DNA of 64,000 bases from an uncultured Clostridia bacterium (lineage in GTDB: Bacteria; Bacillota; Clostridia; Christensenellales; Borkfalkiaceae), in the NCBI GenBank assembly GCA_947628505.1, contig CANRAD010000002.1, positions 1-64,000 of the forward strand, in the 5' to 3' direction. Shown here piece by piece: positions 1 to 64,000 of the stretch. A program made the position numbers and the translations under genes. Within the stretch, counting starts at the first letter, position 1; the number at the start of each line of letters is the position of its first letter. The notes beneath the pieces are model-generated. The model ran no database searches. It was not told the origin of the DNA and saw only the letters and a program-made list of their open reading frames with translations.

Positions 1-817
1 GCTCGCCCGCAAGCATTACGGCGGAGAGTATCGCGCCGACATAGCTTTCGAGAAGGTCGCTTCCGAGACCTGCGACGTCGCCTACGTTGTCGCCTACGTT
101 ATCGGCGATCGTGGCGGGGTTGCGGGGATCGTCCTCGGGAATGTGCTCTTCCGTCTTGCCGACGAGGTCCGCGCCCATATCGGCGGCCTTGGTGTAGATA
201 CCGCCGCCCACGCGGTTGAACATGGCTATTATCGAACAGCCGAGGGCATAGCCCGAAAGCGTCATCGTGAAGTTGGTTTTGAGCACGGGTATGCAGACGT
301 TCTTTTCGGTAGCGCCCGAAATTATATCGGCAATCTGACCGCCCTGCGTGCCGCCTATTCCGTAGCCGAACAGAGCAAATACTATTATCGCGCCCAAAAG
401 AGCGAAGCCGGCAACGCAAAGGCCCATAACCGAGCCGCCCTTAAAGGCGACTTTCAATGTTTTGCCGAGGTCGCGGCTTTCGCGCGCCTTGTTGGTTACG
501 CGAACGTTCGCGTAAGTGGCTATTTTCATGCCCACCCAACCGGCGGAAGCGCTCATAACCGCGCCTATAACAAAGGCTATGGCCGCCTGCCAGCTTATAA
601 CAACCAGCACGACCGCCGCCACTACTGCGCCTATTATCGCCACTATCCTGTATTCGTACTTAATGAACGCGTTCGCGCCCGTGCGGATTGCGGATCCTAT
701 TTCCTGCATCCTTTCGGTGCCTTCTTCAAGTTTTTTAACGCTCAGAAAGTTGAATACCGCATAGGCAATCGCGAGAATTATCGCAATGCCGACGATAATC
801 AGAAGAAGTTCCATCAT
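1..817 (-). CDS. hppA: Membrane-bound ion-translocating pyrophosphatase, N-terminal part (runs off the left edge)
   Basis: Integral membrane enzyme that couples hydrolysis of pyrophosphate to pumping of H+ or Na+ out of the cytosol. The 272 codons in the window give a first membrane helix at residues 3-22, further hydrophobic segments near 57-97 and 128-155, and then the family's pyrophosphate-binding signature: KAADMGADLVGKTE at about 209-222 followed by DDPRNPATIADNVGDNVGD at about 229-247. The ATG at 815-817 is preceded by AAGGAG at a normal distance. The residue that separates K+-dependent from K+-independent enzymes lies outside the window, so the coupling ion cannot be called. The gene has its own promoter at 849-877 and is incomplete only because the window ends. 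Confidence 0.95.
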   Translation of the reverse strand, partial: MMELLLIIVGIAIILAIAYAVFNFLSVKKLEEGTERMQEIGSAIRTGANAFIKYEYRIVAIIGAVVAAVVLVVISWQAAIAFVIGAVMSASAGWVGMKIATYANVRVTNKARESRDLGKTLKVAFKGGSVMGLCVAGFALLGAIIVFALFGYGIGGTQGGQIADIISGATEKNVCIPVLKTNFTMTLSGYALGCSIIAMFNRVGGGIYTKAADMGADLVGKTEEHIPEDDPRNPATIADNVGDNVGDVAGLGSDLLESYVGAILSAVMLAGE

Positions 818-848
818 ACGTCAATCTCCTTGATTTTGATTTTACACA

Positions 849-877
849 ATATTATCACATTGCCCGCGAAAAAGCAA
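849..877 (-). promoter_or_regulatory. Sigma-A type promoter of hppA
   Basis: On the minus strand TTGCTT (872-877) and TAATAT (849-854) are separated by exactly 17 bases. The expected start lies about 25 bases before the hppA ATG, leaving room for the AAGGAG site. Confidence 0.6.
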
Positions 878-968
878 TAATGTTGAGATAATTTATTTAT
901 TTTTATGTATTCTCCGCCGTCTGCGTGCGCGCCGACGGCGTTTTTGCCCGCCCGACGGCGCACGAAAC

Positions 969-992
969 AAAAAAACCCGCCTCTCGGGCGGG
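969..992 (-). terminator. Intrinsic terminator of thrC
   Basis: On the minus strand a 6-bp GC stem (976-981 with 987-992, loop of 5) is followed directly by seven T residues (969-975). It starts 11 bases after the thrC stop codon. Confidence 0.85.
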
Positions 993-1003
993 CTGTATTT
1001 TTA

Positions 1004-2488
1004 TTATCTCTCCACGAAAGACAGAACCTCTTCAAACAGCTTTTTGCTGTCGGCCACCTTCGTGAAACGTACGGGTTTATCCCTCAAAGTCAGAAGACTG
1101 CGGGGCACGGCCATGGCCGTCGCGGCGTGCAATCTCTTTATGCCCTTGAAGCTGTCCTTTACGTCGTTGCCCGTTACGGCATACAACACGTCCTGAGGGA
1201 ATTTATAGGGATTGGCCGTGGACACTATAACCATGTTCGTCTTGTCTTTCTTGTTCTTTTCGAACCAATCGAGAGCCACTTTCATCGCGCATCCCGTATG
1301 CGTATCCATAGTGTAGCCTACGTCTATGAACACGTCGTACATGGCCTCCACGCACTCCTCGTCGCTTGCGTATCCGCCGTCGAACACCTCGCGTATGGCC
1401 GCAAGTTCGTCGGAAGTTACGGAATATTTCCCGTCCTTGGAGAGAGCTTTCATTCTCTCGGCGGTGAGCTCAAAGTTTCTTCCGGATATCTCGAAAAGCA
1501 GTCTTTCGAGATTGGACGAGACGAGTATGTCCATGGACGGAGACGTGGTCTTATAAAATTCGCGGCGCGCGTCGTATTCTCCCGTCGCCAAGAAATCCGT
1601 GAGCACCTTGTTGAGATTGGAAGCGCAGTGCAGACGGCGCACGGGCAAGCCCATTCTCTTCGCGTAATACGCGGCGAGAATATTTCCGAAATTGCCCGTG
1701 GGAACGGTGAAATCTATCTCTTCGCCCATACTTATCTGCCCGCCCGAAACGAGATCGAGGTAAGCCGAAAAATAATAGGCTATCTGCGGCGCGAGCCTGC
1801 CGAAATTTATGGAATTGGCCGACGACAGAACAACGCCTTTCTCTTTGAGAACGCGGTTGTATTCCTCGCCGGAAAATATTTCCTTTACGGCGGTCTGACA
1901 ATCGTCGAAATTGCCCTTTACCGCCACGACGTTGACGTTGGAGCCCTCCTGCGTGCACATCTGCAATTTCTGCATCTTCGAAACGCCGTCGTTGGGATAA
2001 AATACCATTATATCCACGCCTTCCGCGTCTTTGAAGCCTTCGAGCGCCGCTTTGCCGGTATCTCCCGAAGTAGCAACGAGAATGAGAACTTTTTCTTTAA
2101 TGCCGCATATATCGCAGCCCTTTCTCAGAAGATAGGGAAGAAGGGTGAGCGCCATATCCTTGAAAGCGCACGTGGGCCCGTGCCAGAGTTCGAGAATATA
2201 CACCCCGTCGTCTATTCTCACGAGGGGAGCGGCGTCGCCGCCTTCGAACTTTGCATAAGCCTTTTCGCACGCCGAAAGAAGCTCTTCTTTGTCGTAATCG
2301 TCGAGATACTTAAAGAGAATTTCGGCCGCGCGCTCGGGATAGCTCATTGAGAGCATACTTTCCAACTCTTCGACGGACACCTCGGGAAACTTCTCCGGAA
2401 CATATAGTCCGCCGTTTTCCGAAAGTCCTTTGACTATGGCGCGTGCGCCCGTTACTTTTTCGCCGCCTCTCGTGCTGACAAAATTCAT
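1004..2488 (-). CDS. thrC: Threonine synthase
   Basis: PLP-dependent enzyme that turns O-phosphohomoserine into threonine, last step of threonine synthesis, cytosolic. The 494 aa length fits the long bacterial class. The N-terminal motif STRGGEKVTGARAIVKGLSENGGLYVP-type opening is family-typical (seen in part at residues 5-30), and the PLP lysine lies in HGPTCAFKDMA (K110). The phosphate-binding glycine-rich stretch ATSGDTGKAAL follows around residue 170. An AAGGCAGG site precedes the ATG. It lies only about 20 bases downstream of an intrinsic terminator that closes the preceding P-loop gene, so it must be read by read-through or from a promoter inside that gene. No other threonine genes are in the window. 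Confidence 0.95.
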   Translation of the reverse strand: MNFVSTRGGEKVTGARAIVKGLSENGGLYVPEKFPEVSVEELESMLSMSYPERAAEILFKYLDDYDKEELLSACEKAYAKFEGGDAAPLVRIDDGVYILELWHGPTCAFKDMALTLLPYLLRKGCDICGIKEKVLILVATSGDTGKAALEGFKDAEGVDIMVFYPNDGVSKMQKLQMCTQEGSNVNVVAVKGNFDDCQTAVKEIFSGEEYNRVLKEKGVVLSSANSINFGRLAPQIAYYFSAYLDLVSGGQISMGEEIDFTVPTGNFGNILAAYYAKRMGLPVRRLHCASNLNKVLTDFLATGEYDARREFYKTTSPSMDILVSSNLERLLFEISGRNFELTAERMKALSKDGKYSVTSDELAAIREVFDGGYASDEECVEAMYDVFIDVGYTMDTHTGCAMKVALDWFEKNKKDKTNMVIVSTANPYKFPQDVLYAVTGNDVKDSFKGIKRLHAATAMAVPRSLLTLRDKPVRFTKVADSKKLFEEVLSFVER

Positions 2489-2508
2489 AGTTTACCTGCC
2501 TTGAATAT

Positions 2509-2536
2509 AAAAAGGCGGCACGAAACACGTGCCGCC
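2509..2536 (-). terminator. Intrinsic terminator between the P-loop gene and thrC
   Basis: A perfect 9-bp stem (2514-2522 with 2528-2536, loop aaaca) is followed on the minus strand by a run of T (2509-2513). It ends about 20 bases before the thrC ATG, leaving no space for a promoter between terminator and thrC. Confidence 0.8.
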
Positions 2537-2550
2537 CGCATTTTGCGATT

Positions 2551-2958
2551 TCAGACGTATTTTTTCACGAAGTCGGGAAGTCCCTCTTCTTCGCAACTGC
2601 ACGTAATTGTTATGGTTATATTATTGTCCGCCGCAACCTTGTCGAGCATATAGAATATGCCGCCGAGCTCGGAAATGCCCTTGCCCGTGATGCGGGAAAG
2701 ACCGTCCACGTATATGTATTCGTGATCGCTGTTGCAAGCCGCCACGCCTTTGACAAACCCGCAGAGCGCCTCTTCGCCCACCACCTGATAATCGGAAGTA
2801 TCGATAAACCTGACGCTGCGGGTAAGGTCATACATACATCTTTTGTTGTCGGTTATGAAAACGCTCAAACCCTTGGCGTCTTTGGCGTTTGCGTTCGCCG
2901 CGTCGATGAGTTGTTTGGTTTTCCCCGTTCCCTTAGGTCCGTAGATAATTTTAATCAT
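2551..2958 (-). CDS. Small P-loop ATP-binding protein of unknown function
   Basis: 135 aa protein with a Walker A loop at the very N-terminus, GPKGTGKTKQ (residues 7-16), and a hydrophobic strand ending in acid, EYIYVDGLSR (about 80-89), that could serve as Walker B. It is too short for a full kinase or AAA domain with a lid. No membrane segment or signal peptide is visible. Similar short P-loop proteins are annotated in Clostridia only as ATP-binding proteins; I do not know a function. A strong AGGAGG site lies just before the ATG, and a TATAAT (2978-2983, minus strand) with a poor -35 sits upstream. It is transcribed in the same direction as thrC but separated from it by a terminator. Confidence 0.8.
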   Translation of the reverse strand: MIKIIYGPKGTGKTKQLIDAANANAKDAKGLSVFITDNKRCMYDLTRSVRFIDTSDYQVVGEEALCGFVKGVAACNSDHEYIYVDGLSRITGKGISELGGIFYMLDKVAADNNITITITCSCEEEGLPDFVKKYV

Positions 2959-3068
2959 GAAAATCCTCCTGATAAGTATTATACTTACTGTCTATTACAT
3001 TTTAACAGTAATCCGGCGGAATTTCAATACTTTAACTCAAATTTTTTGCAAATTTATTAAAAAGCGCG

Positions 3069-4271
3069 TTATACCGTTTCCGCGGCAAACTCGGCTATTC
3101 TCTTCAAGCCTTCTTTCATTTCTTCGGGAGCGAGAGCATACGAAAGCCTTATAGCCGAATCGTCTCCGAAACATACGCCGGGAGTTACCGCCACTTTCTT
3201 TTCCGTCAACAGAAGGTCAGCTATCTGCATGCTGCTCTCCAATTTTACTCCCTTATAAGTTTTGCCGTAAAGTCCGCAGACTATAAGCATTACGTAAAAC
3301 GCGCCGTCGGGACGAACGTATGAAAGGCCGAGGTCTTTATATCCGGAAAGAACGGATATCATCTCCTCTCTTCTCGCCTTGAACGCCGCGACCATTTCCT
3401 CCACGGGCTTCTGATCGCCGTCGAGGGCGGCAATGGCGGCATACTGCGTCATCGTGTTGACGTTGGAAGTGGAATGGCTCTGGAAAGAAGCTATGGCCTT
3501 GGCTATATTTTCGGCGCAAGCGAGATAGCCGAGACGCCAACCCGTCATCGCATAGGATTTGGAAACGCCGTTGACTACTATGGTGAGTTCTTTCATCGCG
3601 GGAGAAACCGAGGCGATGGAGAAATGCTTTTCGCCCGTATATATGAGTTTTTCGTATATCTCGTCGGAGAGCACTACCACGCCGTGCTTTTCGCAGACGG
3701 CGGCAATCGCGCGTATCTCCGCTTCGGAATACACCGCGCCCGTAGGGTTGGACGGGGTGTTGAATATTAACATTTTGGTCTTGGGAGTTATCGCGCTTTC
3801 GAGTTGAGCGGGCGTCATCTTATAGCCGCTCTCCCTCGTCGTCTCCACGAAAACCGGTACTCCGCCGCAACTTTTAACGACTTCCGGATATGTCAGCCAA
3901 TAGGGCGAAGGAATAATCACCTCGTCGCCGTCATCGACGACGGCGAATACGGCGTTGAATATCGAATGTTTTGCGCCGTTCGAAACAATTACCTGCGAGG
4001 GAGAATAATCGAGGCCGTTTTCCTCTTTCAGCTTGCGGCACACGGACTTTCTCAAAGCCGGCAGTCCCGCCGCCGCAACGTATTTGGTATAGCCCTTGTC
4101 CAATGCGTCTTTGGCCGCTTCGACTATGTGGGCGGGCGTGTCGAAATCCGGCTCGCCGACGCCGAAGTTTATCACTTTTTCTCCGGCCGCTTTCAGCTCG
4201 TTTGCCTTTGCCGAAATGGCAAGCGTCATGCTGGGCGCGATCGCCGCAACTTTACGGGAAACTTTAATCAT
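3069..4271 (-). CDS. aspC: Aspartate aminotransferase (class I/II fold-type I)
   Basis: PLP enzyme that moves the amino group between aspartate and 2-oxoglutarate; cytosolic. Family marks in order: NFGVGEPDFDTP (about 35-46), NTPSNPTGA with the cofactor-contacting asparagine (about N175), DEIYEKL (203-209), and the PLP lysine in GVSKSYAMTGWR (K238). Length 400 aa is normal for the 1-beta/1-gamma group (AspB/AspC of Bacillota). The ATG at 4269-4271 was chosen because GAGGAGG lies 5 bases upstream of it; an earlier in-frame start would place that site inside the coding region. Other class I aminotransferases (tyrosine, alanine) share these motifs, so substrate is a family-level call. It has its own promoter. 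Confidence 0.88.
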   Translation of the reverse strand: MIKVSRKVAAIAPSMTLAISAKANELKAAGEKVINFGVGEPDFDTPAHIVEAAKDALDKGYTKYVAAAGLPALRKSVCRKLKEENGLDYSPSQVIVSNGAKHSIFNAVFAVVDDGDEVIIPSPYWLTYPEVVKSCGGVPVFVETTRESGYKMTPAQLESAITPKTKMLIFNTPSNPTGAVYSEAEIRAIAAVCEKHGVVVLSDEIYEKLIYTGEKHFSIASVSPAMKELTIVVNGVSKSYAMTGWRLGYLACAENIAKAIASFQSHSTSNVNTMTQYAAIAALDGDQKPVEEMVAAFKARREEMISVLSGYKDLGLSYVRPDGAFYVMLIVCGLYGKTYKGVKLESSMQIADLLLTEKKVAVTPGVCFGDDSAIRLSYALAPEEMKEGLKRIAEFAAETV

Positions 4272-4313
4272 AATTCCTCCTCGGTTCAATAAGTGAGACC
4301 GTTCTCGATTTTG

Positions 4314-4343
4314 ATTATACTATAACGGGCGCGCGCTTGGCAA
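4314..4343 (-). promoter_or_regulatory. Promoter of the aspartate aminotransferase gene
   Basis: Minus-strand TTGCCA (4338-4343) and TATAAT (4314-4319), spacer 18. Confidence 0.65.
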
Positions 4344-4404
4344 ATATATGTAAAAATTTCTCGCGCGCAACGTTTTTTGTTAATAGTTAAAAATATTTTG
4401 ACAG

Positions 4405-4433
4405 AAAAAAACCTCTCCGCCGCGGCGGAGAGG
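4405..4433 (-). terminator. Intrinsic terminator of the KDPG aldolase gene
   Basis: Long GC-rich inverted repeat CCTCTCCGCCGCGGCGGAGAGG (4412-4433, nearly perfect) followed on the minus strand by seven T residues (4405-4411). It begins 17 bases after the stop codon. Confidence 0.9.
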
Positions 4434-4450
4434 AGTTTTGTTTTGAATTT

Positions 4451-5065
4451 TTAACCGACGAGTTCGACGGCCGCCTTGGTTTTGGCCTTTATCTCCTCGG
4501 GAGTGCCGCTCATCATCCAGCTTCCGCCGCACGCTATTATCTTGTCGTATGCAAGATATTCGAGAATATTGTCGGCGTTTATGCCGCCCGTGGGCATGAT
4601 GCGAAGATAGGGGAACGCCGCGCATATGGCCTTGATGGTTTTAAGTCCGCCGTAATTGGAAGCGGGGAAGAATTTGAGGGTGGTAAGGCCCTTCGCAATC
4701 GCCGCCATGGCCTCGGTGGGAGTTACTATGCCGGGAAGATAGAGCATGTCGTGCTCCTTGCAGCAATCCGCAACTTCCTCCGAAAAACCGGGAGAAACTA
4801 TGAATTTCGAACCTACGGCTATTGCCTTTTCGCACTGCTCGCGGTTGATTACGGTGCCTGCGCCCACAAGCATCTGGGGGAACTTCTTCACGGTGAGAGC
4901 TATGGCCTCGGCCGCGCACTCCGTGCGGAACGTTATCTCCGCGCAAGGCAGTCCGCCGTCTACGAGAGCCTGCATCTTGGGAAGAGTTTCCTCTATGCTG
5001 TTAAGCACAACTACGGGCACTATCTTAGTCTGTTTGATTTTTTCAATCAGTTGTTCCTGTGTCAT
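4451..5065 (-). CDS. eda: 2-keto-3-deoxy-6-phosphogluconate (KDPG/KHG) aldolase
   Basis: Class I aldolase that splits KDPG into pyruvate and glyceraldehyde 3-phosphate. The 204 aa TIM barrel has the expected catalytic glutamate in CAEITFRT (E43) and the Schiff-base lysine in TTLKFFPAS (K131). The GAGT motif (VGAGTV) and the phosphate-binding PTGGIN near the C-terminus are also present. It has its own promoter and terminator, so it is a single-gene unit. The uronate genes uxaC, uxaA, uxaB and a probable KDG kinase lie about 55 kb to the right; this aldolase would complete their pathway, an inference from function rather than from proximity. Confidence 0.93.
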   Translation of the reverse strand: MTQEQLIEKIKQTKIVPVVVLNSIEETLPKMQALVDGGLPCAEITFRTECAAEAIALTVKKFPQMLVGAGTVINREQCEKAIAVGSKFIVSPGFSEEVADCCKEHDMLYLPGIVTPTEAMAAIAKGLTTLKFFPASNYGGLKTIKAICAAFPYLRIMPTGGINADNILEYLAYDKIIACGGSWMMSGTPEEIKAKTKAAVELVG

Positions 5066-5104
5066 TTTATTTTTCCTCCGAAAGGTTTTATTTTTACGTC
5101 AATC

Positions 5105-5133
5105 ATTATATCACGTTCGATTTCGGAAATCAA
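5105..5133 (-). promoter_or_regulatory. Promoter of eda
   Basis: Minus-strand TTGATT (5128-5133) and TATAAT (5105-5110), spacer 17. It lies in the short gap after the cysK stop codon and makes eda independent of cysK. Confidence 0.7.
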
Positions 5134-5151
5134 TAGCGGCGAAGAAAATTT

Positions 5152-6078
5152 TTATTCGGCGAAAAGTCCGCACGAAAGATATCTCTCCCCTCCGTCGGGG
5201 AAAACAACAACTATGTTCTTGTTTTTGTTCTCTTCGAGCATCGCAAGCCGAGTTGCGGCGCAGAGAGCCGCTCCCGAGGATATGCCCCCGAGAATACCCT
5301 CGCACGCGGCGAGTTCTCTTGCGGCCGCGCGCGCTTCGTTTGTTCCGACTCTCAATATGCCGTCGAAGACGGACGTGTCCGCCGTCTTGGGAATAAAGCC
5401 CGCGCCTATGCCCTGAATTCCGTGCGCGCCGGCCGTCCCGCCCGAGAGAACGGGACTTTCGTAAGGCTCGACCGCATACGCCTTTATCGCGGGATTCACG
5501 CTCTTCAAATAAGCGCCCGCTCCCGAGAGCGTTCCGCCCGTGCCGACGCCCGCGACGAGAATATCCGCCTTGCCTCCGAGCGCCTCGCTTATCTCCGGTC
5601 CCGTAGTGCAAAAATGCGCCCGCGGATTGGCCGGATTGGTAAATTGTCCGAGGATAACCGAGCCTTCGGAGGAGTTCTTTATCTCTTCCGCGCGGGCTAT
5701 TGCGCCCTTCATACCGAGTTGCCCGGGAGTAAGAACGAGTTCGGCGCCGTATGCTTTTACGAGCGCTCTCCTCTCGGCGCTCATCGTGTCCGGCATGACA
5801 ATAACGACTTTATATCCGCGCGAGACGCCTATTGCCGCCAAGGCTATGCCCGTGTTTCCGGACGTGGGCTCTATTATGACGCCGCCCTTTTTGAGAACGC
5901 CGCGCGCTTCGGCGTCGTCTATCATGAATTTCGCCGTTCTGTCCTTTACGGAACCGGCGGGATTGAAATATTCGAGCTTTGCGAATATCGAAGCAAAAAC
6001 GCCCTTTTTCAGCATATATTCGTTCAATTTCAAAAGCGGCGTTTTTCCGACAAGCTCGGAAACAGAATTATAATACAT
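5152..6078 (-). CDS. cysK: Cysteine synthase (O-acetylserine sulfhydrylase)
   Basis: PLP enzyme joining O-acetylserine and sulfide to make cysteine, cytosolic. Key motifs: the PLP lysine in NPAGSVKDR near residue 45, the substrate loop PTSGNTGIAL (about 71-80), and the phosphate-binding GVGTGGTLSG near 173-182. Length (308 aa) is normal. Two starts are possible: ATG at 6076-6078 and an in-frame TTG three codons earlier (6085-6087); neither has a strong ribosome binding site (only GAAAG). I prefer the ATG. It begins about 32 bases after the prfA stop, so it is probably the last gene of an rpmE-DUF1385/prmC-prfA-cysK run, translated by coupling. Confidence 0.92.
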   Translation of the reverse strand: MYYNSVSELVGKTPLLKLNEYMLKKGVFASIFAKLEYFNPAGSVKDRTAKFMIDDAEARGVLKKGGVIIEPTSGNTGIALAAIGVSRGYKVVIVMPDTMSAERRALVKAYGAELVLTPGQLGMKGAIARAEEIKNSSEGSVILGQFTNPANPRAHFCTTGPEISEALGGKADILVAGVGTGGTLSGAGAYLKSVNPAIKAYAVEPYESPVLSGGTAGAHGIQGIGAGFIPKTADTSVFDGILRVGTNEARAAARELAACEGILGGISSGAALCAATRLAMLEENKNKNIVVVFPDGGERYLSCGLFAE

Positions 6079-6110
6079 ATCTTTCAAATTATATTTCGCG
6101 CGCTGCGCGT

Positions 6111-7187
6111 TTATTCTTCTCCCGATAAAATCGCCTCGCGCTCCGCAACCGACAGAGCTTCTATCATTCCGTCTATGTCTCCCATAATGAACGAATCGAG
6201 GGAATAGAGCGACAAGCCTATCCGATGATCGGTAACTCTCCCCTGCGGAAAGTTGTACGTCCTTATTCTCTCGCTCCTGTCTCCCCTGCCGACGAGCGAT
6301 TTCCTGTGCGCGTCGTACTCGTTGCGGTTGCGCGAATTGTAGTAATCGTATAACCTCGAACGCAGAACTTTGAAAGCCTTGTCCTTGTTTTTAAGCTGGC
6401 TTCTCTCGTCCTGACACGTTACCACTATCCCCGTGGGGAAATGGGTTATTCTTATCGCCGTCTCGGTTTTGTTGACTTTCTGTCCGCCCGCGCCCGAAGA
6501 GCGGTATACGTCCACTCTTATGTCCTCGTCGCGTATTTCGACTTCCACGTCCTCGGCCTCGGGGAGAACGGCCACCGTGGCGGTTGAGGTGTGCACTCTG
6601 CCCTGCGACTCCGTTTCGGGAACGCGTTGAACGCGGTGCACGCCGCTTTCGAATTTAAGCTGCTTATAGGCGCCTTTGCCGTTTATATTCAGAACTATTT
6701 CTTTTATGCCGCCCAATTCGGTATCGCTTCTGTCGACTTCCTCCACTTTAAGGCGGTGGCGTTCGCAGTAATTGAGATACATTCTGAACAGCTCGTAAGC
6801 GAACAGCGCCGCCTCCTCGCCGCCTGCGCCCGCGCGGATTTCGAGTATGCAGTTTCTGTCGTCGTTCTTGTCCTTGGGGAGAAGCAATATTCTGAGTTCG
6901 TCTTTAAGCGCGGCGAGTTTTTCCGAGCATTGCGCGGCCTCGTCGGAAAAAAGATTGCGCATCTCCTCGTCGCTCTCGCCCGAGGCGGCCTCTTCCGCCG
7001 CTTTCATCTGCCTCTCGATTTCCATATATTCCGCATATTTTTCGGCCGTTTCGGCTATTTCCGCGCCGGCCTTGGCAATCTGAGCATAGCGCGCCGCGTC
7101 GTTTACGACTTCCGGCGAACTCAGCTCTTCCGAAAGGGCGATATACCTCTTGTATATGCCCTCCAACTTTTCCATCATTTTATCCAT
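6111..7187 (-). CDS. prfA: Peptide chain release factor 1
   Basis: Reads UAA and UAG stop codons on the ribosome and releases the finished protein. The GGQ tripeptide that reaches the peptidyl transferase centre is at residues 234-236 ([11 protein letters not shown]), and the stop-reading tripeptide is of the RF1 type, P-E-T at 190-192 in [10 protein letters not shown]. Length 358 aa matches RF1. The GGQ glutamine is methylated by PrmC, and a PrmC domain is encoded immediately upstream (14 bases away). Start chosen at 7185-7187 with an AGGTG site four bases upstream. Confidence 0.97.
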
Positions 7188-7200
7188 ACCGCACCTCGGC

Positions 7201-9051
7201 TCAGAACACTATTTTTACGAATCTGTCCGTACCGGCGAGATCTTTCATAACTATGGCGTATTCGCGCTTTTTGAAGAGCTGCAATACCGCTTCGGTCTGT
7301 CCTTCGCCGCACTCCATTATGAGCATTCCGTCTTTTGCGAGATAGCTTTTCACTTCTTTTGCTATGGTCCGATAAAAATCGAGGCCGTCGTCGCCGCCGT
7401 CAAGCGCCACGCGGGGCTCGTACTCGCGCACTTCGCGCTGGATATAAGGTATTTCCCCGCTCTTTATGTAAGGCGGGTTGCAGACTATTATGTCGAATCT
7501 GCCGCGCACGGAAGTAAACATATCGCTCAGCACGAAATTCACGTCAACGCCGTTCAACGACGCGTTCTCGCGGGCCAACATGAGGGCGGCGTCGGAGACG
7601 TCGGCTCCCGTAACTTTCACTCCCTTATCTGCGCACGCCTTGGCTACCGCCACGGCTATACAGCCCGAACCCGTGCACATATCCAGCACTTTCGCACCGT
7701 TTTCAACGCTTTTTATCACGGTCTCCGCAAGCAGTTCCGTTTCGGGGCGGGGTATGAGCACGCGCTCGTCTACCTTTATCTTTACGCCGCAGAAATCGGT
7801 GTCGCCCATTATATACCAGAGCGGTCTGCCGGTCAGTCTCTCCCTTACCAATTCGTCTATCTTTTTGCTCTCGGACGGCTTGACGCTCGGCCTTGAAGCG
7901 AGTTCGCTTCTCTTTATCCCGAGAGTTATGCTGTATATCCATTCGGCGTCGCTTTCGTCTATACCGTTTTCCGCAAACTGTTTTTTGGTCTCTTCGAGCA
8001 TTTTCGAAAGCACGCCGCCCGTTATAAACGAAGTTTCGGGCACGGAAGGATCCGCGTCCATTTCGAGTACTTTTTCAAAAGCGGCTATGGCGACTTCGAG
8101 CATATCCTCGTCCGGCTCGCGCGTTGTGAGCGTCTTTTGGATGAGCATTCCGGGGGCTTTGAACACGGCTGCGAACCTGTTCTCGAATTTGGAAAAAAAT
8201 CTCAGAAGTTCATAAGATATTCCGGCGATGACCGGCAGGAGCACGAGTTCTATGCCGAGGCGCGCCAGAAAATTCAACGCCGGATTGAGATTTGCGTGCA
8301 GCCACACGTCGAGTATGCCCCACGTTACAAGGGAAAGCACGAGGACGTTTATAAGTATCACTATAAAGAGAAAAGAAGTGCCGCACCTGTCGTGAATACG
8401 CGAAGCGTTTTTCACGCTCTCCGGCGTCAAGGGCATTCCGTGTTCGTAGGCGTTTATCGTCTTGTGCTCGGCGCCGTGGTATTTATACAGTCTCCGTATG
8501 TCCTTGAAAACAAGTATAATCGAGAGATACAGAATAAAAATCAGGAATTTTATCACTCCCCACAGCACGTATTTCCACACTCCGCCGTGCGCGGTTGCGA
8601 GCGCCGGGAAAGAGGGTATGAGCCATAAATCGGTTATTATCCTCGGCAAAAACATGAATAGCGCCAGCGCGATAATTACGCCGAGACAAACCGAGATGAC
8701 TGAAACGACGTCCATTACGCTTATCTTCATCTTTTGGGCGAGCCAGCCGGAGACCTTTCCGCCCTCGTCCTCGTCGTCCCCGTACACTTTCGCGGAGCGC
8801 ATGAGAACGCGCGTGCCCCGCACGAGCGAAGATACGAGATTTACTATGCCGCGGACGAACGGGATTTTCGACGCGCGCTTTACGCCTTCGGAGACGTGAA
8901 GGCGCTTTGCCTCTATCTGAATATTGCCGTCGGGATCGCGCACGGCGCAAGCCGTGCACGTCTTGCCCATCATCATCACGCCTTCCATGACGGCCTGACC
9001 GCCTATATATGTGCCGCATTTGCGGTTTTTACGCTTATTTTCCTCTGCCAT
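7201..9051 (-). CDS. prmC: Fusion of a DUF1385 membrane protein and PrmC release-factor glutamine methyltransferase
   Basis: One 616 aa reading frame carries two families. Residues about 10-310 are a DUF1385 (YqhQ-like) membrane protein: [14 protein letters not shown] at 16-29, the conserved [13 protein letters not shown] at 191-203, and hydrophobic segments near 115-138, 160-183, 225-247 and 265-285. Residues about 330-616 are PrmC, which methylates the GGQ glutamine of release factors: RPETELLAE at 435-443, the SAM-binding [10 protein letters not shown] at 457-466 and the catalytic NPPY at 525-528. No stop or start signal separates the halves. Its target prfA follows 14 bases later. The DUF1385 half has no assigned function. 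The fusion would anchor a normally soluble methyltransferase to the membrane. Confidence 0.9.
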
Positions 9052-9077
9052 GATTCCTCGAAATCAAAAACGTTTTC

Positions 9078-9102
9078 AAAAAAAGCGGCTCTTTGAGCCG
9101 CT
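9078..9102 (-). terminator. Intrinsic terminator after rpmE
   Basis: Minus-strand stem AGCGGCTC/GAGCCGCT with a short loop (9084-9102) followed by seven T residues (9078-9084). It lies between rpmE and the DUF1385-PrmC gene, so only part of the rpmE transcripts should continue. Confidence 0.8.
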
Positions 9103-9106
9103 CTTT

Positions 9107-9310
9107 TCAGATATTGTATCTTTTTTTAAACTTGTCTACGCGGCCGCCTGTGTCTACAAGCTTCTGCTTACCGGTAAAGAAGGGGTGGCACTTGTTGCAG
9201 ATATCCACTTTCAGCGTGTCCACTTTCTTCGTGGTTCCCGTGGTAAAAGTAGCGCCGCAAGCGCATATTACCGTAACCTCGTGATAGTCGGGATGTATTT
9301 CGGGCTTCAT
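9107..9310 (-). CDS. rpmE: 50S ribosomal protein L31, zinc form
   Basis: Large-subunit protein bridging to the small subunit. The 67 aa sequence starts [14 protein letters not shown] and keeps the zinc-binding residues (CACG at 16-19 and [10 protein letters not shown] at 37-46), so it is the C+ type that needs zinc rather than the zinc-free paralogue. Strong promoter and terminator flank it, and GAGGTG precedes the ATG. The order rpmE-prmC-prfA is common in Bacillota. Confidence 0.96.
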
Positions 9311-9348
9311 TACATTTCACCTCGCTTAATTTCTTGTGATGCTAACCC

Positions 9349-9377
9349 ATTATATTAAATTAAACTCGTTTAGTCAA
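9349..9377 (-). promoter_or_regulatory. Promoter of rpmE
   Basis: Minus-strand TTGACT (9372-9377) and TATAAT (9349-9354), spacer 17; nearly full consensus. Confidence 0.8.
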
Positions 9378-9456
9378 TTGATTTTCCGCCGCATACCGAA
9401 AAATTACGTTAAAATGTCCAAAAAACTTCGCCTCGACTATTTTTATCGTTTTTTAG

Positions 9457-9485
9457 TTGCAAATCGCAGAGAAATAGCGTATAAT
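9457..9485 (+). promoter_or_regulatory. Promoter of the MDR dehydrogenase gene, very short leader
   Basis: TTGCAA (9457-9462) and TATAAT (9480-9485), spacer 17. The predicted start (about 9492) is only six bases before the ATG at 9498, and no ribosome binding site is present. Confidence 0.65.
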
Positions 9486-9497
9486 GAGCATTGAGTT

Positions 9498-10520
9498 ATG
9501 GATAATTGGATTCTGAGAGCCCCCAACAATCTTATAAACGAGGCTTCGAGCGTTAATATATCCTCCCCCACGCAGGTCAAAGTAAAGGTTTCGCACCTCC
9601 TTCTGACCAATTTCGACGCGCTTCTCTTCGGCGGAAACGTAAAGGCTTCCTACCCCAAGACAATAGGCCGCGCCGCCGTGGGCATCGTTACCGAAGTCGG
9701 CGAAAACTGCTACGGCATAACAAAAGGCGAACGCGTTTATTTCGAACCCACGAGAGCTTGCGGCCAATGTTTGAAGTGCAAGAGCGGCAAACCCAAGGAA
9801 TGTACCTCCATAACCATTGCCGGAAGAGATTTCGACGGCTTTATGCGCGATTTCGCGGTGTGCGAATACAGCGACGTGGCGCCTTTGCCCGATTCCGTGG
9901 ACGACCTTCACGCGCTCTGCATAGAAACCGTGGGTATTGCCGAAAATATATATGACAAACTCAATCTCTCTGCGGGACAGAAAGTCGCCGTTGTCGGCGC
10001 GGATCCGGCGGGCAACATAATGGCCCAGGTTCTGCAATATCATAAGGTTATTCCCATAGTTATCGATAACAACGAGGCCAACCTCGAAAGAGTTAAAAAG
10101 TGCGGAATATATTATGCTTTTACCGCCGACGACGACCTGAAAACCAACATAATGAACGCAACGGGCGGACATTTGTGCGACGCCGCCGTGTATATAGCGA
10201 GTTCGAGACTTCCCATCTCATTGGCGACGAGAATGATAAGCGCGGGGAAAACCATAGTGCTTTCGAGCCCTTCTTCTACGCCTTCGTCGCTCGACGCCCG
10301 CGATATCCTCGACAAAAACTTAACGGTTTTCGGCGTTTCGCACGCCTACGACTATACCGACGCAGTAATAAACATGTTCGTGCACGGAGCGGTAAATATC
10401 GACGTATTCGAGAAAGAAATTCTCACCGAATACGATCCCGTCGCCCTTCTGAAAGAGCGTTGCTCAAATTCTTCGGTTGCGGCAAGGAACAAAATGACCG
10501 TTTTCAAAATGATTTTCTGA
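9498..10520 (+). CDS. Zinc-type medium-chain dehydrogenase/reductase lacking the catalytic zinc ligands
   Basis: 340 aa member of the alcohol/polyol dehydrogenase superfamily. The structural zinc lobe is intact: C88, C91, C94 and C102 in CGQCLKCKSGKPKEC. The NAD-binding half starts around residue 160 with VAVVGADPAGNIMAQV, in which the usual GxGxxG is altered. The catalytic zinc site is not: the position of the usual catalytic cysteine reads LLTNFDAL (T/N instead of C), and the usual GHE reads GRA (IGRAAVGIV, 57-64). It is therefore unlikely to be a normal alcohol dehydrogenase; it may have a different chemistry or be non-catalytic. Substrate unknown. A cardiolipin synthase gene follows after 18 bases. 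Predicted near-leaderless. Confidence 0.75.
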   Translation: MDNWILRAPNNLINEASSVNISSPTQVKVKVSHLLLTNFDALLFGGNVKASYPKTIGRAAVGIVTEVGENCYGITKGERVYFEPTRACGQCLKCKSGKPKECTSITIAGRDFDGFMRDFAVCEYSDVAPLPDSVDDLHALCIETVGIAENIYDKLNLSAGQKVAVVGADPAGNIMAQVLQYHKVIPIVIDNNEANLERVKKCGIYYAFTADDDLKTNIMNATGGHLCDAAVYIASSRLPISLATRMISAGKTIVLSSPSSTPSSLDARDILDKNLTVFGVSHAYDYTDAVINMFVHGAVNIDVFEKEILTEYDPVALLKERCSNSSVAARNKMTVFKMIF

Positions 10521-10538
10521 CGCCGCGCCCGTTTTCTT

Positions 10539-11948
10539 ATGCGCAATCTGCCGAAAATCGTTTTTTCGCTGAATTTTCTCTATTTGATTCTGATTGCGGC
10601 GCAAGTTGCCGCAATCGTTTTTTTATGCCTGTATATCCCCGCCGTTCTGCCGTTGGCCGCGGCATACGCCGGAGTGTGGCTGACGACGACGATAACCGCC
10701 GCAATACTGTTGGTGAAAGTCGGCCAGCCGGAAGCCAAATGCGCGTGGTTCGTACTAATTGCCGCTCTCCCTGTGGCCGGCGCCGTAATATACCTCGTTG
10801 CCGCGAGCAAGAGAAGAATTTGCGGCATACCCGAGTTCAAATATAAATGCGCGCACGGCGACATTTGCGCGCCGCGCGTCGGGGGAACAGCGGAAATCGG
10901 ATACGACGACGCCCAATATTTCCCGTCCGGAGAAAAGTTCTTCGAGAGCTTCTTTGCGGAGATGGAAAAGGCAAAAATATCAATATATGTTGAATTTTTT
11001 ATAATCTGCCGCGGGCGCGTCTTCGATATGTTCGTCGAAGCCGTGAAAAGAGCGAAATCGCGGGGCGCGGAGATAAAAATTCTGTCCGACGGCGTGGGTT
11101 CGGCGTTTAAACTCTCTGGAAAAGATATCCGGAAACTCAAAAACGCCGGCGCGGAGGTGCGCGTTTTCCACCGCATAACGCCCTTTCCGAGAGCCCGGCT
11201 GAACTTTCGCGACCACAGAAAAATAATTACGCTGGACGGGAAAACGGCTTACACCGGCGGCGTTAATCTCGCCGACGAATACGCAAATCTCATAAGTCCT
11301 TACGGGTTTTGGAAAGACACGGGCGTCGTCGTCCGCGGCGCCGCCGCGAGGGCGTTCGAGGCTATGTTTCTCTCAATGTGGAACGGCAAGGCGTGCGTTG
11401 AAATCCCCGACGGCGGGAAGGAACGCTGTCTGACATATTGCGACAGTCCGCCGAGGCGGAGTTTTTGCGAAGATCTGTACGCACACGCCATAAATTCCGC
11501 CGTCCGACGCGTGCATATATTTACTCCTTATTTCTGCGTGAGCGACAAACTCGCCTCCGCGCTCTCTTTCGCCGCTCTGAGAGGCGTGGACGTCAAGGTC
11601 ATTCTGCCGCACATTCCCGATAAGCCTTACGCTTTCGAACTTTCGAAGGCGTTTGCGTTGGGGCTCAAAGGCGACGGCGTGCAATTTTTCGAATATACTC
11701 CCGGATTTTTGCACGCAAAGGCGCTGATATGCGACGAAAAGGTCTTTTTGGGCAGCTATAATTTCGACTTCCGCTCCATGCATCAGAATTACGAATGCGG
11801 AATTTCGTTCGTCGGCAATATCTGCGACGAAGCGGAACGGGATTTTTGCGAAACTTTGGCGCTATGCTCTCCGCTCGGAGAGGGACGGATATCTCCGGCA
11901 AAGCGGTTTTCGAGATTTCTTTTAAAGCTGTTCGCGCCGCTCATGTAG
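10539..11948 (+). CDS. cls: Cardiolipin synthase (phospholipase D family)
   Basis: Membrane enzyme that joins two phosphatidylglycerol molecules into cardiolipin. The 469 aa chain begins with two membrane helices (about 8-35 and 40-88 contain the hydrophobic stretches), followed by two phospholipase D catalytic motifs: H-x-K-x4-D in DHRKIITLDGKTAYTGG (near residue 225) and in LHAKALICDEKVFLGS (near 395). Both carry H, K and D. No clear ribosome binding site precedes the ATG; it is probably translated with the upstream gene, whose stop is 18 bases away. Other PLD-family synthases are possible but the two-helix N-terminus and length fit ClsA-type enzymes. Confidence 0.88.
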   Translation: MRNLPKIVFSLNFLYLILIAAQVAAIVFLCLYIPAVLPLAAAYAGVWLTTTITAAILLVKVGQPEAKCAWFVLIAALPVAGAVIYLVAASKRRICGIPEFKYKCAHGDICAPRVGGTAEIGYDDAQYFPSGEKFFESFFAEMEKAKISIYVEFFIICRGRVFDMFVEAVKRAKSRGAEIKILSDGVGSAFKLSGKDIRKLKNAGAEVRVFHRITPFPRARLNFRDHRKIITLDGKTAYTGGVNLADEYANLISPYGFWKDTGVVVRGAAARAFEAMFLSMWNGKACVEIPDGGKERCLTYCDSPPRRSFCEDLYAHAINSAVRRVHIFTPYFCVSDKLASALSFAALRGVDVKVILPHIPDKPYAFELSKAFALGLKGDGVQFFEYTPGFLHAKALICDEKVFLGSYNFDFRSMHQNYECGISFVGNICDEAERDFCETLALCSPLGEGRISPAKRFSRFLLKLFAPLM

Positions 11949-11998
11949 TTCCCGCCGCAACACGCAAACGGCGGAAGCGCAAACATTCGCCCATCGCG

Positions 11999-12027
11999 TT
12001 GACATTCCGCCGCAAAAATAGTAATAT
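11999..12027 (+). promoter_or_regulatory. Promoter of the HAD/YfcE pair; predicted leaderless start
   Basis: Perfect TTGACA (11999-12004), spacer 17, TAATAT (12022-12027). The normal start position, seven bases past the -10, is 12034, which is the A of the ATG. There is no ribosome binding site. Confidence 0.75.
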
Positions 12028-12033
12028 ACAGTT

Positions 12034-12822
12034 ATGATAAAGTTGGTTGTAAGCGATCTCGACGGCACTCTGCTGTTGCCCGGCGGAATTATGCCCGAAG
12101 AAACTTTTTCGCTCATAGACAAGCTGTATCGCAACGGAATAATCTTTGCGCCCGCAAGCGGCAGACAACTGCCCAATCTGAAAAAACTCTTTGCACCCGT
12201 GCTCGACAAAATAGCTATAATAGCCGAAAACGGCGGGTTGGCGTGGTTCGGCGGCGAGATAATATATTCGAATCCCACTCAGTCGGATTCGGTCTTATAT
12301 GCCCTCTCCAAAATAAAGACGGTGAAAGGACTTCACCCGCTATTATCCTGCGAGGATTGCGCGTATTATTCCGACGACTTCGAGCCGTTTGCGGCAAAAG
12401 TGCGGGCTTCGTATTCGGTCAGCGAAAAAACCGACGAGCTCGAAAGCGTCGCAAGGCGGGTAACCACGCTAAAAATCTCCGTATGGGACGAAATAAGCCC
12501 GTGCGCCGAACACGGCGGGAAAATACTCCCTCCGCTCATAGAGGGATTGCGAACAATGGTCTCCGGCAGAGATTGGCTTGACGTTTCGACGCCGGACGCG
12601 AACAAAGGCGAGGCGCTCAAAGCGCTGTACCGTCGGCTGGGCATAAACTCGGAACAATGCGCGGGCTTCGGCGACCATATGAACGACTATGAGATGCTCG
12701 CCGCGTGCGGAAGCGCATACGTTACGGCAAACGCCTACTCCGGATTAAAAAAACTCATCCCCAACGAAATAGCTTCGAACGCCGAAAAAGGCGTAATACG
12801 AAAAATCGGAGAATTGATATGA
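12034..12822 (+). CDS. Cof-type HAD phosphatase
   Basis: Haloacid dehalogenase-like phosphatase of the Cof (IIB) group, which removes phosphate from sugar phosphates, FMN and similar small molecules. Motif I DLDGTLL gives the nucleophile D8 and acid D10; motif II is in ASGRQLP (about 41-47); motif IV is GFGDHMNDYEML (near 211-222). Length 262 aa is usual. Substrate cannot be told. It overlaps the next gene by four bases (ATGA). Its promoter predicts an mRNA starting at the ATG itself. Confidence 0.9.
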   Translation: MIKLVVSDLDGTLLLPGGIMPEETFSLIDKLYRNGIIFAPASGRQLPNLKKLFAPVLDKIAIIAENGGLAWFGGEIIYSNPTQSDSVLYALSKIKTVKGLHPLLSCEDCAYYSDDFEPFAAKVRASYSVSEKTDELESVARRVTTLKISVWDEISPCAEHGGKILPPLIEGLRTMVSGRDWLDVSTPDANKGEALKALYRRLGINSEQCAGFGDHMNDYEMLAACGSAYVTANAYSGLKKLIPNEIASNAEKGVIRKIGELI

Positions 12823-13349
12823 AACTTTTTATAGCGTCCGACATACACGGCTCGGCAAAATACACGAGAGAACTTCTTGCGGCGTTCGAGCGCGAGAAAG
12901 CGGATAAACTCGTACTCCTGGGAGATATTCTCTATCATGGTCCGAGAAACCCCTTGCCCGAGGAATACGCGCCCGCGGCGGTGGCGGCCGAACTCGGGAA
13001 AATAAGGGAGAAAATCGTCTGCGTGCGCGGCAACTGCGACAGCGAAGTCGATCAGATGGTTTTGCCCTTTCCCATTCTCTCGGACTATGCGGCGATCTAT
13101 GCGGACGGGATTAACATATATCTTTCGCACGGACACAGAGATACGCCGCCTCTTTCGAAAGACGACGTATACATAACGGGGCACACCCATGTGCCGCTGA
13201 ACAGCCGCGAAGAGGGATTTTTGCATCTCAATCCCGGCTCGGTTTCGCTCCCGAAAGACGAAAAAAATACCCGCGGATATATAATCTGCGAGCAAGGGCT
13301 GTTCATATTCAAAACGCTTGACGGCAAAGAATACGACAGCGCCCGTTAA
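12819..13349 (+). CDS. yfcE: YfcE/MJ0936-type metallophosphodiesterase
   Basis: Small calcineurin-like phosphoesterase (176 aa) that hydrolyses phosphodiesters with two metal ions. Metal-binding motifs in order: SDIHGS (D8, H10), LGDILYHG, RGNCDSE, LSHGHRD and TGHTHVP. The ATG at 12819 overlaps the HAD stop codon (ATGA) and has GGAG about eight bases upstream, so translation is coupled. An upstream in-frame start would give a 38-residue, arginine-rich extension read inside the HAD gene and is rejected. A strong terminator follows. Confidence 0.92.
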   Translation: MKLFIASDIHGSAKYTRELLAAFEREKADKLVLLGDILYHGPRNPLPEEYAPAAVAAELGKIREKIVCVRGNCDSEVDQMVLPFPILSDYAAIYADGINIYLSHGHRDTPPLSKDDVYITGHTHVPLNSREEGFLHLNPGSVSLPKDEKNTRGYIICEQGLFIFKTLDGKEYDSAR

Positions 13350-13363
13350 TATGCGGAACGATT

Positions 13364-13401
13364 AAAGCGCCGTGCTCATTTTGCACGGCGCTTTGGTTTT
13401 G
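13364..13401 (+). terminator. Terminator of the HAD-YfcE transcript (usable in both directions)
   Basis: 12-bp stem AAAGCGCCGTGC (13364-13375) with GCACGGCGCTTT (13383-13394), then a T-rich tail. The facing gene at 13411-13632 ends just on the other side. Confidence 0.85.
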
Positions 13402-13410
13402 TCTTTCAGA

Positions 13411-13632
13411 TTAGAGAGGCAAAATACGGCAGATTGACTTGTTAAGAATCATGAATACCAAGTCAAGAAGCCAGATTATACCCCAGCCAAGAAGAAGACG
13501 AACTAAGAATGCTACAATCTTGCCTTCCTGAAGTCTGGTAATCGCGCCGCAAATCCATGAAGTTACGGGAATGATCGCCAAAACAAGGCTTACAATCCAG
13601 CTAAGTCCAAAGTAATCGCTCTTGCTAGCCAT
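13411..13632 (-). CDS. Small membrane protein of unknown function, two helices
   Basis: 73 aa: hydrophobic segments at about 10-30 (GLSWIVSLVLAIIPVTSWIC) and 40-62 (VAFLVRLLLGWGIIWLLDLVF), joined by a short polar loop, with a basic end. I do not recognise a named family. Support for a real gene: a well-placed AAGGAG site, a full TTGACA/TATAAT promoter and a facing terminator, all for this frame alone. Codon use here looks less GC-rich than in its neighbours. Confidence 0.8.
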   Translation of the reverse strand: MASKSDYFGLSWIVSLVLAIIPVTSWICGAITRLQEGKIVAFLVRLLLGWGIIWLLDLVFMILNKSICRILPL

Positions 13633-13667
13633 TTTTCAATATCTCCTTGTGTTTTATTATTATCTAT

Positions 13668-13695
13668 ATTATATCACCTATAAAAAATATGTCAA
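13668..13695 (-). promoter_or_regulatory. Promoter of the small membrane protein gene
   Basis: Minus-strand TTGACA (13690-13695) and TATAAT (13668-13673), spacer 16. Confidence 0.75.
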
Positions 13696-13721
13696 GAAAA
13701 ATCGAATAAAATTTAGGCAAA

Positions 13722-13748
13722 GCAAAAGCGACCTTTTTTAAAGGTCGC
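13722..13748 (-). terminator. Terminator of the ribosomal protein cluster
   Basis: Minus-strand stem GCGACCTTT/AAAGGTCGC (13729-13737 with 13740-13748) followed by TTTT. It starts a few bases past the rplQ stop, at the end of the 17-kb cluster. Confidence 0.85.
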
Positions 13749-13754
13749 ATTTTA

Positions 13755-14261
13755 TTAAACCAATTCTATTATGGCTTCCTCGGCGTTATCTCCGCGGCGC
13801 GTTCCCAGAAGATAAATTCTGGTATATCCGCCGCCCTGACCGAGTTCTTCCTTTCTCTGCGCGTATTTGGGCGCGATTTCGTTGAAGAGCTTCTCCATCA
13901 AAGGATGTTGGATATCCGCCGTTCTCGCTTTATATGCCGACTTCTTCTCGTTGAAGGGCTTGACTTCCTGCAAATCGCGGAGCTTGCCCATCAGACTGCG
14001 GCGTACCGCGAGCTTTTTGGGGCTGTCTTTAACGCCCTTTACGGTTACTTCCTTGCCTTTTTTATCGGTGGTTTTAACCTCGTATTCAACGTTTTCGTCG
14101 TATACGGATATCGCTTTGGTGATTATTTTTTCAACGTACGGTTGAAGTTCTTTGGCCTTTGCCGCCGTGGTGGTTATCTTGCCGTACCAAAGAAGCTCCG
14201 AAGCCTGATTTCTCAAAAGAGCCTCTCTCTCGCTTGCCGTTCTTCCCAATTTACCGGGCAT
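13755..14261 (-). CDS. rplQ: 50S ribosomal protein L17
   Basis: Large-subunit protein near the exit tunnel. Starts MPGKLGRTASEREALLRNQ as usual. At 168 aa it is longer than the usual 115-130 aa: the added stretch is a charged insertion at about 62-80 (VKTTDKKGKEVTVKGVKD). Last gene of the cluster, three bases after rpoA and directly before the terminator. Confidence 0.96.
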   Translation of the reverse strand: MPGKLGRTASEREALLRNQASELLWYGKITTTAAKAKELQPYVEKIITKAISVYDENVEYEVKTTDKKGKEVTVKGVKDSPKKLAVRRSLMGKLRDLQEVKPFNEKKSAYKARTADIQHPLMEKLFNEIAPKYAQRKEELGQGGGYTRIYLLGTRRGDNAEEAIIELV

Positions 14262-14264
14262 ATG

Positions 14265-15218
14265 TCAGTCCTCCTTGTTTGAAAGTGAAAGTCCGTAAGA
14301 TTGAAGTTTCTGTATAACTTCGTCCAAAGATTTTCTGCCGAGATTTCTTACTTTCAACATCTCGTCTTCCGTCTTTCTCGTAAGATCTTCCACCGTGTGT
14401 ATGTTGGCGCGTTTAAGGCAATTATAGGAGCGCACGGATAAATCCATATCCTCTATTGCCATCGCAAGTATTTTGGCCTGCTTATCGTCCTCGTTCTTTA
14501 CGAGTATGTCCATATCTCTTATGGATTCGGAAAGGTCTACGAAGAGCGATATATGATCCTGCATTATTTTCGCGGCGAGAGAAACTATCTCCTTGGCGCT
14601 GAACGCGCCGTTCGTCCACACTTCGAGGGTAAGTTTGTCGTAGTCGGTATTCTGACCTACGCGCGTGTTTTCGACGGAATAGTTTACTTTCTTTACCGGA
14701 GTATAGATACTGTCTATCGGAATATAATCCAAGAGCTCGGTTTTCGTGTGGTCGGCGCCTTTATAGCCGCGGCCCCTGCCTATGGTTATCTCCATATCTA
14801 TCTTACCGCCGGCGTCTACCGTGCAGATATGCTGATCTCCGTTTATAATCTCTATTTCGGAATCCTCGGCGATGTCGCTTGCCTTGACTTCGCACGGGCC
14901 TTCTTTATAGAGGTGAACTACTTTTATATAATCTTTGTCGGTTACGGTAGTTTTTATTGCAAGCGTTTTGAGGTTGAGAATAATCTCCGTTACGTCCTCT
15001 TTTACGCCGGCAACTGCCGAAAATTCGTGTTTTACGCTGCCGTCGAGAAATCTTATTCCCTGCGCCGCCGCTCCGGGGAGCGCGGAGAGAAGTATTCTTC
15101 TGAGGCAGTTGCCTATGGTAAGGCCGAATCCCTTTTCAAGCGGTTCTACGACGACCTTCGCATACGATTGGTCTTCGCTCTCTTCCGCATTGATTTTGGG
15201 CATATCCATTTCGATCAT
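14265..15218 (-). CDS. rpoA: RNA polymerase alpha subunit
   Basis: Assembly platform and regulator contact of RNA polymerase. The N-terminal dimer domain ([28 protein letters not shown]-type segment starting near residue 26) and the C-terminal helix-hairpin-helix domain that binds UP elements and activators ([20 protein letters not shown], about 277-296) are both complete. 317 aa. GGAGG precedes the ATG. It lies between rpsD and rplQ, the usual place. Confidence 0.98.
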
Positions 15219-15245
15219 AAAACTTCCTCCTCTTTATTCTTTTTA

Positions 15246-15869
15246 TTACTTGGAGTACAGCTCGACAATCATGTGTTCGGAAATCTGACTGTCGATATCT
15301 TCCCTTGCGGGCAACGCCAAAACCTTACCTTCCAATTTTGCGGGATCGAACTCAACCCATTTGGGCATATTCGCCGCTTTCATCGACTTGATTTCCTCAA
15401 AGTACTTATTAGCGCTCTTGCTCTCTTTAACGGTTATAACGTCGCCGACTTTAACTATATAAGAAGGTATGTTGACTTTTTTACCGTTGACGAGGAAATG
15501 CCCGTGGTTTACAAGCTGTCTCGACTGTGCGCGTGAAGCGCCTATTCCCATGCGGAATATGACGTTGTCGAGTCTGCGTTCCAAAAGCGAAAGCATATTT
15601 TCGCCGGTTATGCCCTTCATGCGGTCCGCCGCCTCATAGTAAGAACGGAACTGACCTTCCTGAACGCCGTAAATTCTCTTTACTTTCTGCTTTTCGCGGA
15701 GCTGCTGTCCGTATTCGGAAACCTTCTTCCTTGCCGCGCCGTGTTGTCCGGGAGCGGCGGGCCTTTTCTCGAAAGGACACTTGCCCGCATAGCATTTATC
15801 GCCCTTTAAAAAGAGCTTTCCTCCTTCTCTTCTGCAAAGGCGGCATTTTGCTTCTCTGTATGTTGCCAT
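15246..15869 (-). CDS. rpsD: 30S ribosomal protein S4, zinc form
   Basis: Primary 16S-binding assembly protein. 207 aa. The N-terminal cysteines ([23 protein letters not shown] at about 9-31, given here in outline: C9, C12, C26, C31) form the zinc-binding version. The S4 RNA-binding domain follows ([20 protein letters not shown]). In Bacillota S4 often represses its own mRNA; here it is placed inside the alpha-type operon, as in E. coli. Confidence 0.97.
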
Positions 15870-15883
15870 ATGACTTTACCTCC

Positions 15884-16285
15884 TTATACTCTGCGGCGCT
15901 TGGGCGGCCTGCATCCGTTGTGGGGTATGGGCGATACGTCGGAAATAAGCGTGATTTCCAATTCGCATGCGCCGATTGCCCTTATCGCCGATTCTCTGCC
16001 TGCGCCGGGGCCTTTTACGTATACCTCTACGGAGCGGAGACCGTGTTCTTTTGCCGCTTTCACGGCGGTTTCGGTTGCCATCTGCGCGGCGAAAGGAGTG
16101 CCCTTACGCGAGCCCTTGAAGCCGAGGCTGCCCGCCGACGACCAGCTTATCGCGTTGCCCTGCATATCGGTTACCGTTACCAATGTGTTATTGAAAGAGG
16201 ACTGAATGTGTACCTGACCTCTGTCAACCTTTTTAAGCTCTCTGCGTTTTCTCGTAACGACTTGCTTTTTCTGTTGCTGTGCCAT
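15884..16285 (-). CDS. rpsK: 30S ribosomal protein S11
   Basis: Platform protein near the mRNA exit of the small subunit. 133 aa with the typical [20 protein letters not shown] and the basic ending [11 protein letters not shown]. Fourteen bases separate it from rpsM and from rpsD. Confidence 0.97.
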
Positions 16286-16299
16286 CTATGCCGTCCTCC

Positions 16300-16674
16300 T
16301 TACTTCGCGCCCTTCTTCTTCGCCACGGTGCGGCGAGGGCCTTTTCTCGTTCTCGCGTTGGTCTTGGTGGACTGTCCTCTTACGGGCAAGCCCTTTCTGT
16401 GCCTTATTCCGCGATAACAGCCTATTTCCATAAGCCTCTTTATATTGAGCGAAACTTCGCTTCTGAGTTCGCCCTCGACTCTTACGTTGTGATCGATATA
16501 TTCTCTCAACTTGGAAACCGTGTTCTCGTCGAGGTCCTTGACGCGCGTGTTGGGATCAACTCCCGTTGCCGCAAGGATTTTCTGAGAGGTTTTGAGACCT
16601 ATACCGTATATATAGGTAAGGCCTATTTCCACTCTCTTTTCTCTGGGTAAATCTACACCGGCAATACGTGCCAT
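16300..16674 (-). CDS. rpsM: 30S ribosomal protein S13
   Basis: Head protein contacting the large subunit. 124 aa; starts [20 protein letters not shown] and ends in the basic tail common to S13. First gene of an alpha-type set (rpsM-rpsK-rpsD-rpoA-rplQ). It is preceded by a 324-bp gap with a candidate promoter; AAGGAG lies before the ATG. Confidence 0.97.
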
Positions 16675-16998
16675 AGTATTTTATTTCTCCTTAAAATTTT
16701 AAATATGGTATATATCAACCGCAATCCGCGCCGCTCGTAATGTGGAATGATGACCGGTACGGTTTACGAAATTATTTTCGCATTCAAAGCGGAATTATAG
16801 CTTATTTCCGCATTTGCGTTCCGACCGGAGCTAAAACCCCGGAACGGAAGCATTTTCAAGAACGCGCGCGCATGGAAAATCCCGCGCATCAAATAACGGG
16901 CGGACGCGCCGAAAAGCAAAATTCTGCTTTATCGACGCGCGTTGGACGAGCCGCATGCGGCGACCGCCGCAAAACGTCTTCCCCGTCGTATGCTAATC
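16675..16998 (-). other. 324-bp gap at the spc/alpha boundary, no gene seen
   Basis: Inside a cluster whose other gaps are mostly 3-37 bases, 324 bases separate rpmJ from rpsM. I see no coding sequence with a ribosome binding site. The end next to rpsM is AT-rich and holds a candidate promoter (16696-16724). A TATAAT on the minus strand at 16795-16800 lacks a -35. In E. coli this is precisely where the spc operon ends and the alpha operon begins. Confidence 0.6.
16696..16724 (-). promoter_or_regulatory. Candidate promoter of rpsM-rpsK-rpsD-rpoA-rplQ
   Basis: Minus-strand TTGCGG (16719-16724), spacer 17, TAAAAT (16696-16701). The -35 matches consensus at only three places. The predicted start leaves just the AAGGAG site before the rpsM ATG. 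Confidence 0.35.
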
Positions 16999-17115
16999 TC
17001 AGCCCTGGCGCTGTTTATGGGATTTGTTCTTGGAACAAATCACCATTACTTTGCCGTTGCGCTTTATTACTTTGCATTTATCGCACATAGGTTTTACGGA
17101 AGGTCTTACTTTCAT
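16999..17115 (-). CDS. rpmJ: 50S ribosomal protein L36
   Basis: Smallest ribosomal protein, 38 aa: [20 protein letters not shown] then a short basic tail. Zinc ligands C11, C14, C27 and H33 are present, so this is the zinc form. GGAG precedes the ATG at 17113-17115; the stop is TGA at 16999-17001. It follows infA by 20 bases, the standard Bacillota order. Confidence 0.96.
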
Positions 17116-17135
17116 AATTTTTCTCCTTTTTGGCT

Positions 17136-17357
17136 TTAATTTTTGCTACGCCAGGTTATTCTGCCTTTTGTGAGGTCGTAAGGGCTCATTTCGAGTTTTA
17201 CGCTGTCGCCCTCTATTATTCTTATATAGTTGAGTCTGAGTTTGCCGGATATATACGCCGTTATCACGTGGCCGTTCGAGAGGCGGACTTTGAAATTGGC
17301 GTTCGGCAAACATTCGATAACTTTGCCTTCGGTTTCGATTACGTCGTCCTTGGACAT
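17136..17357 (-). CDS. infA: Translation initiation factor IF-1
   Basis: OB-fold protein that blocks the ribosomal A site during initiation. 73 aa, [20 protein letters not shown] through [11 protein letters not shown], full length. It sits between a KOW-domain protein gene and rpmJ. Confidence 0.97.
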
Positions 17358-17372
17358 AAATACTCCTTGAAT

Positions 17373-17705
17373 TTATTGGCGTTTCTCTTTTTCCCCGCCG
17401 TCCGCGCCGGATAAGGGGGGTTCTGCCGTCTGACCGATATTGTACGTTTTCAGAGCGGAATATATTTCGGTATCGAACACCTGCTTGCCCTCGCACAGTT
17501 TTGCGGATATTCCCTCCGCGACGTCCGGGAGCAATCTGAGATGTTTTACGCTCTTGCGCTTGGGGGAGGCTAAACGCTTGAAATTGCCGTCGCAGACCAT
17601 CACGCTGCCGTCGGCGTTCACGCTCTTTATTATATAATATCTGCCTTTATCTCTTCCCTGAACGCTTTGGCACACACCGCCCGTCTGAGGCGTTTTTACT
17701 TTCAT
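17373..17705 (-). CDS. KOW-domain RNA-binding protein (L14e/L27e-like)
   Basis: 110 aa protein with one KOW motif at the N-terminus (VCQSVQGRDKGRYYIIKSV, about 11-29), the loop-and-strand RNA-binding unit of L24 and NusG. The C-terminal third is polar and probably disordered. Proteins like this stand between map and infA in many Bacillota and are described only as KOW-domain or L14e-like; their job on the ribosome is not clear. The ATG at 17703-17705 was chosen because GGAGAAGGA lies directly before it; a start ten codons earlier would lie inside map. Confidence 0.88.
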   Translation of the reverse strand: MKVKTPQTGGVCQSVQGRDKGRYYIIKSVNADGSVMVCDGNFKRLASPKRKSVKHLRLLPDVAEGISAKLCEGKQVFDTEIYSALKTYNIGQTAEPPLSGADGGEKEKRQ

Positions 17706-17715
17706 TTCCTTCTCC

Positions 17716-18459
17716 TCAGAGAGTGAGTATTTCAACTCCGTCCTCTTTTATGAGCACCGTATTCTCGTAATGAGCCGAGGGCTTTCCGTCCGCCGTGGTT
17801 ACCGTCCAGCCGTCTCTGTTGAAGTCGACTTTGTACGTCCCCATGTTTATCATAGGTTCTATGCAGATAGTCATTCCGGCTTTTAAGCGCATTCCCGCGC
17901 CTTTTTTTCCGTAATTGGGAACGGACGGATCTTCGTGCATCTCCCTGCCTATGCCGTGGCCGACGAGAGCGCGCACGACGCCGTAACCGTTCGCCTCGGC
18001 GTGCGTTTGAACCGCATAGCCGATATCATACAGCGGAACTCCCGCCTGCAAACCTTCGATTGCCTTGAAGAAACATTCTTCCGTTACTTTGACGAGCCTT
18101 TTTTTCTCTTCGGACACGTCGCCTATGAGAAAGGTCCTCGCCGCGTCGCCGTTGAATCCGTTTTTCTCGGCAGTTATATCCACGCTGACTATGTCGCCGT
18201 CGACTATTATCCTGTCGGACGGTATACCGTGAACGACAACTTCGTTTACGGAAACGCACGAACTTGCGGGATATCCGCAGTATCCGAGGCTGGACGGAAT
18301 GGCTCCGCACGAAGTTATGTATCTGTATACGAGTTCGTCCACCTCTTTCGTGGTCATGCCCGCGCGAATGTTTTTACCGACGAAATCGAGAGTTTCTTTT
18401 ACTATTCTGCAACTTTCGCGCATGAGCTCTATTTCGTCGGGCGTTTTAACGTTTATCAT
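17716..18459 (-). CDS. map: Methionine aminopeptidase, type I
   Basis: Removes the first methionine from new proteins; needs two divalent metal ions. 247 aa with all expected ligands: VDITAEKNGFNGDAART (two aspartates), GHGIGREMHEDP (histidine), CIEPM (glutamate) and the last glutamate in HYENTVLI. It overlaps adk by four bases (ATGA), so the two are translationally coupled. Confidence 0.96.
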   Translation of the reverse strand: MINVKTPDEIELMRESCRIVKETLDFVGKNIRAGMTTKEVDELVYRYITSCGAIPSSLGYCGYPASSCVSVNEVVVHGIPSDRIIVDGDIVSVDITAEKNGFNGDAARTFLIGDVSEEKKRLVKVTEECFFKAIEGLQAGVPLYDIGYAVQTHAEANGYGVVRALVGHGIGREMHEDPSVPNYGKKGAGMRLKAGMTICIEPMINMGTYKVDFNRDGWTVTTADGKPSAHYENTVLIKEDGVEILTL

Positions 18460-19091
18460 TTTGCAATAAGTTTATCCAATTTCGCCTTGATTTCCGCGAA
18501 CACGCCGTCGGGCGAACCCTTCCCGCCGTGCACCGTTAGGAGCTTGCCCTGCGCCTTATAATAATCGATAAGAGGCGCCGTCTGCTTTTCGTAAGTATCG
18601 AGGCGGGCGGCTACCGTTTCCGGATTGTCGTCGTCGCGGCGATACAGTTTTCCGCCGCACTTTGCGCACGTTGTCGCGCCGTTCAGAGTGGAAACGTGAT
18701 AGCTCTCTCCGCATGCGCAGACGCGTCTGCCGCAGATTCTGTCCATCAGCAATTCCTTGGGCACGTCTATGTTCAGACATACGTCTATTCGGGCGAACTT
18801 ATCGAGTTCGCGCGCCTGAAACAGATTGCGGGGGAAGCCGTCGAGCATATATCCCGAAGCTATATCTTTCTCGGCGAGTCTGTTCTTTACGATATCGCAC
18901 GTTACTTCGTCGGGGACGAGCTTGCCGGCGTCTATATACGATTTGGCAACCTTGCCTATCTCCGTGCCGCCCTTTATGTTGGCGCGGAAGATATCGCCCG
19001 TGGAAATATGGATAAATCCGTATTCTGCGGCAAGTTTGCTTGCCTGCGTGCCTTTGCCCGCGCCGGGCGCTCCGAGTAAAACAATATTCAT
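18456..19091 (-). CDS. adk: Adenylate kinase, zinc-lid type
   Basis: Interconverts AMP + ATP and two ADP. P-loop GAPGAGKGTQ at residues 7-16, AMP-binding STGDIFR near 30, and a long lid that carries four cysteines (CACG ... CAKCGG, about 126-150), the zinc-stabilised lid typical of Gram-positives. 211 aa. Placed between secY and map as in Bacillus. A 151-bp gap separates it from secY. Confidence 0.97.
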   Translation of the reverse strand: MNIVLLGAPGAGKGTQASKLAAEYGFIHISTGDIFRANIKGGTEIGKVAKSYIDAGKLVPDEVTCDIVKNRLAEKDIASGYMLDGFPRNLFQARELDKFARIDVCLNIDVPKELLMDRICGRRVCACGESYHVSTLNGATTCAKCGGKLYRRDDDNPETVAARLDTYEKQTAPLIDYYKAQGKLLTVHGGKGSPDGVFAEIKAKLDKLIAK

Positions 19092-19242
19092 AATACTCCT
19101 TCGCGAAATTCCCGTGCGGTTGAGCGCACTGCGAATTTGCCTGAATTTGAGCGGTTCTTCTCAACGGCTGTTAAGTAATCGGACGTTTCGGTATGCGCTA
19201 ACGCATTCCGTCGGTGCGTATTGCGCCGCTTATAAGCGCCGC

Positions 19243-20604
19243 TTACTTCAAGAAGCCCTTGTAATTCTTCATCATAAGTTGACTTTCAAGCTGTTTGTCG
19301 AGTTCGAGAGCAACCGATACCACTATGAGTATACCTGTGGTGGAGAATACCGAAAGCAGAGACGTATCGCTTAAAATATTCAAGCCCGTAAGTACCATCG
19401 ACAAAATCGAAGGTATGAACGCAACGAGTGAGAGATATATTGCTCCGAAAAGCGTTATACGGTTTGAAATCTTTTTGAGATAATCTGCGGTGGGCCGTCC
19501 GGGACGAATACCTTGGATAAAGCCGCCGTTCTGCTGTATCGTCTTGGATACGTCCTCCGGGTTGAACTGCATTGACGCATAGAAGAACGAGAATGCGAAA
19601 ATCAACAGACAGAGCGTAACCATATAGATGAACTGACCGTACCAATAGGGCGACGAGCCCGAGAACCAATTGGTTATGCCCGTCTCGGCGCCGCTGCCCG
19701 GCCAGAACAGCGATATTATCATCTGAGGGAAAGATATGAGCGCGAACGCGAAGATGAGAGGCATAACGCCGGAGCCGGATATCCTTATGGGGATTACGGA
19801 CGACTGTCCGCCGTACATCTTTCTGCCCTTTACCTGTTTTGCGTACTGAACGGGTATTCTTCTCTCCGACAAGTCTACCGTTACTATGGCGGCAAACTCG
19901 ACTATGGTAAGAATGACAAAGCCGAGAACTTCCCAAAGCGCGGAAGGATTGCCCGTGAACGCCTCCTGGAATTTGCCTACTATGACAAGTCCCGCGGTGG
20001 AAAGAATTCCTATGAAGATTATAAGCGATATCCCGTTGGAAATGCCGTATTCGGTAATTCTTTCGCCTATCCACATTACAAGCATTGCGCCTGCCGTGTA
20101 TACGACGGTTAAGAATATGCCCGCCATCCATTTGGCGCCCGTGTCGCTGACAAGTCCCAGATTGCCGCCGCCGAACATTTCGAGTCTTAAAGCGTCGCTC
20201 TGCAAACCGAAGTTGACGATTATGCCTATTGCCTGACCTACCGCCAACAATATCGTTACGTAACGGGTTATCTGCGCTATTTTCTTTCTGCCTTCCTCGC
20301 CCTGCTTTGACAGCTTTTCAAGATAGGGAATACCGACAGTAAGCAATTGGATTATAATCGAAGCGTTTATATAAGGGCTGATACCGAGCGCGAAAAGGGT
20401 TGCGCTCGCAAGCGAGCCGCCCGTTATGGACGAGAGTATGCTCAAAAACGAGTTACCCTCTATCTCTCCCCTGAATGTGCCCGTTTCGATGCCGGGTACG
20501 GGAATGTAACAGCCAAGGCGGAAGATAAGAAGCAACAGAAGAGTTATCCATATCTTCTTCCTTATCTCCTTCACCTTAAAACAATTTTTTATTGTTTCAA
20601 ACAT
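19243..20604 (-). CDS. secY: Protein translocase subunit SecY
   Basis: Central pore of the Sec translocase. 453 aa with ten membrane helices, starting at about residue 19 (WITLLLLLIFRLGCYIPVPG). Signature segments include LFALGISPYINASIIIQLL (near 90) and the cytosolic loop ending GRKMYGGQSSVIPIRISGSGVMP-like (near 262). GGAGG precedes the ATG. Partner SecE is encoded at 37311-37544. Confidence 0.98.
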   Translation of the reverse strand: MFETIKNCFKVKEIRKKIWITLLLLLIFRLGCYIPVPGIETGTFRGEIEGNSFLSILSSITGGSLASATLFALGISPYINASIIIQLLTVGIPYLEKLSKQGEEGRKKIAQITRYVTILLAVGQAIGIIVNFGLQSDALRLEMFGGGNLGLVSDTGAKWMAGIFLTVVYTAGAMLVMWIGERITEYGISNGISLIIFIGILSTAGLVIVGKFQEAFTGNPSALWEVLGFVILTIVEFAAIVTVDLSERRIPVQYAKQVKGRKMYGGQSSVIPIRISGSGVMPLIFAFALISFPQMIISLFWPGSGAETGITNWFSGSSPYWYGQFIYMVTLCLLIFAFSFFYASMQFNPEDVSKTIQQNGGFIQGIRPGRPTADYLKKISNRITLFGAIYLSLVAFIPSILSMVLTGLNILSDTSLLSVFSTTGILIVVSVALELDKQLESQLMMKNYKGFLK

Positions 20605-20641
20605 TTAACCCTCCTGCCGCGATTTTTGCGCGGGAGTAAAT

Positions 20642-21091
20642 TTAACCTACTACTTCGCACGTGCCGCCGGCCTTTTCTATCGCCGCTTTCGCGGTTTCGG
20701 AAAATTTAGCGGCCTTTACCGTAAGCGCAACTTTTATCTCGCCGCCGCCGAGCACTTTGAGCCCCGCGGAGTTCTTGACTTCTTTCGCAAGCGAATTTTC
20801 GGCTACATAGTCGTAATCCACAACCGTGCCTGCGGGCACGTTTTCAAGTTGACCGAGATTTATTATGGTGTATTCCTTAGCCCACTTGTTGTGGAAACCG
20901 CGCTTGGGCACTCTTCTGTGCATGGGCATCTGTCCGCCCTCGAAACCGGGACGAACGCCGCCGCCGGAACGGGCCCACTGACCTTTATGGCCTTTGCCCG
21001 AGGTCTTGCCCAGCCCCGATCCTATACCTCTTCCGAGCCTTTTGGAAGAAGTTCTTGCGCCCTCTGCGGGCGATAAAGTATCAATTCTCAT
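20642..21091 (-). CDS. rplO: 50S ribosomal protein L15
   Basis: Late-assembly large-subunit protein. 149 aa; glycine-rich basic N-terminal tail (RLGRGIGSGLGKTSGKGHKG) and a globular C-terminus, normal length. Between rpmD and secY. Confidence 0.97.
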   Translation of the reverse strand: MRIDTLSPAEGARTSSKRLGRGIGSGLGKTSGKGHKGQWARSGGGVRPGFEGGQMPMHRRVPKRGFHNKWAKEYTIINLGQLENVPAGTVVDYDYVAENSLAKEVKNSAGLKVLGGGEIKVALTVKAAKFSETAKAAIEKAGGTCEVVG

Positions 21092-21110
21092 AAAACTCCT
21101 CTTTTAGACC

Positions 21111-21290
21111 TTACTTTTCTACTTTTTCTACGCAAAGAAGGTAGGATACTTTCTTGATCTGACCTAAAATCTGAGGGGTTTCCTCAAAGGTCTTGCTCTG
21201 ACGTATCTTTTTGAGTCCGAGCGCCGCAACGGTGTCCTTTACCGTCTTGACCTCGTTGGAATAACTCTTTACAAGCGTTACTTTTATCAT
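21111..21290 (-). CDS. rpmD: 50S ribosomal protein L30
   Basis: 59 aa: MIKVTLVKSYSNEVKTVKDT and onward, full-length L30. The ATG at 21288-21290 was chosen over the in-frame ATG two codons earlier because GGAGG is seven bases from it but touches the earlier one. Confidence 0.95.
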   Translation of the reverse strand: MIKVTLVKSYSNEVKTVKDTVAALGLKKIRQSKTFEETPQILGQIKKVSYLLCVEKVEK

Positions 21291-21304
21291 CTCCATGCCT
21301 CCAT

Positions 21305-21838
21305 TTATGCTTTGAGCTCTTCTACGGTTTTGCCGCGAGCTTCGGCGACTTCTTCGGGCGATTTCAAATCAAAAAGTCCGCATATAGCCGCTTTAACGCA
21401 GTTGATGGGATTGGACGTGCCGTGAGACTTCGTTCTTACGTCCTTTACTCCGGCCGCTTCCATGACCGCGCGCACGGGACCGCCGGCTATAACGCCGGTA
21501 CCTTCTTCGGCGGGCATTATGAGAACTGAACCTCTGCCGAACACGCCGAGAACGGTGTGGGGAATGGTCGTTCCCGAAAGCGAAACTTTCTTCATGTTTT
21601 TCTTGGCCTGAGCATTGGCCTTTTCGATAGCTTCCGGAACTTCCTTGCTCTTGCCCATGCCGTAACCTACCGAGCCCTTGCCGTCGCCTACGACCACAAG
21701 CGCCGCAAAGCGCATGTTTCTGCCGCCTTTTACAGTCTTGGTTACTCTGTTTACCTGTATGAGCTTTTTAACGAGCCCGTCGTCCTCTTGCTGTCTTCTT
21801 ACGTTTCTTCTTGCAGGTCTTTCTTTCTTTTCTTCCAT
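21305..21838 (-). CDS. rpsE: 30S ribosomal protein S5
   Basis: Small-subunit protein guarding the mRNA entry and decoding accuracy. 177 aa; double-stranded RNA-binding fold with [19 protein letters not shown] (about 38-56). The N-terminal 25 residues are strongly charged. Standard position between rplR and rpmD. Confidence 0.97.
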
Positions 21839-21848
21839 AATTCTCTCC

Positions 21849-22217
21849 TTAGAATTTGAGTCCGGCTTCTCTTGCGCCGTCTGCGACCGCTTGCACGCGT
21901 CCCGTGTACAGATAGCCGCCTCTGTCGAAGACTACGTTCTCGATTTTGAGGGCTTTCGCCTTCTCGCCGACAACCTGACCTACAACCTTAGCCGCGTCCG
22001 TCTTGTTCATTCCGCCTATCTTGGCCTTTACGTCCTTCTCCATAGTCGAAGCCGAGCAGAGCGTTACGCCCTTCGTATCGTCGATTATCTGAACATATAT
22101 GTGGTTAAGACTGCGGAAAACGCTCATTCTCGGCGTTTCCGACGTGCCGCTTATCTTTTTGCGGACGCGCGTATGACGACGGAGCCTTTCCTTGTTTTTA
22201 TCTATCTTATTAATCAT
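21849..22217 (-). CDS. rplR: 50S ribosomal protein L18
   Basis: 5S rRNA-binding protein. 122 aa; [20 protein letters not shown] near the N-terminus and the closing [20 protein letters not shown] are typical. Confidence 0.97.
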
Positions 22218-22284
22218 AATATCTCCTTACGGGCAATCAACCTTGCGGTTATTCCTCCGTCCTGCGGTCAAGCCGCAAGCGGCA

Positions 22285-22833
22285 TTACTTCTTGCCCTTG
22301 CCTCCCGTCTTGCCTTCCTTTCTCTCGATTACTTCATCCTTGTACGCGATGCCGTAACCGTGATAGGGCTCGGGAATCCTTATTTTGCGGATATTCGCCG
22401 CCGTTTGGCCCACTACCGTTTTATCGATACCGGATACGGTTATCTCGTTGGGAGTGGGGCATGCAATCGTTATGCCCTGAGGCTCGGGGAAATCCACGGG
22501 ATGGGAAAAACCTACGTTCAAAACGAGCTTGTTGCCGCTCTTCGCGACTTTCCAGCCTACGCCGTTTACGATAAGGCTCTTGGTGTAACCTTCCGTTACG
22601 CCTACGACCATATTGTGAAGAAGCGCTCTGTAAAGTCCGTGCTTTGCGTTTGTTCCCTCGCCGTCGCCCGTTGTCAGCACGTGCGCCTCGGCGCCTTCTA
22701 CTTTGATATCTATCTCGCCTACAATTTTCTGCGTAAGCGTGCCCTTGCTTCCCTTGACGGTGAGAAGTCCGTTTTCGAAGTTGACGGTTACGCCTGCGGG
22801 GATAACTACGGGTAATTTACCTATTCTCGACAT
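22285..22833 (-). CDS. rplF: 50S ribosomal protein L6
   Basis: Large-subunit protein near the factor-binding site. 182 aa with the C-terminal signature PEPYHGYGIAYKDEVI. Full length. A 67-bp gap to rplR is longer than its neighbours'. Confidence 0.97.
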   Translation of the reverse strand: MSRIGKLPVVIPAGVTVNFENGLLTVKGSKGTLTQKIVGEIDIKVEGAEAHVLTTGDGEGTNAKHGLYRALLHNMVVGVTEGYTKSLIVNGVGWKVAKSGNKLVLNVGFSHPVDFPEPQGITIACPTPNEITVSGIDKTVVGQTAANIRKIRIPEPYHGYGIAYKDEVIERKEGKTGGKGKK

Positions 22834-22847
22834 ATCAAATTACCTCC

Positions 22848-23240
22848 TTACCATACATAGCAGAGCACTTCGCCGCCAACGTTCTGCGACTTAGCCTGCT
22901 TGTCGGTCATTATTCCCTTGTTCGTGGAGAGAATGGCTATGCCAAGCCCGTCCATAACCTTGGGCATGTCGTCCACGCCCGAATAGGTGCGGAGACCGGG
23001 TTTGGAAACCCTTTTGAGTCCGTTTATAACGTTCTTCTTCTTGCCGATGTATTTGAGCGTTATAACTATTTTGCCGTTATAACCATCCTCGGCTATCTTC
23101 ACGTCCGATACATAGCCCTCCCGGAGCATAATATCGGCTATCGCCTTTTTCATGTTGGATGAGGGAACCTCAACCGTTTCCTTGTTTGCCTTTATCGCGT
23201 TTCTTACGCGCGTGAGCATATCAGCTATGGGATCTGTCAT
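22848..23240 (-). CDS. rpsH: 30S ribosomal protein S8
   Basis: Central-domain 16S-binding protein; in E. coli it represses the spc operon. 130 aa from [15 protein letters not shown] to GGEVLCYVW. The ATG at 23238-23240 was chosen because GGAGGAAG lies just before it and because S8 proteins start with this sequence; a longer frame upstream runs through rpsZ. Confidence 0.96.
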
Positions 23241-23254
23241 GTTCTTCTTCCTCC

Positions 23255-23440
23255 TTACCAACTCGATTTCTTCACGCCGGGAATCTGTCCCTTGTAAGCG
23301 AGGTTTCTGAAACAGATACGGCATACGCCGTATTTTCTGAGCACGGCGTGCGGTCTGCCGCAAATAGAGCATCTCGTGTATGCTCTCGTCGAATATTTAG
23401 CAGGTCTCTGCTGCTTGTTTATCATTGATTTCTTTGCCAT
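23255..23440 (-). CDS. rpsZ: 30S ribosomal protein S14, zinc form (type Z)
   Basis: 61 aa, exactly the length of the zinc form. Ligands C-x2-C ... C-x2-C appear as CSICGRPH and CRICFRNLA. The ATG at 23438-23440 has GAGGT five bases upstream; an in-frame start four codons earlier lies over the end of rplE. Confidence 0.96.
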
Positions 23441-23448
23441 ATCTAACC

Positions 23449-24030
23449 TCACTTCTTAAAGGGCATTCCGAGCGCCCTTAAAAGTTCTCTCGCCTCTTCG
23501 TCGGTTTTTGCGGATGTTACGATGCATATATCCATACCCCTTATCTTCTCAACCTGATCGTATTGAATTTCGGGGAATATGAGCTGTTCTTTAACTCCCA
23601 TGCAGTAGTTTCCCTTGCCGTCGAAGCTCTCCGTAGGCACGCCTCTGAAATCGCGCACGCGGGGAAGAGCTATCGATACGAACTTGTCATAGAAATCGTA
23701 CATCATCTTGCCGCGGAGGGTTACTTTAAGGCCTATCGTCATGCCCTCGCGCACTTTGAAGTTCGCTACCGACTTCTTGGCCTTTGTGAGCACGGGTTGC
23801 TGCCCGGTTATCTGCTTTATTTCGTTCTGCGCCGTCTGAATGGACTTCGCATTGTCCTTTATGTCTCCCAAACCGGAGCTGACCACGATCTTTACGAGCT
23901 TGGGCACTTCCATAGGATTCTTGTAGCCGAATTTCTTTACAAGTGCGGGAACGACTTCTTTTTCATAGCTTTCGAGCACTCTCGACTTATATGCTTTTTC
24001 CGCGTCGGCGGTTTTCTTTTCCTTAGCCAT
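23449..24030 (-). CDS. rplE: 50S ribosomal protein L5
   Basis: 5S rRNA-binding protein touching the P-site tRNA. 193 aa, a little longer than the usual 179 through a charged N-terminal extension ([18 protein letters not shown]). The rest, including [11 protein letters not shown] and [12 protein letters not shown], is standard. Confidence 0.97.
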
Positions 24031-24041
24031 TGCGCACCTCC

Positions 24042-24473
24042 TTATTCAGCCTTATCGCCCTCGGTCTCTGCCGCGGCCTCTTCTTTCTTGGCGCGCTTCC
24101 TTACGCGCTTTTTGGGAGCTTCTTCCTGATTGACGTTGCCCTTTATTGCCTTGCCCGAATAAGCCTTGTCGAGCACGGCTCCGCACTTGGGGCAAACTCT
24201 TACTTTCTTGCCGTTCACAATGCCGTGCTTTACTCTTACGGGCTTTCCGCAGGCGTCGCATACCACCATTACGTTGGAGGCGTCCATGGGCGACGCTATA
24301 TCTATTATCTGGGAAACCTGATTGGCTTTTCTCGCCTTCTGAGCCTTTTTGTGAAGGTTTATTCCGTCTATGGTTACCGTGCCGTTCTTGGGAGAAGTGG
24401 CGATTACTTTGCCCTGCTTGCCGGCATATTTACCCGTGATTACGAGTACCGTATCGTTTAATTTTACGTTCAT
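24042..24473 (-). CDS. rplX: 50S ribosomal protein L24 with zinc-ribbon-like loop and long C-terminal tail
   Basis: Assembly-initiating 23S-binding protein with an N-terminal KOW motif ([16 protein letters not shown], 9-24). Two CxxC pairs (CDACGKP near 74 and CPKCGAV near 93) make a zinc-ribbon-like loop, seen in some but not all bacterial L24. The last about 35 residues, rich in Lys, Arg, Ala and Glu, extend it to 143 aa against the usual 100-110. Confidence 0.95.
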
Positions 24474-24489
24474 TGCCTTTCTCCTTTTA

Positions 24490-24858
24490 TCAAAGCACTT
24501 CCGGTGCGAGCGAAATTATCTTCATATAGTTCTTCTCGCGAAGTTCTCTCGCTATCGGTCCGAAAATACGCGTGCCGCGAGGTTCCTTGTTCTGGTTTAT
24601 TATAACCGCCGCGTTGTCGTCGAACGTTATATACGTTCCGTCGTCGCGTCTGATGCCCTTTGTGCTGCGGACGATTACCGCTTTTACGACTTCGCCTTTC
24701 TTTACGGCGCCGCCGGGAGCCGCGGTCTTTACGGAACATACTATTACGTCTCCGATATTCGCCGTTTTGCGCCACGAACCGCCGAGCACCTTTATGCACA
24801 TAAGCTCTTTCGCGCCGCTGTTGTCCGCGGCTTTGAGCCTTGTCTGAGGTTGTATCAT
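24490..24858 (-). CDS. rplN: 50S ribosomal protein L14
   Basis: Large-subunit protein at the subunit interface. 122 aa, [20 protein letters not shown] onward, full length. It is the first gene after the 405-bp gap, the position that starts the spc operon in E. coli. An AGGAG site precedes the ATG. Confidence 0.97.
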
Positions 24859-25263
24859 AAATCCTACTCCTTTTTGATTTGAAACTTACAACATTTTTTG
24901 TCTTTGCAGAGGATTGCGCCGTCCGCACATAAGCGAGGTGGGTTGCCCCGCTCTCCTTTGCTTCGCCTTGCGCAATCTTGCGGCGCCGCCCCGCGCCGTC
25001 TCTCCCCGCCGCCGTTTGACGGGCGTTTGTCCCGTTCAAACCGTCGGACTATCGGGAAATCCGGTCAAGCGCGCGCTTTCGTCGCCTCCGCATACGGGAG
25101 ACTTTTTCAATTACAAAACGTAATTGCTTAATTTATCCGCGCATAAAAGCGGACTGCGCGATCGCGAAGACCAACCCGGGGAGTTTGCCGCGAGGCAAAC
25201 CGCCCTTAATTGTCTCGGCGCGATATCGCAAAACCGAACTCAAACGCGCTGCCGAAAGCAAAA
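24859..25263 (-). other. 405-bp gap at the S10/spc boundary, no gene seen
   Basis: Largest gap inside the cluster, between rpsQ and rplN, where E. coli divides the S10 and spc operons. No open frame with a ribosome binding site stands out. It contains two short perfect hairpins: CAATTAC-gtttt-GTAATTG around 25110-25130 (minus strand sense) and GTTTGCC-gcga/tcgc-GGCAAAC at about 25182-25199. I could not find a convincing -35/-10 pair, nor an obvious U-tract terminator. Confidence 0.55.
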
Positions 25264-25524
25264 TTACTTTGCCTTTTCGATTATCTCCGCCACGCGCCAA
25301 TTCTTATCCTTGGAGAACTTGCGCGTTTCGACTATTCTCACCTTGTCGCCCTCGCCGCACTCGTTGTTTTCGTCGTGCGCCTTGAAGCGAGTGGTCTTGG
25401 TTATCGTCTTCTTATAGAGGGGATGCTTGGACTTCTCGGTTACCGCAACCACGACCGTCTTATCCATTTTATCGGATACGACTATCCCCACTCTTTCCTT
25501 TCTGAGTGTAGTTCTGTTTTCCAT
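25264..25524 (-). CDS. rpsQ: 30S ribosomal protein S17
   Basis: 16S-binding OB-fold protein. 86 aa with [20 protein letters not shown] and a complete C-terminus. Last gene of the S10-like half; a 405-bp gap follows. Confidence 0.97.
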
Positions 25525-25536
25525 TTCTTGCTCCTT

Positions 25537-25731
25537 TTACGCCTTTAACTGCCTTGCGCGGATCACGGTGTTCACTCTTGCGATATCCTTTTTTACGAGG
25601 TTTATCGACAAGGGATTTTCAAGCTGTCCGCTCGCATGGCGGAAGCGCAGATTGAACAGTTCGGTTTTGAGTTCTTGGAGTTTTTTGAGGAGCTCCTCGT
25701 CGCTCAGATTAACAATTTCCTTAGCCTTCAT
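25537..25731 (-). CDS. rpmC: 50S ribosomal protein L29
   Basis: Exit-tunnel protein that helps dock trigger factor and SRP. 64 aa starting [21 protein letters not shown] chose the ATG at 25729-25731, which overlaps the end of rplP by 11 bases and has GGTGAGG in front; an in-frame GTG three codons upstream is possible. Confidence 0.95.
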
Positions 25732-26155
25732 TAGCCTCACCGCCTTCGACTTCTTTCTTTATGAACTTGCACTTGACGGGAAGTTTGTGGCTTGCAAGCC
25801 TCATAGCCTCTCTTGCAACTTCCTCGGTTACGCCCGCCATTTCAAACATTACTCTGCCGGGTTTAACCGTCGCCACCCAATACTCCACGGAACCTTTGCC
25901 CGAGCCCATACGGGCTTCGGCGGGATGCCTTGTTATGGGCTTGTGCGGGAATATGTCTATCCATACCTGACCGCCGCGCTTTATAAATCTCGTCATCGCT
26001 ATACGCGCCGCCTCTATCTGGTTGGACTTTATCCAGCCGCATTCTTCGGCCACGAGCCCGTATTCGCCGTAGGCGATTACGTTGCCCTTTTGCGCGCTGC
26101 CGTGCAACTTGCCGCGATGCTGTTTTCTTCTCTTAACTCTCTTGGGGATTAACAT
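25721..26155 (-). CDS. rplP: 50S ribosomal protein L16
   Basis: Contacts A-site tRNA. 144 aa, [20 protein letters not shown] and onward. Its start shares one base with the rpsC stop (TGATG) and its end overlaps rpmC, so the three are coupled. Confidence 0.97.
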
Positions 26156-26826
26156 CAGTCTTCGCCTCCCTCCGAAATTATAAGTTTTTTGGCCTTATCG
26201 AGCACTTCGCCCTTGTATATCCAGCATTTGACGCCGAGAACGCCGAAAGTCGTGTGCGCTTCGGCAAACCCGTAATCTATATCGGCGCGGAGCGTTTGAA
26301 GGGGTATCGAACCCTCGTGATAGCTTTCGCTGCCCGCTATTTCTCTGCCGTCGAGTCTGCCTCCGACGTTTATCTTGACGCCCTTGACTCCCGATTTGTA
26401 AACTTTGGCGATTTGCTGTTTTACGGCTCTTCTGTAAGATACGCGCTTTTCGAGCTGAGCGGCTACCGCTTCCGCCACGAGCTGTGCGTCCTGATCGATT
26501 TTGTCGATCTTCCTTACGTTGATTATTATTACCTTGCCTTTGGTGAGCTTGGCGAGATCTTTTTTGATCACCTCTATTTCGGAGCCGGCCTTTCCGATAA
26601 GAACGCCCGGACGGCCCGTATAGATGCCCACTTCTATCTGATTTGCCGCACGAACGACGGTTATTTTGCTTATAGCCGCGTCGTAATACTTCTTTTTGAG
26701 GAAGCTGCGTATTTCGTTGTCCTCTTTTATATGCAAAGGAAACGTCTTTTTATCTGCATACCACTGGGTGTCCCAAGCGGATATTATTCCGACTCTCATG
26801 CCGTGAGGATTAACTTTTTGTCCCAT
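26155..26826 (-). CDS. rpsC: 30S ribosomal protein S3
   Basis: Forms part of the mRNA entry channel and its helicase. 223 aa with [20 protein letters not shown], a KH domain ([20 protein letters not shown], about 70-89) and the C-terminal domain. Confidence 0.97.
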
Positions 26827-26837
26827 ATGTTCTCTCC

Positions 26838-27227
26838 TTAAACCTTCTTTGCGTCGAGTATAACGGTTACATGACTCGTTCTTTTGAGTATCGCATGACC
26901 GCGACCTTTGGAAACGGGCTGCATCCTTTTGAGATGAGGACCGCCGTCGGCATACGCCTCCGCAACTACGAGGTCGCCTCTGTCCATACCGTTGTTATGC
27001 TCGGCGTTAGCCGCCGCAGATAAAAGTACCTTTTTAACTTCTTCGCTTCCGCCTTTACCGCAGTAAGTGAGAATGGCCTCCGCCTCTTCCACCGACTTGC
27101 CTCTGATGAGAGAGAGAACCGTTCTTATCTTATAGGGCGAAATTCTGAGATATTTTGCCGTTGCGTAAGGGCGAGTGTCTTTACTTGCGGCAATTTTTTC
27201 CTGTTTTTTATTCATATTGCTTGCCAT
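26838..27227 (-). CDS. rplV: 50S ribosomal protein L22
   Basis: Lines the exit tunnel. 129 aa. The N-terminal 16 residues (MASNMNKKQEKIAASK) are an extra polar extension before the usual ATAKYLRISPYKIR start. The tunnel loop region is complete. Confidence 0.96.
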   Translation of the reverse strand: MASNMNKKQEKIAASKDTRPYATAKYLRISPYKIRTVLSLIRGKSVEEAEAILTYCGKGGSEEVKKVLLSAAANAEHNNGMDRGDLVVAEAYADGGPHLKRMQPVSKGRGHAILKRTSHVTVILDAKKV

Positions 27228-27240
27228 ATTTCAACTCTCC

Positions 27241-27513
27241 TTACTTCTTGGCGGTTTTAGCCGCATGCCCGCGGAAAGTTCTCGTGGGCGCAAACTCGCC
27301 GAGCTTGCAGCCTACCATATCTTCCGTTACGTATACGGGCACATGCTTTCTGCCGTCGTAAACGGCTATTGTGTGTCCTACCATCTGGGGGAATATCGTT
27401 GTCGCGCGAGACCATGTTTTTATAACTTTCTTCTCGCCGGCAGCGTTCATCGCCTCGATTCTTGCCATAAGTCTGCCTTCGGCATAAGGGCCTTTTTTAA
27501 CGCTTCTTGACAT
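27241..27513 (-). CDS. rpsS: 30S ribosomal protein S19
   Basis: Head protein that binds 16S together with S13. 90 aa, [20 protein letters not shown] to a basic tail. AAGGAGG precedes the ATG. Confidence 0.97.
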
Positions 27514-27526
27514 TGTCTATTCCTCC

Positions 27527-28354
27527 TTAATTGATTCTCTTTAATATAAATTTGGAAGTAGGATTCTTCTTCTTTCTCGTCTTGTAGCCGAGAGCGGGTT
27601 TGCCCCAAGGCGTCATAGGTCCGGCATGGCCTACGGGGCTCTTGCCTTCGCCGCCGCCGTGAGGGTGGTCGTTGGGGTTCATGACCGAACCGCGGACCGT
27701 GGGACGGATTCCGAGATAGCGCGTCTTGCCCGCCTTGCCTATGCGTATTATCTCATGCTCGACGTTGCCGACCTGTCCTATCGTCGCCTTGCAGCCGATG
27801 GGCACGAGCCTCATTTCGCCGGAGGGCATCTTCAACGTTGCGTAAGCGCCTTCTTTCGCCATTATCTGCGCGGATATTCCCGCCGCTCTCGCAACCTGCG
27901 CGCCCCTGCCGGGTTTGAGCTCTATCGCGTGAACAACCGTACCTACGGGGATTTCCGAAAGCGGCAACGCGTTGCCCGATTTTATGTCTGCGCCGGCTCC
28001 GGAAACGACCTTGTCGCCTACGTTGAGGCCTATGGGAGCGAGTATATATCTCTTTTCGCCGTCCGCATAAGCGAGAAGGGCTATATTGGCCGAACGGTTG
28101 GGATCGTACTGTATGGATTTTACCGTTGCGGGAATTCCGTCCTTATTGCGCTTGAAATCTATTACTCTGTACTTTATTCTGTTGCCGCCGCCGATATGGC
28201 GAACGGTTATCTTGCCCTGATTGTTTCTGCCGCCCGTCTTGCGCTTGTCGTGAAGGAGCGATCTCTCGGGCTTTTCGCCCGTAAGCTCCGTATAAGCGCT
28301 TACCGTCATGAATCTGCGCGCGGCGGAGGTGGGTTTATACCTTTTGATAGCCAT
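27527..28354 (-). CDS. rplB: 50S ribosomal protein L2
   Basis: Essential for subunit joining and the peptidyl transferase centre. 275 aa with the conserved histidine region [17 protein letters not shown] near residue 226 and a basic C-terminus. Confidence 0.98.
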
Positions 28355-28366
28355 TTTTACGCCTCC

Positions 28367-28657
28367 TTAGGATAACGAGTCGAAGTACTCAATCGTCTTG
28401 GAGTCAGCTTTGAGCTGAACGATTGCCTTCTTGTAGTCGGGAGTGTATCCTTCGTTCCTTCCCATTCTCTTTTTCTTGCCGTTGCAGTTTACGGTGTTTA
28501 CGCTCTTTACGCTCACTCCGAACAACTTTTCAACGGCGGCCTTTATCTGGGCCTTGTCGGCCGATTTCTTTACGATGAACGTGTACTTCTTATCGGCTAT
28601 TCCGTCGTAACCCTTTTCCGTGAGGAGGGGCTTTATGATTATATCTTCCGCGAACAT
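28367..28657 (-). CDS. rplW: 50S ribosomal protein L23
   Basis: Docking site of trigger factor and SRP at the tunnel exit. 96 aa with IKPLLTEKGYDGIADKKYTF. Its ATG shares a base with the rplD stop (TAATG). Confidence 0.97.
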   Translation of the reverse strand: MFAEDIIIKPLLTEKGYDGIADKKYTFIVKKSADKAQIKAAVEKLFGVSVKSVNTVNCNGKKKRMGRNEGYTPDYKKAIVQLKADSKTIEYFDSLS

Positions 28658-29283
28658 TATTCTCCGTAGACCTCCTCTATTTTCTCTACCGCCGCTTTGG
28701 TCATTACAACCTTGTTGTTTGCGACGATTTCGTAAGTCGATACCTGCGCGACGGGAAGGGTGGAAAGTCCTTTTATGTTTCTGGCCGCGAGAATTACTTT
28801 CTCGTTGTTGTCGTCCATGACTACCACAGCCGTCTTTCCGAGGCCGAGGGCCTTTTTGAACGCCGCCATCTCCTTTGTCTTTCCTTCCTTTACTTCGAGG
28901 TTATCTATAACCACGAATTCGCCGTCCGCCACCTTTTTGGAGAGCGCCGACAAGAGCGCTCCCGTTTTGGCCTTCTTGTTCATGGCTTTGGAGAAGTCGC
29001 GGGGCTTGGGTGCGAAAACGACGCCGCCCTTTATCCATTGGGGAGCTCTTATGGAGCCCTGACGGGCGTTGCCAGTTCCCTTCTGTCTCCAAGGCTTCTT
29101 TCCGCCGCCCCTCACTTCCGTGCGGGTGAGCGTTGATTTCGTGCCCTGTCTCTCGTTTGCAAGACGCGTTACCACCGCCTGATGAATGAGAGCCTCGTTG
29201 TATTCCGCTCCGAAAACTTTTTCGCTGAGCTCCATCGTTCCGGCCTCGGTGCCGTCCATCTTATATACTTTAATATTAGGCAT
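28657..29283 (-). CDS. rplD: 50S ribosomal protein L4
   Basis: Large-subunit assembly protein; in E. coli also represses the S10 operon through its leader. 208 aa with the tunnel loop TRTEVRGGGKKPWRQKGTGN (about 54-73). Confidence 0.97.
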   Translation of the reverse strand: MPNIKVYKMDGTEAGTMELSEKVFGAEYNEALIHQAVVTRLANERQGTKSTLTRTEVRGGGKKPWRQKGTGNARQGSIRAPQWIKGGVVFAPKPRDFSKAMNKKAKTGALLSALSKKVADGEFVVIDNLEVKEGKTKEMAAFKKALGLGKTAVVVMDDNNEKVILAARNIKGLSTLPVAQVSTYEIVANNKVVMTKAAVEKIEEVYGE

Positions 29284-29297
29284 TTGAATGGTCCTCC

Positions 29298-29927
29298 TTA
29301 TTTAACGGTGTCGTTTATGGTTACGACAGCGCCGTTGGGCCCGGGCACCGAGCCTTTAATAAGCAAGCAGTTTCTCTCTGCGTCGACTCTTACTATTTCA
29401 AGGTTCTGCACGGTTACGTTTTCAACGCCGTACTGACCTGCGAGCCGCTTGTTCTTGAATACCCTCGAAGGCGAGCTGTTCGCGCCCATTGAGCCGGGCT
29501 CTCTGTGCACGGGGCCTACGCCGTGGGTTTCTTTGAGTCTATGCTGATTCCATCTCTTTATTACGCCCGAAAAACCGTGGCCTTTGGAGACGCCGTGAAC
29601 GTCCACCTTGTCTCCGGCGGAGAATACGTCCGCCTTTATCTCCTTGCCCACTTCGTAGGAAGAAGCGTTGTCCACGCGGAACTCTTTGAGCACTTTGCAC
29701 GGCTTTACTCCGGCTTTTTTGAACTGTCCGAGTTCGGGTTTTGTGAGAGATTTTTCCTTGGCCTCGTCAAAACCGAGCTTCAAAGCGGAATATCCGTCTT
29801 TTTCAACAGTTTTGATCTGAACCACGGGGCACGGGCCCGCTTCTATTACCGTTACGGGAATGACCTTGCCCTCCGCCGTAAATATCTGCGTCATGCCAGC
29901 TTTACGGCCGATGATTGCTTTATTCAT
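29298..29927 (-). CDS. rplC: 50S ribosomal protein L3
   Basis: Early-assembly large-subunit protein. 209 aa, [20 protein letters not shown], and the loop [12 protein letters not shown] containing the glutamine-neighbouring region reaching the peptidyl transferase centre. It is separated from rpsJ by 164 bases with no gene; GGAGG precedes the ATG. Confidence 0.97.
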
Positions 29928-30091
29928 TGATAAAGTTCCTCCTTTTTTATTTTGAAGATACCGCGTCCGACCGTTGCGCCGTTTCCGTCGTCGGCCGCAC
30001 GTAGAGTATCAAAACATCTTGTATTTACCGTATCCCGCGTATTGCGGGCGTTGCGGGTTTTCGCGATTTGAGAGCGATGTTCGTAATCCGC

Positions 30092-30391
30092 TTACAGCTT
30101 GATTTTTATATCTACGCCGGCAGGCAGATGAACCGTGTCGAGAAGTTTCGCGTTGGGCGTGTAGATATCTATTATTCTCTTATAGGTTCTCTGCTCGAAC
30201 TGTTCGCGACTGTCCTTGTCCTTGTGGGGGGAACGGAGAATGGTTACTATCTCTTTCTCCGTGGGAAGGGGAACGGGGCCCGAAATTTTGGCGCCGCTCT
30301 TCTTCATCGTCTCCACTATGCGCTGCGCCGCAAGGTCCACAAGCTCGTGGTCATATGCGGCCAATTTGATTCTGATTTTCTGTCCTGCCAT
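30092..30391 (-). CDS. rpsJ: 30S ribosomal protein S10 (NusE)
   Basis: Small-subunit head protein that also works with NusB in antitermination. 99 aa, [20 protein letters not shown] to VDIKIKL. First gene of the cluster, expressed from the consensus promoter at 30634-30662 through a leader of about 236 bases. GAGGAG precedes the ATG. Confidence 0.97.
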
Positions 30392-30627
30392 AATTACTCC
30401 TCTTTATACTAACAAAAAATATTTTCTCTCGTGTCAACTTAACCGTGTGTATCGCGGTTTTTGCACTAAAAAAACACCGAAAAGGTGTTCATGAACGCAA
30501 AAGCCACGGTTAGTCGCCCGGATCGAGCCCGGACATTTGTCAGCGCAAATTATCTGCCGCCGCCGCTTTTTACGGGGATTTTCAGTAACTTTGCGCCTCA
30601 ACCCATACGCACTTTTTTCAAACACGC
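30392..30627 (-). promoter_or_regulatory. S10-cluster leader with nested attenuator-like structure
   Basis: About 236 untranslated bases lie between the predicted start and the rpsJ ATG. They hold an intrinsic terminator (30467-30490). This terminator lies inside a larger stem whose arms match perfectly: CACGGTT (30505-30511) with AACCGTG (30441-30447), and GCAAAA (30497-30502) with TTTTGC (30459-30464). The GC-rich GAGCCCGG/CCGGGCTC-like stretch near 30515-30545 is upstream. The design suggests control by premature termination, but no known ribosomal leader family is recognised. Confidence 0.6.
30467..30490 (-). terminator. Terminator-like hairpin within the S10 leader
   Basis: Minus-strand AACACC-tttt(c)-GGTGTT stem (30473-30489) followed by seven T residues (30468-30474 region), 76 bases before rpsJ. 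Confidence 0.75.
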
Positions 30628-30633
30628 TCAGCT

Positions 30634-30662
30634 ATTATATTAAATATCTATTTAATTGTCAA
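30634..30662 (-). promoter_or_regulatory. Promoter of the S10-spc-alpha cluster
   Basis: Perfect consensus on the minus strand: TTGACA (30657-30662), 17-base AT-rich spacer, TATAAT (30634-30639). Confidence 0.9.
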
Positions 30663-31050
30663 GAAAATTTTTGCCGTTTTTGCGGCTTTTTAAGCCTTTT
30701 TTTGCCCGTTTTGCGCCGTATTGCCGCAGTTTTGAAGGTTTTCGCAAAAATTGTGTCCCGCTCTCGCAAAACAACACAAGATATTGATAATTTCCGACAA
30801 ATTATTCCCTCCTTTTTGTCCGCAAAATCGGCGCAAACGGGGGTATTATATTTTCTTATGGACTTTTTAAAATGTTATATAGCAGAATTTTTGTGATAAA
30901 TTGACAAAATAAAGTGAAAATTACCGCCGAAAAGCGTTAAAAACTCAAAAAGCGCTTAACAAGGCTTGCGAAAAGCGGATAAGCCGCAAGGTTTGCGAAG
31001 CGCCTGATACGGCCTCTTGAAAACATGGGCTTTAAAATGATTTTTACCCC
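30663..31050. other. 388-bp gap between divergent transcripts, no gene seen
   Basis: AT-rich spacer between the S10 promoter (leftward) and the EF-G-like promoter (rightward). It contains long T tracts and a TTGACA at 30901-30906 without a matching -10, and an imperfect tandem duplication of about 27 bases at 30961-31014. I see no coding region or structured RNA I can name. Confidence 0.5.
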
Positions 31051-31079
31051 TTGAAAAAAGCGGCGATATATTATATAAT
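31051..31079 (+). promoter_or_regulatory. Promoter of the EF-G-like gene
   Basis: TTGAAA (31051-31056), spacer 17, TATAAT (31074-31079). Confidence 0.75.
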
Positions 31080-31123
31080 GGAATAGATAATTGCCTCAAA
31101 GGCATGATAAGGCGGAAACAAAT

Positions 31124-33169
31124 ATGAACATTACAGCAAAGAACATAAGAAACATTGCCGTGATAGGGCACAGCGGCGAAGGCAAAACCACGCTCTCCGA
31201 AGCGATGCTCTATAACGGCGGAGCGACCGACAGAATGGGCAAGATTCCCGACGGAACGACCGTGATGGATTACGACGACCTCGAAAAGAGCAAGCAGTTT
31301 TCCATATACGCTTCCGTGGCGTACCTCGTGTGGAAGGGCGTAAAGATAAATCTCATTGACTTGCCCGGTTTTTACGATTTCGAAGGCGAGCGCCACGAAG
31401 GTCTGGCGGCATGCGGCGCGGCGATACTCGTAATAGGCGCGAACGGCGTGCTTCCGATAGGCTCCGAGAGCGTCGTCGACTACTGTCTCAGACTCGGCAA
31501 GCCGCTCGTCATATTCATAAACGGCATGGATAAGGCCAACGCCGATTACCCGGGCACGATAAGAGCTCTCAAAGAGAAATACGCGGGCAAGCTCGCGCCC
31601 ATTCAGATACCCGTTATGAATGACGGAAAGATGACCGGATATATCAACGCAATTCAGGAAAAGGCCTACAAGTTCTCCTCCACCGGCCCCGTAGAGACGC
31701 CCGTGCCCGAAAACCTCGTTGCGAGCATGGAAGAGATGCAGTCAAGCCTTATGGAGACGGCGGCCGAAAACGACGACGTGCTGTTGGACAAGTATTTCTC
31801 CGACGGCAAGCTCACAAAGGACGAAACCGTGCACGGCATAAGAAAGGGCATTGCCGCCGGCTCGGTTATCCCGGTTATGGCGGGCAGCGCGCTGCAAAAT
31901 AAGGGCGTTATAAACCTTCTAGACGAGATAGTTCGCTATATGCCCACGGCCAACGAGAGGAAAAACTCATTCGCCACCGATTTTGCCGCGGACGAGGTCA
32001 TAAACGTAACATGCGAAGAGGACGGTCCCTTTGCCGCTCAGGTATTCAAGACGGTTTACGATCCGTACACGGGAAAACTCAACTATATAAAGATATTCCG
32101 GGGCTGCCTTAAAACGGGCATGACGCTCTACAACGCCAACAAGGGCAAGGAAGAGAGAATAGGTCAGATATTCGCTCTCCGCGGCAAAAAAGCCGAGTTG
32201 GTTACCGAGCTCACCGCGGGAGACATAGGCGCGGTGAACAAGCTCTCTTATACCGACACGAACGACACGCTCTGCGCCGTGGGCACCGATATTCAGTTCG
32301 ATCCCATAAACTTCCCCCGTCCCGCACTCTCGCTTGCGGTCAACGCCGTAGTCAAGGGCGACGAGGAAAAAATCTTCTCCGGATTCTCCAAGATGCGCGA
32401 AGAGGACTACACCTTCTCCATTGAAAAGCGCGCCGATACGGGCGAAATAATTCTGAGCGGGCAAGGCGAAATTCACCTCGAAGTGCTCGCAAAGAAACTC
32501 AAAGCGCGTTACGGCGTAGACGTTACTTTATCCGAGCCCCTCATCCCCTATCGCGAGACCATAAGAAAAACCGCCGTGGCGGAAGGCAAGCACAAGAAAC
32601 AATCCGGCGGACACGGACAATACGGACACTGCAAAGTTCGCTTCGAGCCGTGCGCGGAGGAATTCGAATTTGCCGACGAAGTTGTGGGCGGAGCCGTTCC
32701 CAAGCAGTACATTCCGGCGGTTGAAAGGGGCCTCAGGGAATGTATGTCGCGCGGCGTGCTCGCCGGCTACCCCGTAACGGGAGTAAGGGCCGTTCTGTTC
32801 GACGGAAGCTATCATGAGGTTGACTCTTCCGAAATGGCGTTCAAAGCGGCCGCGGCAATAGCTTTCCGCGAAGGGCTCAAAGCGGCAGACCCGGTGCTCC
32901 TTGAACCCGTGCTCAAAATCAAGATATCCGTGCCCGGAGAATATCTCGGCGCGGTAATGGGCGACATTTCAAAACGTCGCGGCAGAATTTCCGAGAGCGC
33001 GGCGGAAGGCGAAAACACAATAGTCGTAGCCGAAGCGCCCTTATCCGAAGTGGCAAAATACGCCACCGATTTGAGATCAATGACGCGCGGACAGGGCAAA
33101 TTCTCCACGGAATTCCTCCGCTATGAAGAAGTGCCGCCGCAGATAGCCGAAAAAATCATAAAGAACTGA
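31124..33169 (+). CDS. EF-G-like translational GTPase paralogue
   Basis: 681 aa with the full five-domain EF-G layout, ending in the family's C-terminal domain (MTRGQGKFSTEF). The P-loop GHSGEGKTT (14-22) and DLPG (G3) are intact. Two switches differ from true EF-G: the G2 RGITI segment with its essential threonine reads KQFSI, and the G4 NKxD reads NGMD. These changes mark the EF-G-like side family, whose role is not settled, rather than the main translocase. The ATG at 31124 has AAGGCGG nine bases upstream; an in-frame ATG 11 codons earlier lacks a site. The main fusA is not in the window. Confidence 0.88.
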   Translation: MNITAKNIRNIAVIGHSGEGKTTLSEAMLYNGGATDRMGKIPDGTTVMDYDDLEKSKQFSIYASVAYLVWKGVKINLIDLPGFYDFEGERHEGLAACGAAILVIGANGVLPIGSESVVDYCLRLGKPLVIFINGMDKANADYPGTIRALKEKYAGKLAPIQIPVMNDGKMTGYINAIQEKAYKFSSTGPVETPVPENLVASMEEMQSSLMETAAENDDVLLDKYFSDGKLTKDETVHGIRKGIAAGSVIPVMAGSALQNKGVINLLDEIVRYMPTANERKNSFATDFAADEVINVTCEEDGPFAAQVFKTVYDPYTGKLNYIKIFRGCLKTGMTLYNANKGKEERIGQIFALRGKKAELVTELTAGDIGAVNKLSYTDTNDTLCAVGTDIQFDPINFPRPALSLAVNAVVKGDEEKIFSGFSKMREEDYTFSIEKRADTGEIILSGQGEIHLEVLAKKLKARYGVDVTLSEPLIPYRETIRKTAVAEGKHKKQSGGHGQYGHCKVRFEPCAEEFEFADEVVGGAVPKQYIPAVERGLRECMSRGVLAGYPVTGVRAVLFDGSYHEVDSSEMAFKAAAAIAFREGLKAADPVLLEPVLKIKISVPGEYLGAVMGDISKRRGRISESAAEGENTIVVAEAPLSEVAKYATDLRSMTRGQGKFSTEFLRYEEVPPQIAEKIIKN

Positions 33170-33171
33170 CG

Positions 33172-33213
33172 AAAAAAATCACCGCCTCCGCGAAATCGCG
33201 GAGGCGGTTTTTT
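33172..33213. terminator. Bidirectional terminator between the EF-G-like and lipoprotein genes
   Basis: 11-bp GC stem (33182-33192 with 33197-33207, loop aaat), flanked by A7 on the left and T6 on the right, so it can end transcripts from both converging genes. Confidence 0.92.
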
Positions 33214-33223
33214 CAATTTCAAA

Positions 33224-34144
33224 TCAATAGCCCGTTACTTCTACTTTCTTTACGATTATGGGCTTGTGCGTAAGGTGGAAAGTCTGAGATATGTTGCGAT
33301 CGGTCTCCTGCTTGTCGGTCCATTCGTCCCAACCGTCTACGATGACCTCGTATGCGTCGGAATAGTCGGACATGCTGTCCCCTTCATTCGTGAGCGATTC
33401 CCGCACGGCCTCCACGAAATCGTCAAACGCGCCGATGTCGTTGACCTTGGCGAACACGCAGTAATCCTTGCTGGTGTAAGTAGAGGTCGTTCCGACCTGC
33501 AACGCAAATAATGACGTGGCGCAATTGGTTTTGTAATCCGCCACTATTTGCTGATCGGACGTGGGAAGCACGTACACGTGCTGCGTCGTTTCTTTCGTGT
33601 AATAGAACATTTTAAGGCAACCGTATTCATCCGAAAGCGCGCCTTTTTCTATTTCCTGATGTATATTGTTATAGAATTCGCCGATGAGCGTGGGATAGGG
33701 ATTGTCGAAATCCGCCTTGCCGGGGCCTTCGCCGTAAACCGAAGCGGACAGCTTGCCGTTCTCGAACAGAGATATATAGCTGTTGTCCTTAGAATGACTT
33801 TCGAGATAATCGCTGAGTCCGTTCATTTCCTTTGCGTTGGCATAGGAAGTCTCATCGTAGGAATATCCGCCCGTAAACCAATCGTTGGCGGTGTAGTTGT
33901 GAATGAGCATATTGTTATAGAAACCGCTGTCGGCAAGTTCTATGAAATGGCGTACCGTATGGGGATACATATTTCTGTAAAGAGTGTATTCTACGGAATA
34001 GCTCTCGCCTTCGAATTCAAACGTAATTTTCACCGAAGGATGCGCCGTCTCGGTGGAGCAACCGCTTGCCGCAAGAGGCAACACGCTCAATGCGCCCGCC
34101 AAAGAAAGAGCCAATATGCACTTTTTGAATTTTTTCCAAAACAT
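33224..34144 (-). CDS. Lipoprotein with a degenerate cyclophilin-type (peptidyl-prolyl isomerase) domain
   Basis: 306 aa. The N-terminus is a lipoprotein signal: basic start, hydrophobic core and lipobox LAASGC (C29), so it is anchored outside the membrane. The next region (VKITFEFEG ... YPHTVRHFIELADSGFYNNMLIHN, about 38-83, in outline) follows the cyclophilin plan PKTVENFxxLxxSGFYDGxxFHR, but the catalytic arginine in FHR is replaced (IHN) and QGG reads TGG. It may be a non-enzymatic chaperone or an isomerase with altered chemistry. It ends at a bidirectional terminator. No clear promoter was found upstream. Confidence 0.72.
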   Translation of the reverse strand: MFWKKFKKCILALSLAGALSVLPLAASGCSTETAHPSVKITFEFEGESYSVEYTLYRNMYPHTVRHFIELADSGFYNNMLIHNYTANDWFTGGYSYDETSYANAKEMNGLSDYLESHSKDNSYISLFENGKLSASVYGEGPGKADFDNPYPTLIGEFYNNIHQEIEKGALSDEYGCLKMFYYTKETTQHVYVLPTSDQQIVADYKTNCATSLFALQVGTTSTYTSKDYCVFAKVNDIGAFDDFVEAVRESLTNEGDSMSDYSDAYEVIVDGWDEWTDKQETDRNISQTFHLTHKPIIVKKVEVTGY

Positions 34145-34261
34145 AATATTCTACCGTTAATTATACTACTTTATTTTACTTTCAATTGATAAACTCGTCA
34201 AGCGATTTGACAACAGTTTGGAAAAATTATTAATCTTAGCGCGTTTTCGGCGCGCCGAACG

Positions 34262-34293
34262 AAAAAAGCCGCGCCTTTCGGGCGCGGCTTTTT
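34262..34293 (-). terminator. Terminator after rplL
   Basis: 8-bp GC stem (34268-34275 with 34281-34288) followed on the minus strand by six T residues (34262-34267). It shows that the rplJL transcript stops here and does not continue into rpoB. Confidence 0.9.
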
Positions 34294-34303
34294 ATTTCCG
34301 TGA

Positions 34304-34687
34304 TTATTCGAGAACGGCGTTTGCGCCTGCGGCTTTGAGGTCCGCAAGAATCTTCTCCGCCTCTTCCTTTGCAACGTTTTCTTTGAGCACGCCGCCCTTT
34401 TCAACAGCGGTTTTAGCCTCTACAAGGCCGAGACCGGTGAATGCGCGTACAACTTTGATAACGTCTATCTTCTTAGCGCCGGCGTCTTTGAGAACAACGT
34501 TGAATTCCGTCTTCTCCTCTGCTGCGGGCGCGCTTGCAGCTGCGGCGCCGGCTACGGGAGCGGCGGCTACGGCTACGGGAGCGGCGGCGCTTACGCCGAA
34601 CTCCTCTTCGATTGCTTTAACAAGCTCGTTCAATTCGAGAACGGTCATGCTCTTGATTTCTTCTATAAGTTTCTTAACGTCTGCCAT
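34304..34687 (-). CDS. rplL: 50S ribosomal protein L7/L12
   Basis: Stalk protein that recruits translation GTPases. 127 aa: N-terminal dimer domain, alanine-rich hinge (about 37-60) and the C-terminal domain ([20 protein letters not shown]). GGAG precedes the ATG. In most bacteria rpoB follows; here a terminator does. Confidence 0.97.
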
Positions 34688-34762
34688 TTTTTAAAATCTC
34701 CTGATTGTTTTTTATTTTTTTGTTTTGCGCTCTTTTTCAGGCAACGCCCGCCCTGTCCGGAA

Positions 34763-35287
34763 TTATTGCGCTTTGCTCTGCGCAACCGCGTTGAGCGCAC
34801 GGGGCAACGCGCTTATCATATTTGAAAGCACGCCCGCAAGGTTCGCAACGGGTGCCTGCAAAGAGCCGAGCATCTTTGCAATAAGTTCCTCTCTCGAAGG
34901 CATGGTGGCAAGCGCCTTAACGCCGTTTTTATCGACGTACGCATTGTCTACAAAAGCGCTTTTAAGGACTATCTTCTGATCGTAATCCTTTGCCGCCGCA
35001 ACCATTACCTTAGCCGCGTTCATCTCGTCGCTGCCGAACGCTATCGCCGTAGGGCCGTTCAAATCGGCGTCGAAATCCTTAAAGCCGAGATCGTTCAACG
35101 CCTTTCTTACCAGCGTGTTCTTGTAGACTTTATAATCGCATCCGGCTTCGCGACACTTGCTTCTGAGCTCGGATACTTCCGCTACCGTGAGCTTATTATA
35201 GTCTACGAACACAACCGATTTCGCAGCTTTGATTTTCTGAGTAATCTCTTCTACGACTACCTTTTTTGCTTCGAAATTAGCCGACAA
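34763..35287 (-). CDS. rplJ: 50S ribosomal protein L10
   Basis: Holds the L7/L12 dimers on the stalk and represses its own mRNA through the L10 leader. 174 aa, SANFEAKKVVVEEITQKI after the initiator. The start codon is TTG (35285-35287) with AGGAGG six bases upstream; no in-frame ATG is near, so this rare start is well supported. Confidence 0.94.
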   Translation of the reverse strand: MSANFEAKKVVVEEITQKIKAAKSVVFVDYNKLTVAEVSELRSKCREAGCDYKVYKNTLVRKALNDLGFKDFDADLNGPTAIAFGSDEMNAAKVMVAAAKDYDQKIVLKSAFVDNAYVDKNGVKALATMPSREELIAKMLGSLQAPVANLAGVLSNMISALPRALNAVAQSKAQ

Positions 35288-35289
35288 TT

Positions 35290-35449
35290 TTTACCTCCTG
35301 TGCCGGGAATAACCCCGACGTGTTAAAAATAAATCCCCGCCGCCGAAGAGGAGACAGGGATAAAAAGAGAGTTCTCTTTTTTAACTTGCTATCTGCCTCC
35401 GCGGGATATTGAGCTCACGCACCCGCTTCTACGGCTGAATTTTATTTAC
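35290..35449 (-). promoter_or_regulatory. L10 leader (autoregulatory RNA of rplJL)
   Basis: In transcript sense the leader has the conserved hairpin GCGGGUGCGUGAGCUCAAUA closed by CCCGC (35401-35426), followed by GGAGGCAGAUAGCAAGUU. Next come a hairpin AAAAAGAGA-AC-TCTCTTTTT (about 35362-35381) and an AUCCC/GGGAU stem with a T-rich tail (35325-35361). This matches the known L10 leader plan in Bacillota, in which L10(L12)4 binding favours termination. Confidence 0.8.
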
Positions 35450-35455
35450 GTTGTA

Positions 35456-35484
35456 ATTATATCCGCCGTCCGAGCCTTTGTCAA
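35456..35484 (-). promoter_or_regulatory. Promoter of rplJ-rplL
   Basis: Perfect minus-strand TTGACA (35479-35484), spacer 17, TATAAT (35456-35461), just after the rplA stop codon. Confidence 0.9.
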
Positions 35485-35502
35485 CTCATTTTGCGGCGCT
35501 TG

Positions 35503-36192
35503 TTAAATCTTGTTGTAGTTTACTTTCACGCCCGGGCCCATAGTGGAAGTCATTGTAACGCTCTTTATATACTGACCTTTCGCCGCGGCGGGTTTCGCCT
35601 TGACGATCGCGTCCATAAGCGCCGAGAAGTTCTCGGCTATTTTTTCGACGCCGAAAGACTTCTTGCCGATGGCGACGTGAATTATCGCCGTTTTGTCGAG
35701 ACGGTATTCCACTTTACCTGCTTTGACTTCTTTTATGGCCTTGGCCACGTCCATCGTTACGGTTCCGCTCTTGGGATTGGGCATAAGACCTTTGGGGCCG
35801 AGCACGCGGCCTATTCTGCCGACCATGCCCATCATATCGGGAGTGGTGATAACCACGTCGAAATCAAACCAATTGTCCTTCTGGATACGGGCGATGACCT
35901 CTTCGGCGCCTACGTAATCCGCGCCGGCAGCCAATGCCGCGTCCGCCTTTTCGCCTTTTGCGATGACGAGCACTCTGAGAGTTTTACCGGTGCCGTTGGG
36001 AAGTACCAAAACTCCGCGGACCTGCTGATCCGCTTGTCTCGGATCGACGCCCAAACGCACGTGCAATTCTATGGTTTCGTCGAATTTCGCCTTCGCGTTG
36101 TCTATAACTATTTTCGTCGCTTCCTGAAGCTCATAGGCTTTGGAGCGGTCATACGATTTTATGCTTTCGGCATATTTTTTAGCCATCTTCAT
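35503..36192 (-). CDS. rplA: 50S ribosomal protein L1
   Basis: Builds the L1 stalk that escorts the E-site tRNA out; often represses rplKA. 229 aa, [20 protein letters not shown] and the signature near [19 protein letters not shown] seven bases before the ATG at 36190-36192 favours this start over a second ATG two codons on. Confidence 0.97.
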
Positions 36193-36204
36193 ATGCGTAC
36201 CTCC

Positions 36205-36630
36205 TTACTCCTCCACCGTTATGCCCATAGAACGCGCGGTGCCCTTGACCATCGTCTTGGCCGCTTCTATATCGTAGCAGTTGAGATCGGGCAATTTAGT
36301 TTTGGCGATCTCTTCCACCTGAGCCTTGGTGAGCTTGCCGACTTTGTCTCTGTTCGGACGCGCGCTCGCAGTCTCTATGCCCAGAGCCTTCTTGATAAGC
36401 ACGGGCGTGGGGGGCGTTTTGAGCACGAAAGTGAAACTTCTGTCCTGATAGATAGTTACCACGCAAGGGATTATAAGTCCCGCCTGCGCCGCCGTCTTTG
36501 CGTTGAATTCCTTGGTAAACCCGGGTATGTTGATACCGTGGGGGCCGAGCGTGGAGCCTACGGGAGGCGCCGGAGTGGCCTTACCTGCGGGAAGCTGCAA
36601 CTTTACTACGGCCGTTATTTTCTTTGCCAT
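36205..36630 (-). CDS. rplK: 50S ribosomal protein L11
   Basis: Stalk-base protein needed for factor GTPase activation and stringent response. 141 aa with [20 protein letters not shown] (about 21-40). Twelve bases from rplA, 133 from nusG. Confidence 0.97.
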
Positions 36631-36763
36631 TTTGTTGTTCCTCCTTGTGGTTATCGCGAATATACCTTGAAAGATTTGATATATTCTCCCACATATAAGT
36701 AAAAGCGCTTAGGCTGTTACTCTCAATCGAATTTGCGCCGCTCTGTGCGCGGCTCTTTGCAAA

Positions 36764-37297
36764 TCAGAGCTTTCTGATCTGGATATATTCCACTTCGACG
36801 TCGGTGTTTCTGCCGAACATCTGAATGTTCACTTTCGCCTTCTGAGCGGCGTCGTTGAGCTCCGTTATCACGCCCTCGAAGCCTTCGAGAGGCCCGGAAT
36901 CCACGCCCACTTTATCGCCGACGGCGAAGTCCGCGTTTACCACGACGTCTTCAAGGCGCATCTTGCGTATCTCGGCTTCCTTCATGGGGATAGGTCTGCC
37001 CTGAGGGCCCACGAAACCGGTTACTCCCCTCGTGTTGGTTACCCAATACCACAATTGGTTGGAATATATCATTTTTATGAAAACATAGCAGGGCAACAGC
37101 TTGCGCTCGACTATTTTGCGTTTGCCGTTTTTCTCCTCGATGGTCTGTTCCATCGGAATCTTTACGTCGAAGATCATCTCCTGCAAATTGTTGTTTTCGA
37201 TAAGCCTTAAAAGGGAATCCTTTACCATAGACTCGTAACCCGAGTAGGTATGAAGGATATACCAGCAGGGCTTTTCGGTATCAGCTACCATAGCCAT
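36764..37297 (-). CDS. nusG: Transcription antitermination factor NusG
   Basis: Binds RNA polymerase and controls pausing and coupling to the ribosome. 177 aa with the NGN domain (WYILHTYSGYESMVKDSL, from residue 11) and a C-terminal KOW motif (DKVGVDSGPLEGFEGVITEL). GAGGAGG before the ATG. Confidence 0.97.
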   Translation of the reverse strand: MAMVADTEKPCWYILHTYSGYESMVKDSLLRLIENNNLQEMIFDVKIPMEQTIEEKNGKRKIVERKLLPCYVFIKMIYSNQLWYWVTNTRGVTGFVGPQGRPIPMKEAEIRKMRLEDVVVNADFAVGDKVGVDSGPLEGFEGVITELNDAAQKAKVNIQMFGRNTDVEVEYIQIRKL

Positions 37298-37310
37298 ATG
37301 CCGTTCCTCC

Positions 37311-37544
37311 TCAATTGCCTATACCGGTTATTACTTTCAGCAATTCCTGCAAACCGTAGTTTATACCGGTGATTATAACGGTGAAAGCAAGAACTACCAC
37401 AAGCACGACGCAAGTGCCTCTTACCACTTTGGGGAAAGAGGGCCACGTTACTCTTTTAAGCTCGGAGAAAGTCTCTTTGAGCTTTCTGCCCATGCGGACG
37501 AAAACGTTTGGCTTTTTGGCGGAAGCGTCTTTCTGTTGTGCCAT
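37311..37544 (-). CDS. secE: Preprotein translocase subunit SecE
   Basis: Clamp around SecY. 77 aa, single-helix form: amphipathic KETFSELKRVTWPSF (about 23-37) and one membrane helix (VVRGTCVVLVVVLAFTVIIT, about 40-59). Between rpmG and nusG, as usual. Confidence 0.96.
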   Translation of the reverse strand: MAQQKDASAKKPNVFVRMGRKLKETFSELKRVTWPSFPKVVRGTCVVLVVVLAFTVIITGINYGLQELLKVITGIGN

Positions 37545-37562
37545 ATATAAACCTCGTTAATT

Positions 37563-37730
37563 TTACTTGCTTTCCTTGTGCTCGGTGTGCTTTTTGCAGA
37601 ACGGGCAATATTTGGAAATAGTCAATCTGTCGGGATCGTTGCGCTTATTTTTATAACTGTCGTAATTGCGATGTTTGCACTCGGTGCATTCGAAAGTTAT
37701 CTTTGTTCTCACTTGAGCCTTAGTAGCCAT
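37563..37730 (-). CDS. rpmG: 50S ribosomal protein L33, zinc form
   Basis: 55 aa starting [20 protein letters not shown]. Four cysteines in two CxxC pairs (CTEC, CPFC) make the zinc form. The ATG at 37728-37730 agrees with the family start; a longer frame would reach back over the promoter. First gene of the secE-nusG operon. Confidence 0.95.
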
Positions 37731-37748
37731 TTCGGAAAAACTCCATAC

Positions 37749-37775
37749 AAAAAAATTACACCCCGTTAGAGTGTA
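37749..37775 (-). terminator. Terminator-like hairpin at the very start of the rpmG transcript
   Basis: Minus-strand TACAC (37757-37761 side) pairs with GTGTA (37771-37775) around a 9-base loop and is followed by seven T residues (37749-37755). The predicted transcription start is at about 37774, so this hairpin would be the 5' end of the mRNA. It could protect the end or act as an attenuator. Confidence 0.45.
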
Positions 37776-37780
37776 GAGAA

Positions 37781-37809
37781 AGTTTAACACATAAAAACGG
37801 AGGTGTCAA
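37781..37809 (-). promoter_or_regulatory. Promoter of rpmG-secE-nusG-rplK-rplA
   Basis: Minus-strand TTGACA (37804-37809), spacer 17, TAAACT (37781-37786). Confidence 0.7.
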
Positions 37810-37956
37810 CTTATTTTTCGGTTTTTTTGAATTTTTTCGCTTTTCTCCGCTTATTTAACGAAAAACGCGCGCATGCGCGGGCCCGTCGGCGCAAAAACTC
37901 ATATCAAAAAAACGTCAAACTCCTTTACTTCGGGCGGAGGCGCGGCAAAACGAACG

Positions 37957-37984
37957 AAAAAAGCGCGCGGGATATCCCGCGCGC
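37957..37984 (-). terminator. Terminator of the SecB-like gene
   Basis: Perfect 22-base palindrome (37963-37984) made of GC pairs around GATATC, followed on the minus strand by six T residues (37957-37962). Confidence 0.88.
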
Positions 37985-38009
37985 CGTCGTCCTTATCGTC
38001 TTTATCGGA

Positions 38010-38444
38010 TCAGTTGGCTCCGCCGTCTGTGGTGAACGCGTAATTATCTCTGTCCTCGGGGAAAATGGGCCCGTCTATAACGGGGAGATTGAGGGGCGCG
38101 ATGAACGCGTTTGCCGTGAGATTGGTTACGCACGCGCGAAGATAGGGATATACGAGTTTCGTGGCCTCTATTACGAAACTGCGCTCTTCGGCGGAACTTT
38201 TCATGTCCTCCACTTCGAACACGCCTACGAGCGTGGCGAAGATATTGAAGGGTTTGGGCTCCTCTTCGGTGCTCTCTATTTTTACGGAGAGCGCAACGAA
38301 CTGCAATTTATCGTTGCCGTTTACTCTCCTCACCTGACGTGAAAACTGAGGCTTTATATCCAGCTTGTCCTCCGGATTAAGGCGTACTCTGTTGAGCTTG
38401 AAGCTGAGATCTTCGGCGGTTATACCTTTGAAATCGATTTTCAT
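38010..38444 (-). CDS. SecB-like protein-export chaperone
   Basis: 144 aa. The C-terminal half matches the most conserved stretch of SecB: E-A-T-K-LVYPYLRACVTNLTANAF followed by APLNLPVIDGPIF (about 92-127) parallels [28 protein letters not shown] of E. coli. The N-terminal half (ITAEDLSFKLNRVRLNPEDK) also fits its beta-strand pattern. SecB keeps precursors unfolded for SecA; it is best known in proteobacteria, and SecB-like proteins elsewhere are often part of toxin-antitoxin-chaperone modules, but no toxin pair is next to this one. It has its own promoter and terminator and lies beside secE. Confidence 0.7.
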   Translation of the reverse strand: MKIDFKGITAEDLSFKLNRVRLNPEDKLDIKPQFSRQVRRVNGNDKLQFVALSVKIESTEEEPKPFNIFATLVGVFEVEDMKSSAEERSFVIEATKLVYPYLRACVTNLTANAFIAPLNLPVIDGPIFPEDRDNYAFTTDGGAN

Positions 38445-38499
38445 TTATTTTTCTCCTATTTTTGAAAGTATATTGACTTTTTGAAATCTTATATACGTT

Positions 38500-38528
38500 A
38501 TTATAGCAATTAAGCGCGCGTTTGTCAA
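38500..38528 (-). promoter_or_regulatory. Promoter of the SecB-like gene
   Basis: Perfect minus-strand TTGACA (38523-38528), spacer 17, TATAAT (38500-38505). Confidence 0.85.
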
Positions 38529-38568
38529 CAAACCTCGGAAATTCGCAGCCTTTTTTCTGCGCAAAGTA

Positions 38569-38597
38569 TTGATAAATTTTTACCGATATACTATAAT
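38569..38597 (+). promoter_or_regulatory. Promoter of the RNase G/E gene
   Basis: TTGATA (38569-38574), spacer 17, TATAAT (38592-38597). Back to back with the SecB-like promoter. The leader is about 48 bases and includes GGAGGGG before the ATG. Confidence 0.75.
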
Positions 38598-38651
38598 ATA
38601 AGTTGTTGTCCGGGAAATAAGCGGACTGTATCTTTCATTACGGAGGGGCGA

Positions 38652-40145
38652 ATGTCAAGAAAAACCATCTATTTCGACGCGTTTTGCGGATATATTATCT
38701 CCGCCGTTATGGAAAATTCCAAGATAACCGAATTCAATTTCGAAAAGCGCGGCGTGAAAGTTCTTCCGGGAAACATCTACAAAGGCAGAGTGGAGAGCGT
38801 TCTCCCGGGCATGCGCGCGGCGTTCGTAAACTGCGGACTTCAAAAAAACTGCTATCTCTCCGCCGACGACTGCCTCCCGGACAGAGAAAAGTACGACATA
38901 TCCGAGAACGAGGAAGCCGAAATGCCCTCTCTCTCAGTGGGCGACGAAATCATCGTTCAGGTGGTAAAACCGCCCTCGGGCGGGAAAGGCGCGAAAGTTA
39001 CCGCCAATCCGGCGCTCGTGGGTAAAAGTCTGATATATATGCCGGAACGCACGTTCATAGGCGTTTCGCGCAAGATATCCGATTCGGAACTCAAAAAAAA
39101 TCTCGTGTTCTCCGCCAAAAGGCTTTTAAAGGCGGGCGAAGGCGTTATAGTGCGGACGGCGGCGCCCTACGCAAAGCACAAGCAACTCGAAGGCGAGCTC
39201 GGATATCTGAGAAACCTCTACAACGGCATAAAGACGGCTTCCCCCTCCGCAAAAGTCGGCGATCTTCTGTACGCCGATTTCGCTCTGCCCGTAAGAGTGC
39301 TGCGCGATACGCTTTCATACGATATAGACAGCATTGTCGTCGGCTCCGAGGAGCTGAAAAATATGATTTCGAAAATCGTGGGGCTCTATCCGCCGCACAG
39401 CAGACGTCCGGTGATACTCTACGATTCCGACGCGGATATGATGGATTCGCTCGGACTTTCGGAACAGATCGTCTCCATAATCTCTCCCCGCGCCGATCTC
39501 GAAAACGGCGGATACATAATAATCGAACGCACGGAAGCGCTCACCGTTATCGACGTCAACACGGGCAGTTTCAAGGGCGATGACAGTCTCGAACACACCG
39601 TCTACTATACGAATATCCTCGCGGCGCGGGAAATAGCGCGGCAGGTGCGGCTGAGAAACATAGGCGGCATAGTCGTGGTGGACTTCATAGACATGCGCAC
39701 GGAAGCCCATAAAAAGGCCATAGTATCCGAGCTCGAACGCGCGCTGTCCGCAGACAGCGCCAAGTGCGTGGTTTCGCCGATGTCGCGCCTCGGGCTCGTG
39801 GAATTTACGAGAAAAAGAACGGGCGTAAGCCCGCTTTCGCTCATGGTAAAGCCTTGCCGCTATTGCAGAAGTTCGGGGCATACCATGTCCGCGGAATATA
39901 TAATAATATGTCTGCGCGCAAAACTTCTGAAAGCCGCGGCCGAAGGCGCCGCCAAAATCAGAGTGGATATGAACGGCGAAGTGCTCGAAAAACTTTCCGG
40001 GTGGAAAGAAATGCTCGAAGATATTGCCACACGCACGCACGGAGCCGAGATTTTCGCAGTGCCGCACAGAACTTATCACGAGGAAAAACTCGTCATCAAC
40101 ACCTCGTTCGACGATATCCCGCCGGACGCGGTGAAGCTCTCCTGA
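38652..40145 (+). CDS. rng: Ribonuclease G/E family endoribonuclease
   Basis: Single-strand-specific endonuclease for rRNA maturation and mRNA decay. 497 aa, the short form without the long C-terminal scaffold of E. coli RNase E. An S1 domain lies at about 36-130 (NIYKGRVESVLPGMRAAFVN), then the RNase H-like and DNase I-like catalytic part with the metal-binding aspartates in DVNTGSF and VVVDFIDM, and the zinc-link cysteines in PCRYCRSSG (near 400), which hold the dimer together. Own promoter; no terminator was clear, but an AraC-type gene with its own promoter follows. Confidence 0.93.
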   Translation: MSRKTIYFDAFCGYIISAVMENSKITEFNFEKRGVKVLPGNIYKGRVESVLPGMRAAFVNCGLQKNCYLSADDCLPDREKYDISENEEAEMPSLSVGDEIIVQVVKPPSGGKGAKVTANPALVGKSLIYMPERTFIGVSRKISDSELKKNLVFSAKRLLKAGEGVIVRTAAPYAKHKQLEGELGYLRNLYNGIKTASPSAKVGDLLYADFALPVRVLRDTLSYDIDSIVVGSEELKNMISKIVGLYPPHSRRPVILYDSDADMMDSLGLSEQIVSIISPRADLENGGYIIIERTEALTVIDVNTGSFKGDDSLEHTVYYTNILAAREIARQVRLRNIGGIVVVDFIDMRTEAHKKAIVSELERALSADSAKCVVSPMSRLGLVEFTRKRTGVSPLSLMVKPCRYCRSSGHTMSAEYIIICLRAKLLKAAAEGAAKIRVDMNGEVLEKLSGWKEMLEDIATRTHGAEIFAVPHRTYHEEKLVINTSFDDIPPDAVKLS

Positions 40146-40205
40146 AAATTAAGATATCCGCACTGTTCTCCGCGTTTGCGGCCGGACTTTTTCGGTAAAA
40201 AAAAA

Positions 40206-40234
40206 TAGACAATACGGATAATTTGTAGTATAAT
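40206..40234 (+). promoter_or_regulatory. Promoter of the AraC-type regulator; predicted leaderless start
   Basis: TAGACA (40206-40211), spacer 17, TATAAT (40229-40234). Seven bases past the -10 is 40241, the A of the ATG. No ribosome binding site is present. Confidence 0.7.
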
Positions 40235-40240
40235 TATGTT

Positions 40241-40984
40241 ATGAACGTTGTTTGCTTCGCGAAGTCGCTCGCCTCTTCGGACGAATGTTCGAATAAATGT
40301 TTCGAAATACTCGTGCCCGAGAGCAAAGGCGAGATTCGCTGCCGCGGAAGCCAAACCGCTTTTACTCGCGGAGACGTATTGGTTGTTCCTCCGCTTATGA
40401 AATACTCGACGCGCGGAGAATGTCTGCACGTGCTCATAGAAAAAGCTCTTCTTCCTTTCAAAGAATTGCGCGTTTTCAAAGACGACGCGTTCGGGAGCGT
40501 GGCGGGCGCGGCAAAACAAGCCGAATTTTACTTCAAAAACGGCGGCGGATATTCCGTGCTTGCGGCTCTCGGAGAACTTCTGGTCGCTTACGTCATCCAT
40601 CTTGCCGGCAAGGAACATTGTTCGCCGGTAGTTGCTTCCGTTCGCGAGGAAGTGGAAAAAAATCTCTCGGACAGCACTTTTTCACTCGAAGACTATCTTA
40701 AAAAATTGCCGCTCAATTACGACTACATAAGAAAGCTCTTCAAAAAGGAAATCGGTTTGACGCCGCACGAATACCTCACGGAACGCAGAATGAAACTTGC
40801 GCGCCAACTGATGGAGAGCGGAATAACCAATCAATACAGCAATTATTCCGTTTCGCAAATCGCCGAGGCGTGCGGATTTGCGGAGCCGCTGTATTTCTCG
40901 CGAGTATTCAAAAAACGTTTCGGCATGGCGCCTTCGGAGGCGCTGCAAAAAAATAAAGACGGGAACGCGCGACCGCTCCTCTGA
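40241..40984 (+). CDS. AraC-family transcriptional regulator
   Basis: 247 aa. Residues about 1-130 form a compact beta-rich region with cupin-like glycine/arginine spacing that could bind a sugar. The C-terminal 90 residues hold two helix-turn-helix motifs: DYLKKLPLNYDYIRKLFKKE (near 155) and VSQIAEACGFAEPLYFSRVF (near 210), followed by the family ending KRFGMAPSEAL. It is the only recognisable specific regulator in the window and lies next to the pectin locus, whose operon promoter lacks a -35 box; that it controls this locus is inference. Predicted leaderless mRNA. A lipid kinase gene follows after 15 bases. Confidence 0.9.
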   Translation: MNVVCFAKSLASSDECSNKCFEILVPESKGEIRCRGSQTAFTRGDVLVVPPLMKYSTRGECLHVLIEKALLPFKELRVFKDDAFGSVAGAAKQAEFYFKNGGGYSVLAALGELLVAYVIHLAGKEHCSPVVASVREEVEKNLSDSTFSLEDYLKKLPLNYDYIRKLFKKEIGLTPHEYLTERRMKLARQLMESGITNQYSNYSVSQIAEACGFAEPLYFSRVFKKRFGMAPSEALQKNKDGNARPLL

Positions 40985-40999
40985 AACTAAGGAGTACAT

Positions 41000-41872
41000 A
41001 TGACAAAATATTGTGTGTTATTCAATCCGCTTTCGGGGCATGCCGATTGCGAAACGGTCAAAAATAAAATAGCCGAACTTTTAAGCGGCTGTAATTGCGA
41101 ATTTTTCGATATAACCGGGATAGATAATCTCGATTCGTTTATTTCCTCGCTCGAAAAGGACGAGAGAATAGTCATCGCCGGCGGCGACGGCACCGTCAAT
41201 AAATTTGTCAACCTTGTCGACTGCGACAATCTCAACAGAGAAATTTATCTCTTCCCCGCGGGAAACGGCAACGACTTTTACGCCGACCTCGGGACGGACG
41301 AAAAAGTAGTGCGCATCAACCCCTACATAAAAAATCTGCCCACGATTACCGTGAACGGCAAGACCTATAAATTCATAAACGGCGTGGGCTACGGCATAGA
41401 CGGCTACTGCTGCGAAGTGGGCGATAAACTCAAAGCGGAAGGCAAAAAGGTCAACTATACCTCCATTGCGATAAAGGGCCTTCTGTTCCATTTCAAACCC
41501 AAGAACGCGACCGTAACGGTGGACGGGAAGAGCTATAACTTCAAAAAGACGTGGATTGCGCCCACAATGAACGGCAGAATGTACGGCGGCGGCATGATAC
41601 CCACTCCCGCGCAGAACAGAACGGCGGGCAAAGGGCTCAGCGTATGCGTTATGCACGGCAAGGGAAGGTTGAAAACGCTTATGGCGTTCCCCTCTATTTT
41701 CAAGGGCGAACACGTAAAGAAGGAAAAGATAGTCAAAATTTTAGAGGGCAGAGAGATAACTGTTAAATTCGACAGCCCCTGCGCTTTACAGATAGACGGC
41801 GAGACCATTCTGGGAGTTTCGGAATACTCCTGCTCTTTCGCCGCGGAAGCGAGCATGGAAAAAGCCGCTTAA
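41000..41872 (+). CDS. Diacylglycerol/lipid kinase family protein
   Basis: 290 aa NAD-kinase-like lipid kinase, probably phosphorylating diacylglycerol or a related lipid at the inner membrane face. The nucleotide-binding GGDGTVNKF is at 61-69, after a typical N-terminal strand MTKYCVLFNPLSGHADCETV. The second domain shows LFPAGNGNDFYADL and GVGYGIDGYCCEV. AAGGAG lies before the ATG. Transcribed with the AraC-type gene; a terminator follows. Confidence 0.88.
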   Translation: MTKYCVLFNPLSGHADCETVKNKIAELLSGCNCEFFDITGIDNLDSFISSLEKDERIVIAGGDGTVNKFVNLVDCDNLNREIYLFPAGNGNDFYADLGTDEKVVRINPYIKNLPTITVNGKTYKFINGVGYGIDGYCCEVGDKLKAEGKKVNYTSIAIKGLLFHFKPKNATVTVDGKSYNFKKTWIAPTMNGRMYGGGMIPTPAQNRTAGKGLSVCVMHGKGRLKTLMAFPSIFKGEHVKKEKIVKILEGREITVKFDSPCALQIDGETILGVSEYSCSFAAEASMEKAA

Positions 41873-41884
41873 AATTAATAATTC

Positions 41885-41919
41885 AAAGCCGCAGACGCGA
41901 TTGCGTCTGCGGCTTTTTT
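41885..41919 (+). terminator. Terminator of the AraC-lipid kinase transcript
   Basis: 11-bp stem (41888-41898 with 41903-41913, loop gatt) and six T residues. The pectin operon ends on the other side (41938) and may share the hairpin. Confidence 0.9.
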
Positions 41920-41937
41920 GTCGTCCTAAGGATTATT

Positions 41938-43071
41938 TTACATCTGTTTGAGTTCGGTGTAAGCCATGACGAACGGCCCCGTTCCCTTCGCGTCGTTTTC
42001 GACGACGGGCTCGGAGATATAGTATTCAAACGTGCCGTCGCGGCGGCGGTTGTTCTCGGGGCCGAGGCCGGCCACAAGGCAAATGCCGCCGAGATTGAGC
42101 TTTCCGTCAGTCTGTGTGAGATATTTACGGCATATGCCGTCGAATACTTTCTTGCCGACCTTGGCAAAGCGGCCGTCCACCACTTTGAGACGCGCGCCCT
42201 TCATCATCGCATACGCTATCATCGCCGAACCGGAAGTTTCGAGATAATTGCCCTCTCTGCCCATCTGATCGGGAACCTGATAGAACATATCGCCTACGGG
42301 ATCTATATATTGTTCCAAGCCCTCTATGGTCTCGCGGAATATCTTTATGAGCTCGTCTTTGAGTTCTTTCTCCCCGTCGGGAATATAGCTTATGGAGTCG
42401 ACGAGGCCGACGGTATACCAACCGACCGAACGGAGCCAGAACGACTTGGAAAGTCCGGTGTTTTTATCCGCCCAGAAAGCCGTTTTCGACCAATCCCAGC
42501 CGTGATAATACAGTCTTTTTTCCCTGTCGTACATGTTCTCGTATACGCCGCGGAACTGTTTTACCACGTCCGCGAGATTTTTACAGCCGTTCCTCTCGAC
42601 TTCATAGCGCGTGTAAAAGACCTGCGCCATATACAGTCCGTCCAGCCAAACCTGATTGGGGTAAATCTTCTTGTGCCAGAAATTGCCCGTGCCCGTGCGC
42701 GGCTGTTCCTTTACCTGCTTATAGAGAAGTTCTATGGCCTTTTCGTATTTTTCCTTGCCCGTTTCGCGGCAAAGGTCGAACAGCACTCTGCCTTCGTTGA
42801 GATTGTCGAGGTTGTATGTTTCGAGATCGTAGCCTCTTATGGAGCCGTCTTCGAATACGTAATAATCCACGAATTTATCGATAAATTCAAGATATTTTTT
42901 CTCGCCGGTCTGCTTGTAGATTGTGTAAAGCGAAGTCATCATACAGCCGTCGATATAGTTCCACGCGGCGGGTTTGCCGTGCTTTATGTTTTCTATGTTC
43001 CAGATAGGCGCGTCGGGAGTGGTCTCGTCGATGAGCCTGTCTATATATCTGTCTATTACGGAATAATCCAT
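41938..43071 (-). CDS. GH105 unsaturated rhamnogalacturonyl/galacturonyl hydrolase
   Basis: Releases the unsaturated uronic acid that pectin lyases leave at the non-reducing end of oligosaccharides; works in the cytosol. 377 aa (alpha/alpha)6 barrel. The proposed catalytic aspartate is in QVWLDGLYMAQ (D144), the position of D143 in YteR; the substrate-side YNLDNLNEGR (87-96) and the WLRSVGWYTVGLVD segment are also present. The product spontaneously forms the KduI substrate. The ATG at 43069-43071 was chosen because GGGGGG lies five bases upstream; an in-frame GTG seven codons earlier overlaps the GH28 stop. Last gene of the pectin operon. Confidence 0.9.
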   Translation of the reverse strand: MDYSVIDRYIDRLIDETTPDAPIWNIENIKHGKPAAWNYIDGCMMTSLYTIYKQTGEKKYLEFIDKFVDYYVFEDGSIRGYDLETYNLDNLNEGRVLFDLCRETGKEKYEKAIELLYKQVKEQPRTGTGNFWHKKIYPNQVWLDGLYMAQVFYTRYEVERNGCKNLADVVKQFRGVYENMYDREKRLYYHGWDWSKTAFWADKNTGLSKSFWLRSVGWYTVGLVDSISYIPDGEKELKDELIKIFRETIEGLEQYIDPVGDMFYQVPDQMGREGNYLETSGSAMIAYAMMKGARLKVVDGRFAKVGKKVFDGICRKYLTQTDGKLNLGGICLVAGLGPENNRRRDGTFEYYISEPVVENDAKGTGPFVMAYTELKQM

Positions 43072-43088
43072 TGTTCCCCCCTTTATTT

Positions 43089-44627
43089 TCACTCTTCGAT
43101 TACTTCTTTACAGTTGTGCTTTATTACCTTTTCGCCGACTACGCCGTCAAAAGTTACGTTTTTGAGCACGAGGCGCTCCACGTTGTCCACATAAAGTCCC
43201 TCTTTGCAGAAATCGCGCACGTTTTCGAGCATGGCCGGTTTAAAGGGCTTTGCGTCCTCTTTGAAACCGAAACTTACGTTTTCGATGACAATTTCCTTTA
43301 TGGGCTGTTCCACGAGCCCGTCGAAATAGCCGGCCATGCACTCGCAATCCACACATTCGATATCCTTGAAAGTGAATTTGCCGAGATAGGGAGTGCCGTC
43401 GTCCACCGGCGTTGACGGATCGCGCGACCAAACGTATTCGGTATGACCGTCGGGATCGCAGAAATAGTACATATTTATGACGAGCGGAGTTATGACGTTT
43501 TCCATTCTGATGTTCTCGAAGAGCACGCCGTCGATTATGCCGTCCTTGCCTCTGCCGCGGCGGGACTTTATCCTCAATCCCCTGTCGGTGTGCTTGAACA
43601 CGCATTGGCAAACGCTCAGATTGGTTACGCCGCCGCTCATTTCGCTGCCGAGAACTATCGCGCCGTGGCCGTCCTGAAAGAGATCGTTGCGCAAGGTATG
43701 CCTGTTCGCCGGCGTTTTATATGTCTTGCCCATATACAGTTTGCCGCTCTTTATCGCGCAACAGTCGTCGCCGACGCTGAATACGCAGCCGATTATCTCG
43801 ACCTTGTCGCAGCTCTCGGGATCGAGACCGTCCGTGTTGGGCGCCGTATAGGGGTTCTGAATTTTGAGATCGTAAAAACCGAGGTCTTCCGAGAAAAACG
43901 GATGGAGATTCCAAGACGCGGAATTTTTGCATGTTACGCCGTGGAAATACACGTTTTTGCATTTATTGAGAAAGAGCAATCTCGGACGAGCCACTTTTCT
44001 GCCCTTGGGAGTGGCCCACCACGTGGAATTGTCGGCATTGCCGTTTATCGCGCCTTCGCCGACGATTTTTATGTTTTGGGCCTTATACGCGGAGACAAAA
44101 GACTGATGGCAGTCATAGGGAAGGCCCTCCCAGCTCGCCGTTATCTCTTCCCTGCCGTCCGATACAAGGCGGGCGGGAACATAGGGATAATGTTCCTCTA
44201 CCGTATCGCCGAGGAGCTCGGCGCCCTTCCTGATTTCGAGAGTTATATCGCTTCTGAGCACTATCGGCCGAACAAGGAAACTGCCGCCCTCTATAAGCAC
44301 TCTGCCGCCTTGCGGGCAACTGTCTATGGCCATCTGAACGTAATACGTGTCGTCGGAAACTCCGTCGCCCTTGGCGCCAAGCGACTTTACGTCTATGAGC
44401 GCCGTTTCGGAAAGCGTTCTGAAAGTAAGTTTATATTTATCTTCCGGAACTTCCGCAACGTACTCCGCGTCGGGTTGAAGGTCGAACAGCGAAAACACGT
44501 TCGTTTTGAAACGCCCGTAATTTTTGCCGTTCAATTTTACCGTATATTCTTCCGGGCTGTAATAGGGATTGTCGTTTTCGAGTTCAAAACAAGCCGACGT
44601 AGACGATACGAAAAGCAACTTAAACAT
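43089..44627 (-). CDS. GH28 polygalacturonase, exo-type, no signal peptide
   Basis: Hydrolyses the alpha-1,4 bonds of polygalacturonate. 512 aa. Residues about 10-75 look like a fibronectin III-type domain (as in exo-acting PehX enzymes), then a right-handed beta helix from about 78 (VKSLGAKGDGVSDDT). Catalytic and subsite motifs are complete: NTDGLDPESC, GDDCCAIKSG, DGHGAIVLGSE and RIKSRRG. The N-terminus has no convincing signal peptide, so it should act in the cytosol on imported oligomers. ATG at 44625-44627 was preferred because GGAG lies about nine bases upstream; another ATG lies three codons earlier. It overlaps the upstream gene by eight bases. Confidence 0.9.
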   Translation of the reverse strand: MFKLLFVSSTSACFELENDNPYYSPEEYTVKLNGKNYGRFKTNVFSLFDLQPDAEYVAEVPEDKYKLTFRTLSETALIDVKSLGAKGDGVSDDTYYVQMAIDSCPQGGRVLIEGGSFLVRPIVLRSDITLEIRKGAELLGDTVEEHYPYVPARLVSDGREEITASWEGLPYDCHQSFVSAYKAQNIKIVGEGAINGNADNSTWWATPKGRKVARPRLLFLNKCKNVYFHGVTCKNSASWNLHPFFSEDLGFYDLKIQNPYTAPNTDGLDPESCDKVEIIGCVFSVGDDCCAIKSGKLYMGKTYKTPANRHTLRNDLFQDGHGAIVLGSEMSGGVTNLSVCQCVFKHTDRGLRIKSRRGRGKDGIIDGVLFENIRMENVITPLVINMYYFCDPDGHTEYVWSRDPSTPVDDGTPYLGKFTFKDIECVDCECMAGYFDGLVEQPIKEIVIENVSFGFKEDAKPFKPAMLENVRDFCKEGLYVDNVERLVLKNVTFDGVVGEKVIKHNCKEVIEE

Positions 44628-45336
44628 TTGCCTCATTCTCCTTTTTCTTGTTTTTGTTATGGCGCACGATCGCCACTATTCCGTCCTTTATGCCTATCGC
44701 CGCCATATCCACCGCAACGCACAGCGCGCCGAAAAGCAGCGGCTCGACGCCGACGTGGATAAAGCCCTGCGTGTTCGCAGCGACGTTGGCTATATAATTT
44801 ATGACTATATACACGCCGTTGACGCCCATGAGCACGAGAACGTAATAAATCATATTGGCAAAAAACGTCCAATAGGCCTTGAACGGGAAGGGAAACATCA
44901 TAAATGCGTTATATTCTTTTCTGTCCGTCTCGATATATCTGAATATGGGATTGACGAACATATCCACGATGAGCCCCAAAACCGCGCCCGTCAGAACGAG
45001 CGAATCGAGCGAATCGCCCAAACGAATGCCCCACATGACAAAATAGCACACGGCTCCGGCAAACCAGAATTTCACGAATAAAGCCTTTATCCACGCGGGA
45101 ATCTTGCCTAGAAAATCCGTTTTGTAGGGATCGAACTGCTTCTGCTTGCCGCTGCGCTTGTAACTGCCGGAATCGTATACGCCCGTGTTGTCCGCAACGC
45201 CGTAGCTTATGTCCTCCTCGAATACCGGATCCTCGTCTTTCAGAGCGGAAACAAGCTCGTCCACCTTGTCTATTCTGAGGTCGTAATAGTTCTCTATCGT
45301 CGTTTCCTGAAATTTTTTGTTTTTCTTTCTGGACAT
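44620..45336 (-). CDS. Four-helix membrane protein of the pectin operon (unnamed, A)
   Basis: 238 aa. A polar, charged N-terminal region of about 80 residues is followed by hydrophobic segments at about 85-107, 112-132, 150-183 and 198-226, and a lysine-rich end. I do not recognise the family; it lacks the YesL/DUF624 pattern often found in such operons. It overlaps GH28 by eight bases and follows another unnamed membrane protein by 73 bases. The position suggests an accessory subunit of the oligogalacturonide transporter; this is inference. Confidence 0.8.
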   Translation of the reverse strand: MSRKKNKKFQETTIENYYDLRIDKVDELVSALKDEDPVFEEDISYGVADNTGVYDSGSYKRSGKQKQFDPYKTDFLGKIPAWIKALFVKFWFAGAVCYFVMWGIRLGDSLDSLVLTGAVLGLIVDMFVNPIFRYIETDRKEYNAFMMFPFPFKAYWTFFANMIYYVLVLMGVNGVYIVINYIANVAANTQGFIHVGVEPLLFGALCVAVDMAAIGIKDGIVAIVRHNKNKKKENEANV

Positions 45337-45409
45337 ATTTTACCCTTTTGTCAAAATAACCGACAAAACGAATTTTGCCGGTTATTTCCGATATTGAAAA
45401 ATGTTTGAC

Positions 45410-46123
45410 TTAACCTTCTTCGCTCGTGTCGATCTCTTCCTTCATATCCGTGGAAGCGATTTCCTTCTTGGTGTTTATCTTGTTTATGAGCTTGCCATAG
45501 AGAGGATAAGTTGCGGTAAGCAACGCCGCTACGGCCACAAACACCGCGTGAAGAAGCGTTCCTATAATCGCCGCGGGCATATACTTTTCACGAAGCGCCA
45601 CGTCTGCGGGCTCCCACGTATCGACTACGTGCGCCCATTCTCCCGACCAATTCACATAGAGCAAAATGTCGAGCGTTATCATTACCGCCATAAACACGAA
45701 AGTAAGCACAAGCATTACAACCTTGGGTTTCTTTTCGCGCTTGGGGAACGAATACATGAACAGCAACAATACAAGTATGCAGAAAAGCGTGTTTACGAAT
45801 ATGCTTATGGGCACGCCGCTTTTCGAAAATTCAAGTCCCGTCTGTGAGAAGTTGCCGAGTTCGAGAAGATAGATAAGCGAAGATACTATGAGCACGAAGA
45901 ACGCTATGTTCATCGGTCTGCGCTTTAACTTAACCACAAACTTGCGGCACTTTTCCTTTATGTACGGAAATACATTCGATAATTTCGACTCTTTTTTCTC
46001 GCAGAGCTCTACGTCCTCCGCGCCTTCGGCGACTTCGGGAGTTTCCGTGGCGTTCTCCGTCGTTTCAAGTTCTTCAACCTGCTCTTCAACGACTTCGTCT
46101 TTTACGTTTTCATTCTCAGCCAT
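45410..46123 (-). CDS. Four-helix membrane protein with acidic N-terminus (unnamed, B)
   Basis: 237 aa. The first 45 residues are extremely acidic (runs such as EVVEEQVEELETTE), then a basic patch (KLKRRP) and four hydrophobic segments at about 70-90, 104-126, 133-156 and 182-208, and a short acidic end. No family recognised. It starts 13 bases after the ATPase stop codon, with a good site (AAGG) before the ATG, so it is co-translated with the transporter ATPase. Confidence 0.8.
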   Translation of the reverse strand: MAENENVKDEVVEEQVEELETTENATETPEVAEGAEDVELCEKKESKLSNVFPYIKEKCRKFVVKLKRRPMNIAFFVLIVSSLIYLLELGNFSQTGLEFSKSGVPISIFVNTLFCILVLLLFMYSFPKREKKPKVVMLVLTFVFMAVMITLDILLYVNWSGEWAHVVDTWEPADVALREKYMPAAIIGTLLHAVFVAVAALLTATYPLYGKLINKINTKKEIASTDMKEEIDTSEEG

Positions 46124-46136
46124 TTTCCTTACCCCC

Positions 46137-47234
46137 TTACATTATCGCCTTACCGTATTCGGTAATCTTGCCGTTTTCGTCGGTTACGGGCAAATCGAAG
46201 AAGTGCATGAGCTCTTCGTCGAAACCGATATCGATCTCGTCGCCGCTCTTATAGTTGCACCACTCGGCGAACTTGCACACGATACTCTTGACGCCGGCCA
46301 CCTTGCCGTGAACGAGAGTGTTCATTCCGAGGTTTTCGTTATTGGTTATATTGAGCTTAATCTTGCCGGTACGCGTTACGTTCTCCGGGCGCACGCCCAA
46401 AATAACGCTCTTTCCGTCGTACTCTTTCAAAGCCTCCGCCTGTCTTGCGCTGAGCGGATACTCGAAGAGATCGCACACGAACTTCTTGCCCTCTATCTTT
46501 CCGTCGAACATGTTCATGGGCGGAAGGCCTATGAACGTCGCAACGAACGTGTTCGCGGGCTTTTCGTAAAGTTCGATGGGCTTGCCTATCTGCTGAATAT
46601 GTCCCATCGACATGCAGACTATTCTGTCGGCGAGCGTCAACGCCTCAGTCTGGTCGTGGGTTACGTACATTATGGTTGCGTTGAGCTTTTTATGAAGGAG
46701 TATGAGCTCCCTTCTCATCGAACCGCGGAGTTTTGCGTCGAGGTTCGACAACGGCTCGTCGAAGAGGAAAACCTTGGGATTACGCACTATCGCACGGCCC
46801 ATGGCAACACGTTGGCGCTGTCCGCCGGAGAGCTGACGGGGCTTTTTGTTGAGCTGAGTCTTCAAGTCGAGAATCTCGGCCGCCGCCATAACTTTCCTGT
46901 GGATTATTTCCTTGCTTTCCTTTCTGAGCGTAAGCGAAAACGCCATGTTTTCGTATATCGTCATATGGCCGTACAGAGCGTAGTTCTGGAAAACCATCGC
47001 GATATCTCTGTTCTTCGGGGGGAGACGGGTGCAATCCTTGCCGTCGATTATAAGCGTTCCCGCGCTTATATCTTCGAGGCCGGCAACCATTCTCAGAGTT
47101 GTGGACTTGCCGCAACCCGAGGGGCCTACGAGCACTATGAATTCGCCGTCCGCGATATCGAGATTGAAATCGTATACCGCCTGAACGCCGCCGTCGTATA
47201 TCTTATCCAGATGCTGAATATTTACTTCGGGCAT
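46137..47234 (-). CDS. MsmX/UgpC-type sugar ABC transporter ATPase (first copy)
   Basis: 365 aa ATPase that powers CUT1-type sugar importers. Walker A GPSGCGKSTT (about 37-46), Q-loop MVFQNYALYGHMT, signature LSGGQRQRVAMGRA, Walker B VFLFDEPLSNLDA, H-loop THD. The C-terminal 130 residues form the regulatory OB-fold (MOP-like) domain of this group. Unlike most Bacillota, where one distant MsmX serves many importers, this ATPase is encoded inside its importer's operon, between the unnamed membrane proteins B and C. Its start overlaps the previous stop by one base. Confidence 0.95.
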   Translation of the reverse strand: MPEVNIQHLDKIYDGGVQAVYDFNLDIADGEFIVLVGPSGCGKSTTLRMVAGLEDISAGTLIIDGKDCTRLPPKNRDIAMVFQNYALYGHMTIYENMAFSLTLRKESKEIIHRKVMAAAEILDLKTQLNKKPRQLSGGQRQRVAMGRAIVRNPKVFLFDEPLSNLDAKLRGSMRRELILLHKKLNATIMYVTHDQTEALTLADRIVCMSMGHIQQIGKPIELYEKPANTFVATFIGLPPMNMFDGKIEGKKFVCDLFEYPLSARQAEALKEYDGKSVILGVRPENVTRTGKIKLNITNNENLGMNTLVHGKVAGVKSIVCKFAEWCNYKSGDEIDIGFDEELMHFFDLPVTDENGKITEYGKAIM

Positions 47235-47863
47235 TATTGCACCTCCTCTTCCTTTGCTTCTTCAGCTTCGGAACGAGGCGCCTCTGCGACCTCGTCTTCT
47301 TCCTCGGCCGCCTGCACTCTTGCGGCGTCTTCCTCGTCCATTTCCTTAACGACCTGCACTATATCGATATTCTCCTCTGCCAGCTTCTTCATGTGGAGTT
47401 CGAGTCTCGTGCACTGTATAAAACTGATTACGGCCGAACCGACAAGGCATGCCGCGCTCCCTACGAGGTATACGAGGAGTATCGTAAATTCCACTTCGCT
47501 CGTCGTGGGATAATATCCGAAATATCCGGCGGTGAGTAGATTGTGCTGCAAACCGTAAAGCGGATATCCGAATATTCTGAAAATCTGGAACGCCGCGATA
47601 ACTATAAGCACATAGCTGTACGCCTTTTTATAGTTCTTGACGCTCTCGGACGAGAGGAATATCGCAAGCAACAACACGAGAGTGAGAATTATCGATAAGC
47701 CTATATCTATTCTCGTGAAATAGCTATCCTGATACGCATACAACAACATAAAGTACAGACAGTTGAACACGAGGCCCAAAAGCGCGAGCATCTGCCCCCA
47801 TTTGTTCTTCTTATAGCGCATTATGTCGTCTGCGATTAATTTCTGATTCGGTGTTTTTTCCAT
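47234..47863 (-). CDS. Four-helix membrane protein with acidic C-terminus (unnamed, C)
   Basis: 209 aa. Hydrophobic segments at about 22-45, 52-72, 80-103 and 125-152, followed by a C-terminal tail of about 45 residues that is almost half Glu/Asp. No family recognised. The stop codon overlaps the ATPase start by one base, giving tight translational coupling, which favours a physical partnership with the ATPase. Confidence 0.8.
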   Translation of the reverse strand: MEKTPNQKLIADDIMRYKKNKWGQMLALLGLVFNCLYFMLLYAYQDSYFTRIDIGLSIILTLVLLLAIFLSSESVKNYKKAYSYVLIVIAAFQIFRIFGYPLYGLQHNLLTAGYFGYYPTTSEVEFTILLVYLVGSAACLVGSAVISFIQCTRLELHMKKLAEENIDIVQVVKEMDEEDAARVQAAEEEDEVAEAPRSEAEEAKEEEVQ

Positions 47864-47865
47864 AA

Positions 47866-48498
47866 TTATGCAACCTCCTCGCTTACTTCTTCGGCAACCG
47901 GAGCGGAAGCGTTAAGCAACTTCTTTTCGCCGATCATGAGCGTAACCTTCCAGGCTACGTTCAAAACGAGCACTACCGCGTTGACGATAAATACGGAAGC
48001 TACGGCATAGGCAAATGCGGGAGTCCAGAACGAATATTCGAAAGGATTCGAAGGGAAAGCGGCATTCCAGCTCTGTTCAACCGCGTCCCAACCTACCGTC
48101 GTGGACATCTGAGCAACATAACTTTCGCACTCACCTACCATTACGAATATCATAACGGCAAGAGCTATGTAGTAGGCTACCGTGGCTGCTATGGATATAT
48201 AATTAGTTATGTAGTATTTACGTCTCGAATGACAAGCGGTTATGAAGTTCACCGCCGCCAGAACTACCGCTACTATTCCCAGAGTGAGAAGCTGATTGCT
48301 CACGTTCTGAGAACTGTCCGCGATACTTTTTGCGCATTCTCTCATAGGCCGCGAAAAACGTCTCGCAGAGCCGTTGGCTATAGTGCTTATATCGCTGAAC
48401 GTGCCGCTGCAAAAGCATACGGCAAGCACTATGCAGAGCGCGCCGACTATCAAAGTCGCTATCATCAGAATTTTCTGAAATCTCATTTGAGTTTTCAT
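47866..48498 (-). CDS. Four-helix membrane protein (unnamed, D)
   Basis: 210 aa. Hydrophobic segments at about 10-32, 70-92, 103-127 and 160-192; a serine/arginine-rich loop between the first two could be outside; short acidic C-terminus (VAEEVSEEVA). No family recognised. ATG at 48496-48498 was preferred to an upstream in-frame TTG. It lies between the solute-binding protein gene and protein C, two bases from the latter. Confidence 0.78.
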   Translation of the reverse strand: MKTQMRFQKILMIATLIVGALCIVLAVCFCSGTFSDISTIANGSARRFSRPMRECAKSIADSSQNVSNQLLTLGIVAVVLAAVNFITACHSRRKYYITNYISIAATVAYYIALAVMIFVMVGECESYVAQMSTTVGWDAVEQSWNAAFPSNPFEYSFWTPAFAYAVASVFIVNAVVLVLNVAWKVTLMIGEKKLLNASAPVAEEVSEEVA

Positions 48499-48608
48499 AA
48501 TCAATTTTCCCCAAATGTCTCGCTTTATCCGCCCGCCCGAAGACGGGCGGATAAGCTAAACTTAATTTTTAATTGTTTGCCGTATTTTCTGCGGCAACTC
48601 TGCAACTT

Positions 48609-51600
48609 TTAGACTGCAGGTTTGATTTCATCCCAATAACCTACAAGGTCAGCCCATGCCTCTTTGATGTATCCTTCAAGAGTCGAAAGGTTATTGTTGC
48701 TTCCGCCGTAGTTGCTGTTGAGCATTTCGATTACGCCGGCCGCAGTTCCGGGGATATTCTTGTTAAGATCGGAAACTACGCTTATCTGCTTGGTCTGATC
48801 GAAACCGTAGTACATGATATCGGTGAGAAGGTTCGAAGCATTATTTTTGTCTGCATAGAAGAAGTTCTTACCGGAGCCGCCCATACCGCTTATATACTGC
48901 AAGCCGCCGTCCTTGAGCGCGTTAATGGTATCCGTATCGAAAGGAAGAAGCGTCGTGGGAAGGGTGTACCACCAGTTTTCGGAATCCATAACGGGTTTCG
49001 TGTGTTTGATGGTTTCGTTTACGAGCGCTATAGCCACTATATCCGAACCGCCGAGGCCGCACGTTGCCGTGCACTGATACTCGAAGGACTGATCCTTAAC
49101 GCCGAGGTTAAGGCAGGAGCCGAGGAGATAACGCGCATGGTTCGTGAAGTTGCCTTTCGAGCCGTTCTTGAACATATCGAGGTTCTCGGTCGTAAGGGTG
49201 GGAGTCATCTTGCCCTTGTAGTACGTGCCGGTGTAGAGCTTGTTCTTGTACATGAACGCCTGGCCTTCGTACTCTTCGGTTACGAAATACTGTTCGTTGT
49301 CGTAAGTATCGATAACGCCTGCCTCTTTAAGAGCTTCGAGATCTGTAGGCGAAGCTCCGCCGATATTCTCGGCAACTGCCGTGCCGTACCATGTGCCGTA
49401 AGTATCGTTTACGGTCTTGCCCGAAGTTCCGGTTACGGTTACGTCGCCTGCCGTGGACTGAGGTCCGAACGTCATGAGTATCTGTCCGTCGTTGGAGTAG
49501 AAGTAGTCGATGAACGCAAGCACTGCGGAAAGTCTTTCGGCATTGCCTCTTACGTAAGCCTTGGGAACGCAGAAGCCGCCATCCTTAACGCCACGCCAGC
49601 TCTCGGTGAATCTCATTATGTCGTCATGCTCGCCGTCGCCGTCAACATCCCACTTGGATACAGCCGTAAGTATGGGAGCGTATTCATATCCTACTCCTAC
49701 CTTATCGGCGTTTATTATCGCATTTTTAGTCTGCGTCTGAACGTAGTCCGTGGAGGAGTAGAACTGTAACTGGTTGGTGTTTACCGTGCTGTCCTTTATG
49801 GAAGCGCCGCCGTCAAGAGCTTCCGTGCCGGTGTAGTAGATACCTTCCTTGGCCATCGCGTTCATGTTGGCAAGAGCCGCCCACATTTCCTCGTCGTTGC
49901 GGGCGTCGTGAATTTCGCCTTCGCTATCTATATAGGTGTAGAGGTTTGCGTATCTCGAAGTGAGGCCGCGCACGCCGTAGAGTTCGCCCGCCATGGAAGC
50001 TATATCGTAAGTTCTGTTGGTAAAGCCGGTACGCGAACCGAGCATGTAAGTTTGTTCGGCTGCTCTTACGTCCTCGGTGAGAAGGTCGTTGCTGCATATG
50101 AGGCATCTTCCGAGAGCTACATAGAGGTCTACGTCCCATGCCGCATACGCGCTGTTGAATATGTCGGAGAGCTTATGAGTTGTGCCGTCATAGAAAGGAG
50201 TTCCCTTATGTCCGGTCTGATAATAAGCTACCTTGATGTATTCCTGAAGAACTTTGATAAGCTGAGCGCCGGTAACCGAGCCGGTCGTCTCGTCTATCAT
50301 ATAGTTCATTATATCTACTATGTTGCCCGACTTGGTGCCAGCCGTCGTGGTAAGCGCGTCCAGGCTGGTAATCTGGCTGCCGGAGCCTGCCGCCTTAACG
50401 GCCGTTGCAAGCGCGGATTCCGTGCCGAGAGCTTCGATAACCGCGTCGTAGTCTACGGTCAGCTCTACGGTCTTCATCTTGTCGGCGTCTGCAACTTTCG
50501 TGCCTTCGCCGTTGGGACCGGTGGTTACAACGGTAGGATCGGTTACTTTGATTGTCCAACTGCCCGTCTTGCCCATGAACGACTTAACGGAAGACTGAGA
50601 ACCGTCAACGGTTACAACGCCCTTCTTCTCGTATGCGTTTTTAGCGGTTGCCTGCGCCGAGAAGGTGCCGGTTGCTGCTGCAACGTCTGATGCGTCGAGC
50701 ACGTCTCTTACGAGATCCTTGCGGATGAGTACATACTTCTCGATATCGTCGTTACCGTCGAAGTAAGGAAGCATATACATCGCGCCGTAATTTTCGTTGG
50801 GATCGTCAACTTCGCCCTTCCATGCGTCCGCAACGAGCGAAAGTCTTACTATGGGGTTGGCTTCGAGGAATGCCTTATAGTTGGGCATATAGTCGAGGTA
50901 ATCCGTGATGTTGAGGAAGGAATCGTTCGCGCTCTCCTTTACAATCTCGGAAGCCGAAGCGGTGATAATGCCGTAGTTGCCGAGCGTTTGGGCTGTTTTA
51001 AGAGTTTCGATAACCTTGCTGGCTTTCGGGCCGCCGCCCGCAACCCAATCGTCGGAGATAGTTACCTTCAACTGATTTGCAAGAGCTCTCCATGCGGGTT
51101 TCAAGTTTCCGGAAACGTATTTGACGCCGCCGAAAATTGCCTCGGAAGCGCCCGAGCCGCCCAACGTTGCTATCTGGTCTGCTCCGAACGTAATACCCGT
51201 AGCATCTTTTTCATAGCCTACATAGGTTTTGAGCGTCATGTTGGCGGTGTAAGAAAGTTTGCCGTTGTCCGTCTTGGGGGTTAAATCCGTGGGAAGTTCG
51301 GTGCCGGGGCCGGGGCCGGGGCCGGGGCCGGGGCCGGGAGTGATTGTTCTGTGATAGTTGCACACATTGCAATATTCGTCTTCGGCATCATCGTAAGAGT
51401 GCTGTGCTTCTTGCAACTTCTCGCCGCCTTCCACGCATGTATGCCAATGGGTGGAGGAGTCGTTATGCCACGTAGTGGTGGAGTCGGGCGTATGCGTAGT
51501 ATGCGACGGATTGCCGCCATCACCGCCTTCCGGTGCACAAGCCGCAAACGAGAACGCCATTGTTCCTGCCATCACGGTTGAAACAACCGCGGCGGCAATT

Positions 51601-51617
51601 TTTTTGTACTTGTTCAT
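48609..51617 (-). CDS. Very large sugar ABC transporter solute-binding lipoprotein
   Basis: 1002 aa extracellular solute-binding protein, about twice the usual 430-560 aa. Lipobox FSFAAC with C27 as lipidation site. Next come a His/Cys-rich segment (C61, C83, C86; THWHTC ... CNVCNYH) resembling the small zinc-ribbon-like repeats of surface proteins of Clostridia, and a poly-Gly-Pro linker (about 94-105) encoded by a GGGGCC hexanucleotide repeat. The binding domains then follow, with AMYMLPYFDGNDDIEKYVLI and GGFCVPKAYVRGNAERLSAV typical of LplA-like proteins. The extra length lies mostly in insertions between these. Genes for two permeases come first in the same operon. Confidence 0.88.
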   Translation of the reverse strand: MNKYKKIAAAVVSTVMAGTMAFSFAACAPEGGDGGNPSHTTHTPDSTTTWHNDSSTHWHTCVEGGEKLQEAQHSYDDAEDEYCNVCNYHRTITPGPGPGPGPGPGTELPTDLTPKTDNGKLSYTANMTLKTYVGYEKDATGITFGADQIATLGGSGASEAIFGGVKYVSGNLKPAWRALANQLKVTISDDWVAGGGPKASKVIETLKTAQTLGNYGIITASASEIVKESANDSFLNITDYLDYMPNYKAFLEANPIVRLSLVADAWKGEVDDPNENYGAMYMLPYFDGNDDIEKYVLIRKDLVRDVLDASDVAAATGTFSAQATAKNAYEKKGVVTVDGSQSSVKSFMGKTGSWTIKVTDPTVVTTGPNGEGTKVADADKMKTVELTVDYDAVIEALGTESALATAVKAAGSGSQITSLDALTTTAGTKSGNIVDIMNYMIDETTGSVTGAQLIKVLQEYIKVAYYQTGHKGTPFYDGTTHKLSDIFNSAYAAWDVDLYVALGRCLICSNDLLTEDVRAAEQTYMLGSRTGFTNRTYDIASMAGELYGVRGLTSRYANLYTYIDSEGEIHDARNDEEMWAALANMNAMAKEGIYYTGTEALDGGASIKDSTVNTNQLQFYSSTDYVQTQTKNAIINADKVGVGYEYAPILTAVSKWDVDGDGEHDDIMRFTESWRGVKDGGFCVPKAYVRGNAERLSAVLAFIDYFYSNDGQILMTFGPQSTAGDVTVTGTSGKTVNDTYGTWYGTAVAENIGGASPTDLEALKEAGVIDTYDNEQYFVTEEYEGQAFMYKNKLYTGTYYKGKMTPTLTTENLDMFKNGSKGNFTNHARYLLGSCLNLGVKDQSFEYQCTATCGLGGSDIVAIALVNETIKHTKPVMDSENWWYTLPTTLLPFDTDTINALKDGGLQYISGMGGSGKNFFYADKNNASNLLTDIMYYGFDQTKQISVVSDLNKNIPGTAAGVIEMLNSNYGGSNNNLSTLEGYIKEAWADLVGYWDEIKPAV
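51304..51338. repeat. GGGGCC hexanucleotide repeat coding for a Gly-Pro linker
   Basis: Five perfect tandem CCGGGG units (51304-51333) and one partial unit on the plus strand; the coding strand reads CCCCGG repeats giving alternating Gly-Pro. Changes in copy number keep the frame and only lengthen or shorten the linker. The plus strand has repeated G4 runs and could form a G-quadruplex. Confidence 0.95.
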
Positions 51618-51684
51618 ATTTTTCTCCTTATAAATTTTTTATTTAGCACGCGGCGTGTTCGCCGCAAAAACTGAACCTTTATTA

Positions 51685-52614
51685 TTATTCTTTTACGCCG
51701 CCCATGTTAACGCCCTTCGCGAAGTACTTCTGAATGAAGGGATAGATAACAAGGATGGGGATCATGGCCATAACGACCATTGCATAAGCTACCGAAGTGC
51801 CCTTGCCGAGGGAAAGCGTCGCCGTATCGGCGCTGTATGAACCGGTGAGCGCCGTCTCCTCTTCGAGGAAATCACGCATGTAAACCTGAACGGGCCACGA
51901 ATAGCTCTGGCCTGCGGCCTCGGTTACGCGATACGCCCAGAAGTAGCCGTTCCAACGGGAAATTCCGAAGAACAGAGCAACCGTGGCGATAGTCGCCTTG
52001 CTCATGGGGATATACACCTTTGTGAGAATCTGCAACTCGGTTGCGCCGTCTATTCTCGCCGCTTCCTCTATTTCGGAGGGAACGCCCTCGAACGCGTTTC
52101 TCAAAAGGATTATGTTGGTGGCGTTCATGCCCATCGCAAGAACTATGAGCCATTTGAGGTCGATATCCGACCAGCTGCCTGCGCCTACCATTTTCGCCAT
52201 TACTTCGCCCGTCGTCTGATAGTTGAGGTACTGAGGAACGACGCCTGCCGAGAACCACATCGTGAATACGAGGAAGAAGTTCCAGCCGTGTCTGCCCAGA
52301 AGTCTCTTCTTGGAGAGCGCATAGGCGCCGAGTATCGAATAGATAAGGCACCAGATGGTTCCTATGAACGTTACGAACAGCGTGTTGGAATAGTTTATCC
52401 AGAACTTGGGGCTTTCGAATACGTACATGAACGCTTCCGTCTGGAATCCGACGGGCCAAAGCACTACTTTACTTGACTGAACCGCCGTGAAATCGCTGAA
52501 CATCGAGCTGAGCGCGAACAGAAGGGGATATACGCACATGAGCGCAAATACCGTGAGAAGGAAATAAGCTATAATCTTGAATATAAGCTCGGAAATTTCC
52601 ATTTTACGTTTCAT
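51685..52614 (-). CDS. Sugar ABC transporter permease, LplC/YtcP-type
   Basis: 309 aa membrane subunit with six helices. The cytosolic EAA loop that grips the ATPase is EIEEAARIDGATELQILTKV (about 181-200). GGAGG precedes the ATG at 52612-52614. Similar permeases pair with LplB-type partners in Bacillota importers of oligouronides and other plant sugars. Fifteen bases downstream of its partner. Confidence 0.94.
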   Translation of the reverse strand: MKRKMEISELIFKIIAYFLLTVFALMCVYPLLFALSSMFSDFTAVQSSKVVLWPVGFQTEAFMYVFESPKFWINYSNTLFVTFIGTIWCLIYSILGAYALSKKRLLGRHGWNFFLVFTMWFSAGVVPQYLNYQTTGEVMAKMVGAGSWSDIDLKWLIVLAMGMNATNIILLRNAFEGVPSEIEEAARIDGATELQILTKVYIPMSKATIATVALFFGISRWNGYFWAYRVTEAAGQSYSWPVQVYMRDFLEEETALTGSYSADTATLSLGKGTSVAYAMVVMAMIPILVIYPFIQKYFAKGVNMGGVKE

Positions 52615-52629
52615 AGAGCTTTTTCCTCC

Positions 52630-53682
52630 TTAGTACAACGATACGTCCGCGGCTCTCTTGGCGATTGAGTTCGCGCCGATAACGAGGATCATACCTATAA
52701 GATTGTTTGTCATTTCGCCGGCGATACCGTAAGCCTGCTGTAAATAGCCGAGCTTGTTGTTCGCCCACGTGGATACTACCGTACCTACATTGTAGTTGTC
52801 CGCCGAAGGATCGGGGCAGAGAAGGTAGAGCTTTTCATAGCCTACGGAGAGAAGTCCGCCTATCTTCATTATGAGCATTATTACGACCGTTGAGAGGATG
52901 CTCGGGATAACGACGTATCTCATCTGAGCCATCTTGCCCGCGCCGTCTATCTGCGCCGCCTCGTACGAGGTGGGCGATACGGCTATAACCGCCGCGAAGA
53001 ACACTATCGAATCGTAGCCCGCGTGTTCCCAGATATCCGTTACTATGTATATAGGTCTGAAATACTCAACCGTATATACAAGACCTTGGTTGAGACGGGC
53101 GTGGAGCGTGGGCGACGAGGAAATCATTCCCAGAAGCTGGGAGATAACGCCTATCGAGCTGCCGCCGGTGTTGCCGCTGAAAAGAGCGAGCGTGAGCGAG
53201 GTTACTATAACGGTGGAGATGAACTTGGGAAGGTATACGCATACCTGCATTATGCTCCTGACCACGTTCGAGCGGACCTCGTTGAAGAAGAGCGCGAGGA
53301 TTATGGGCATGGGGAAACCGAAAAGCAAGCCGTAGAACGCCGTTATGAACGTGTTTCTGAACGCCATCCAGAAACCGGCGGCCTCGCCTCCCACAAAGAT
53401 CGTGCGGAAGTTCTCGATGCCCACCCAAGGGCGCTCGTTCGTATGCTGGAAATCGCCGTATCTGAAAGCCGCCGTCAGCTCGGTCATGGGCGCGTATTTC
53501 CAAAGGAGATACACGACGATCATGGGAACGAGCATGAGGTAGAGGCGCCAATCTTTCAGAATAGTGAAGCCGGCCGTCTTCCACTTGTTCCGCTCTGTTT
53601 CGTCCCTTACCTGCTGTTCGGGAGACATCGAGTATGTGCCCGTCGCCTCGTCGTAGATAAGGAAGTCATCGCATTTAAACAT
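52630..53682 (-). CDS. Sugar ABC transporter permease, LplB/UgpA-type
   Basis: 350 aa. A polar N-terminal tail of about 40 residues precedes six helices; the EAA loop reads SYEAAQIDGAGKMAQMRYVV (about 237-256). First gene of the pectin operon. A GGAGG site precedes the ATG. The promoter region upstream contains two dyads and -10 boxes without -35 boxes, pointing to regulated transcription. Confidence 0.94.
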   Translation of the reverse strand: MFKCDDFLIYDEATGTYSMSPEQQVRDETERNKWKTAGFTILKDWRLYLMLVPMIVVYLLWKYAPMTELTAAFRYGDFQHTNERPWVGIENFRTIFVGGEAAGFWMAFRNTFITAFYGLLFGFPMPIILALFFNEVRSNVVRSIMQVCVYLPKFISTVIVTSLTLALFSGNTGGSSIGVISQLLGMISSSPTLHARLNQGLVYTVEYFRPIYIVTDIWEHAGYDSIVFFAAVIAVSPTSYEAAQIDGAGKMAQMRYVVIPSILSTVVIMLIMKIGGLLSVGYEKLYLLCPDPSADNYNVGTVVSTWANNKLGYLQQAYGIAGEMTNNLIGMILVIGANSIAKRAADVSLY

Positions 53683-53922
53683 TGAACTTTTCCTCCATTA
53701 TCACTTAAAAGTTTAAGTAATTATATCTGTAAAGCGGTTTTTCCGCCGTTTACCTTGTTACCATATATTATATATAGGTCTGCCGCTACGCGTTCCGCGT
53801 ATTTATCCGGCATTTATATGAGCCTGCCGCTCCGCCTCTTATTCCGCGCCGCTTTCAGACTTTGCGGTTGCGCCGTTGATTGTTCAGGCTGTCATTTTAC
53901 GGGTTTGCCGCCGTCCTGCGGT
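53683..53922 (-). promoter_or_regulatory. Regulatory region of the pectin ABC operon
   Basis: A TATAAT on the minus strand (53720-53725) lacks any -35 match, as does a second one at 53767-53772. A perfect dyad ACTTAAA-ag-TTTAAGT (53703-53718) covers the predicted start, and an imperfect dyad GTAAAGCGG-ttttt-CCGCCGTTTAC (53729-53753) covers the -35 area. This layout is what an activator- or repressor-controlled promoter would show. The rest of the gap shows nothing I can name. Confidence 0.5.
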
Positions 53923-54603
53923 TCAGCCGTCGAGGTCTTCGTCGTGCCGCCTCAATATCGTGAGGCTCTCCTCGTCGATATCGATGGGCTTTTCGCCGAA
54001 CTCGTCCACTCTCGCCTTTTCGAGCCTCTCCTTTTCGAGGCGGAGAAGGTAATGCTTCTGGTCTTCGAACACGCCGTCGAGCCTGCGGACTATCAGAACT
54101 ATGACTATCGCCACGGCCGGAGTGAAGAAGTCGAACGCGATGCCCAGAAGGCTTTGGACGAAGTTCACCGAAAAGCACGCCGCCACGGCGCATCTGCCGA
54201 GAGAGGAAGTTATCCACGCAAAAACAACGAATAGAGCCGAAAAGTACCACTTTTCAGCAATTTTTTGTTTTCCCGGCCACAAAAACGCCAAAAGCACGAG
54301 TGCAATCGCAAGATTGCCTATGCCGTATATCGCAAACGACTGAGGGGCAATGCCCGCCGCGCCGTAGTTAAGGCCGCAATACAGTAACCCGTCGGCCACG
54401 GCGTATATAACGCCCTGCCATCCCCAGCGCATCATTACTATCGCCACAATGACCGGCATGGGGGAAAAAGTAAATTCGCCGTGAAGCGCGATCTGAGAAT
54501 AATGAACTATCAGATCAAACCCGAGAAGTATGCCCGCGAAAATAAGCGAGTCCGTCAGACGATACTGTCTGAATGAAATTAACCTTGAACCGTTTTTTCG
54601 CAT
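53923..54603 (-). CDS. Membrane protein resembling ECF transporter S components
   Basis: 226 aa with about six hydrophobic segments in the first 170 residues (first at 18-40) and a charged cytosolic tail of about 55 residues. The arrangement, and motifs such as FSPMPVIVAIVMMRWGWQG with glycines in helices 2-3, resemble substrate-capturing S components of ECF vitamin transporters, but I cannot assign a substrate and the similarity is only of general form. The leader (about 57 bases) contains a small AGAATG-taa-CATTCT hairpin and the ATG has no clear ribosome binding site. It faces away from the pectinesterase gene. Confidence 0.7.
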   Translation of the reverse strand: MRKNGSRLISFRQYRLTDSLIFAGILLGFDLIVHYSQIALHGEFTFSPMPVIVAIVMMRWGWQGVIYAVADGLLYCGLNYGAAGIAPQSFAIYGIGNLAIALVLLAFLWPGKQKIAEKWYFSALFVVFAWITSSLGRCAVAACFSVNFVQSLLGIAFDFFTPAVAIVIVLIVRRLDGVFEDQKHYLLRLEKERLEKARVDEFGEKPIDIDEESLTILRRHDEDLDG

Positions 54604-54666
54604 ATATCTACAAACCGGACATTTTTTCTGCCCGCAGAATGTTACATTCTTACACTTAGCTTAATC

Positions 54667-54695
54667 ATTATAACATAGGCTTTTTTAAAAATCAA
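54667..54695 (-). promoter_or_regulatory. Promoter of the S-component-like gene
   Basis: Minus-strand TTGATT (54690-54695), spacer 17, TATAAT (54667-54672). Confidence 0.65.
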
Positions 54696-54706
54696 TACTT
54701 TTTTGA

Positions 54707-54735
54707 TTGTTTCACGAAAAAAAATATGATATAAT
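54707..54735 (+). promoter_or_regulatory. Promoter of the pectin methylesterase gene
   Basis: TTGTTT (54707-54712), spacer 17, TATAAT (54730-54735). A full AAGGAGGT ribosome binding site follows at 54749-54756. Confidence 0.6.
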
Positions 54736-54761
54736 CCGGGTGTATTTCAAGGAGGTAGAGA

Positions 54762-55700
54762 GTGAAAGAACTGCATATCTCGCCTGAGGACAGTTTGCAG
54801 AATATATTGAATTGTCTGGACGGGCCCGCCACCATATATCTGAAATCGGGAGTATACAAAGGCAAATTCGAAATCGCGGCGGACGACGTTACTCTTATAG
54901 GCGAAAATCGTGAAACAACTGTTATAACTTATGACGATTACGCGCGTAAAATACATGCCGACGGCAGAGAATACAACACGTTCAGAACGTACTCCGTCTG
55001 CGTTACGGGCGAGCGCGTAACTTTGAAAAATCTGACCGTGGAGAACTCGAACAAGCACCCCGAAACGCAAGGTCAATGCGTGGCGCTCTCGGTGAACTGC
55101 AAAAATTTCCGGGCGCAAAACATCGATATCGTCTCCACGCAAGACACGCTCTTTCTTGCGCCTTTCCCCGACGACCTCGTCGTCAGATACCGCGGATTTA
55201 TACCCCAAAGACAACTTTATATGGAGGGGAGTTCGCGCCACGTGTTCGACAATTGCAGAATTTACGGCACGGTCGACTTTATCTTCGGCTGTGCGGAGGC
55301 GTACTTTTCGAACTGCGAGCTGATATCGCTGTCCGACGCGCGCGGACACGGTTTTGTGGCCGCGCCGGCACATTCTCTCAAACAAGCGCGCGGATTCGTG
55401 TTCTGCAATTGCGCGTTCGTCGACGGCGGTGCGGGCGAAAACACCGTATATCTCGCCCGGCCGTGGAGAGACTTCGGCAAATGCGAGTTTATCGATTGCT
55501 CGCTCGGCAAACACATAAAACCCGAGCTGTACGACAAGTGGAACGACACGGAGCGGGACAAGACGGCGCGCTTTGCGCACTTCAACCCGATTTCGCCGCT
55601 CCCCCTTTCGCCCGTTGAATGGTCGAAAGAGCTTACCGCCGACGAAGCCGCCGAAATCGCGGCCGAGCGCGACAAAAATTCCGCATCGTTCGGCAAATGA
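54762..55700 (+). CDS. Pectin methylesterase (CE8), no signal peptide
   Basis: Removes methyl groups from the carboxyls of galacturonate units in pectin. 312 aa right-handed beta helix. Catalytic residues all appear: Q and D in STQDTLFLAP (near 131), the second aspartate in YGTVDFIFGCAEAY (near 173) and R/W in YLARPWRDF (near 235). Most pectinesterases are secreted, but this one starts directly with KELHISPEDSLQNIL and has no signal peptide, so a cytosolic enzyme acting on imported methylated oligomers is likely. The start codon is GTG (54762), five bases after AAGGAGGT. Confidence 0.92.
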   Translation: MKELHISPEDSLQNILNCLDGPATIYLKSGVYKGKFEIAADDVTLIGENRETTVITYDDYARKIHADGREYNTFRTYSVCVTGERVTLKNLTVENSNKHPETQGQCVALSVNCKNFRAQNIDIVSTQDTLFLAPFPDDLVVRYRGFIPQRQLYMEGSSRHVFDNCRIYGTVDFIFGCAEAYFSNCELISLSDARGHGFVAAPAHSLKQARGFVFCNCAFVDGGAGENTVYLARPWRDFGKCEFIDCSLGKHIKPELYDKWNDTERDKTARFAHFNPISPLPLSPVEWSKELTADEAAEIAAERDKNSASFGK

Positions 55701-55933
55701 AAGTATATATGGAATTATATATGGCGCGCAAGCGCGTATAAAAGGTAAAACACACAATTTTTGGCGAAAAACGGCTCACGGCGCAAAAGTCTTTGAAATA
55801 TCCCCTCCGCGGGCCGCATTTATACATATCATTTCCGAAATAATCACTGCGCAAGCAGACCGAAATAGCAACAACAGCGAAACCTCAACGGCTCCGCTGT
55901 TGTTTATTTCTTATGTTTATTTCTTAAATAATA

Positions 55934-55960
55934 ACGTTGCAAGCAAGCTATGCTTGCGCA
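55934..55960 (+). repeat. 27-base direct repeat, copy 1
   Basis: Identical to 56035-56061. The unit contains its own dyad, GCAAGC ... GCTTGC. Both copies follow ATAAT(A/C). Confidence 0.9.
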
Positions 55961-56034
55961 ACCCTTTGATTTGCAGTTACGCAGTTGGCGGCACGCAGAT
56001 ACGAGCAAGACAGTTTATACATTCCAAAATAATC

Positions 56035-56061
56035 ACGTTGCAAGCAAGCTATGCTTGCGCA
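56035..56061 (+). repeat. 27-base direct repeat, copy 2
   Basis: Exact copy of 55934-55960, 101 bases further on. A third, degenerate copy (AATAATCACTGCGCAAGCAG) is at about 55839-55858. Confidence 0.9.
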
Positions 56062-56173
56062 GCAAGACACAATTTGCGAATACTTTCGCCTCAGCGGTGT
56101 GAATTGCCGCCATTATATAATATGTGCGCCCTTAATTATGGCGGCAAGAGCGGCGGAGCCGCTATGTCTCACG

Positions 56174-56209
56174 AAAAATTACGGAGCCCGCAAAGGCTCC
56201 GCAATTTTT
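56174..56209. terminator. Bidirectional terminator after uxaC
   Basis: 7-bp GC stem (56182-56188 with 56195-56201) extended by AAAAATT/AATTTTT arms with one mismatch, so it has a T tract in both directions. Confidence 0.88.
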
Positions 56210-56220
56210 GTGAACTTTAT

Positions 56221-57633
56221 TTAAAATCCGAAGTATTCCGCCGCGTTGTTATAGCAGATATCCTCTACAATCTTGCCCAAACGAGGCAACTCGCTTGCGG
56301 GATATTGTCCGCTTTCAACCAACCTGCCGAGCATCTGGCAGAGTATTCTTCTGTAATACTCGTGGCGGGGATATGCGAGGAAGGAACGGCTGTCTGTGAG
56401 CATGCCCACGGACTGCGCGACGAGCCCGACCTGCATAAGCGTTTCGAGGTTCTGGCGCATGCCGTCCTGCTGATCGAGGAACCACCATGCCGTGCCGACC
56501 TGCACTCTGCCCTTCACTCCCTCTTTCTGGAAGCAGCCCGCGAGTACCGTCAATGCATAGTTGTCGCGGGGGTTGAGGCAATAGAGAATGGTCTTGGGAA
56601 GTTCTCCGTCCTTGTCTATCTCGCCGAGGAGAGCGGAGAGCTTTTCCATATATACGGCGTCCTCTATGGCGTCGTAACCCGTGTCGGGGCCTATTTTTTC
56701 GAGCATGCTCTTGGAGTTGTTGCGCAAAGCGCCGATGTGGTATTGCTGTACCCAACCGTATTTTGCGTATTCCTTGGCGAGCGCAATGAGAACGTAGCCC
56801 TTGTACTTATCCTGCTCGTCAATTGAAATATGTTCGCCCTTCATTCCTTTCCGGAATATCTTGTCGGCTTCTTCGTAAGTTGCGGGAGCGTAGCAAACCA
56901 CGTCGAGCGCGTGGTCGGAGAGCTTCGAGCCCATCGAATCGAAGAATTTGATTCTCTCGGCGAGGGCGTCGAGGAGATCCTGCAAGCTATTTATGGGCTT
57001 TTTGACTACGCCCGCGAGCTGGTCAACCCAGCTCCTGAACCACGAGAGCTCCACGTTTATGGCCTTGTCGGGGCGGAACGCGGGACGAACGCGCACTTTG
57101 AGCGTCTTGTCCTCGTTCATCTTCTTGTGCCATTCGAGGCTGTCCACGGGATCGTCGGTAGTGCAGACCGTCTTTACGTTGAACTTATACATCATCTCGC
57201 GCGCCGTGAGCGTTTCGAGAACTTTATTGGCCTTTTCCCATATACGGGGAGCGTTTTCGGCGTTTATTATGTCGTCTATGCCGAAATATCTGCGCATTTC
57301 GAGGTGCGACCAATGATAAAGGGGATTGCCCACGAAATAGGGCATGCTCTCGGCGAACTGCATGAACTTTTTGTAGTCGTCGTCGGGGCCGGAAATGGAA
57401 TCCTCTTCATAGCCCCTCGCGCGGAGGGCGCGCCACTTGTAATGGTCGCCGTATCTGTCGCCCGCGCCCAACCAGACTTCCGCGAGATTTCTGAACTTCT
57501 TGTCCTCGTATATCTCCTTGGGTTGAAGGTGGCAGTGATAGTCTATTATAGGCATCTTCTCGGCGTGCTCGTGATAGAGCTTTTTGGCCGTTTCCGTGTC
57601 GAGAAGAAAGTCTTTATCCATAAATTCTTTCAT
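56221..57633 (-). CDS. uxaC: Uronate isomerase (glucuronate/galacturonate isomerase)
   Basis: Turns D-galacturonate into D-tagaturonate (and glucuronate into fructuronate). 470 aa, the normal length for this amidohydrolase-superfamily TIM barrel. Metal-binding IDYHCHLQP (30-38) is present, and the family's WRALRARGYEE and TTDDPVDSLEWHK follow. Its ATG shares one base with the uxaA stop (TAATG). Last gene of uxaB-uxaA-uxaC. Confidence 0.97.
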   Translation of the reverse strand: MKEFMDKDFLLDTETAKKLYHEHAEKMPIIDYHCHLQPKEIYEDKKFRNLAEVWLGAGDRYGDHYKWRALRARGYEEDSISGPDDDYKKFMQFAESMPYFVGNPLYHWSHLEMRRYFGIDDIINAENAPRIWEKANKVLETLTAREMMYKFNVKTVCTTDDPVDSLEWHKKMNEDKTLKVRVRPAFRPDKAINVELSWFRSWVDQLAGVVKKPINSLQDLLDALAERIKFFDSMGSKLSDHALDVVCYAPATYEEADKIFRKGMKGEHISIDEQDKYKGYVLIALAKEYAKYGWVQQYHIGALRNNSKSMLEKIGPDTGYDAIEDAVYMEKLSALLGEIDKDGELPKTILYCLNPRDNYALTVLAGCFQKEGVKGRVQVGTAWWFLDQQDGMRQNLETLMQVGLVAQSVGMLTDSRSFLAYPRHEYYRRILCQMLGRLVESGQYPASELPRLGKIVEDICYNNAAEYFGF

Positions 57634-59105
57634 TATAAAGTTACCCCCGTTTTGAATATTGCTATTTCTTTTGTGTGATTGAGTTCGTTCTTTGTGGGCT
57701 TGCCGTTGGCCGTTTCCACAACAAGATCTATGAGCTTTTCAAGCTGGACGTCGAAATCGCTTTCAAGCACCGCGCCGGCGTTGAAATCTATCCAATTGGA
57801 CTTGTTCTTCGCAAGATCCGAATTCGTGGCGATTTTTATCGTGGGAACGAAGCCGCCGAAAGGCGTTCCTCTGCCCGTTGTGAACAGCACGAGGTGGCAG
57901 CCGGCCGCCGCTATATTGGTTACCGCGCACATGTCGTTGCCGGGACCGTTGAGGAGGTTCAATCCCTTGCTCGTTACGAAACCGTCGTCGAATACCACGT
58001 CGTTTACCGGTCCTTTGCCCGATTTCTGAGTGCAGCCCAACGACTTGTCTTCGAGGGTGGTTATGCCGCCCGCCTTATTGCCGGGCGAGGGATTTTCGTG
58101 GGTATCCTGTCCGTTGCTTATGAAATACTCTTTGAACTCGTTTATGAGCTTAACAACCTTTTCGAAAGTCTTTTCGTCTTTGGCTCTGTTCATGAGTATC
58201 TGCTCTGCGCCGAACATTTCGGGCACTTCGGAAAGCACGGTAGTGCCGCCGGCCGCAACTATATAGTCGGAAAAACGACCTACGAGCGGGTTTGCGGTTA
58301 TTCCCGAAAGCCCGTCCGAACCGCCGCATTTCAAGCCGACTTTCAAACACGATATGTCCTTTTCAACCCTCTTGTCGCCCTTTATGACGTCGGCAATCTC
58401 CTTCATGAGGGCAAGTCCGGCCGATATCTCGTCTTCCACTTCCTGGCAGACGAGGAATTTTATTCTCGACGAGTCAACTTCTCCGAGAGACTCTTTGAAA
58501 GCAGCCATCTGGTTGTTTTCGCAGCCTAAGCCGAGAACGAGCACGCCGCCGGCGTTGGGATGGCGAACCATTTTCTGGAGAATGAGTTTGGTTCTCTCGT
58601 GGTCCTCGCCGAGCTGGGAACAGCCGTAGGGATGAGTGTAAGTGAACACTCCGTCAAAGCCTTCCGTTCCGTACTTTTCCCTGAACGTCTCGACGAGCAG
58701 TTTGGCCTGTCCGTTTACGCATCCGACCGTGGGTATAACCCACAGTTCGTTTCTTATGCCGACTTCGCCGTTCGCGCGGGGATATACCATAACTTTGCGG
58801 GGTTTTACCGAGGGAAGATCGGTTGCCACCTTATGATAGGTATATTCGAGCTCGCCTTTGAGATTGGTATGAACGTTGTGCGTGTGCACGTGCTCCCCGA
58901 CGGCGATATCCGCCGTGGCGTGCGCTATGGGATTGCCGTATTTTATGACGTTTTCACCTTTTTTAATCGGTTTTAACGCAAACTTATGTCCTTTGGTTAT
59001 ATCTTCCGCAAGCGTTACGCCTTCGTGCTTTTCTCCCTTTTTGAGGTCGCATAAAGCTACGGCGACGTTATCGGCGGGATTTATTATAATTGTCTTTTTA
59101 GTCAT
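57633..59105 (-). CDS. uxaA: Altronate dehydratase
   Basis: Dehydrates D-altronate to 2-keto-3-deoxygluconate (KDG). 490 aa with the N-terminal SAF-like domain (DNVAVALCDLKKGEKHEGVT, then AVGEHVHTHNV near 68) and the long C-terminal catalytic part (YPRANGEVGIRNELWVIPTV, TGRGTPFGGFVPTIKIATNS). Overlaps uxaB by eight bases and uxaC by one. Confidence 0.97.
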   Translation of the reverse strand: MTKKTIIINPADNVAVALCDLKKGEKHEGVTLAEDITKGHKFALKPIKKGENVIKYGNPIAHATADIAVGEHVHTHNVHTNLKGELEYTYHKVATDLPSVKPRKVMVYPRANGEVGIRNELWVIPTVGCVNGQAKLLVETFREKYGTEGFDGVFTYTHPYGCSQLGEDHERTKLILQKMVRHPNAGGVLVLGLGCENNQMAAFKESLGEVDSSRIKFLVCQEVEDEISAGLALMKEIADVIKGDKRVEKDISCLKVGLKCGGSDGLSGITANPLVGRFSDYIVAAGGTTVLSEVPEMFGAEQILMNRAKDEKTFEKVVKLINEFKEYFISNGQDTHENPSPGNKAGGITTLEDKSLGCTQKSGKGPVNDVVFDDGFVTSKGLNLLNGPGNDMCAVTNIAAAGCHLVLFTTGRGTPFGGFVPTIKIATNSDLAKNKSNWIDFNAGAVLESDFDVQLEKLIDLVVETANGKPTKNELNHTKEIAIFKTGVTL

Positions 59106-60546
59106 TGACGAATTCCTCTACCGCTTTCTTCATTCCCTTTTCGCAGATGGCTTTGAGATATCCCGCCACCGCGTCGGCAATTGCGGGATGAATGGCGTTC
59201 ATATCCGTATCCCACGCTTCCTTCCAGCCGAGAATATCTTCCGCAAGTTTCTTGTAATCGCCGTTGAAATTCGCCCAGAGTTCTGCCCATTTCGAGAGAT
59301 ATGCGGGATCGTCTTTGAGAGCTATATCCTCGTTGCCCCTCTTGCCCTTGTAGAACACTGCGAGCGCCGCAAACGAGAACAGCAGATGCTTGGGAAGCTC
59401 TCCCTTTATGCGCACGTAATCTTCGAGCGTGGGAAGAAGTCTCGTCTTGAATTTTGTGGTCGAATTGAGCGCTATCGACATGAGTTCGTGGCGTATGAAG
59501 GGATTCTGATATCTCTCTATAACGCTGTTCGCGAAAGCGACCATCTGATCCTGAGGCAGATTTATCGTGGGATTTACTTCCTCGAATACGAAATCGCGCA
59601 CATATTTGCCGATTGTCTTGTCGTTCACGGCTTCGCCTACGGTATCTATTCCGCAGAGATACGCCACGGGAACCATAGCGGTGTGCGAACCGTTGAGTAT
59701 CTTTACTTTGCGCTGTTTATAGGGCTTTATGTCGTCCGCGAAAATGACGTTGAGGCCCGTGCTGTCGGCGGGGAGAACCTTCTGGATATGGGGCTCTTTT
59801 TTGAGCACCCAAAGATGGAATATCTCGCCTTTGACGACGTTGTTGTCTATATATCCCGTCTCTTTCTGAATATCCTCTATTTCGTTTCTGGGATATCCGG
59901 GAACGATTCTGTCTACGAGCGTGGACGTATAGTGGTTGCAATTCTCCACCCAATCTATGAAGTCCTTGTCCATCTTGTTTATAACGGCGAGCTCTTTAAG
60001 ACATCTTTTGAGTTCGTCGCCGTTGTTGTCGATGAGCTCGCAAGGGATAATGTCGAGGCCCTTGCTCTTATCGCCCTTATAGAAATCGTATCTCCTTTTG
60101 AGAAGCGCAAGCAACTTGCCGGGATAGCTCTTGGGGCACGCCGAGAAATCGGTATCTGTGGGATCGACCGCAATGCCCGCCTCGGTGGTGTTGGAGATTA
60201 TTATCTGAAGGTCCTCGCTCTCGCCGTATTTCAGGAACTTTTCATAGTCCGCGAAGGGGTTGATGCAATCGCCTATAACGTTTATTACCTGGCTCTTTTT
60301 GACCTTTTTGCCGCCGTCGATGCCTTCGAGGCGAAGGGTGTAGAGCCCGTCCTGCTCGGCGAGCGCTTCAACTCTGCCGGAAGGCATGGGCTGAACGACC
60401 GCCACGTTGGCGTTTATCGCGCCTTTATCGTTGAGATCCTGCAATATCCATTCTACGAAAGCCCTCAAAAAGTTGCCTTCGCCGAATTGCATTATCTTTA
60501 TCTTTCTTTCGGGTTTCGGAAATAATTTTTTGCTTATCTGTTCCAT
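59098..60546 (-). CDS. uxaB: Tagaturonate reductase
   Basis: NADH-dependent reduction of D-tagaturonate to D-altronate; member of the polyol (mannitol) dehydrogenase family. 482 aa. N-terminal nucleotide-binding region begins IMQFGEGNFLRAFVEWILQD; the catalytic stretch is VKILNGSHTAMVPVAYLCG with the family lysine and asparagine/histidine (near 285). The ATG at 60544-60546 was chosen because GGAG lies eight bases upstream; a GTG three codons earlier would absorb that site. First gene of the uxa operon; a perfect dyad lies 31-45 bases upstream. Confidence 0.96.
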   Translation of the reverse strand: MEQISKKLFPKPERKIKIMQFGEGNFLRAFVEWILQDLNDKGAINANVAVVQPMPSGRVEALAEQDGLYTLRLEGIDGGKKVKKSQVINVIGDCINPFADYEKFLKYGESEDLQIIISNTTEAGIAVDPTDTDFSACPKSYPGKLLALLKRRYDFYKGDKSKGLDIIPCELIDNNGDELKRCLKELAVINKMDKDFIDWVENCNHYTSTLVDRIVPGYPRNEIEDIQKETGYIDNNVVKGEIFHLWVLKKEPHIQKVLPADSTGLNVIFADDIKPYKQRKVKILNGSHTAMVPVAYLCGIDTVGEAVNDKTIGKYVRDFVFEEVNPTINLPQDQMVAFANSVIERYQNPFIRHELMSIALNSTTKFKTRLLPTLEDYVRIKGELPKHLLFSFAALAVFYKGKRGNEDIALKDDPAYLSKWAELWANFNGDYKKLAEDILGWKEAWDTDMNAIHPAIADAVAGYLKAICEKGMKKAVEEFVND

Positions 60547-60877
60547 AACTGACACTCCGGAAATTTTATTTTGTTTGAGGAAATATTCCTCGGTTTATCC
60601 TCGGCCGTGCGCGTTTTACGGCAAAACGCCCGCAAACGGCGCCCGCATGCGCCGAAACGCAAAACCGCGGACGAACAATCCGTCGACGCTTTCGGGCGCG
60701 TATGACTGCGCGCGCAACTTCCGAAGCAACGCGACAAAGCGCCGCTTCCGTGCGGACGGATTCGGGAAACTATGCGGGAAAGGCGTTCCTTAAAATACGG
60801 CGGGAAATTTCCGCTGAGGATAAATTCCCGCCGTCAAGGTCTTCGGAACTCACCTCTTCCCGTTTTGCAGAGATTTT
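60547..60877 (-). promoter_or_regulatory. uxa upstream region with an operator-like dyad; no gene seen
   Basis: 331-bp gap between the second ATPase and uxaB. It contains the perfect dyad GAGGAA-ata-TTCCTC (60577-60591) and, next to it, two tandem CCGAGGA units on the minus strand, plus a hairpin GCGTTTT/AAAACGC (60611-60629). A TAAAAT close to uxaB has no acceptable -35. No terminator with a T tract follows the ATPase, so read-through into uxaBAC is possible. Confidence 0.5.
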
Positions 60878-61975
60878 TCAGTGTCTCTTCTGATTGCTCT
60901 CTATAACGAGTTCGGTTTCGCTGTCGAACAAGTAAGCTGCCTTGTAAGGCACGGCGAATTTGAACTGCGCGCCCATTTCGGGGGTGTTGTGAGGGTTGAT
61001 TTTGAGAATGACGTTTACGTCGCCCACGTTTGCATATACGTTGGTCGTATCGCCAAGCAACTCGGTGAGGTCAACCTGAGAATCGATATCGTATTTGTCC
61101 TTGCCTTTGTAATCGACTTCTATTGCTTCGGGACGGAACGCGAACACAACCTGCTTGCCCTCTATGGCCTTGATGTCCTTGACTATGGGCGCAAGGTCGA
61201 GATCGAGAGCGGAAGTTTTAAGGTGTCCGCCTTCGACCGTGCCTCTTATGAAGTTCATGGGAGGCTCGCCTATGAAGCCTGCCACGAAGAGGTTCTGCGG
61301 ATAGAAATACAGCTCGTAAGGAGTGCCCACCTGCTGAATTCTGCCGGCGTTCATAACGACTATTCTGTCGGACATCGTCATGGCTTCCGTCTGGTCGTGG
61401 GTAACGTATATCGTGGTTGCGCCTACGGAACGGTGAATCTGCTTGATTTCCGAACGCATCGTAACGCGCTGTTTTGCGTCGAGGTTCGAGAGCGGTTCGT
61501 CCATGAGGAAGATGTTAACCTTTCTTATGAGCGCGCGGCCTACCGCAACACGTTGGCACTGACCGCCGGAAAGCGCGCGGGGGAATCTTTCGAGATATTC
61601 CGTAAGTCCCAGAATCTTAGCAGTCGCCTGAACTTTCTCTTCGATTACATCCGCGTCTATGCCTTCGAGCGTAAGGCCGAACGCAAGGTTTTCGTACACC
61701 GTGAGGTGAGGATAAAGAGCGTAGGATTGGAATACCATCGCTATTCCTCTGTCGCGGGACGACATCTGGTTTGCGAGCTTGCCGTCAATATAGAACTCGC
61801 CCGCAGTGATATCCTCGAGACCGGCTACCATTCTGAGCGTCGTCGATTTTCCGCAACCGGAAGAACCTACCAGACAGATGAACTCGCCGTCCTGAATTTC
61901 GAGGTTGAAATCGTGCACGGCGTGGAATCCGTTGGGATATACTTTGTTGATGTCTTTAAATAAAAGATGTGCCAT
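60878..61975 (-). CDS. MsmX/UgpC-type sugar ABC transporter ATPase (second copy)
   Basis: 365 aa, same family and length as the first copy but clearly diverged. Walker A GSSGCGKSTT, Walker B IFLMDEPLSNLDA, H-loop THD. The signature reads LSGGQCQRVAVGRA, with Cys at the place usually held by Arg. No permease or binding-protein gene is adjacent; it lies between kduI and uxaB. It may be the general MsmX-type ATPase shared by several importers, while the first copy is dedicated. Weak site (GGGGA) before the ATG. Confidence 0.94.
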   Translation of the reverse strand: MAHLLFKDINKVYPNGFHAVHDFNLEIQDGEFICLVGSSGCGKSTTLRMVAGLEDITAGEFYIDGKLANQMSSRDRGIAMVFQSYALYPHLTVYENLAFGLTLEGIDADVIEEKVQATAKILGLTEYLERFPRALSGGQCQRVAVGRALIRKVNIFLMDEPLSNLDAKQRVTMRSEIKQIHRSVGATTIYVTHDQTEAMTMSDRIVVMNAGRIQQVGTPYELYFYPQNLFVAGFIGEPPMNFIRGTVEGGHLKTSALDLDLAPIVKDIKAIEGKQVVFAFRPEAIEVDYKGKDKYDIDSQVDLTELLGDTTNVYANVGDVNVILKINPHNTPEMGAQFKFAVPYKAAYLFDSETELVIESNQKRH

Positions 61976-61998
61976 TTGTTTGTTTTCCCCTATATAAA

Positions 61999-62027
61999 AT
62001 TTTAATTTAAACTGTTTTGGTCCGCAA
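61999..62027 (-). promoter_or_regulatory. Candidate promoter of the second ATPase gene
   Basis: Minus-strand TTGCGG (62022-62027), spacer 17, TAAAAT (61999-62004). The hexamers and spacing are the same as in the candidate before rpsM. Confidence 0.35.
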
Positions 62028-62072
62028 AATTCCCGAGCCGTAAGCGCCGTAAAATTCTGCGCGTCTGAAAAT

Positions 62073-62942
62073 TTATCTCAAATCCTTCGTCGCGATATTG
62101 TCCATATCGTCATAGGCCTGATTTTCGCCGCACATTCCCCAGATAAAGGTGTAATTATGCGTGCCTACGCCGCTGTGAATGGACCAGCTCGGCGAGATGA
62201 CCGCCTGTTCGTTGTGCATTATGATATGGCGCGTTTCCCGAGGCTGGCCCATAAGATGGATAATCGCTTCGTTTTCGGGAAGTTCGAAATACATATACAC
62301 TTCCATTCTTCTTTCGTGCGTATGGCTGGGAAGGGTGTTCCATGCCGAACCTTCGGCTATTTCCGTCATTCCCATGGCGAGCTGACAGCTCTCGCAAACG
62401 TCGCCTATTATGAATTGGTTTATTGTGCGCTTGTTTATCGAGGCGAGATCCCCGAGATGTCTCTGCACGCAATATCTCGTGCCTTCGGGAGGTTTCACTC
62501 CCTCAACCGGCTTTACGATCTTAACGGTGGGATACGCCTTGTGCGCGGGGCATGAATTTATATAGAACTTCGCGGGCTCTTTGCCGTCGCACGACGAGAA
62601 CTCGATCTGTTTGGTTCCCAAACCTATATATATGCCCTCTTTATGGCCTATTTCCCATTTCTTGCCGTCGAGAGTTATAACGCCCGCGCCGCCGATGTTT
62701 ATTACGCCCATTTCTCTTCTTTCGAGGAAATATTCGGTTGCGAGCTCCTTGAACGTGCCGAGAGACAAAGTCTTTTTTACGGGCATCGCGCCGCCGGCTA
62801 TTATTCTGTCCTGATGGGAATACGTAAGCAGTATTTCGTCTTCCTCGAACAGCTTTTTAATGAGGTATTTTTCCCTGAGCTCTTTGGTATCGTAATGTTT
62901 CGAGTCGTCGGGGTGGTTGGAATACCTTATATCGAATTTCAT
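62073..62942 (-). CDS. kduI: 5-keto-4-deoxyuronate (DKI) isomerase
   Basis: Converts 5-keto-4-deoxyuronate, formed from the unsaturated uronate released by GH105 or oligogalacturonate lyase, into 2,5-diketo-3-deoxygluconate. 289 aa cupin. Zinc ligands are visible in LPSHTHERRMEVYMYFE (two His and Glu) and SWSIHSGVGTH. The next enzyme, KduD, is not seen in the window. The start lies one base after the upstream stop codon, with GGGAGG in front. Confidence 0.96.
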   Translation of the reverse strand: MKFDIRYSNHPDDSKHYDTKELREKYLIKKLFEEDEILLTYSHQDRIIAGGAMPVKKTLSLGTFKELATEYFLERREMGVINIGGAGVITLDGKKWEIGHKEGIYIGLGTKQIEFSSCDGKEPAKFYINSCPAHKAYPTVKIVKPVEGVKPPEGTRYCVQRHLGDLASINKRTINQFIIGDVCESCQLAMGMTEIAEGSAWNTLPSHTHERRMEVYMYFELPENEAIIHLMGQPRETRHIIMHNEQAVISPSWSIHSGVGTHNYTFIWGMCGENQAYDDMDNIATKDLR

Positions 62943-62943
62943 T

Positions 62944-63783
62944 TTATACTTCCTCCCATATTTTCTTAATATATTGTGTGCAAGGCACTATGTCCTCGCC
63001 TGTGGTTCCTTCGAGCACGAGCACGGCGTCTTTATCGTAATCCTTGATTTTTTTGAGAAGCGCCCGATAGTCGAACATTCCTTTGCCCGGCGCCACCTGT
63101 TTCAGTTTTCCGTCTTCGAACACGCAGTCTTTCATATGGAACACCAGAATGTTCCCCGCAAAAGTCTTCAAGCCCTCGTCGAATATGGAAAGATAATCGG
63201 AATAATTGGAAGCGTCGAGATAATTGTAAATGTCGAATATCACCTTGACGTTGTCCGCGTTAATGGCGTCGACGGCGCGTTTGAGAGTGGCCACGTCGTA
63301 ACAGACATGTCCCGCGGCGCCCTCCATGCCTATATAGGCGCCCACGCTCTTCGCATATCCGGCAAGTTCGCGGAATGTGGAAATTACCGTCTGCAACGCT
63401 TCTTCCGTTCTGTTCAAAGGGTTGTACGTCCATTTGTCGTCGTTGAAACTGCCCGTCTCGGAGCCCACCACGGGACAGCCGAGCAACGCGGAATATTTCA
63501 GATAATCCCTGAACACCTGCTTGCACCGCGCGACCTTTTCTTTATCGGAATGTACCGGATTGAAATACGCGCCGATAAGCCCGACTTTTATGCCTTCTCT
63601 TTTCAAGGTTTCGCCTATAAGGCGCGCCTTCTCTTCGTCGATGCCTCCGGGAGCGTATTTTATCTCGTCCATAAATTTATATGCGACGAGCTGAACGGCC
63701 GAAATGCCGCACGCATGCATTTTCTCTATTGCGTTTTCAAGACCTTTAACGCCCAAATCGTGCGTTCGGAAAGCAACCTGCAT
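62944..63783 (-). CDS. TIM-barrel sugar isomerase/epimerase family protein
   Basis: 279 aa member of the xylose isomerase-like superfamily. Metal-ligand-type residues appear in YIGMEGAAGH (Glu), VIFDIYNYLDASN (Asp), FHMKDC (His/Asp) and VLVLEGTTGE (Glu), which matches the usual E-D-H-E set. Substrate unknown; its place directly before kduI suggests a sugar acid or keto-sugar of the pectin pathway. ATG at 63781-63783 was chosen because AAAGGA lies five bases upstream; a longer version would begin in a GC-rich hairpin (63798-63828) in the leader. Confidence 0.85.
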   Translation of the reverse strand: MQVAFRTHDLGVKGLENAIEKMHACGISAVQLVAYKFMDEIKYAPGGIDEEKARLIGETLKREGIKVGLIGAYFNPVHSDKEKVARCKQVFRDYLKYSALLGCPVVGSETGSFNDDKWTYNPLNRTEEALQTVISTFRELAGYAKSVGAYIGMEGAAGHVCYDVATLKRAVDAINADNVKVIFDIYNYLDASNYSDYLSIFDEGLKTFAGNILVFHMKDCVFEDGKLKQVAPGKGMFDYRALLKKIKDYDKDAVLVLEGTTGEDIVPCTQYIKKIWEEV

Positions 63784-63913
63784 ATCTGTCCTTTCTCCGT
63801 GCGGACCGCGGCTGCGCGCGGCCCGCACGGCAATATGTCGGATTTAATGTGTTTGTCCGCCCTTACGGAGCTTGCCGCAGCGGGCGGAATTTATGCGATA
63901 AATAACTCTTCGG

Positions 63914-64000
63914 TTATCTCTGAACGCGGCCGGAGCCGTCGCCGCCGGCCAACGCCTCTACTTCCTTTCTCGAAACGAGGTTGAAGTCGCCGGGTATCGT
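63914..64000 (-). CDS. C-terminal end of a probable sugar kinase (possibly KDG kinase), cut by the window edge
   Basis: Open frame of 28 codons ending at TAA (63914-63916): the translated end is IPGDFNLVSRKEVEALAGGD followed by GSGRVQR. The ending is of the kind I associate with PfkB-family 2-keto-3-deoxygluconate kinases of Bacillota. KDG kinase is also the missing step between uxaA/kduI and the KDPG aldolase. Too little is in the window to be sure. Confidence 0.4.
   Translation of the reverse strand, partial: TIPGDFNLVSRKEVEALAGGDGSGRVQR

Follow-up and report, generated by a model that had tools for sequence, protein, structure and literature searches.

Gene content of the locus and identity of the importer core

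The window, by which we mean the whole stretch of 64,000 nucleotides analysed, carries on its minus strand the genes of an ABC importer, a set of small membrane proteins, glycoside hydrolases and enzymes of uronate catabolism. Its features, in ascending coordinates, are as follows:

41938..43092, minus strand: Pfam Glyco_hydro_88 protein (unsaturated uronyl hydrolase type, also labelled GH105)
43089..44627, minus strand: GH28, a usual but not obligatory neighbour
44620..45336, minus strand: A, 238 aa, four-TM, with the conserved N-terminal segment YYDLKxDxVDELVxALK (alignment A4, 61 rows)
45410..46123, minus strand: B, 237 aa, four-TM, with an acidic N-tail and the conserved cytoplasmic C-end KLIxKINTxK...ID (alignment A2, 63 rows)
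46137..47234, minus strand: K, 365 aa, MalK/MsmX/AlgS-type ATPase
47234..47863, minus strand: C, 209 aa, four-TM, with an acidic C-tail (alignment A1, 61 rows)
47866..48498, minus strand: D, 210 aa, four-TM, with MKTQMRFQKIL... NKRRNYYITNY... LMKGEKxLL (alignment A3, 65 rows)
48609..51617, minus strand: large binding protein (SBP), 1002 aa, lipoprotein by its N-end, AlgQ1/AlgQ2 relative (profile A6)
51685..52614, minus strand: permease P2, AlgM2 relative (phmmer against 4tqu_N; Pfam BPD_transp_1)
52630..53682, minus strand: permease P1, AlgM1 relative (phmmer against 4tqu_M; Pfam BPD_transp_1)
53923..54603, minus strand: up1, a 226-aa membrane protein with about six hydrophobic segments, first gene of the module (locus survey)
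56221..62942, minus strand: uronate catabolism, with UxaC, UxaA, a mannitol-dehydrogenase-type (UxaB-like) protein, a second MalK-type ATPase and a KduI/IolB family protein

The initial annotation had placed the order D-C-ATPase-B-A between the binding protein and GH28, with two permeases upstream; this arrangement is borne out on the minus strand, with the sizes it gave and with the permeases at 53682..52630 and 52614..51685. The close packing around the ATPase that it described is likewise evident from the coordinates, the C stop and K start sharing one base (TAATG) and B following K after 13 bases. The gap between D and C is 2 bases. The start of D is the ATG at 48498, backed by alignment A3, and the list of open reading frames begins two codons earlier, with a TTG at 48504. 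The start of GH28 is most likely at 44627, giving an 8-base overlap with the end of A, and inspection of GH28 by eye found no clear signal peptide. Promoter- and terminator-like sites were not more frequent than in shuffled sequences.

Sugar importers of the maltose class are described as assemblies of a binding protein with two permeases and two ATPases. In phmmer searches of the PDB, P1 is closest to AlgM1 (4tqu_M; E 9.2e-54, next best 4.2e-5) and P2 to AlgM2 (4tqu_N; E 6.5e-65, next best 7.3e-8). K has the Pfam domains ABC_tran, OB_MalK and TOBE_2, scores as UgpC-type above the NCBIfam cut-off, and finds MsmX as its best and AlgS as its third best PDB match (7.7e-101). For the large binding protein, no binding-protein family was found in Pfam, and the single sequence has no PDB match at E up to 0.1; with profile A6, AlgQ1/AlgQ2 are nearest in the PDB (E about 3e-12). 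Its lipobox-type cysteine (Cys27) is invariant in 36/36 aligned proteins. Judged by this kinship to AlgM1, AlgM2, AlgQ and AlgS, which was computed directly, the core is a CUT1 importer of the AlgM1M2SS-AlgQ type.

Among solved structures, the closest kin of the two permeases and the binding protein thus belong to the alginate importer of Sphingomonas A1 (PDB 4tqu, 1y3n, 1j1n). The AlgM1M2SS-AlgQ1/Q2 system is described as an importer of whole alginate (PMC9314435). The matched chains of 4tqu are AlgM1, AlgM2, AlgS and AlgQ2, and among them there is no counterpart of D, C, B, A or up1. The Sphingomonas system is Gram-negative, and AlgQ1/AlgQ2 measure 490-516 aa, whereas the binding protein spans 707-1002 aa across 36 proteins of the module. 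Pectin is the likely substrate source, judging by the neighbouring GH28, GH88, UxaC, UxaA and KduI-type genes, from which we also infer uptake of a uronate polymer or of long oligomers. Compared with 10 second ATPases, K differs at 53/203 conserved positions, 15 of them within residues 84-134 (Fisher p 0.005, other positions taken as 295); we give this enrichment little weight because the region was picked after the data had been seen and the second group is small (n=10).

Linkage of the membrane proteins with the transporter

Gene content, order, spacing and joint presence or absence were computed directly over loci anchored on the ATPase (80 loci) or on A (76 loci, mostly on the same contigs as the ATPase-anchored set). 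Among the ATPase-anchored loci, 80/80 share one order for those parts that were found. Where the stretch is long enough, these loci contain D (78/78), C (80/80), B (79/79) and A (75/75), with median spacings of -4 (D-C), -1 (C-K) and +12 bases (K-B). The A-anchored loci with room contain B in 72/72 cases, a MalK-type ATPase, C and D in 42/42, and SBP, P1 and P2 in 41/41. The up1 gene, which the initial annotation had overlooked, is present in 71/80 ATPase-anchored loci and in 37/37 A-anchored loci with room, and we regard it as a fifth accessory membrane protein that usually belongs to the module. Across the genomes surveyed, the set accompanies the ABC genes of this transporter. Operon linkage also fits assembly factors or regulators, which we count against a role as transporter subunits.

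In a second bacterial family, A occurs in 15/250 genomes, and in the 14 loci extended there the module continues as far as the contigs or stretches go. Of the 20 same-genus genomes listed as lacking A, 13 were tested: 12 of these have no binding-protein match, and in the thirteenth (G942) both copies stop at a contig end inside D. Specificity among other permeases was judged by whole-genome counts, the gene flanks being too short to reach D: G413 has 7 P2-type matches but a single C and a single A, and in both G046 and G057 a single A stands against 4 P2-type matches. No fused genes among the module parts were found at E under 1e-6. Weak matches to C in G017, G065 and G074 and on our own contig C7 lie in fetched regions without module parts, apart from L110, where two ABC ATPase-type matches to the K profile are the sole module-like content; the region of the G1296 match similarly has only an ATPase-type match and no other module part. 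A weak C match is present in G174, and a strong match at a contig end in G362.

Over 58 loci, tree distances correlate at 0.50-0.88 among P1, P2, SBP, D, C, K, B, A and up1 (A-K 0.84); as correlations without species-tree control, they indicate co-inheritance, not contact. The mean distances of D, C, B and A are 0.50-0.64 versus 0.33-0.34 for the permeases, that is, 1.5 to 1.9 times more divergence. This divergence also counts against a subunit role, as does the variability of C at its C-terminal end and of B at its N-terminal end.

GH28 is another close neighbour of A, lying at most 600 bases away in 74/76 A-anchored loci; a GH28 start codon with an 8-base overlap of the end of A exists in 49/75 loci with room, and the A-GH28 distance correlation is 0.75. 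Together with the conserved N-terminal segment of A, this would suit a membrane platform in which D, C, B and A hold intracellular GH28/GH88-type enzymes at the importer exit, trimming the emerging chains. We consider such a platform improbable, given that 5/75 loci have no GH28 within 700 bases, that L104 and L106 have none beside A, and that GH28 was not found in L239 (a short contig), L244 or L248. The remote locus L249 also speaks against it: it keeps P1-P2-SBP-D-C-K-(B)-A, adjoining DUF4962 and heparinase/alginate-lyase-like genes, and its A is without the N-terminal segment; because the order is kept beside lyase-like genes, the set follows the transporter and not the pectin enzymes.

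Topology, conservation and family searches

Each family profile of D, C, B and A has four hydrophobic segments, in agreement with the four helices per protein previously predicted, and both ends of each protein are predicted to lie inside. The placement of conservation, also computed directly, is the same in all four, with 2.9-3.6 bits in the middle cytoplasmic loop against 1.1-1.6 bits in the outer loops. Where the long acidic tails lie, conservation drops to outer-loop level, at 1.54 bits in the C-terminal segment of C and 1.64 bits in the N-terminal one of B. Strongly acidic tails had been ascribed to three of the proteins; in the window this holds for B (N-end, net charge -14) and C (C-end, -13) but not for a third, the other two acidic tails being mild (B C-end -5, D C-end -4) and the ends of A carrying -2 and +3. 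The long-tail median charge is -5 for C and -3 for B in rows near the window (50 each), and 0 and +1 in more divergent rows (10 and 12), whose C tail measures about 2 residues; the short B C-end is acidic in both row groups (medians -5 and -6). In these alignments, the long acidic tails are lineage-specific.

These data bear on two functions suggested in the initial annotation. One was a regulator that senses energy or ions through the acidic tails; partner regulation of this ATPase type is possible, as EIIAGlc acts on MalK (PMC10710835), and the C and B tails in the window and the acidic B C-end would fit such a role. Since the long tails shrink or vanish in the divergent rows, with only the B C-end (about -5) kept, sensing of this kind is not supported, and we regard it as very unlikely. 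The other was that the four serve to localise the large binding protein, whose gene directly precedes that of D. Since the binding protein carries an invariant lipobox-type cysteine itself, and since D, C, B and A vary in their outer loops, this function is not supported either, and we hold it to be highly improbable.

Searches of Pfam, NCBIfam and the PDB gave only scattered weak matches for D, C, B and A, and none that was consistent. In a Pfam scan of 250 members (61+63+65+61) at E up to 0.01, covering for B the best 25 of 32 families, the widest matches were TgpA_N (9/65 D), DUF6057 (8/63 B, among the families listed) and DUF4293 (6/61 C), and the lowest E-values were 1.7e-5 for ABC2_membrane_2 (3/63 B, again among the families listed) and 2.2e-5 for MpPF26 (1/61 C). 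Every Pfam or NCBIfam match of D, C, B, A and up1 from the window is under the curated cut-offs, up1 has no consistent family in either library, and PDB searches with sequence profiles of all five gave nothing under E 0.2. YesL/DUF624 proteins are small multi-helix membrane proteins encoded near LplB/YtcP-type importer genes, with permeases similar to those here. As a family for D, C, B and A, DUF624 was rejected: it is absent among the families listed for the 250 members at E up to 0.01 (for B, the best 25 of 32), and also from the Pfam matches of the four window proteins at E up to 1. It does not occur among the families listed for up1 either. Between the families, hhalign gave 55.6% for C-D over 58 columns, 21.1% for B-D and under 5% for the other four pairs. 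AlphaFold2 models have a mean pLDDT of 92.3 for C and 81.0 for A.

Among the matches listed in the open PMC literature, searched by titles and abstract openings with subscription papers outside its scope, no paper names such subunits. The proposal of an undescribed membrane-protein set tied to this transporter is supported. Two outcomes had been named beforehand as speaking against it, membership in a known unrelated family and absence near ABC genes elsewhere; neither came about, as the searches found no known family and the surveyed genomes carry the set next to the ABC genes of this transporter.

Possible roles of the accessory proteins

The Bacillus subtilis YtcQP-YteP/MsmX system is involved in polygalacturonan and rhamnogalacturonan uptake (PMC5730181); its multitask ATPase, MsmX, is the best PDB match of K, and the complex is predicted to be a standard MsmX2-YtcP-YteP-YtcQ assembly (PMC11466899). 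The glycosaminoglycan importer Smon0120-0123 of Streptobacillus moniliformis has a binding protein (5gub; PMC5430744) that matches our profile A6 (8e-9), and its cluster likewise encodes KduI. In liposomes, Smon0121-0122 with two Smon0120 is stimulated by binding protein and substrate; two permeases and two ATPases suffice, and the excerpted account mentions no accessory membrane proteins (PMC5430744). That characterised relatives function without such proteins is a further observation counted against a subunit role.

D, C, B and A could also be dedicated assembly, insertion or quality-control factors that stay outside the working complex. This would account equally well for their co-occurrence and for their close spacing to the ATPase gene, and the middle cytoplasmic loop is conserved; but four to five separate, perhaps unrelated factors for one transporter would be unusual, and a relative (Smon0120-0122) assembles without them (PMC5430744). 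On balance, we think this rather unlikely.

The explanation that we favour, and hold to be probable, is that D, C, B and A, mostly with up1, serve as accessory subunits dedicated to one clostridial importer, which takes up uronate oligo- or polysaccharides derived from pectin, and that they pack on the membrane and cytoplasmic faces of its permease-ATPase core. Together with the AlgQ-like lipoprotein, the importer core would comprise a permease pair of the AlgM1M2 type and, presumably, two copies of K. D, C, B and A would sit in the membrane with both ends inside, their conserved cytoplasmic segments and membrane helices packing on the permeases and the ATPase, where they may stabilise the complex or tune coupling during the passage of long negatively charged chains. 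The imported chains would then go to GH28 and GH88-type enzymes, presumably intracellular. A bolder extension, which we put forward tentatively, is a nine-gene polysaccharide importer with an AlgM1M2 core and four or five, perhaps mutually unrelated, membrane subunits, through which a Gram-positive cell might pull long acidic chains (pectin, or another uronate polymer in the L249 branch) straight into the cytoplasm, as a functional counterpart of Gram-negative SusCD-like systems.

Wherever the loci examined offer enough room, and across no fewer than two bacterial families, the same importer core occurs here together with four or five membrane proteins that belong to unnamed families. These four, usually five, small membrane proteins probably form part of a pectin-fragment pump of gut Clostridia. 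If they are subunits, they would represent an undescribed way of building a type I importer, a testable role for five protein families that are blank in the libraries searched, and a candidate answer to how large charged plant-wall fragments are taken up by bacteria known mostly from gut metagenomes.

Gene order and identity of the importer

Minus-strand genes in the window follow the order up1 (a fifth small membrane protein), permeases P1 and P2, a 1002-aa binding protein, D, C, the MalK/MsmX/AlgS-type ATPase K, B and A, followed by GH28 and a Pfam Glyco_hydro_88 protein. The module begins with:

53923-54603, minus strand, up1, first in module order

The small four-helix membrane proteins D, C, B and A had been proposed in the initial annotation to form an undescribed accessory complex around the ATPase, and the coordinates, sizes and spacings it gave for D-C-ATPase-B-A proved correct when checked on the sequence: alignment A3 supports the ATG at 48498 as the start of D, a 2-base gap separates D from C, C overlaps K by one base, and 13 bases lie between K and B. 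This strand also has, further upstream, genes for UxaC, UxaA, a mannitol-dehydrogenase-type (UxaB-like) protein, another MalK-type ATPase and a KduI/IolB-family member. The group is one of uronate catabolism and, together with GH28 and GH88, points to pectin fragments as the probable importer substrate. The second ATPase (60878-61975, minus strand; 53% identical to K) sits within the uronate-catabolism cluster, and comparable ones occur near the module in several other genomes (L067, L085, L087, L090, L095, L097, L103-L106). An AraC-family gene on the opposite strand (40241-40984, plus), close to the pectin cluster's downstream end, is a candidate regulator.

In phmmer searches of the PDB, the best matches of P1 and P2 were AlgM1 (9.2e-54; next 4.2e-5) and AlgM2 (6.5e-65; next 7.3e-8). 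The binding protein of the window matched nothing in the PDB when used alone, and Pfam assigned neither it nor its relatives to a binding-protein family; a profile of 36 such proteins (A6) matched AlgQ1/AlgQ2 (~3e-12) and 5gub (8e-9), identified as Smon0123 in PMC5430744. K best matched MsmX, another ABC ATPase (7x0q) and AlgS. Together, these similarities place the core among importers of the AlgM1M2SS-AlgQ type.

The initial annotation had left the four small proteins unnamed, and profile searches of Pfam, NCBIfam and the PDB found no known family for them. All Pfam and NCBIfam matches of the window proteins fell under curated cut-offs; among the matches listed for 250 aligned members (61 C, 63 B, 65 D, 61 A), the widest Pfam family at E <=0.01 covered 9 members of a single protein; and their sequence profiles matched nothing in the PDB below E 0.2. 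For up1, Pfam, NCBIfam and PDB searches gave no consistent family. Profile-profile comparison within the four gave C-D as the best pair (55.6%), which falls short of establishing paralogy. The transporter core is already known; the accessory membrane set is new to the libraries searched, and none of the open-access PMC papers listed by our literature searches names such subunits.

Linkage of the accessory set to the transporter

A scan of genome contigs with K gave 385 relatives, and around the best 80 (70-88% identity) the order up1-P1-P2-SBP-D-C-K-B-A, SBP being the binding protein, was kept in 80/80 loci for the parts found. Wherever the stretch was long enough, seven members were always present (D 78/78, C 80/80, B 79/79, A 75/75, SBP 78/78, P2 73/73, P1 72/72); up1 was found in 71/80, and of the nine remaining stretches eight begin less than 6.2 kb before K, while in L059 the start of P1 lies 686 bases from the end. 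Because these loci are the best ATPase matches, other members were also used as anchors. A search of 101 family genomes with C gave matches in 15. In 12 of these the match is strong, with 13 loci between them, and D and K adjoin C in all 12 loci apart from the window's own. With A, 74 of 398 family genomes matched, belonging to 2 of 18 genera and giving 78 places in all. The 76 A-anchored loci comprise 75 of these places plus genome G413, many on contigs already in the ATPase-anchored count; the other three places are G090:C8 (L007, reached through C), a fragment of 38 residues in G912 and a weak match in G938:C43. Where there was room, B was found in 72/72, C, D and a MalK-type ATPase (E <1e-20, either ATPase kind) in 42/42, SBP, P1 and P2 in 41/41, and up1 in 37/37. 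In a second family, 15 of 250 genomes matched A: the module is present as far as reached in 14 extended loci (L239 and L245 end short of P1) and complete in the fifteenth, G413 (L105). The initial annotation had asked whether the four always travel together; in the ATPase- and A-anchored loci they accompany the transporter wherever the stretch allowed. Among 13 tested of 20 listed same-genus genomes without an A match, 12 gave no binding-protein match at 1e-10, and in G942 both binding-protein copies run into a contig end inside D.

Several loci carry additional copies. L066 and L067 (contig JAJQDC010000044.1) are two up1-to-A copies with identical internal spacing, ~20 kb apart, either a tandem duplication or an assembly artefact; they differ downstream, where L067 has a shorter GH28 ORF and no GH88-type match. 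In L104, A is directly followed, in the place of GH28, by a further gene of this binding-protein family (4657-7065). The window's own genome has an orphan second copy of the large binding protein (L192, G000:C23, 7903-10707; SBP profile 3e-291), which might feed the same importer and adjoins a 2674-aa protein carrying leucine-rich repeats of the BspA type (10625-18649). The gene after A in L097 (9271-10668) may, from a motif seen by eye, encode a GH4-type enzyme, which would fit galacturonate cleavage.

Topology and charged tails

The family profiles of D, C, B and A each show four hydrophobic segments flanked by N- and C-terminal segments, and basic residues predict both ends inside. In every one of the four, the two outer loops average 1.1-1.6 bits of information and the cytoplasmic loop that joins helices 2 and 3 averages 2.9-3.6 bits. 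The end segments vary: the two of A, the two of D, the C N-end and the B C-end have 2.1-3.1 bits, and those with the long acidic tails have 1.54 (C C-end) and 1.64 (B N-end). The binding protein has a cysteine of its own, position 27, invariant in 36/36 proteins. This combination of variable outer loops, conserved middle loop and Cys27 argues against a role as outer tether and for putative contacts inside the membrane and on the middle cytoplasmic loop.

Three strongly acidic tails, as initially described, is a generous count: the B N-end (-14) and C C-end (-13) qualify, and the others carry -5 (B C-end), -4 (D C-end), -2 and +3 (A). Median long-tail charge near the window, with 50 rows for each protein, is -5 for C and -3 for B; it is 0 (C, 10 rows) and +1 (B, 12 rows) in more divergent rows, taken from loci L075, L077-L081 and L083-L097 (labelled Clostridia, Oscillospiraceae, Lachnospiraceae, Ruminococcus and others). 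The long acidic tails are therefore lineage-specific; both groups retain the short acidic B C-end (medians -5 and -6).

Distribution, a divergent branch and a proposed role

The system is rare among the genomes searched: C occurs in 5 of 391 class genomes (one weak, one at a contig end), A in 1 of 398 phylum genomes, the window's own, and a broader A profile found 2 of 226 class genomes, both already found. The set is not general to the importer class. G413 has seven P2-type matches (E <=1e-8) against a single C and a single A; in both G046 and G057, four P2-type matches go with one A; the window's genome has one P2-type match, one C and one A.

One divergent locus, L249, was the only one of its type in A searches of the 250 second-family genomes, in a search with its own A, and in the 226 class genomes:

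G1241:C4:57000-76500, 3879-14870, L249 divergent module, order as in the window module, by profile matches

With the search space set at 100 pieces, E-values were 3e-99 (P1), 4e-113 (P2), 5e-64 (SBP), 1e-7 (C), 2e-132 (K), 1.6e-13 (A) and 2e-5 for D, the weakest link. The B position holds a 163-aa hydrophobic protein without a profile match, and up1 was not found upstream. A of L249 alone retrieves pectin-type A from other genomes (up to 1.9e-11). After A come a DUF4962 protein and a match to Heparinase II/III C-terminal plus Alginate_lyase; since the order is kept beside such genes, the accessory set tracks transporter type, not GH28. This locus probably encodes a uronate-polysaccharide importer of other specificity. 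An IclR-type regulator lies upstream.

Median spacings in the 80 ATPase-anchored loci (D-C -4, C-K -1, K-B +12 bases) suggest matched synthesis of D, C, K and B. Against a subunit role stand importers with standard parts. Smon0121-0122 with two Smon0120 in liposomes responds to binding protein plus substrate in the absence of such accessory proteins (PMC5430744); likewise, B. subtilis YtcQP-YteP, predicted as a complex of standard parts (PMC11466899), takes part in uptake of similar substrates (PMC5730181). The most economical reading is still that D, C, B and A would pack around the AlgM1M2-like permeases and K as dedicated subunits, where they may stabilise a large complex or tune coupling during the passage of long charged chains.
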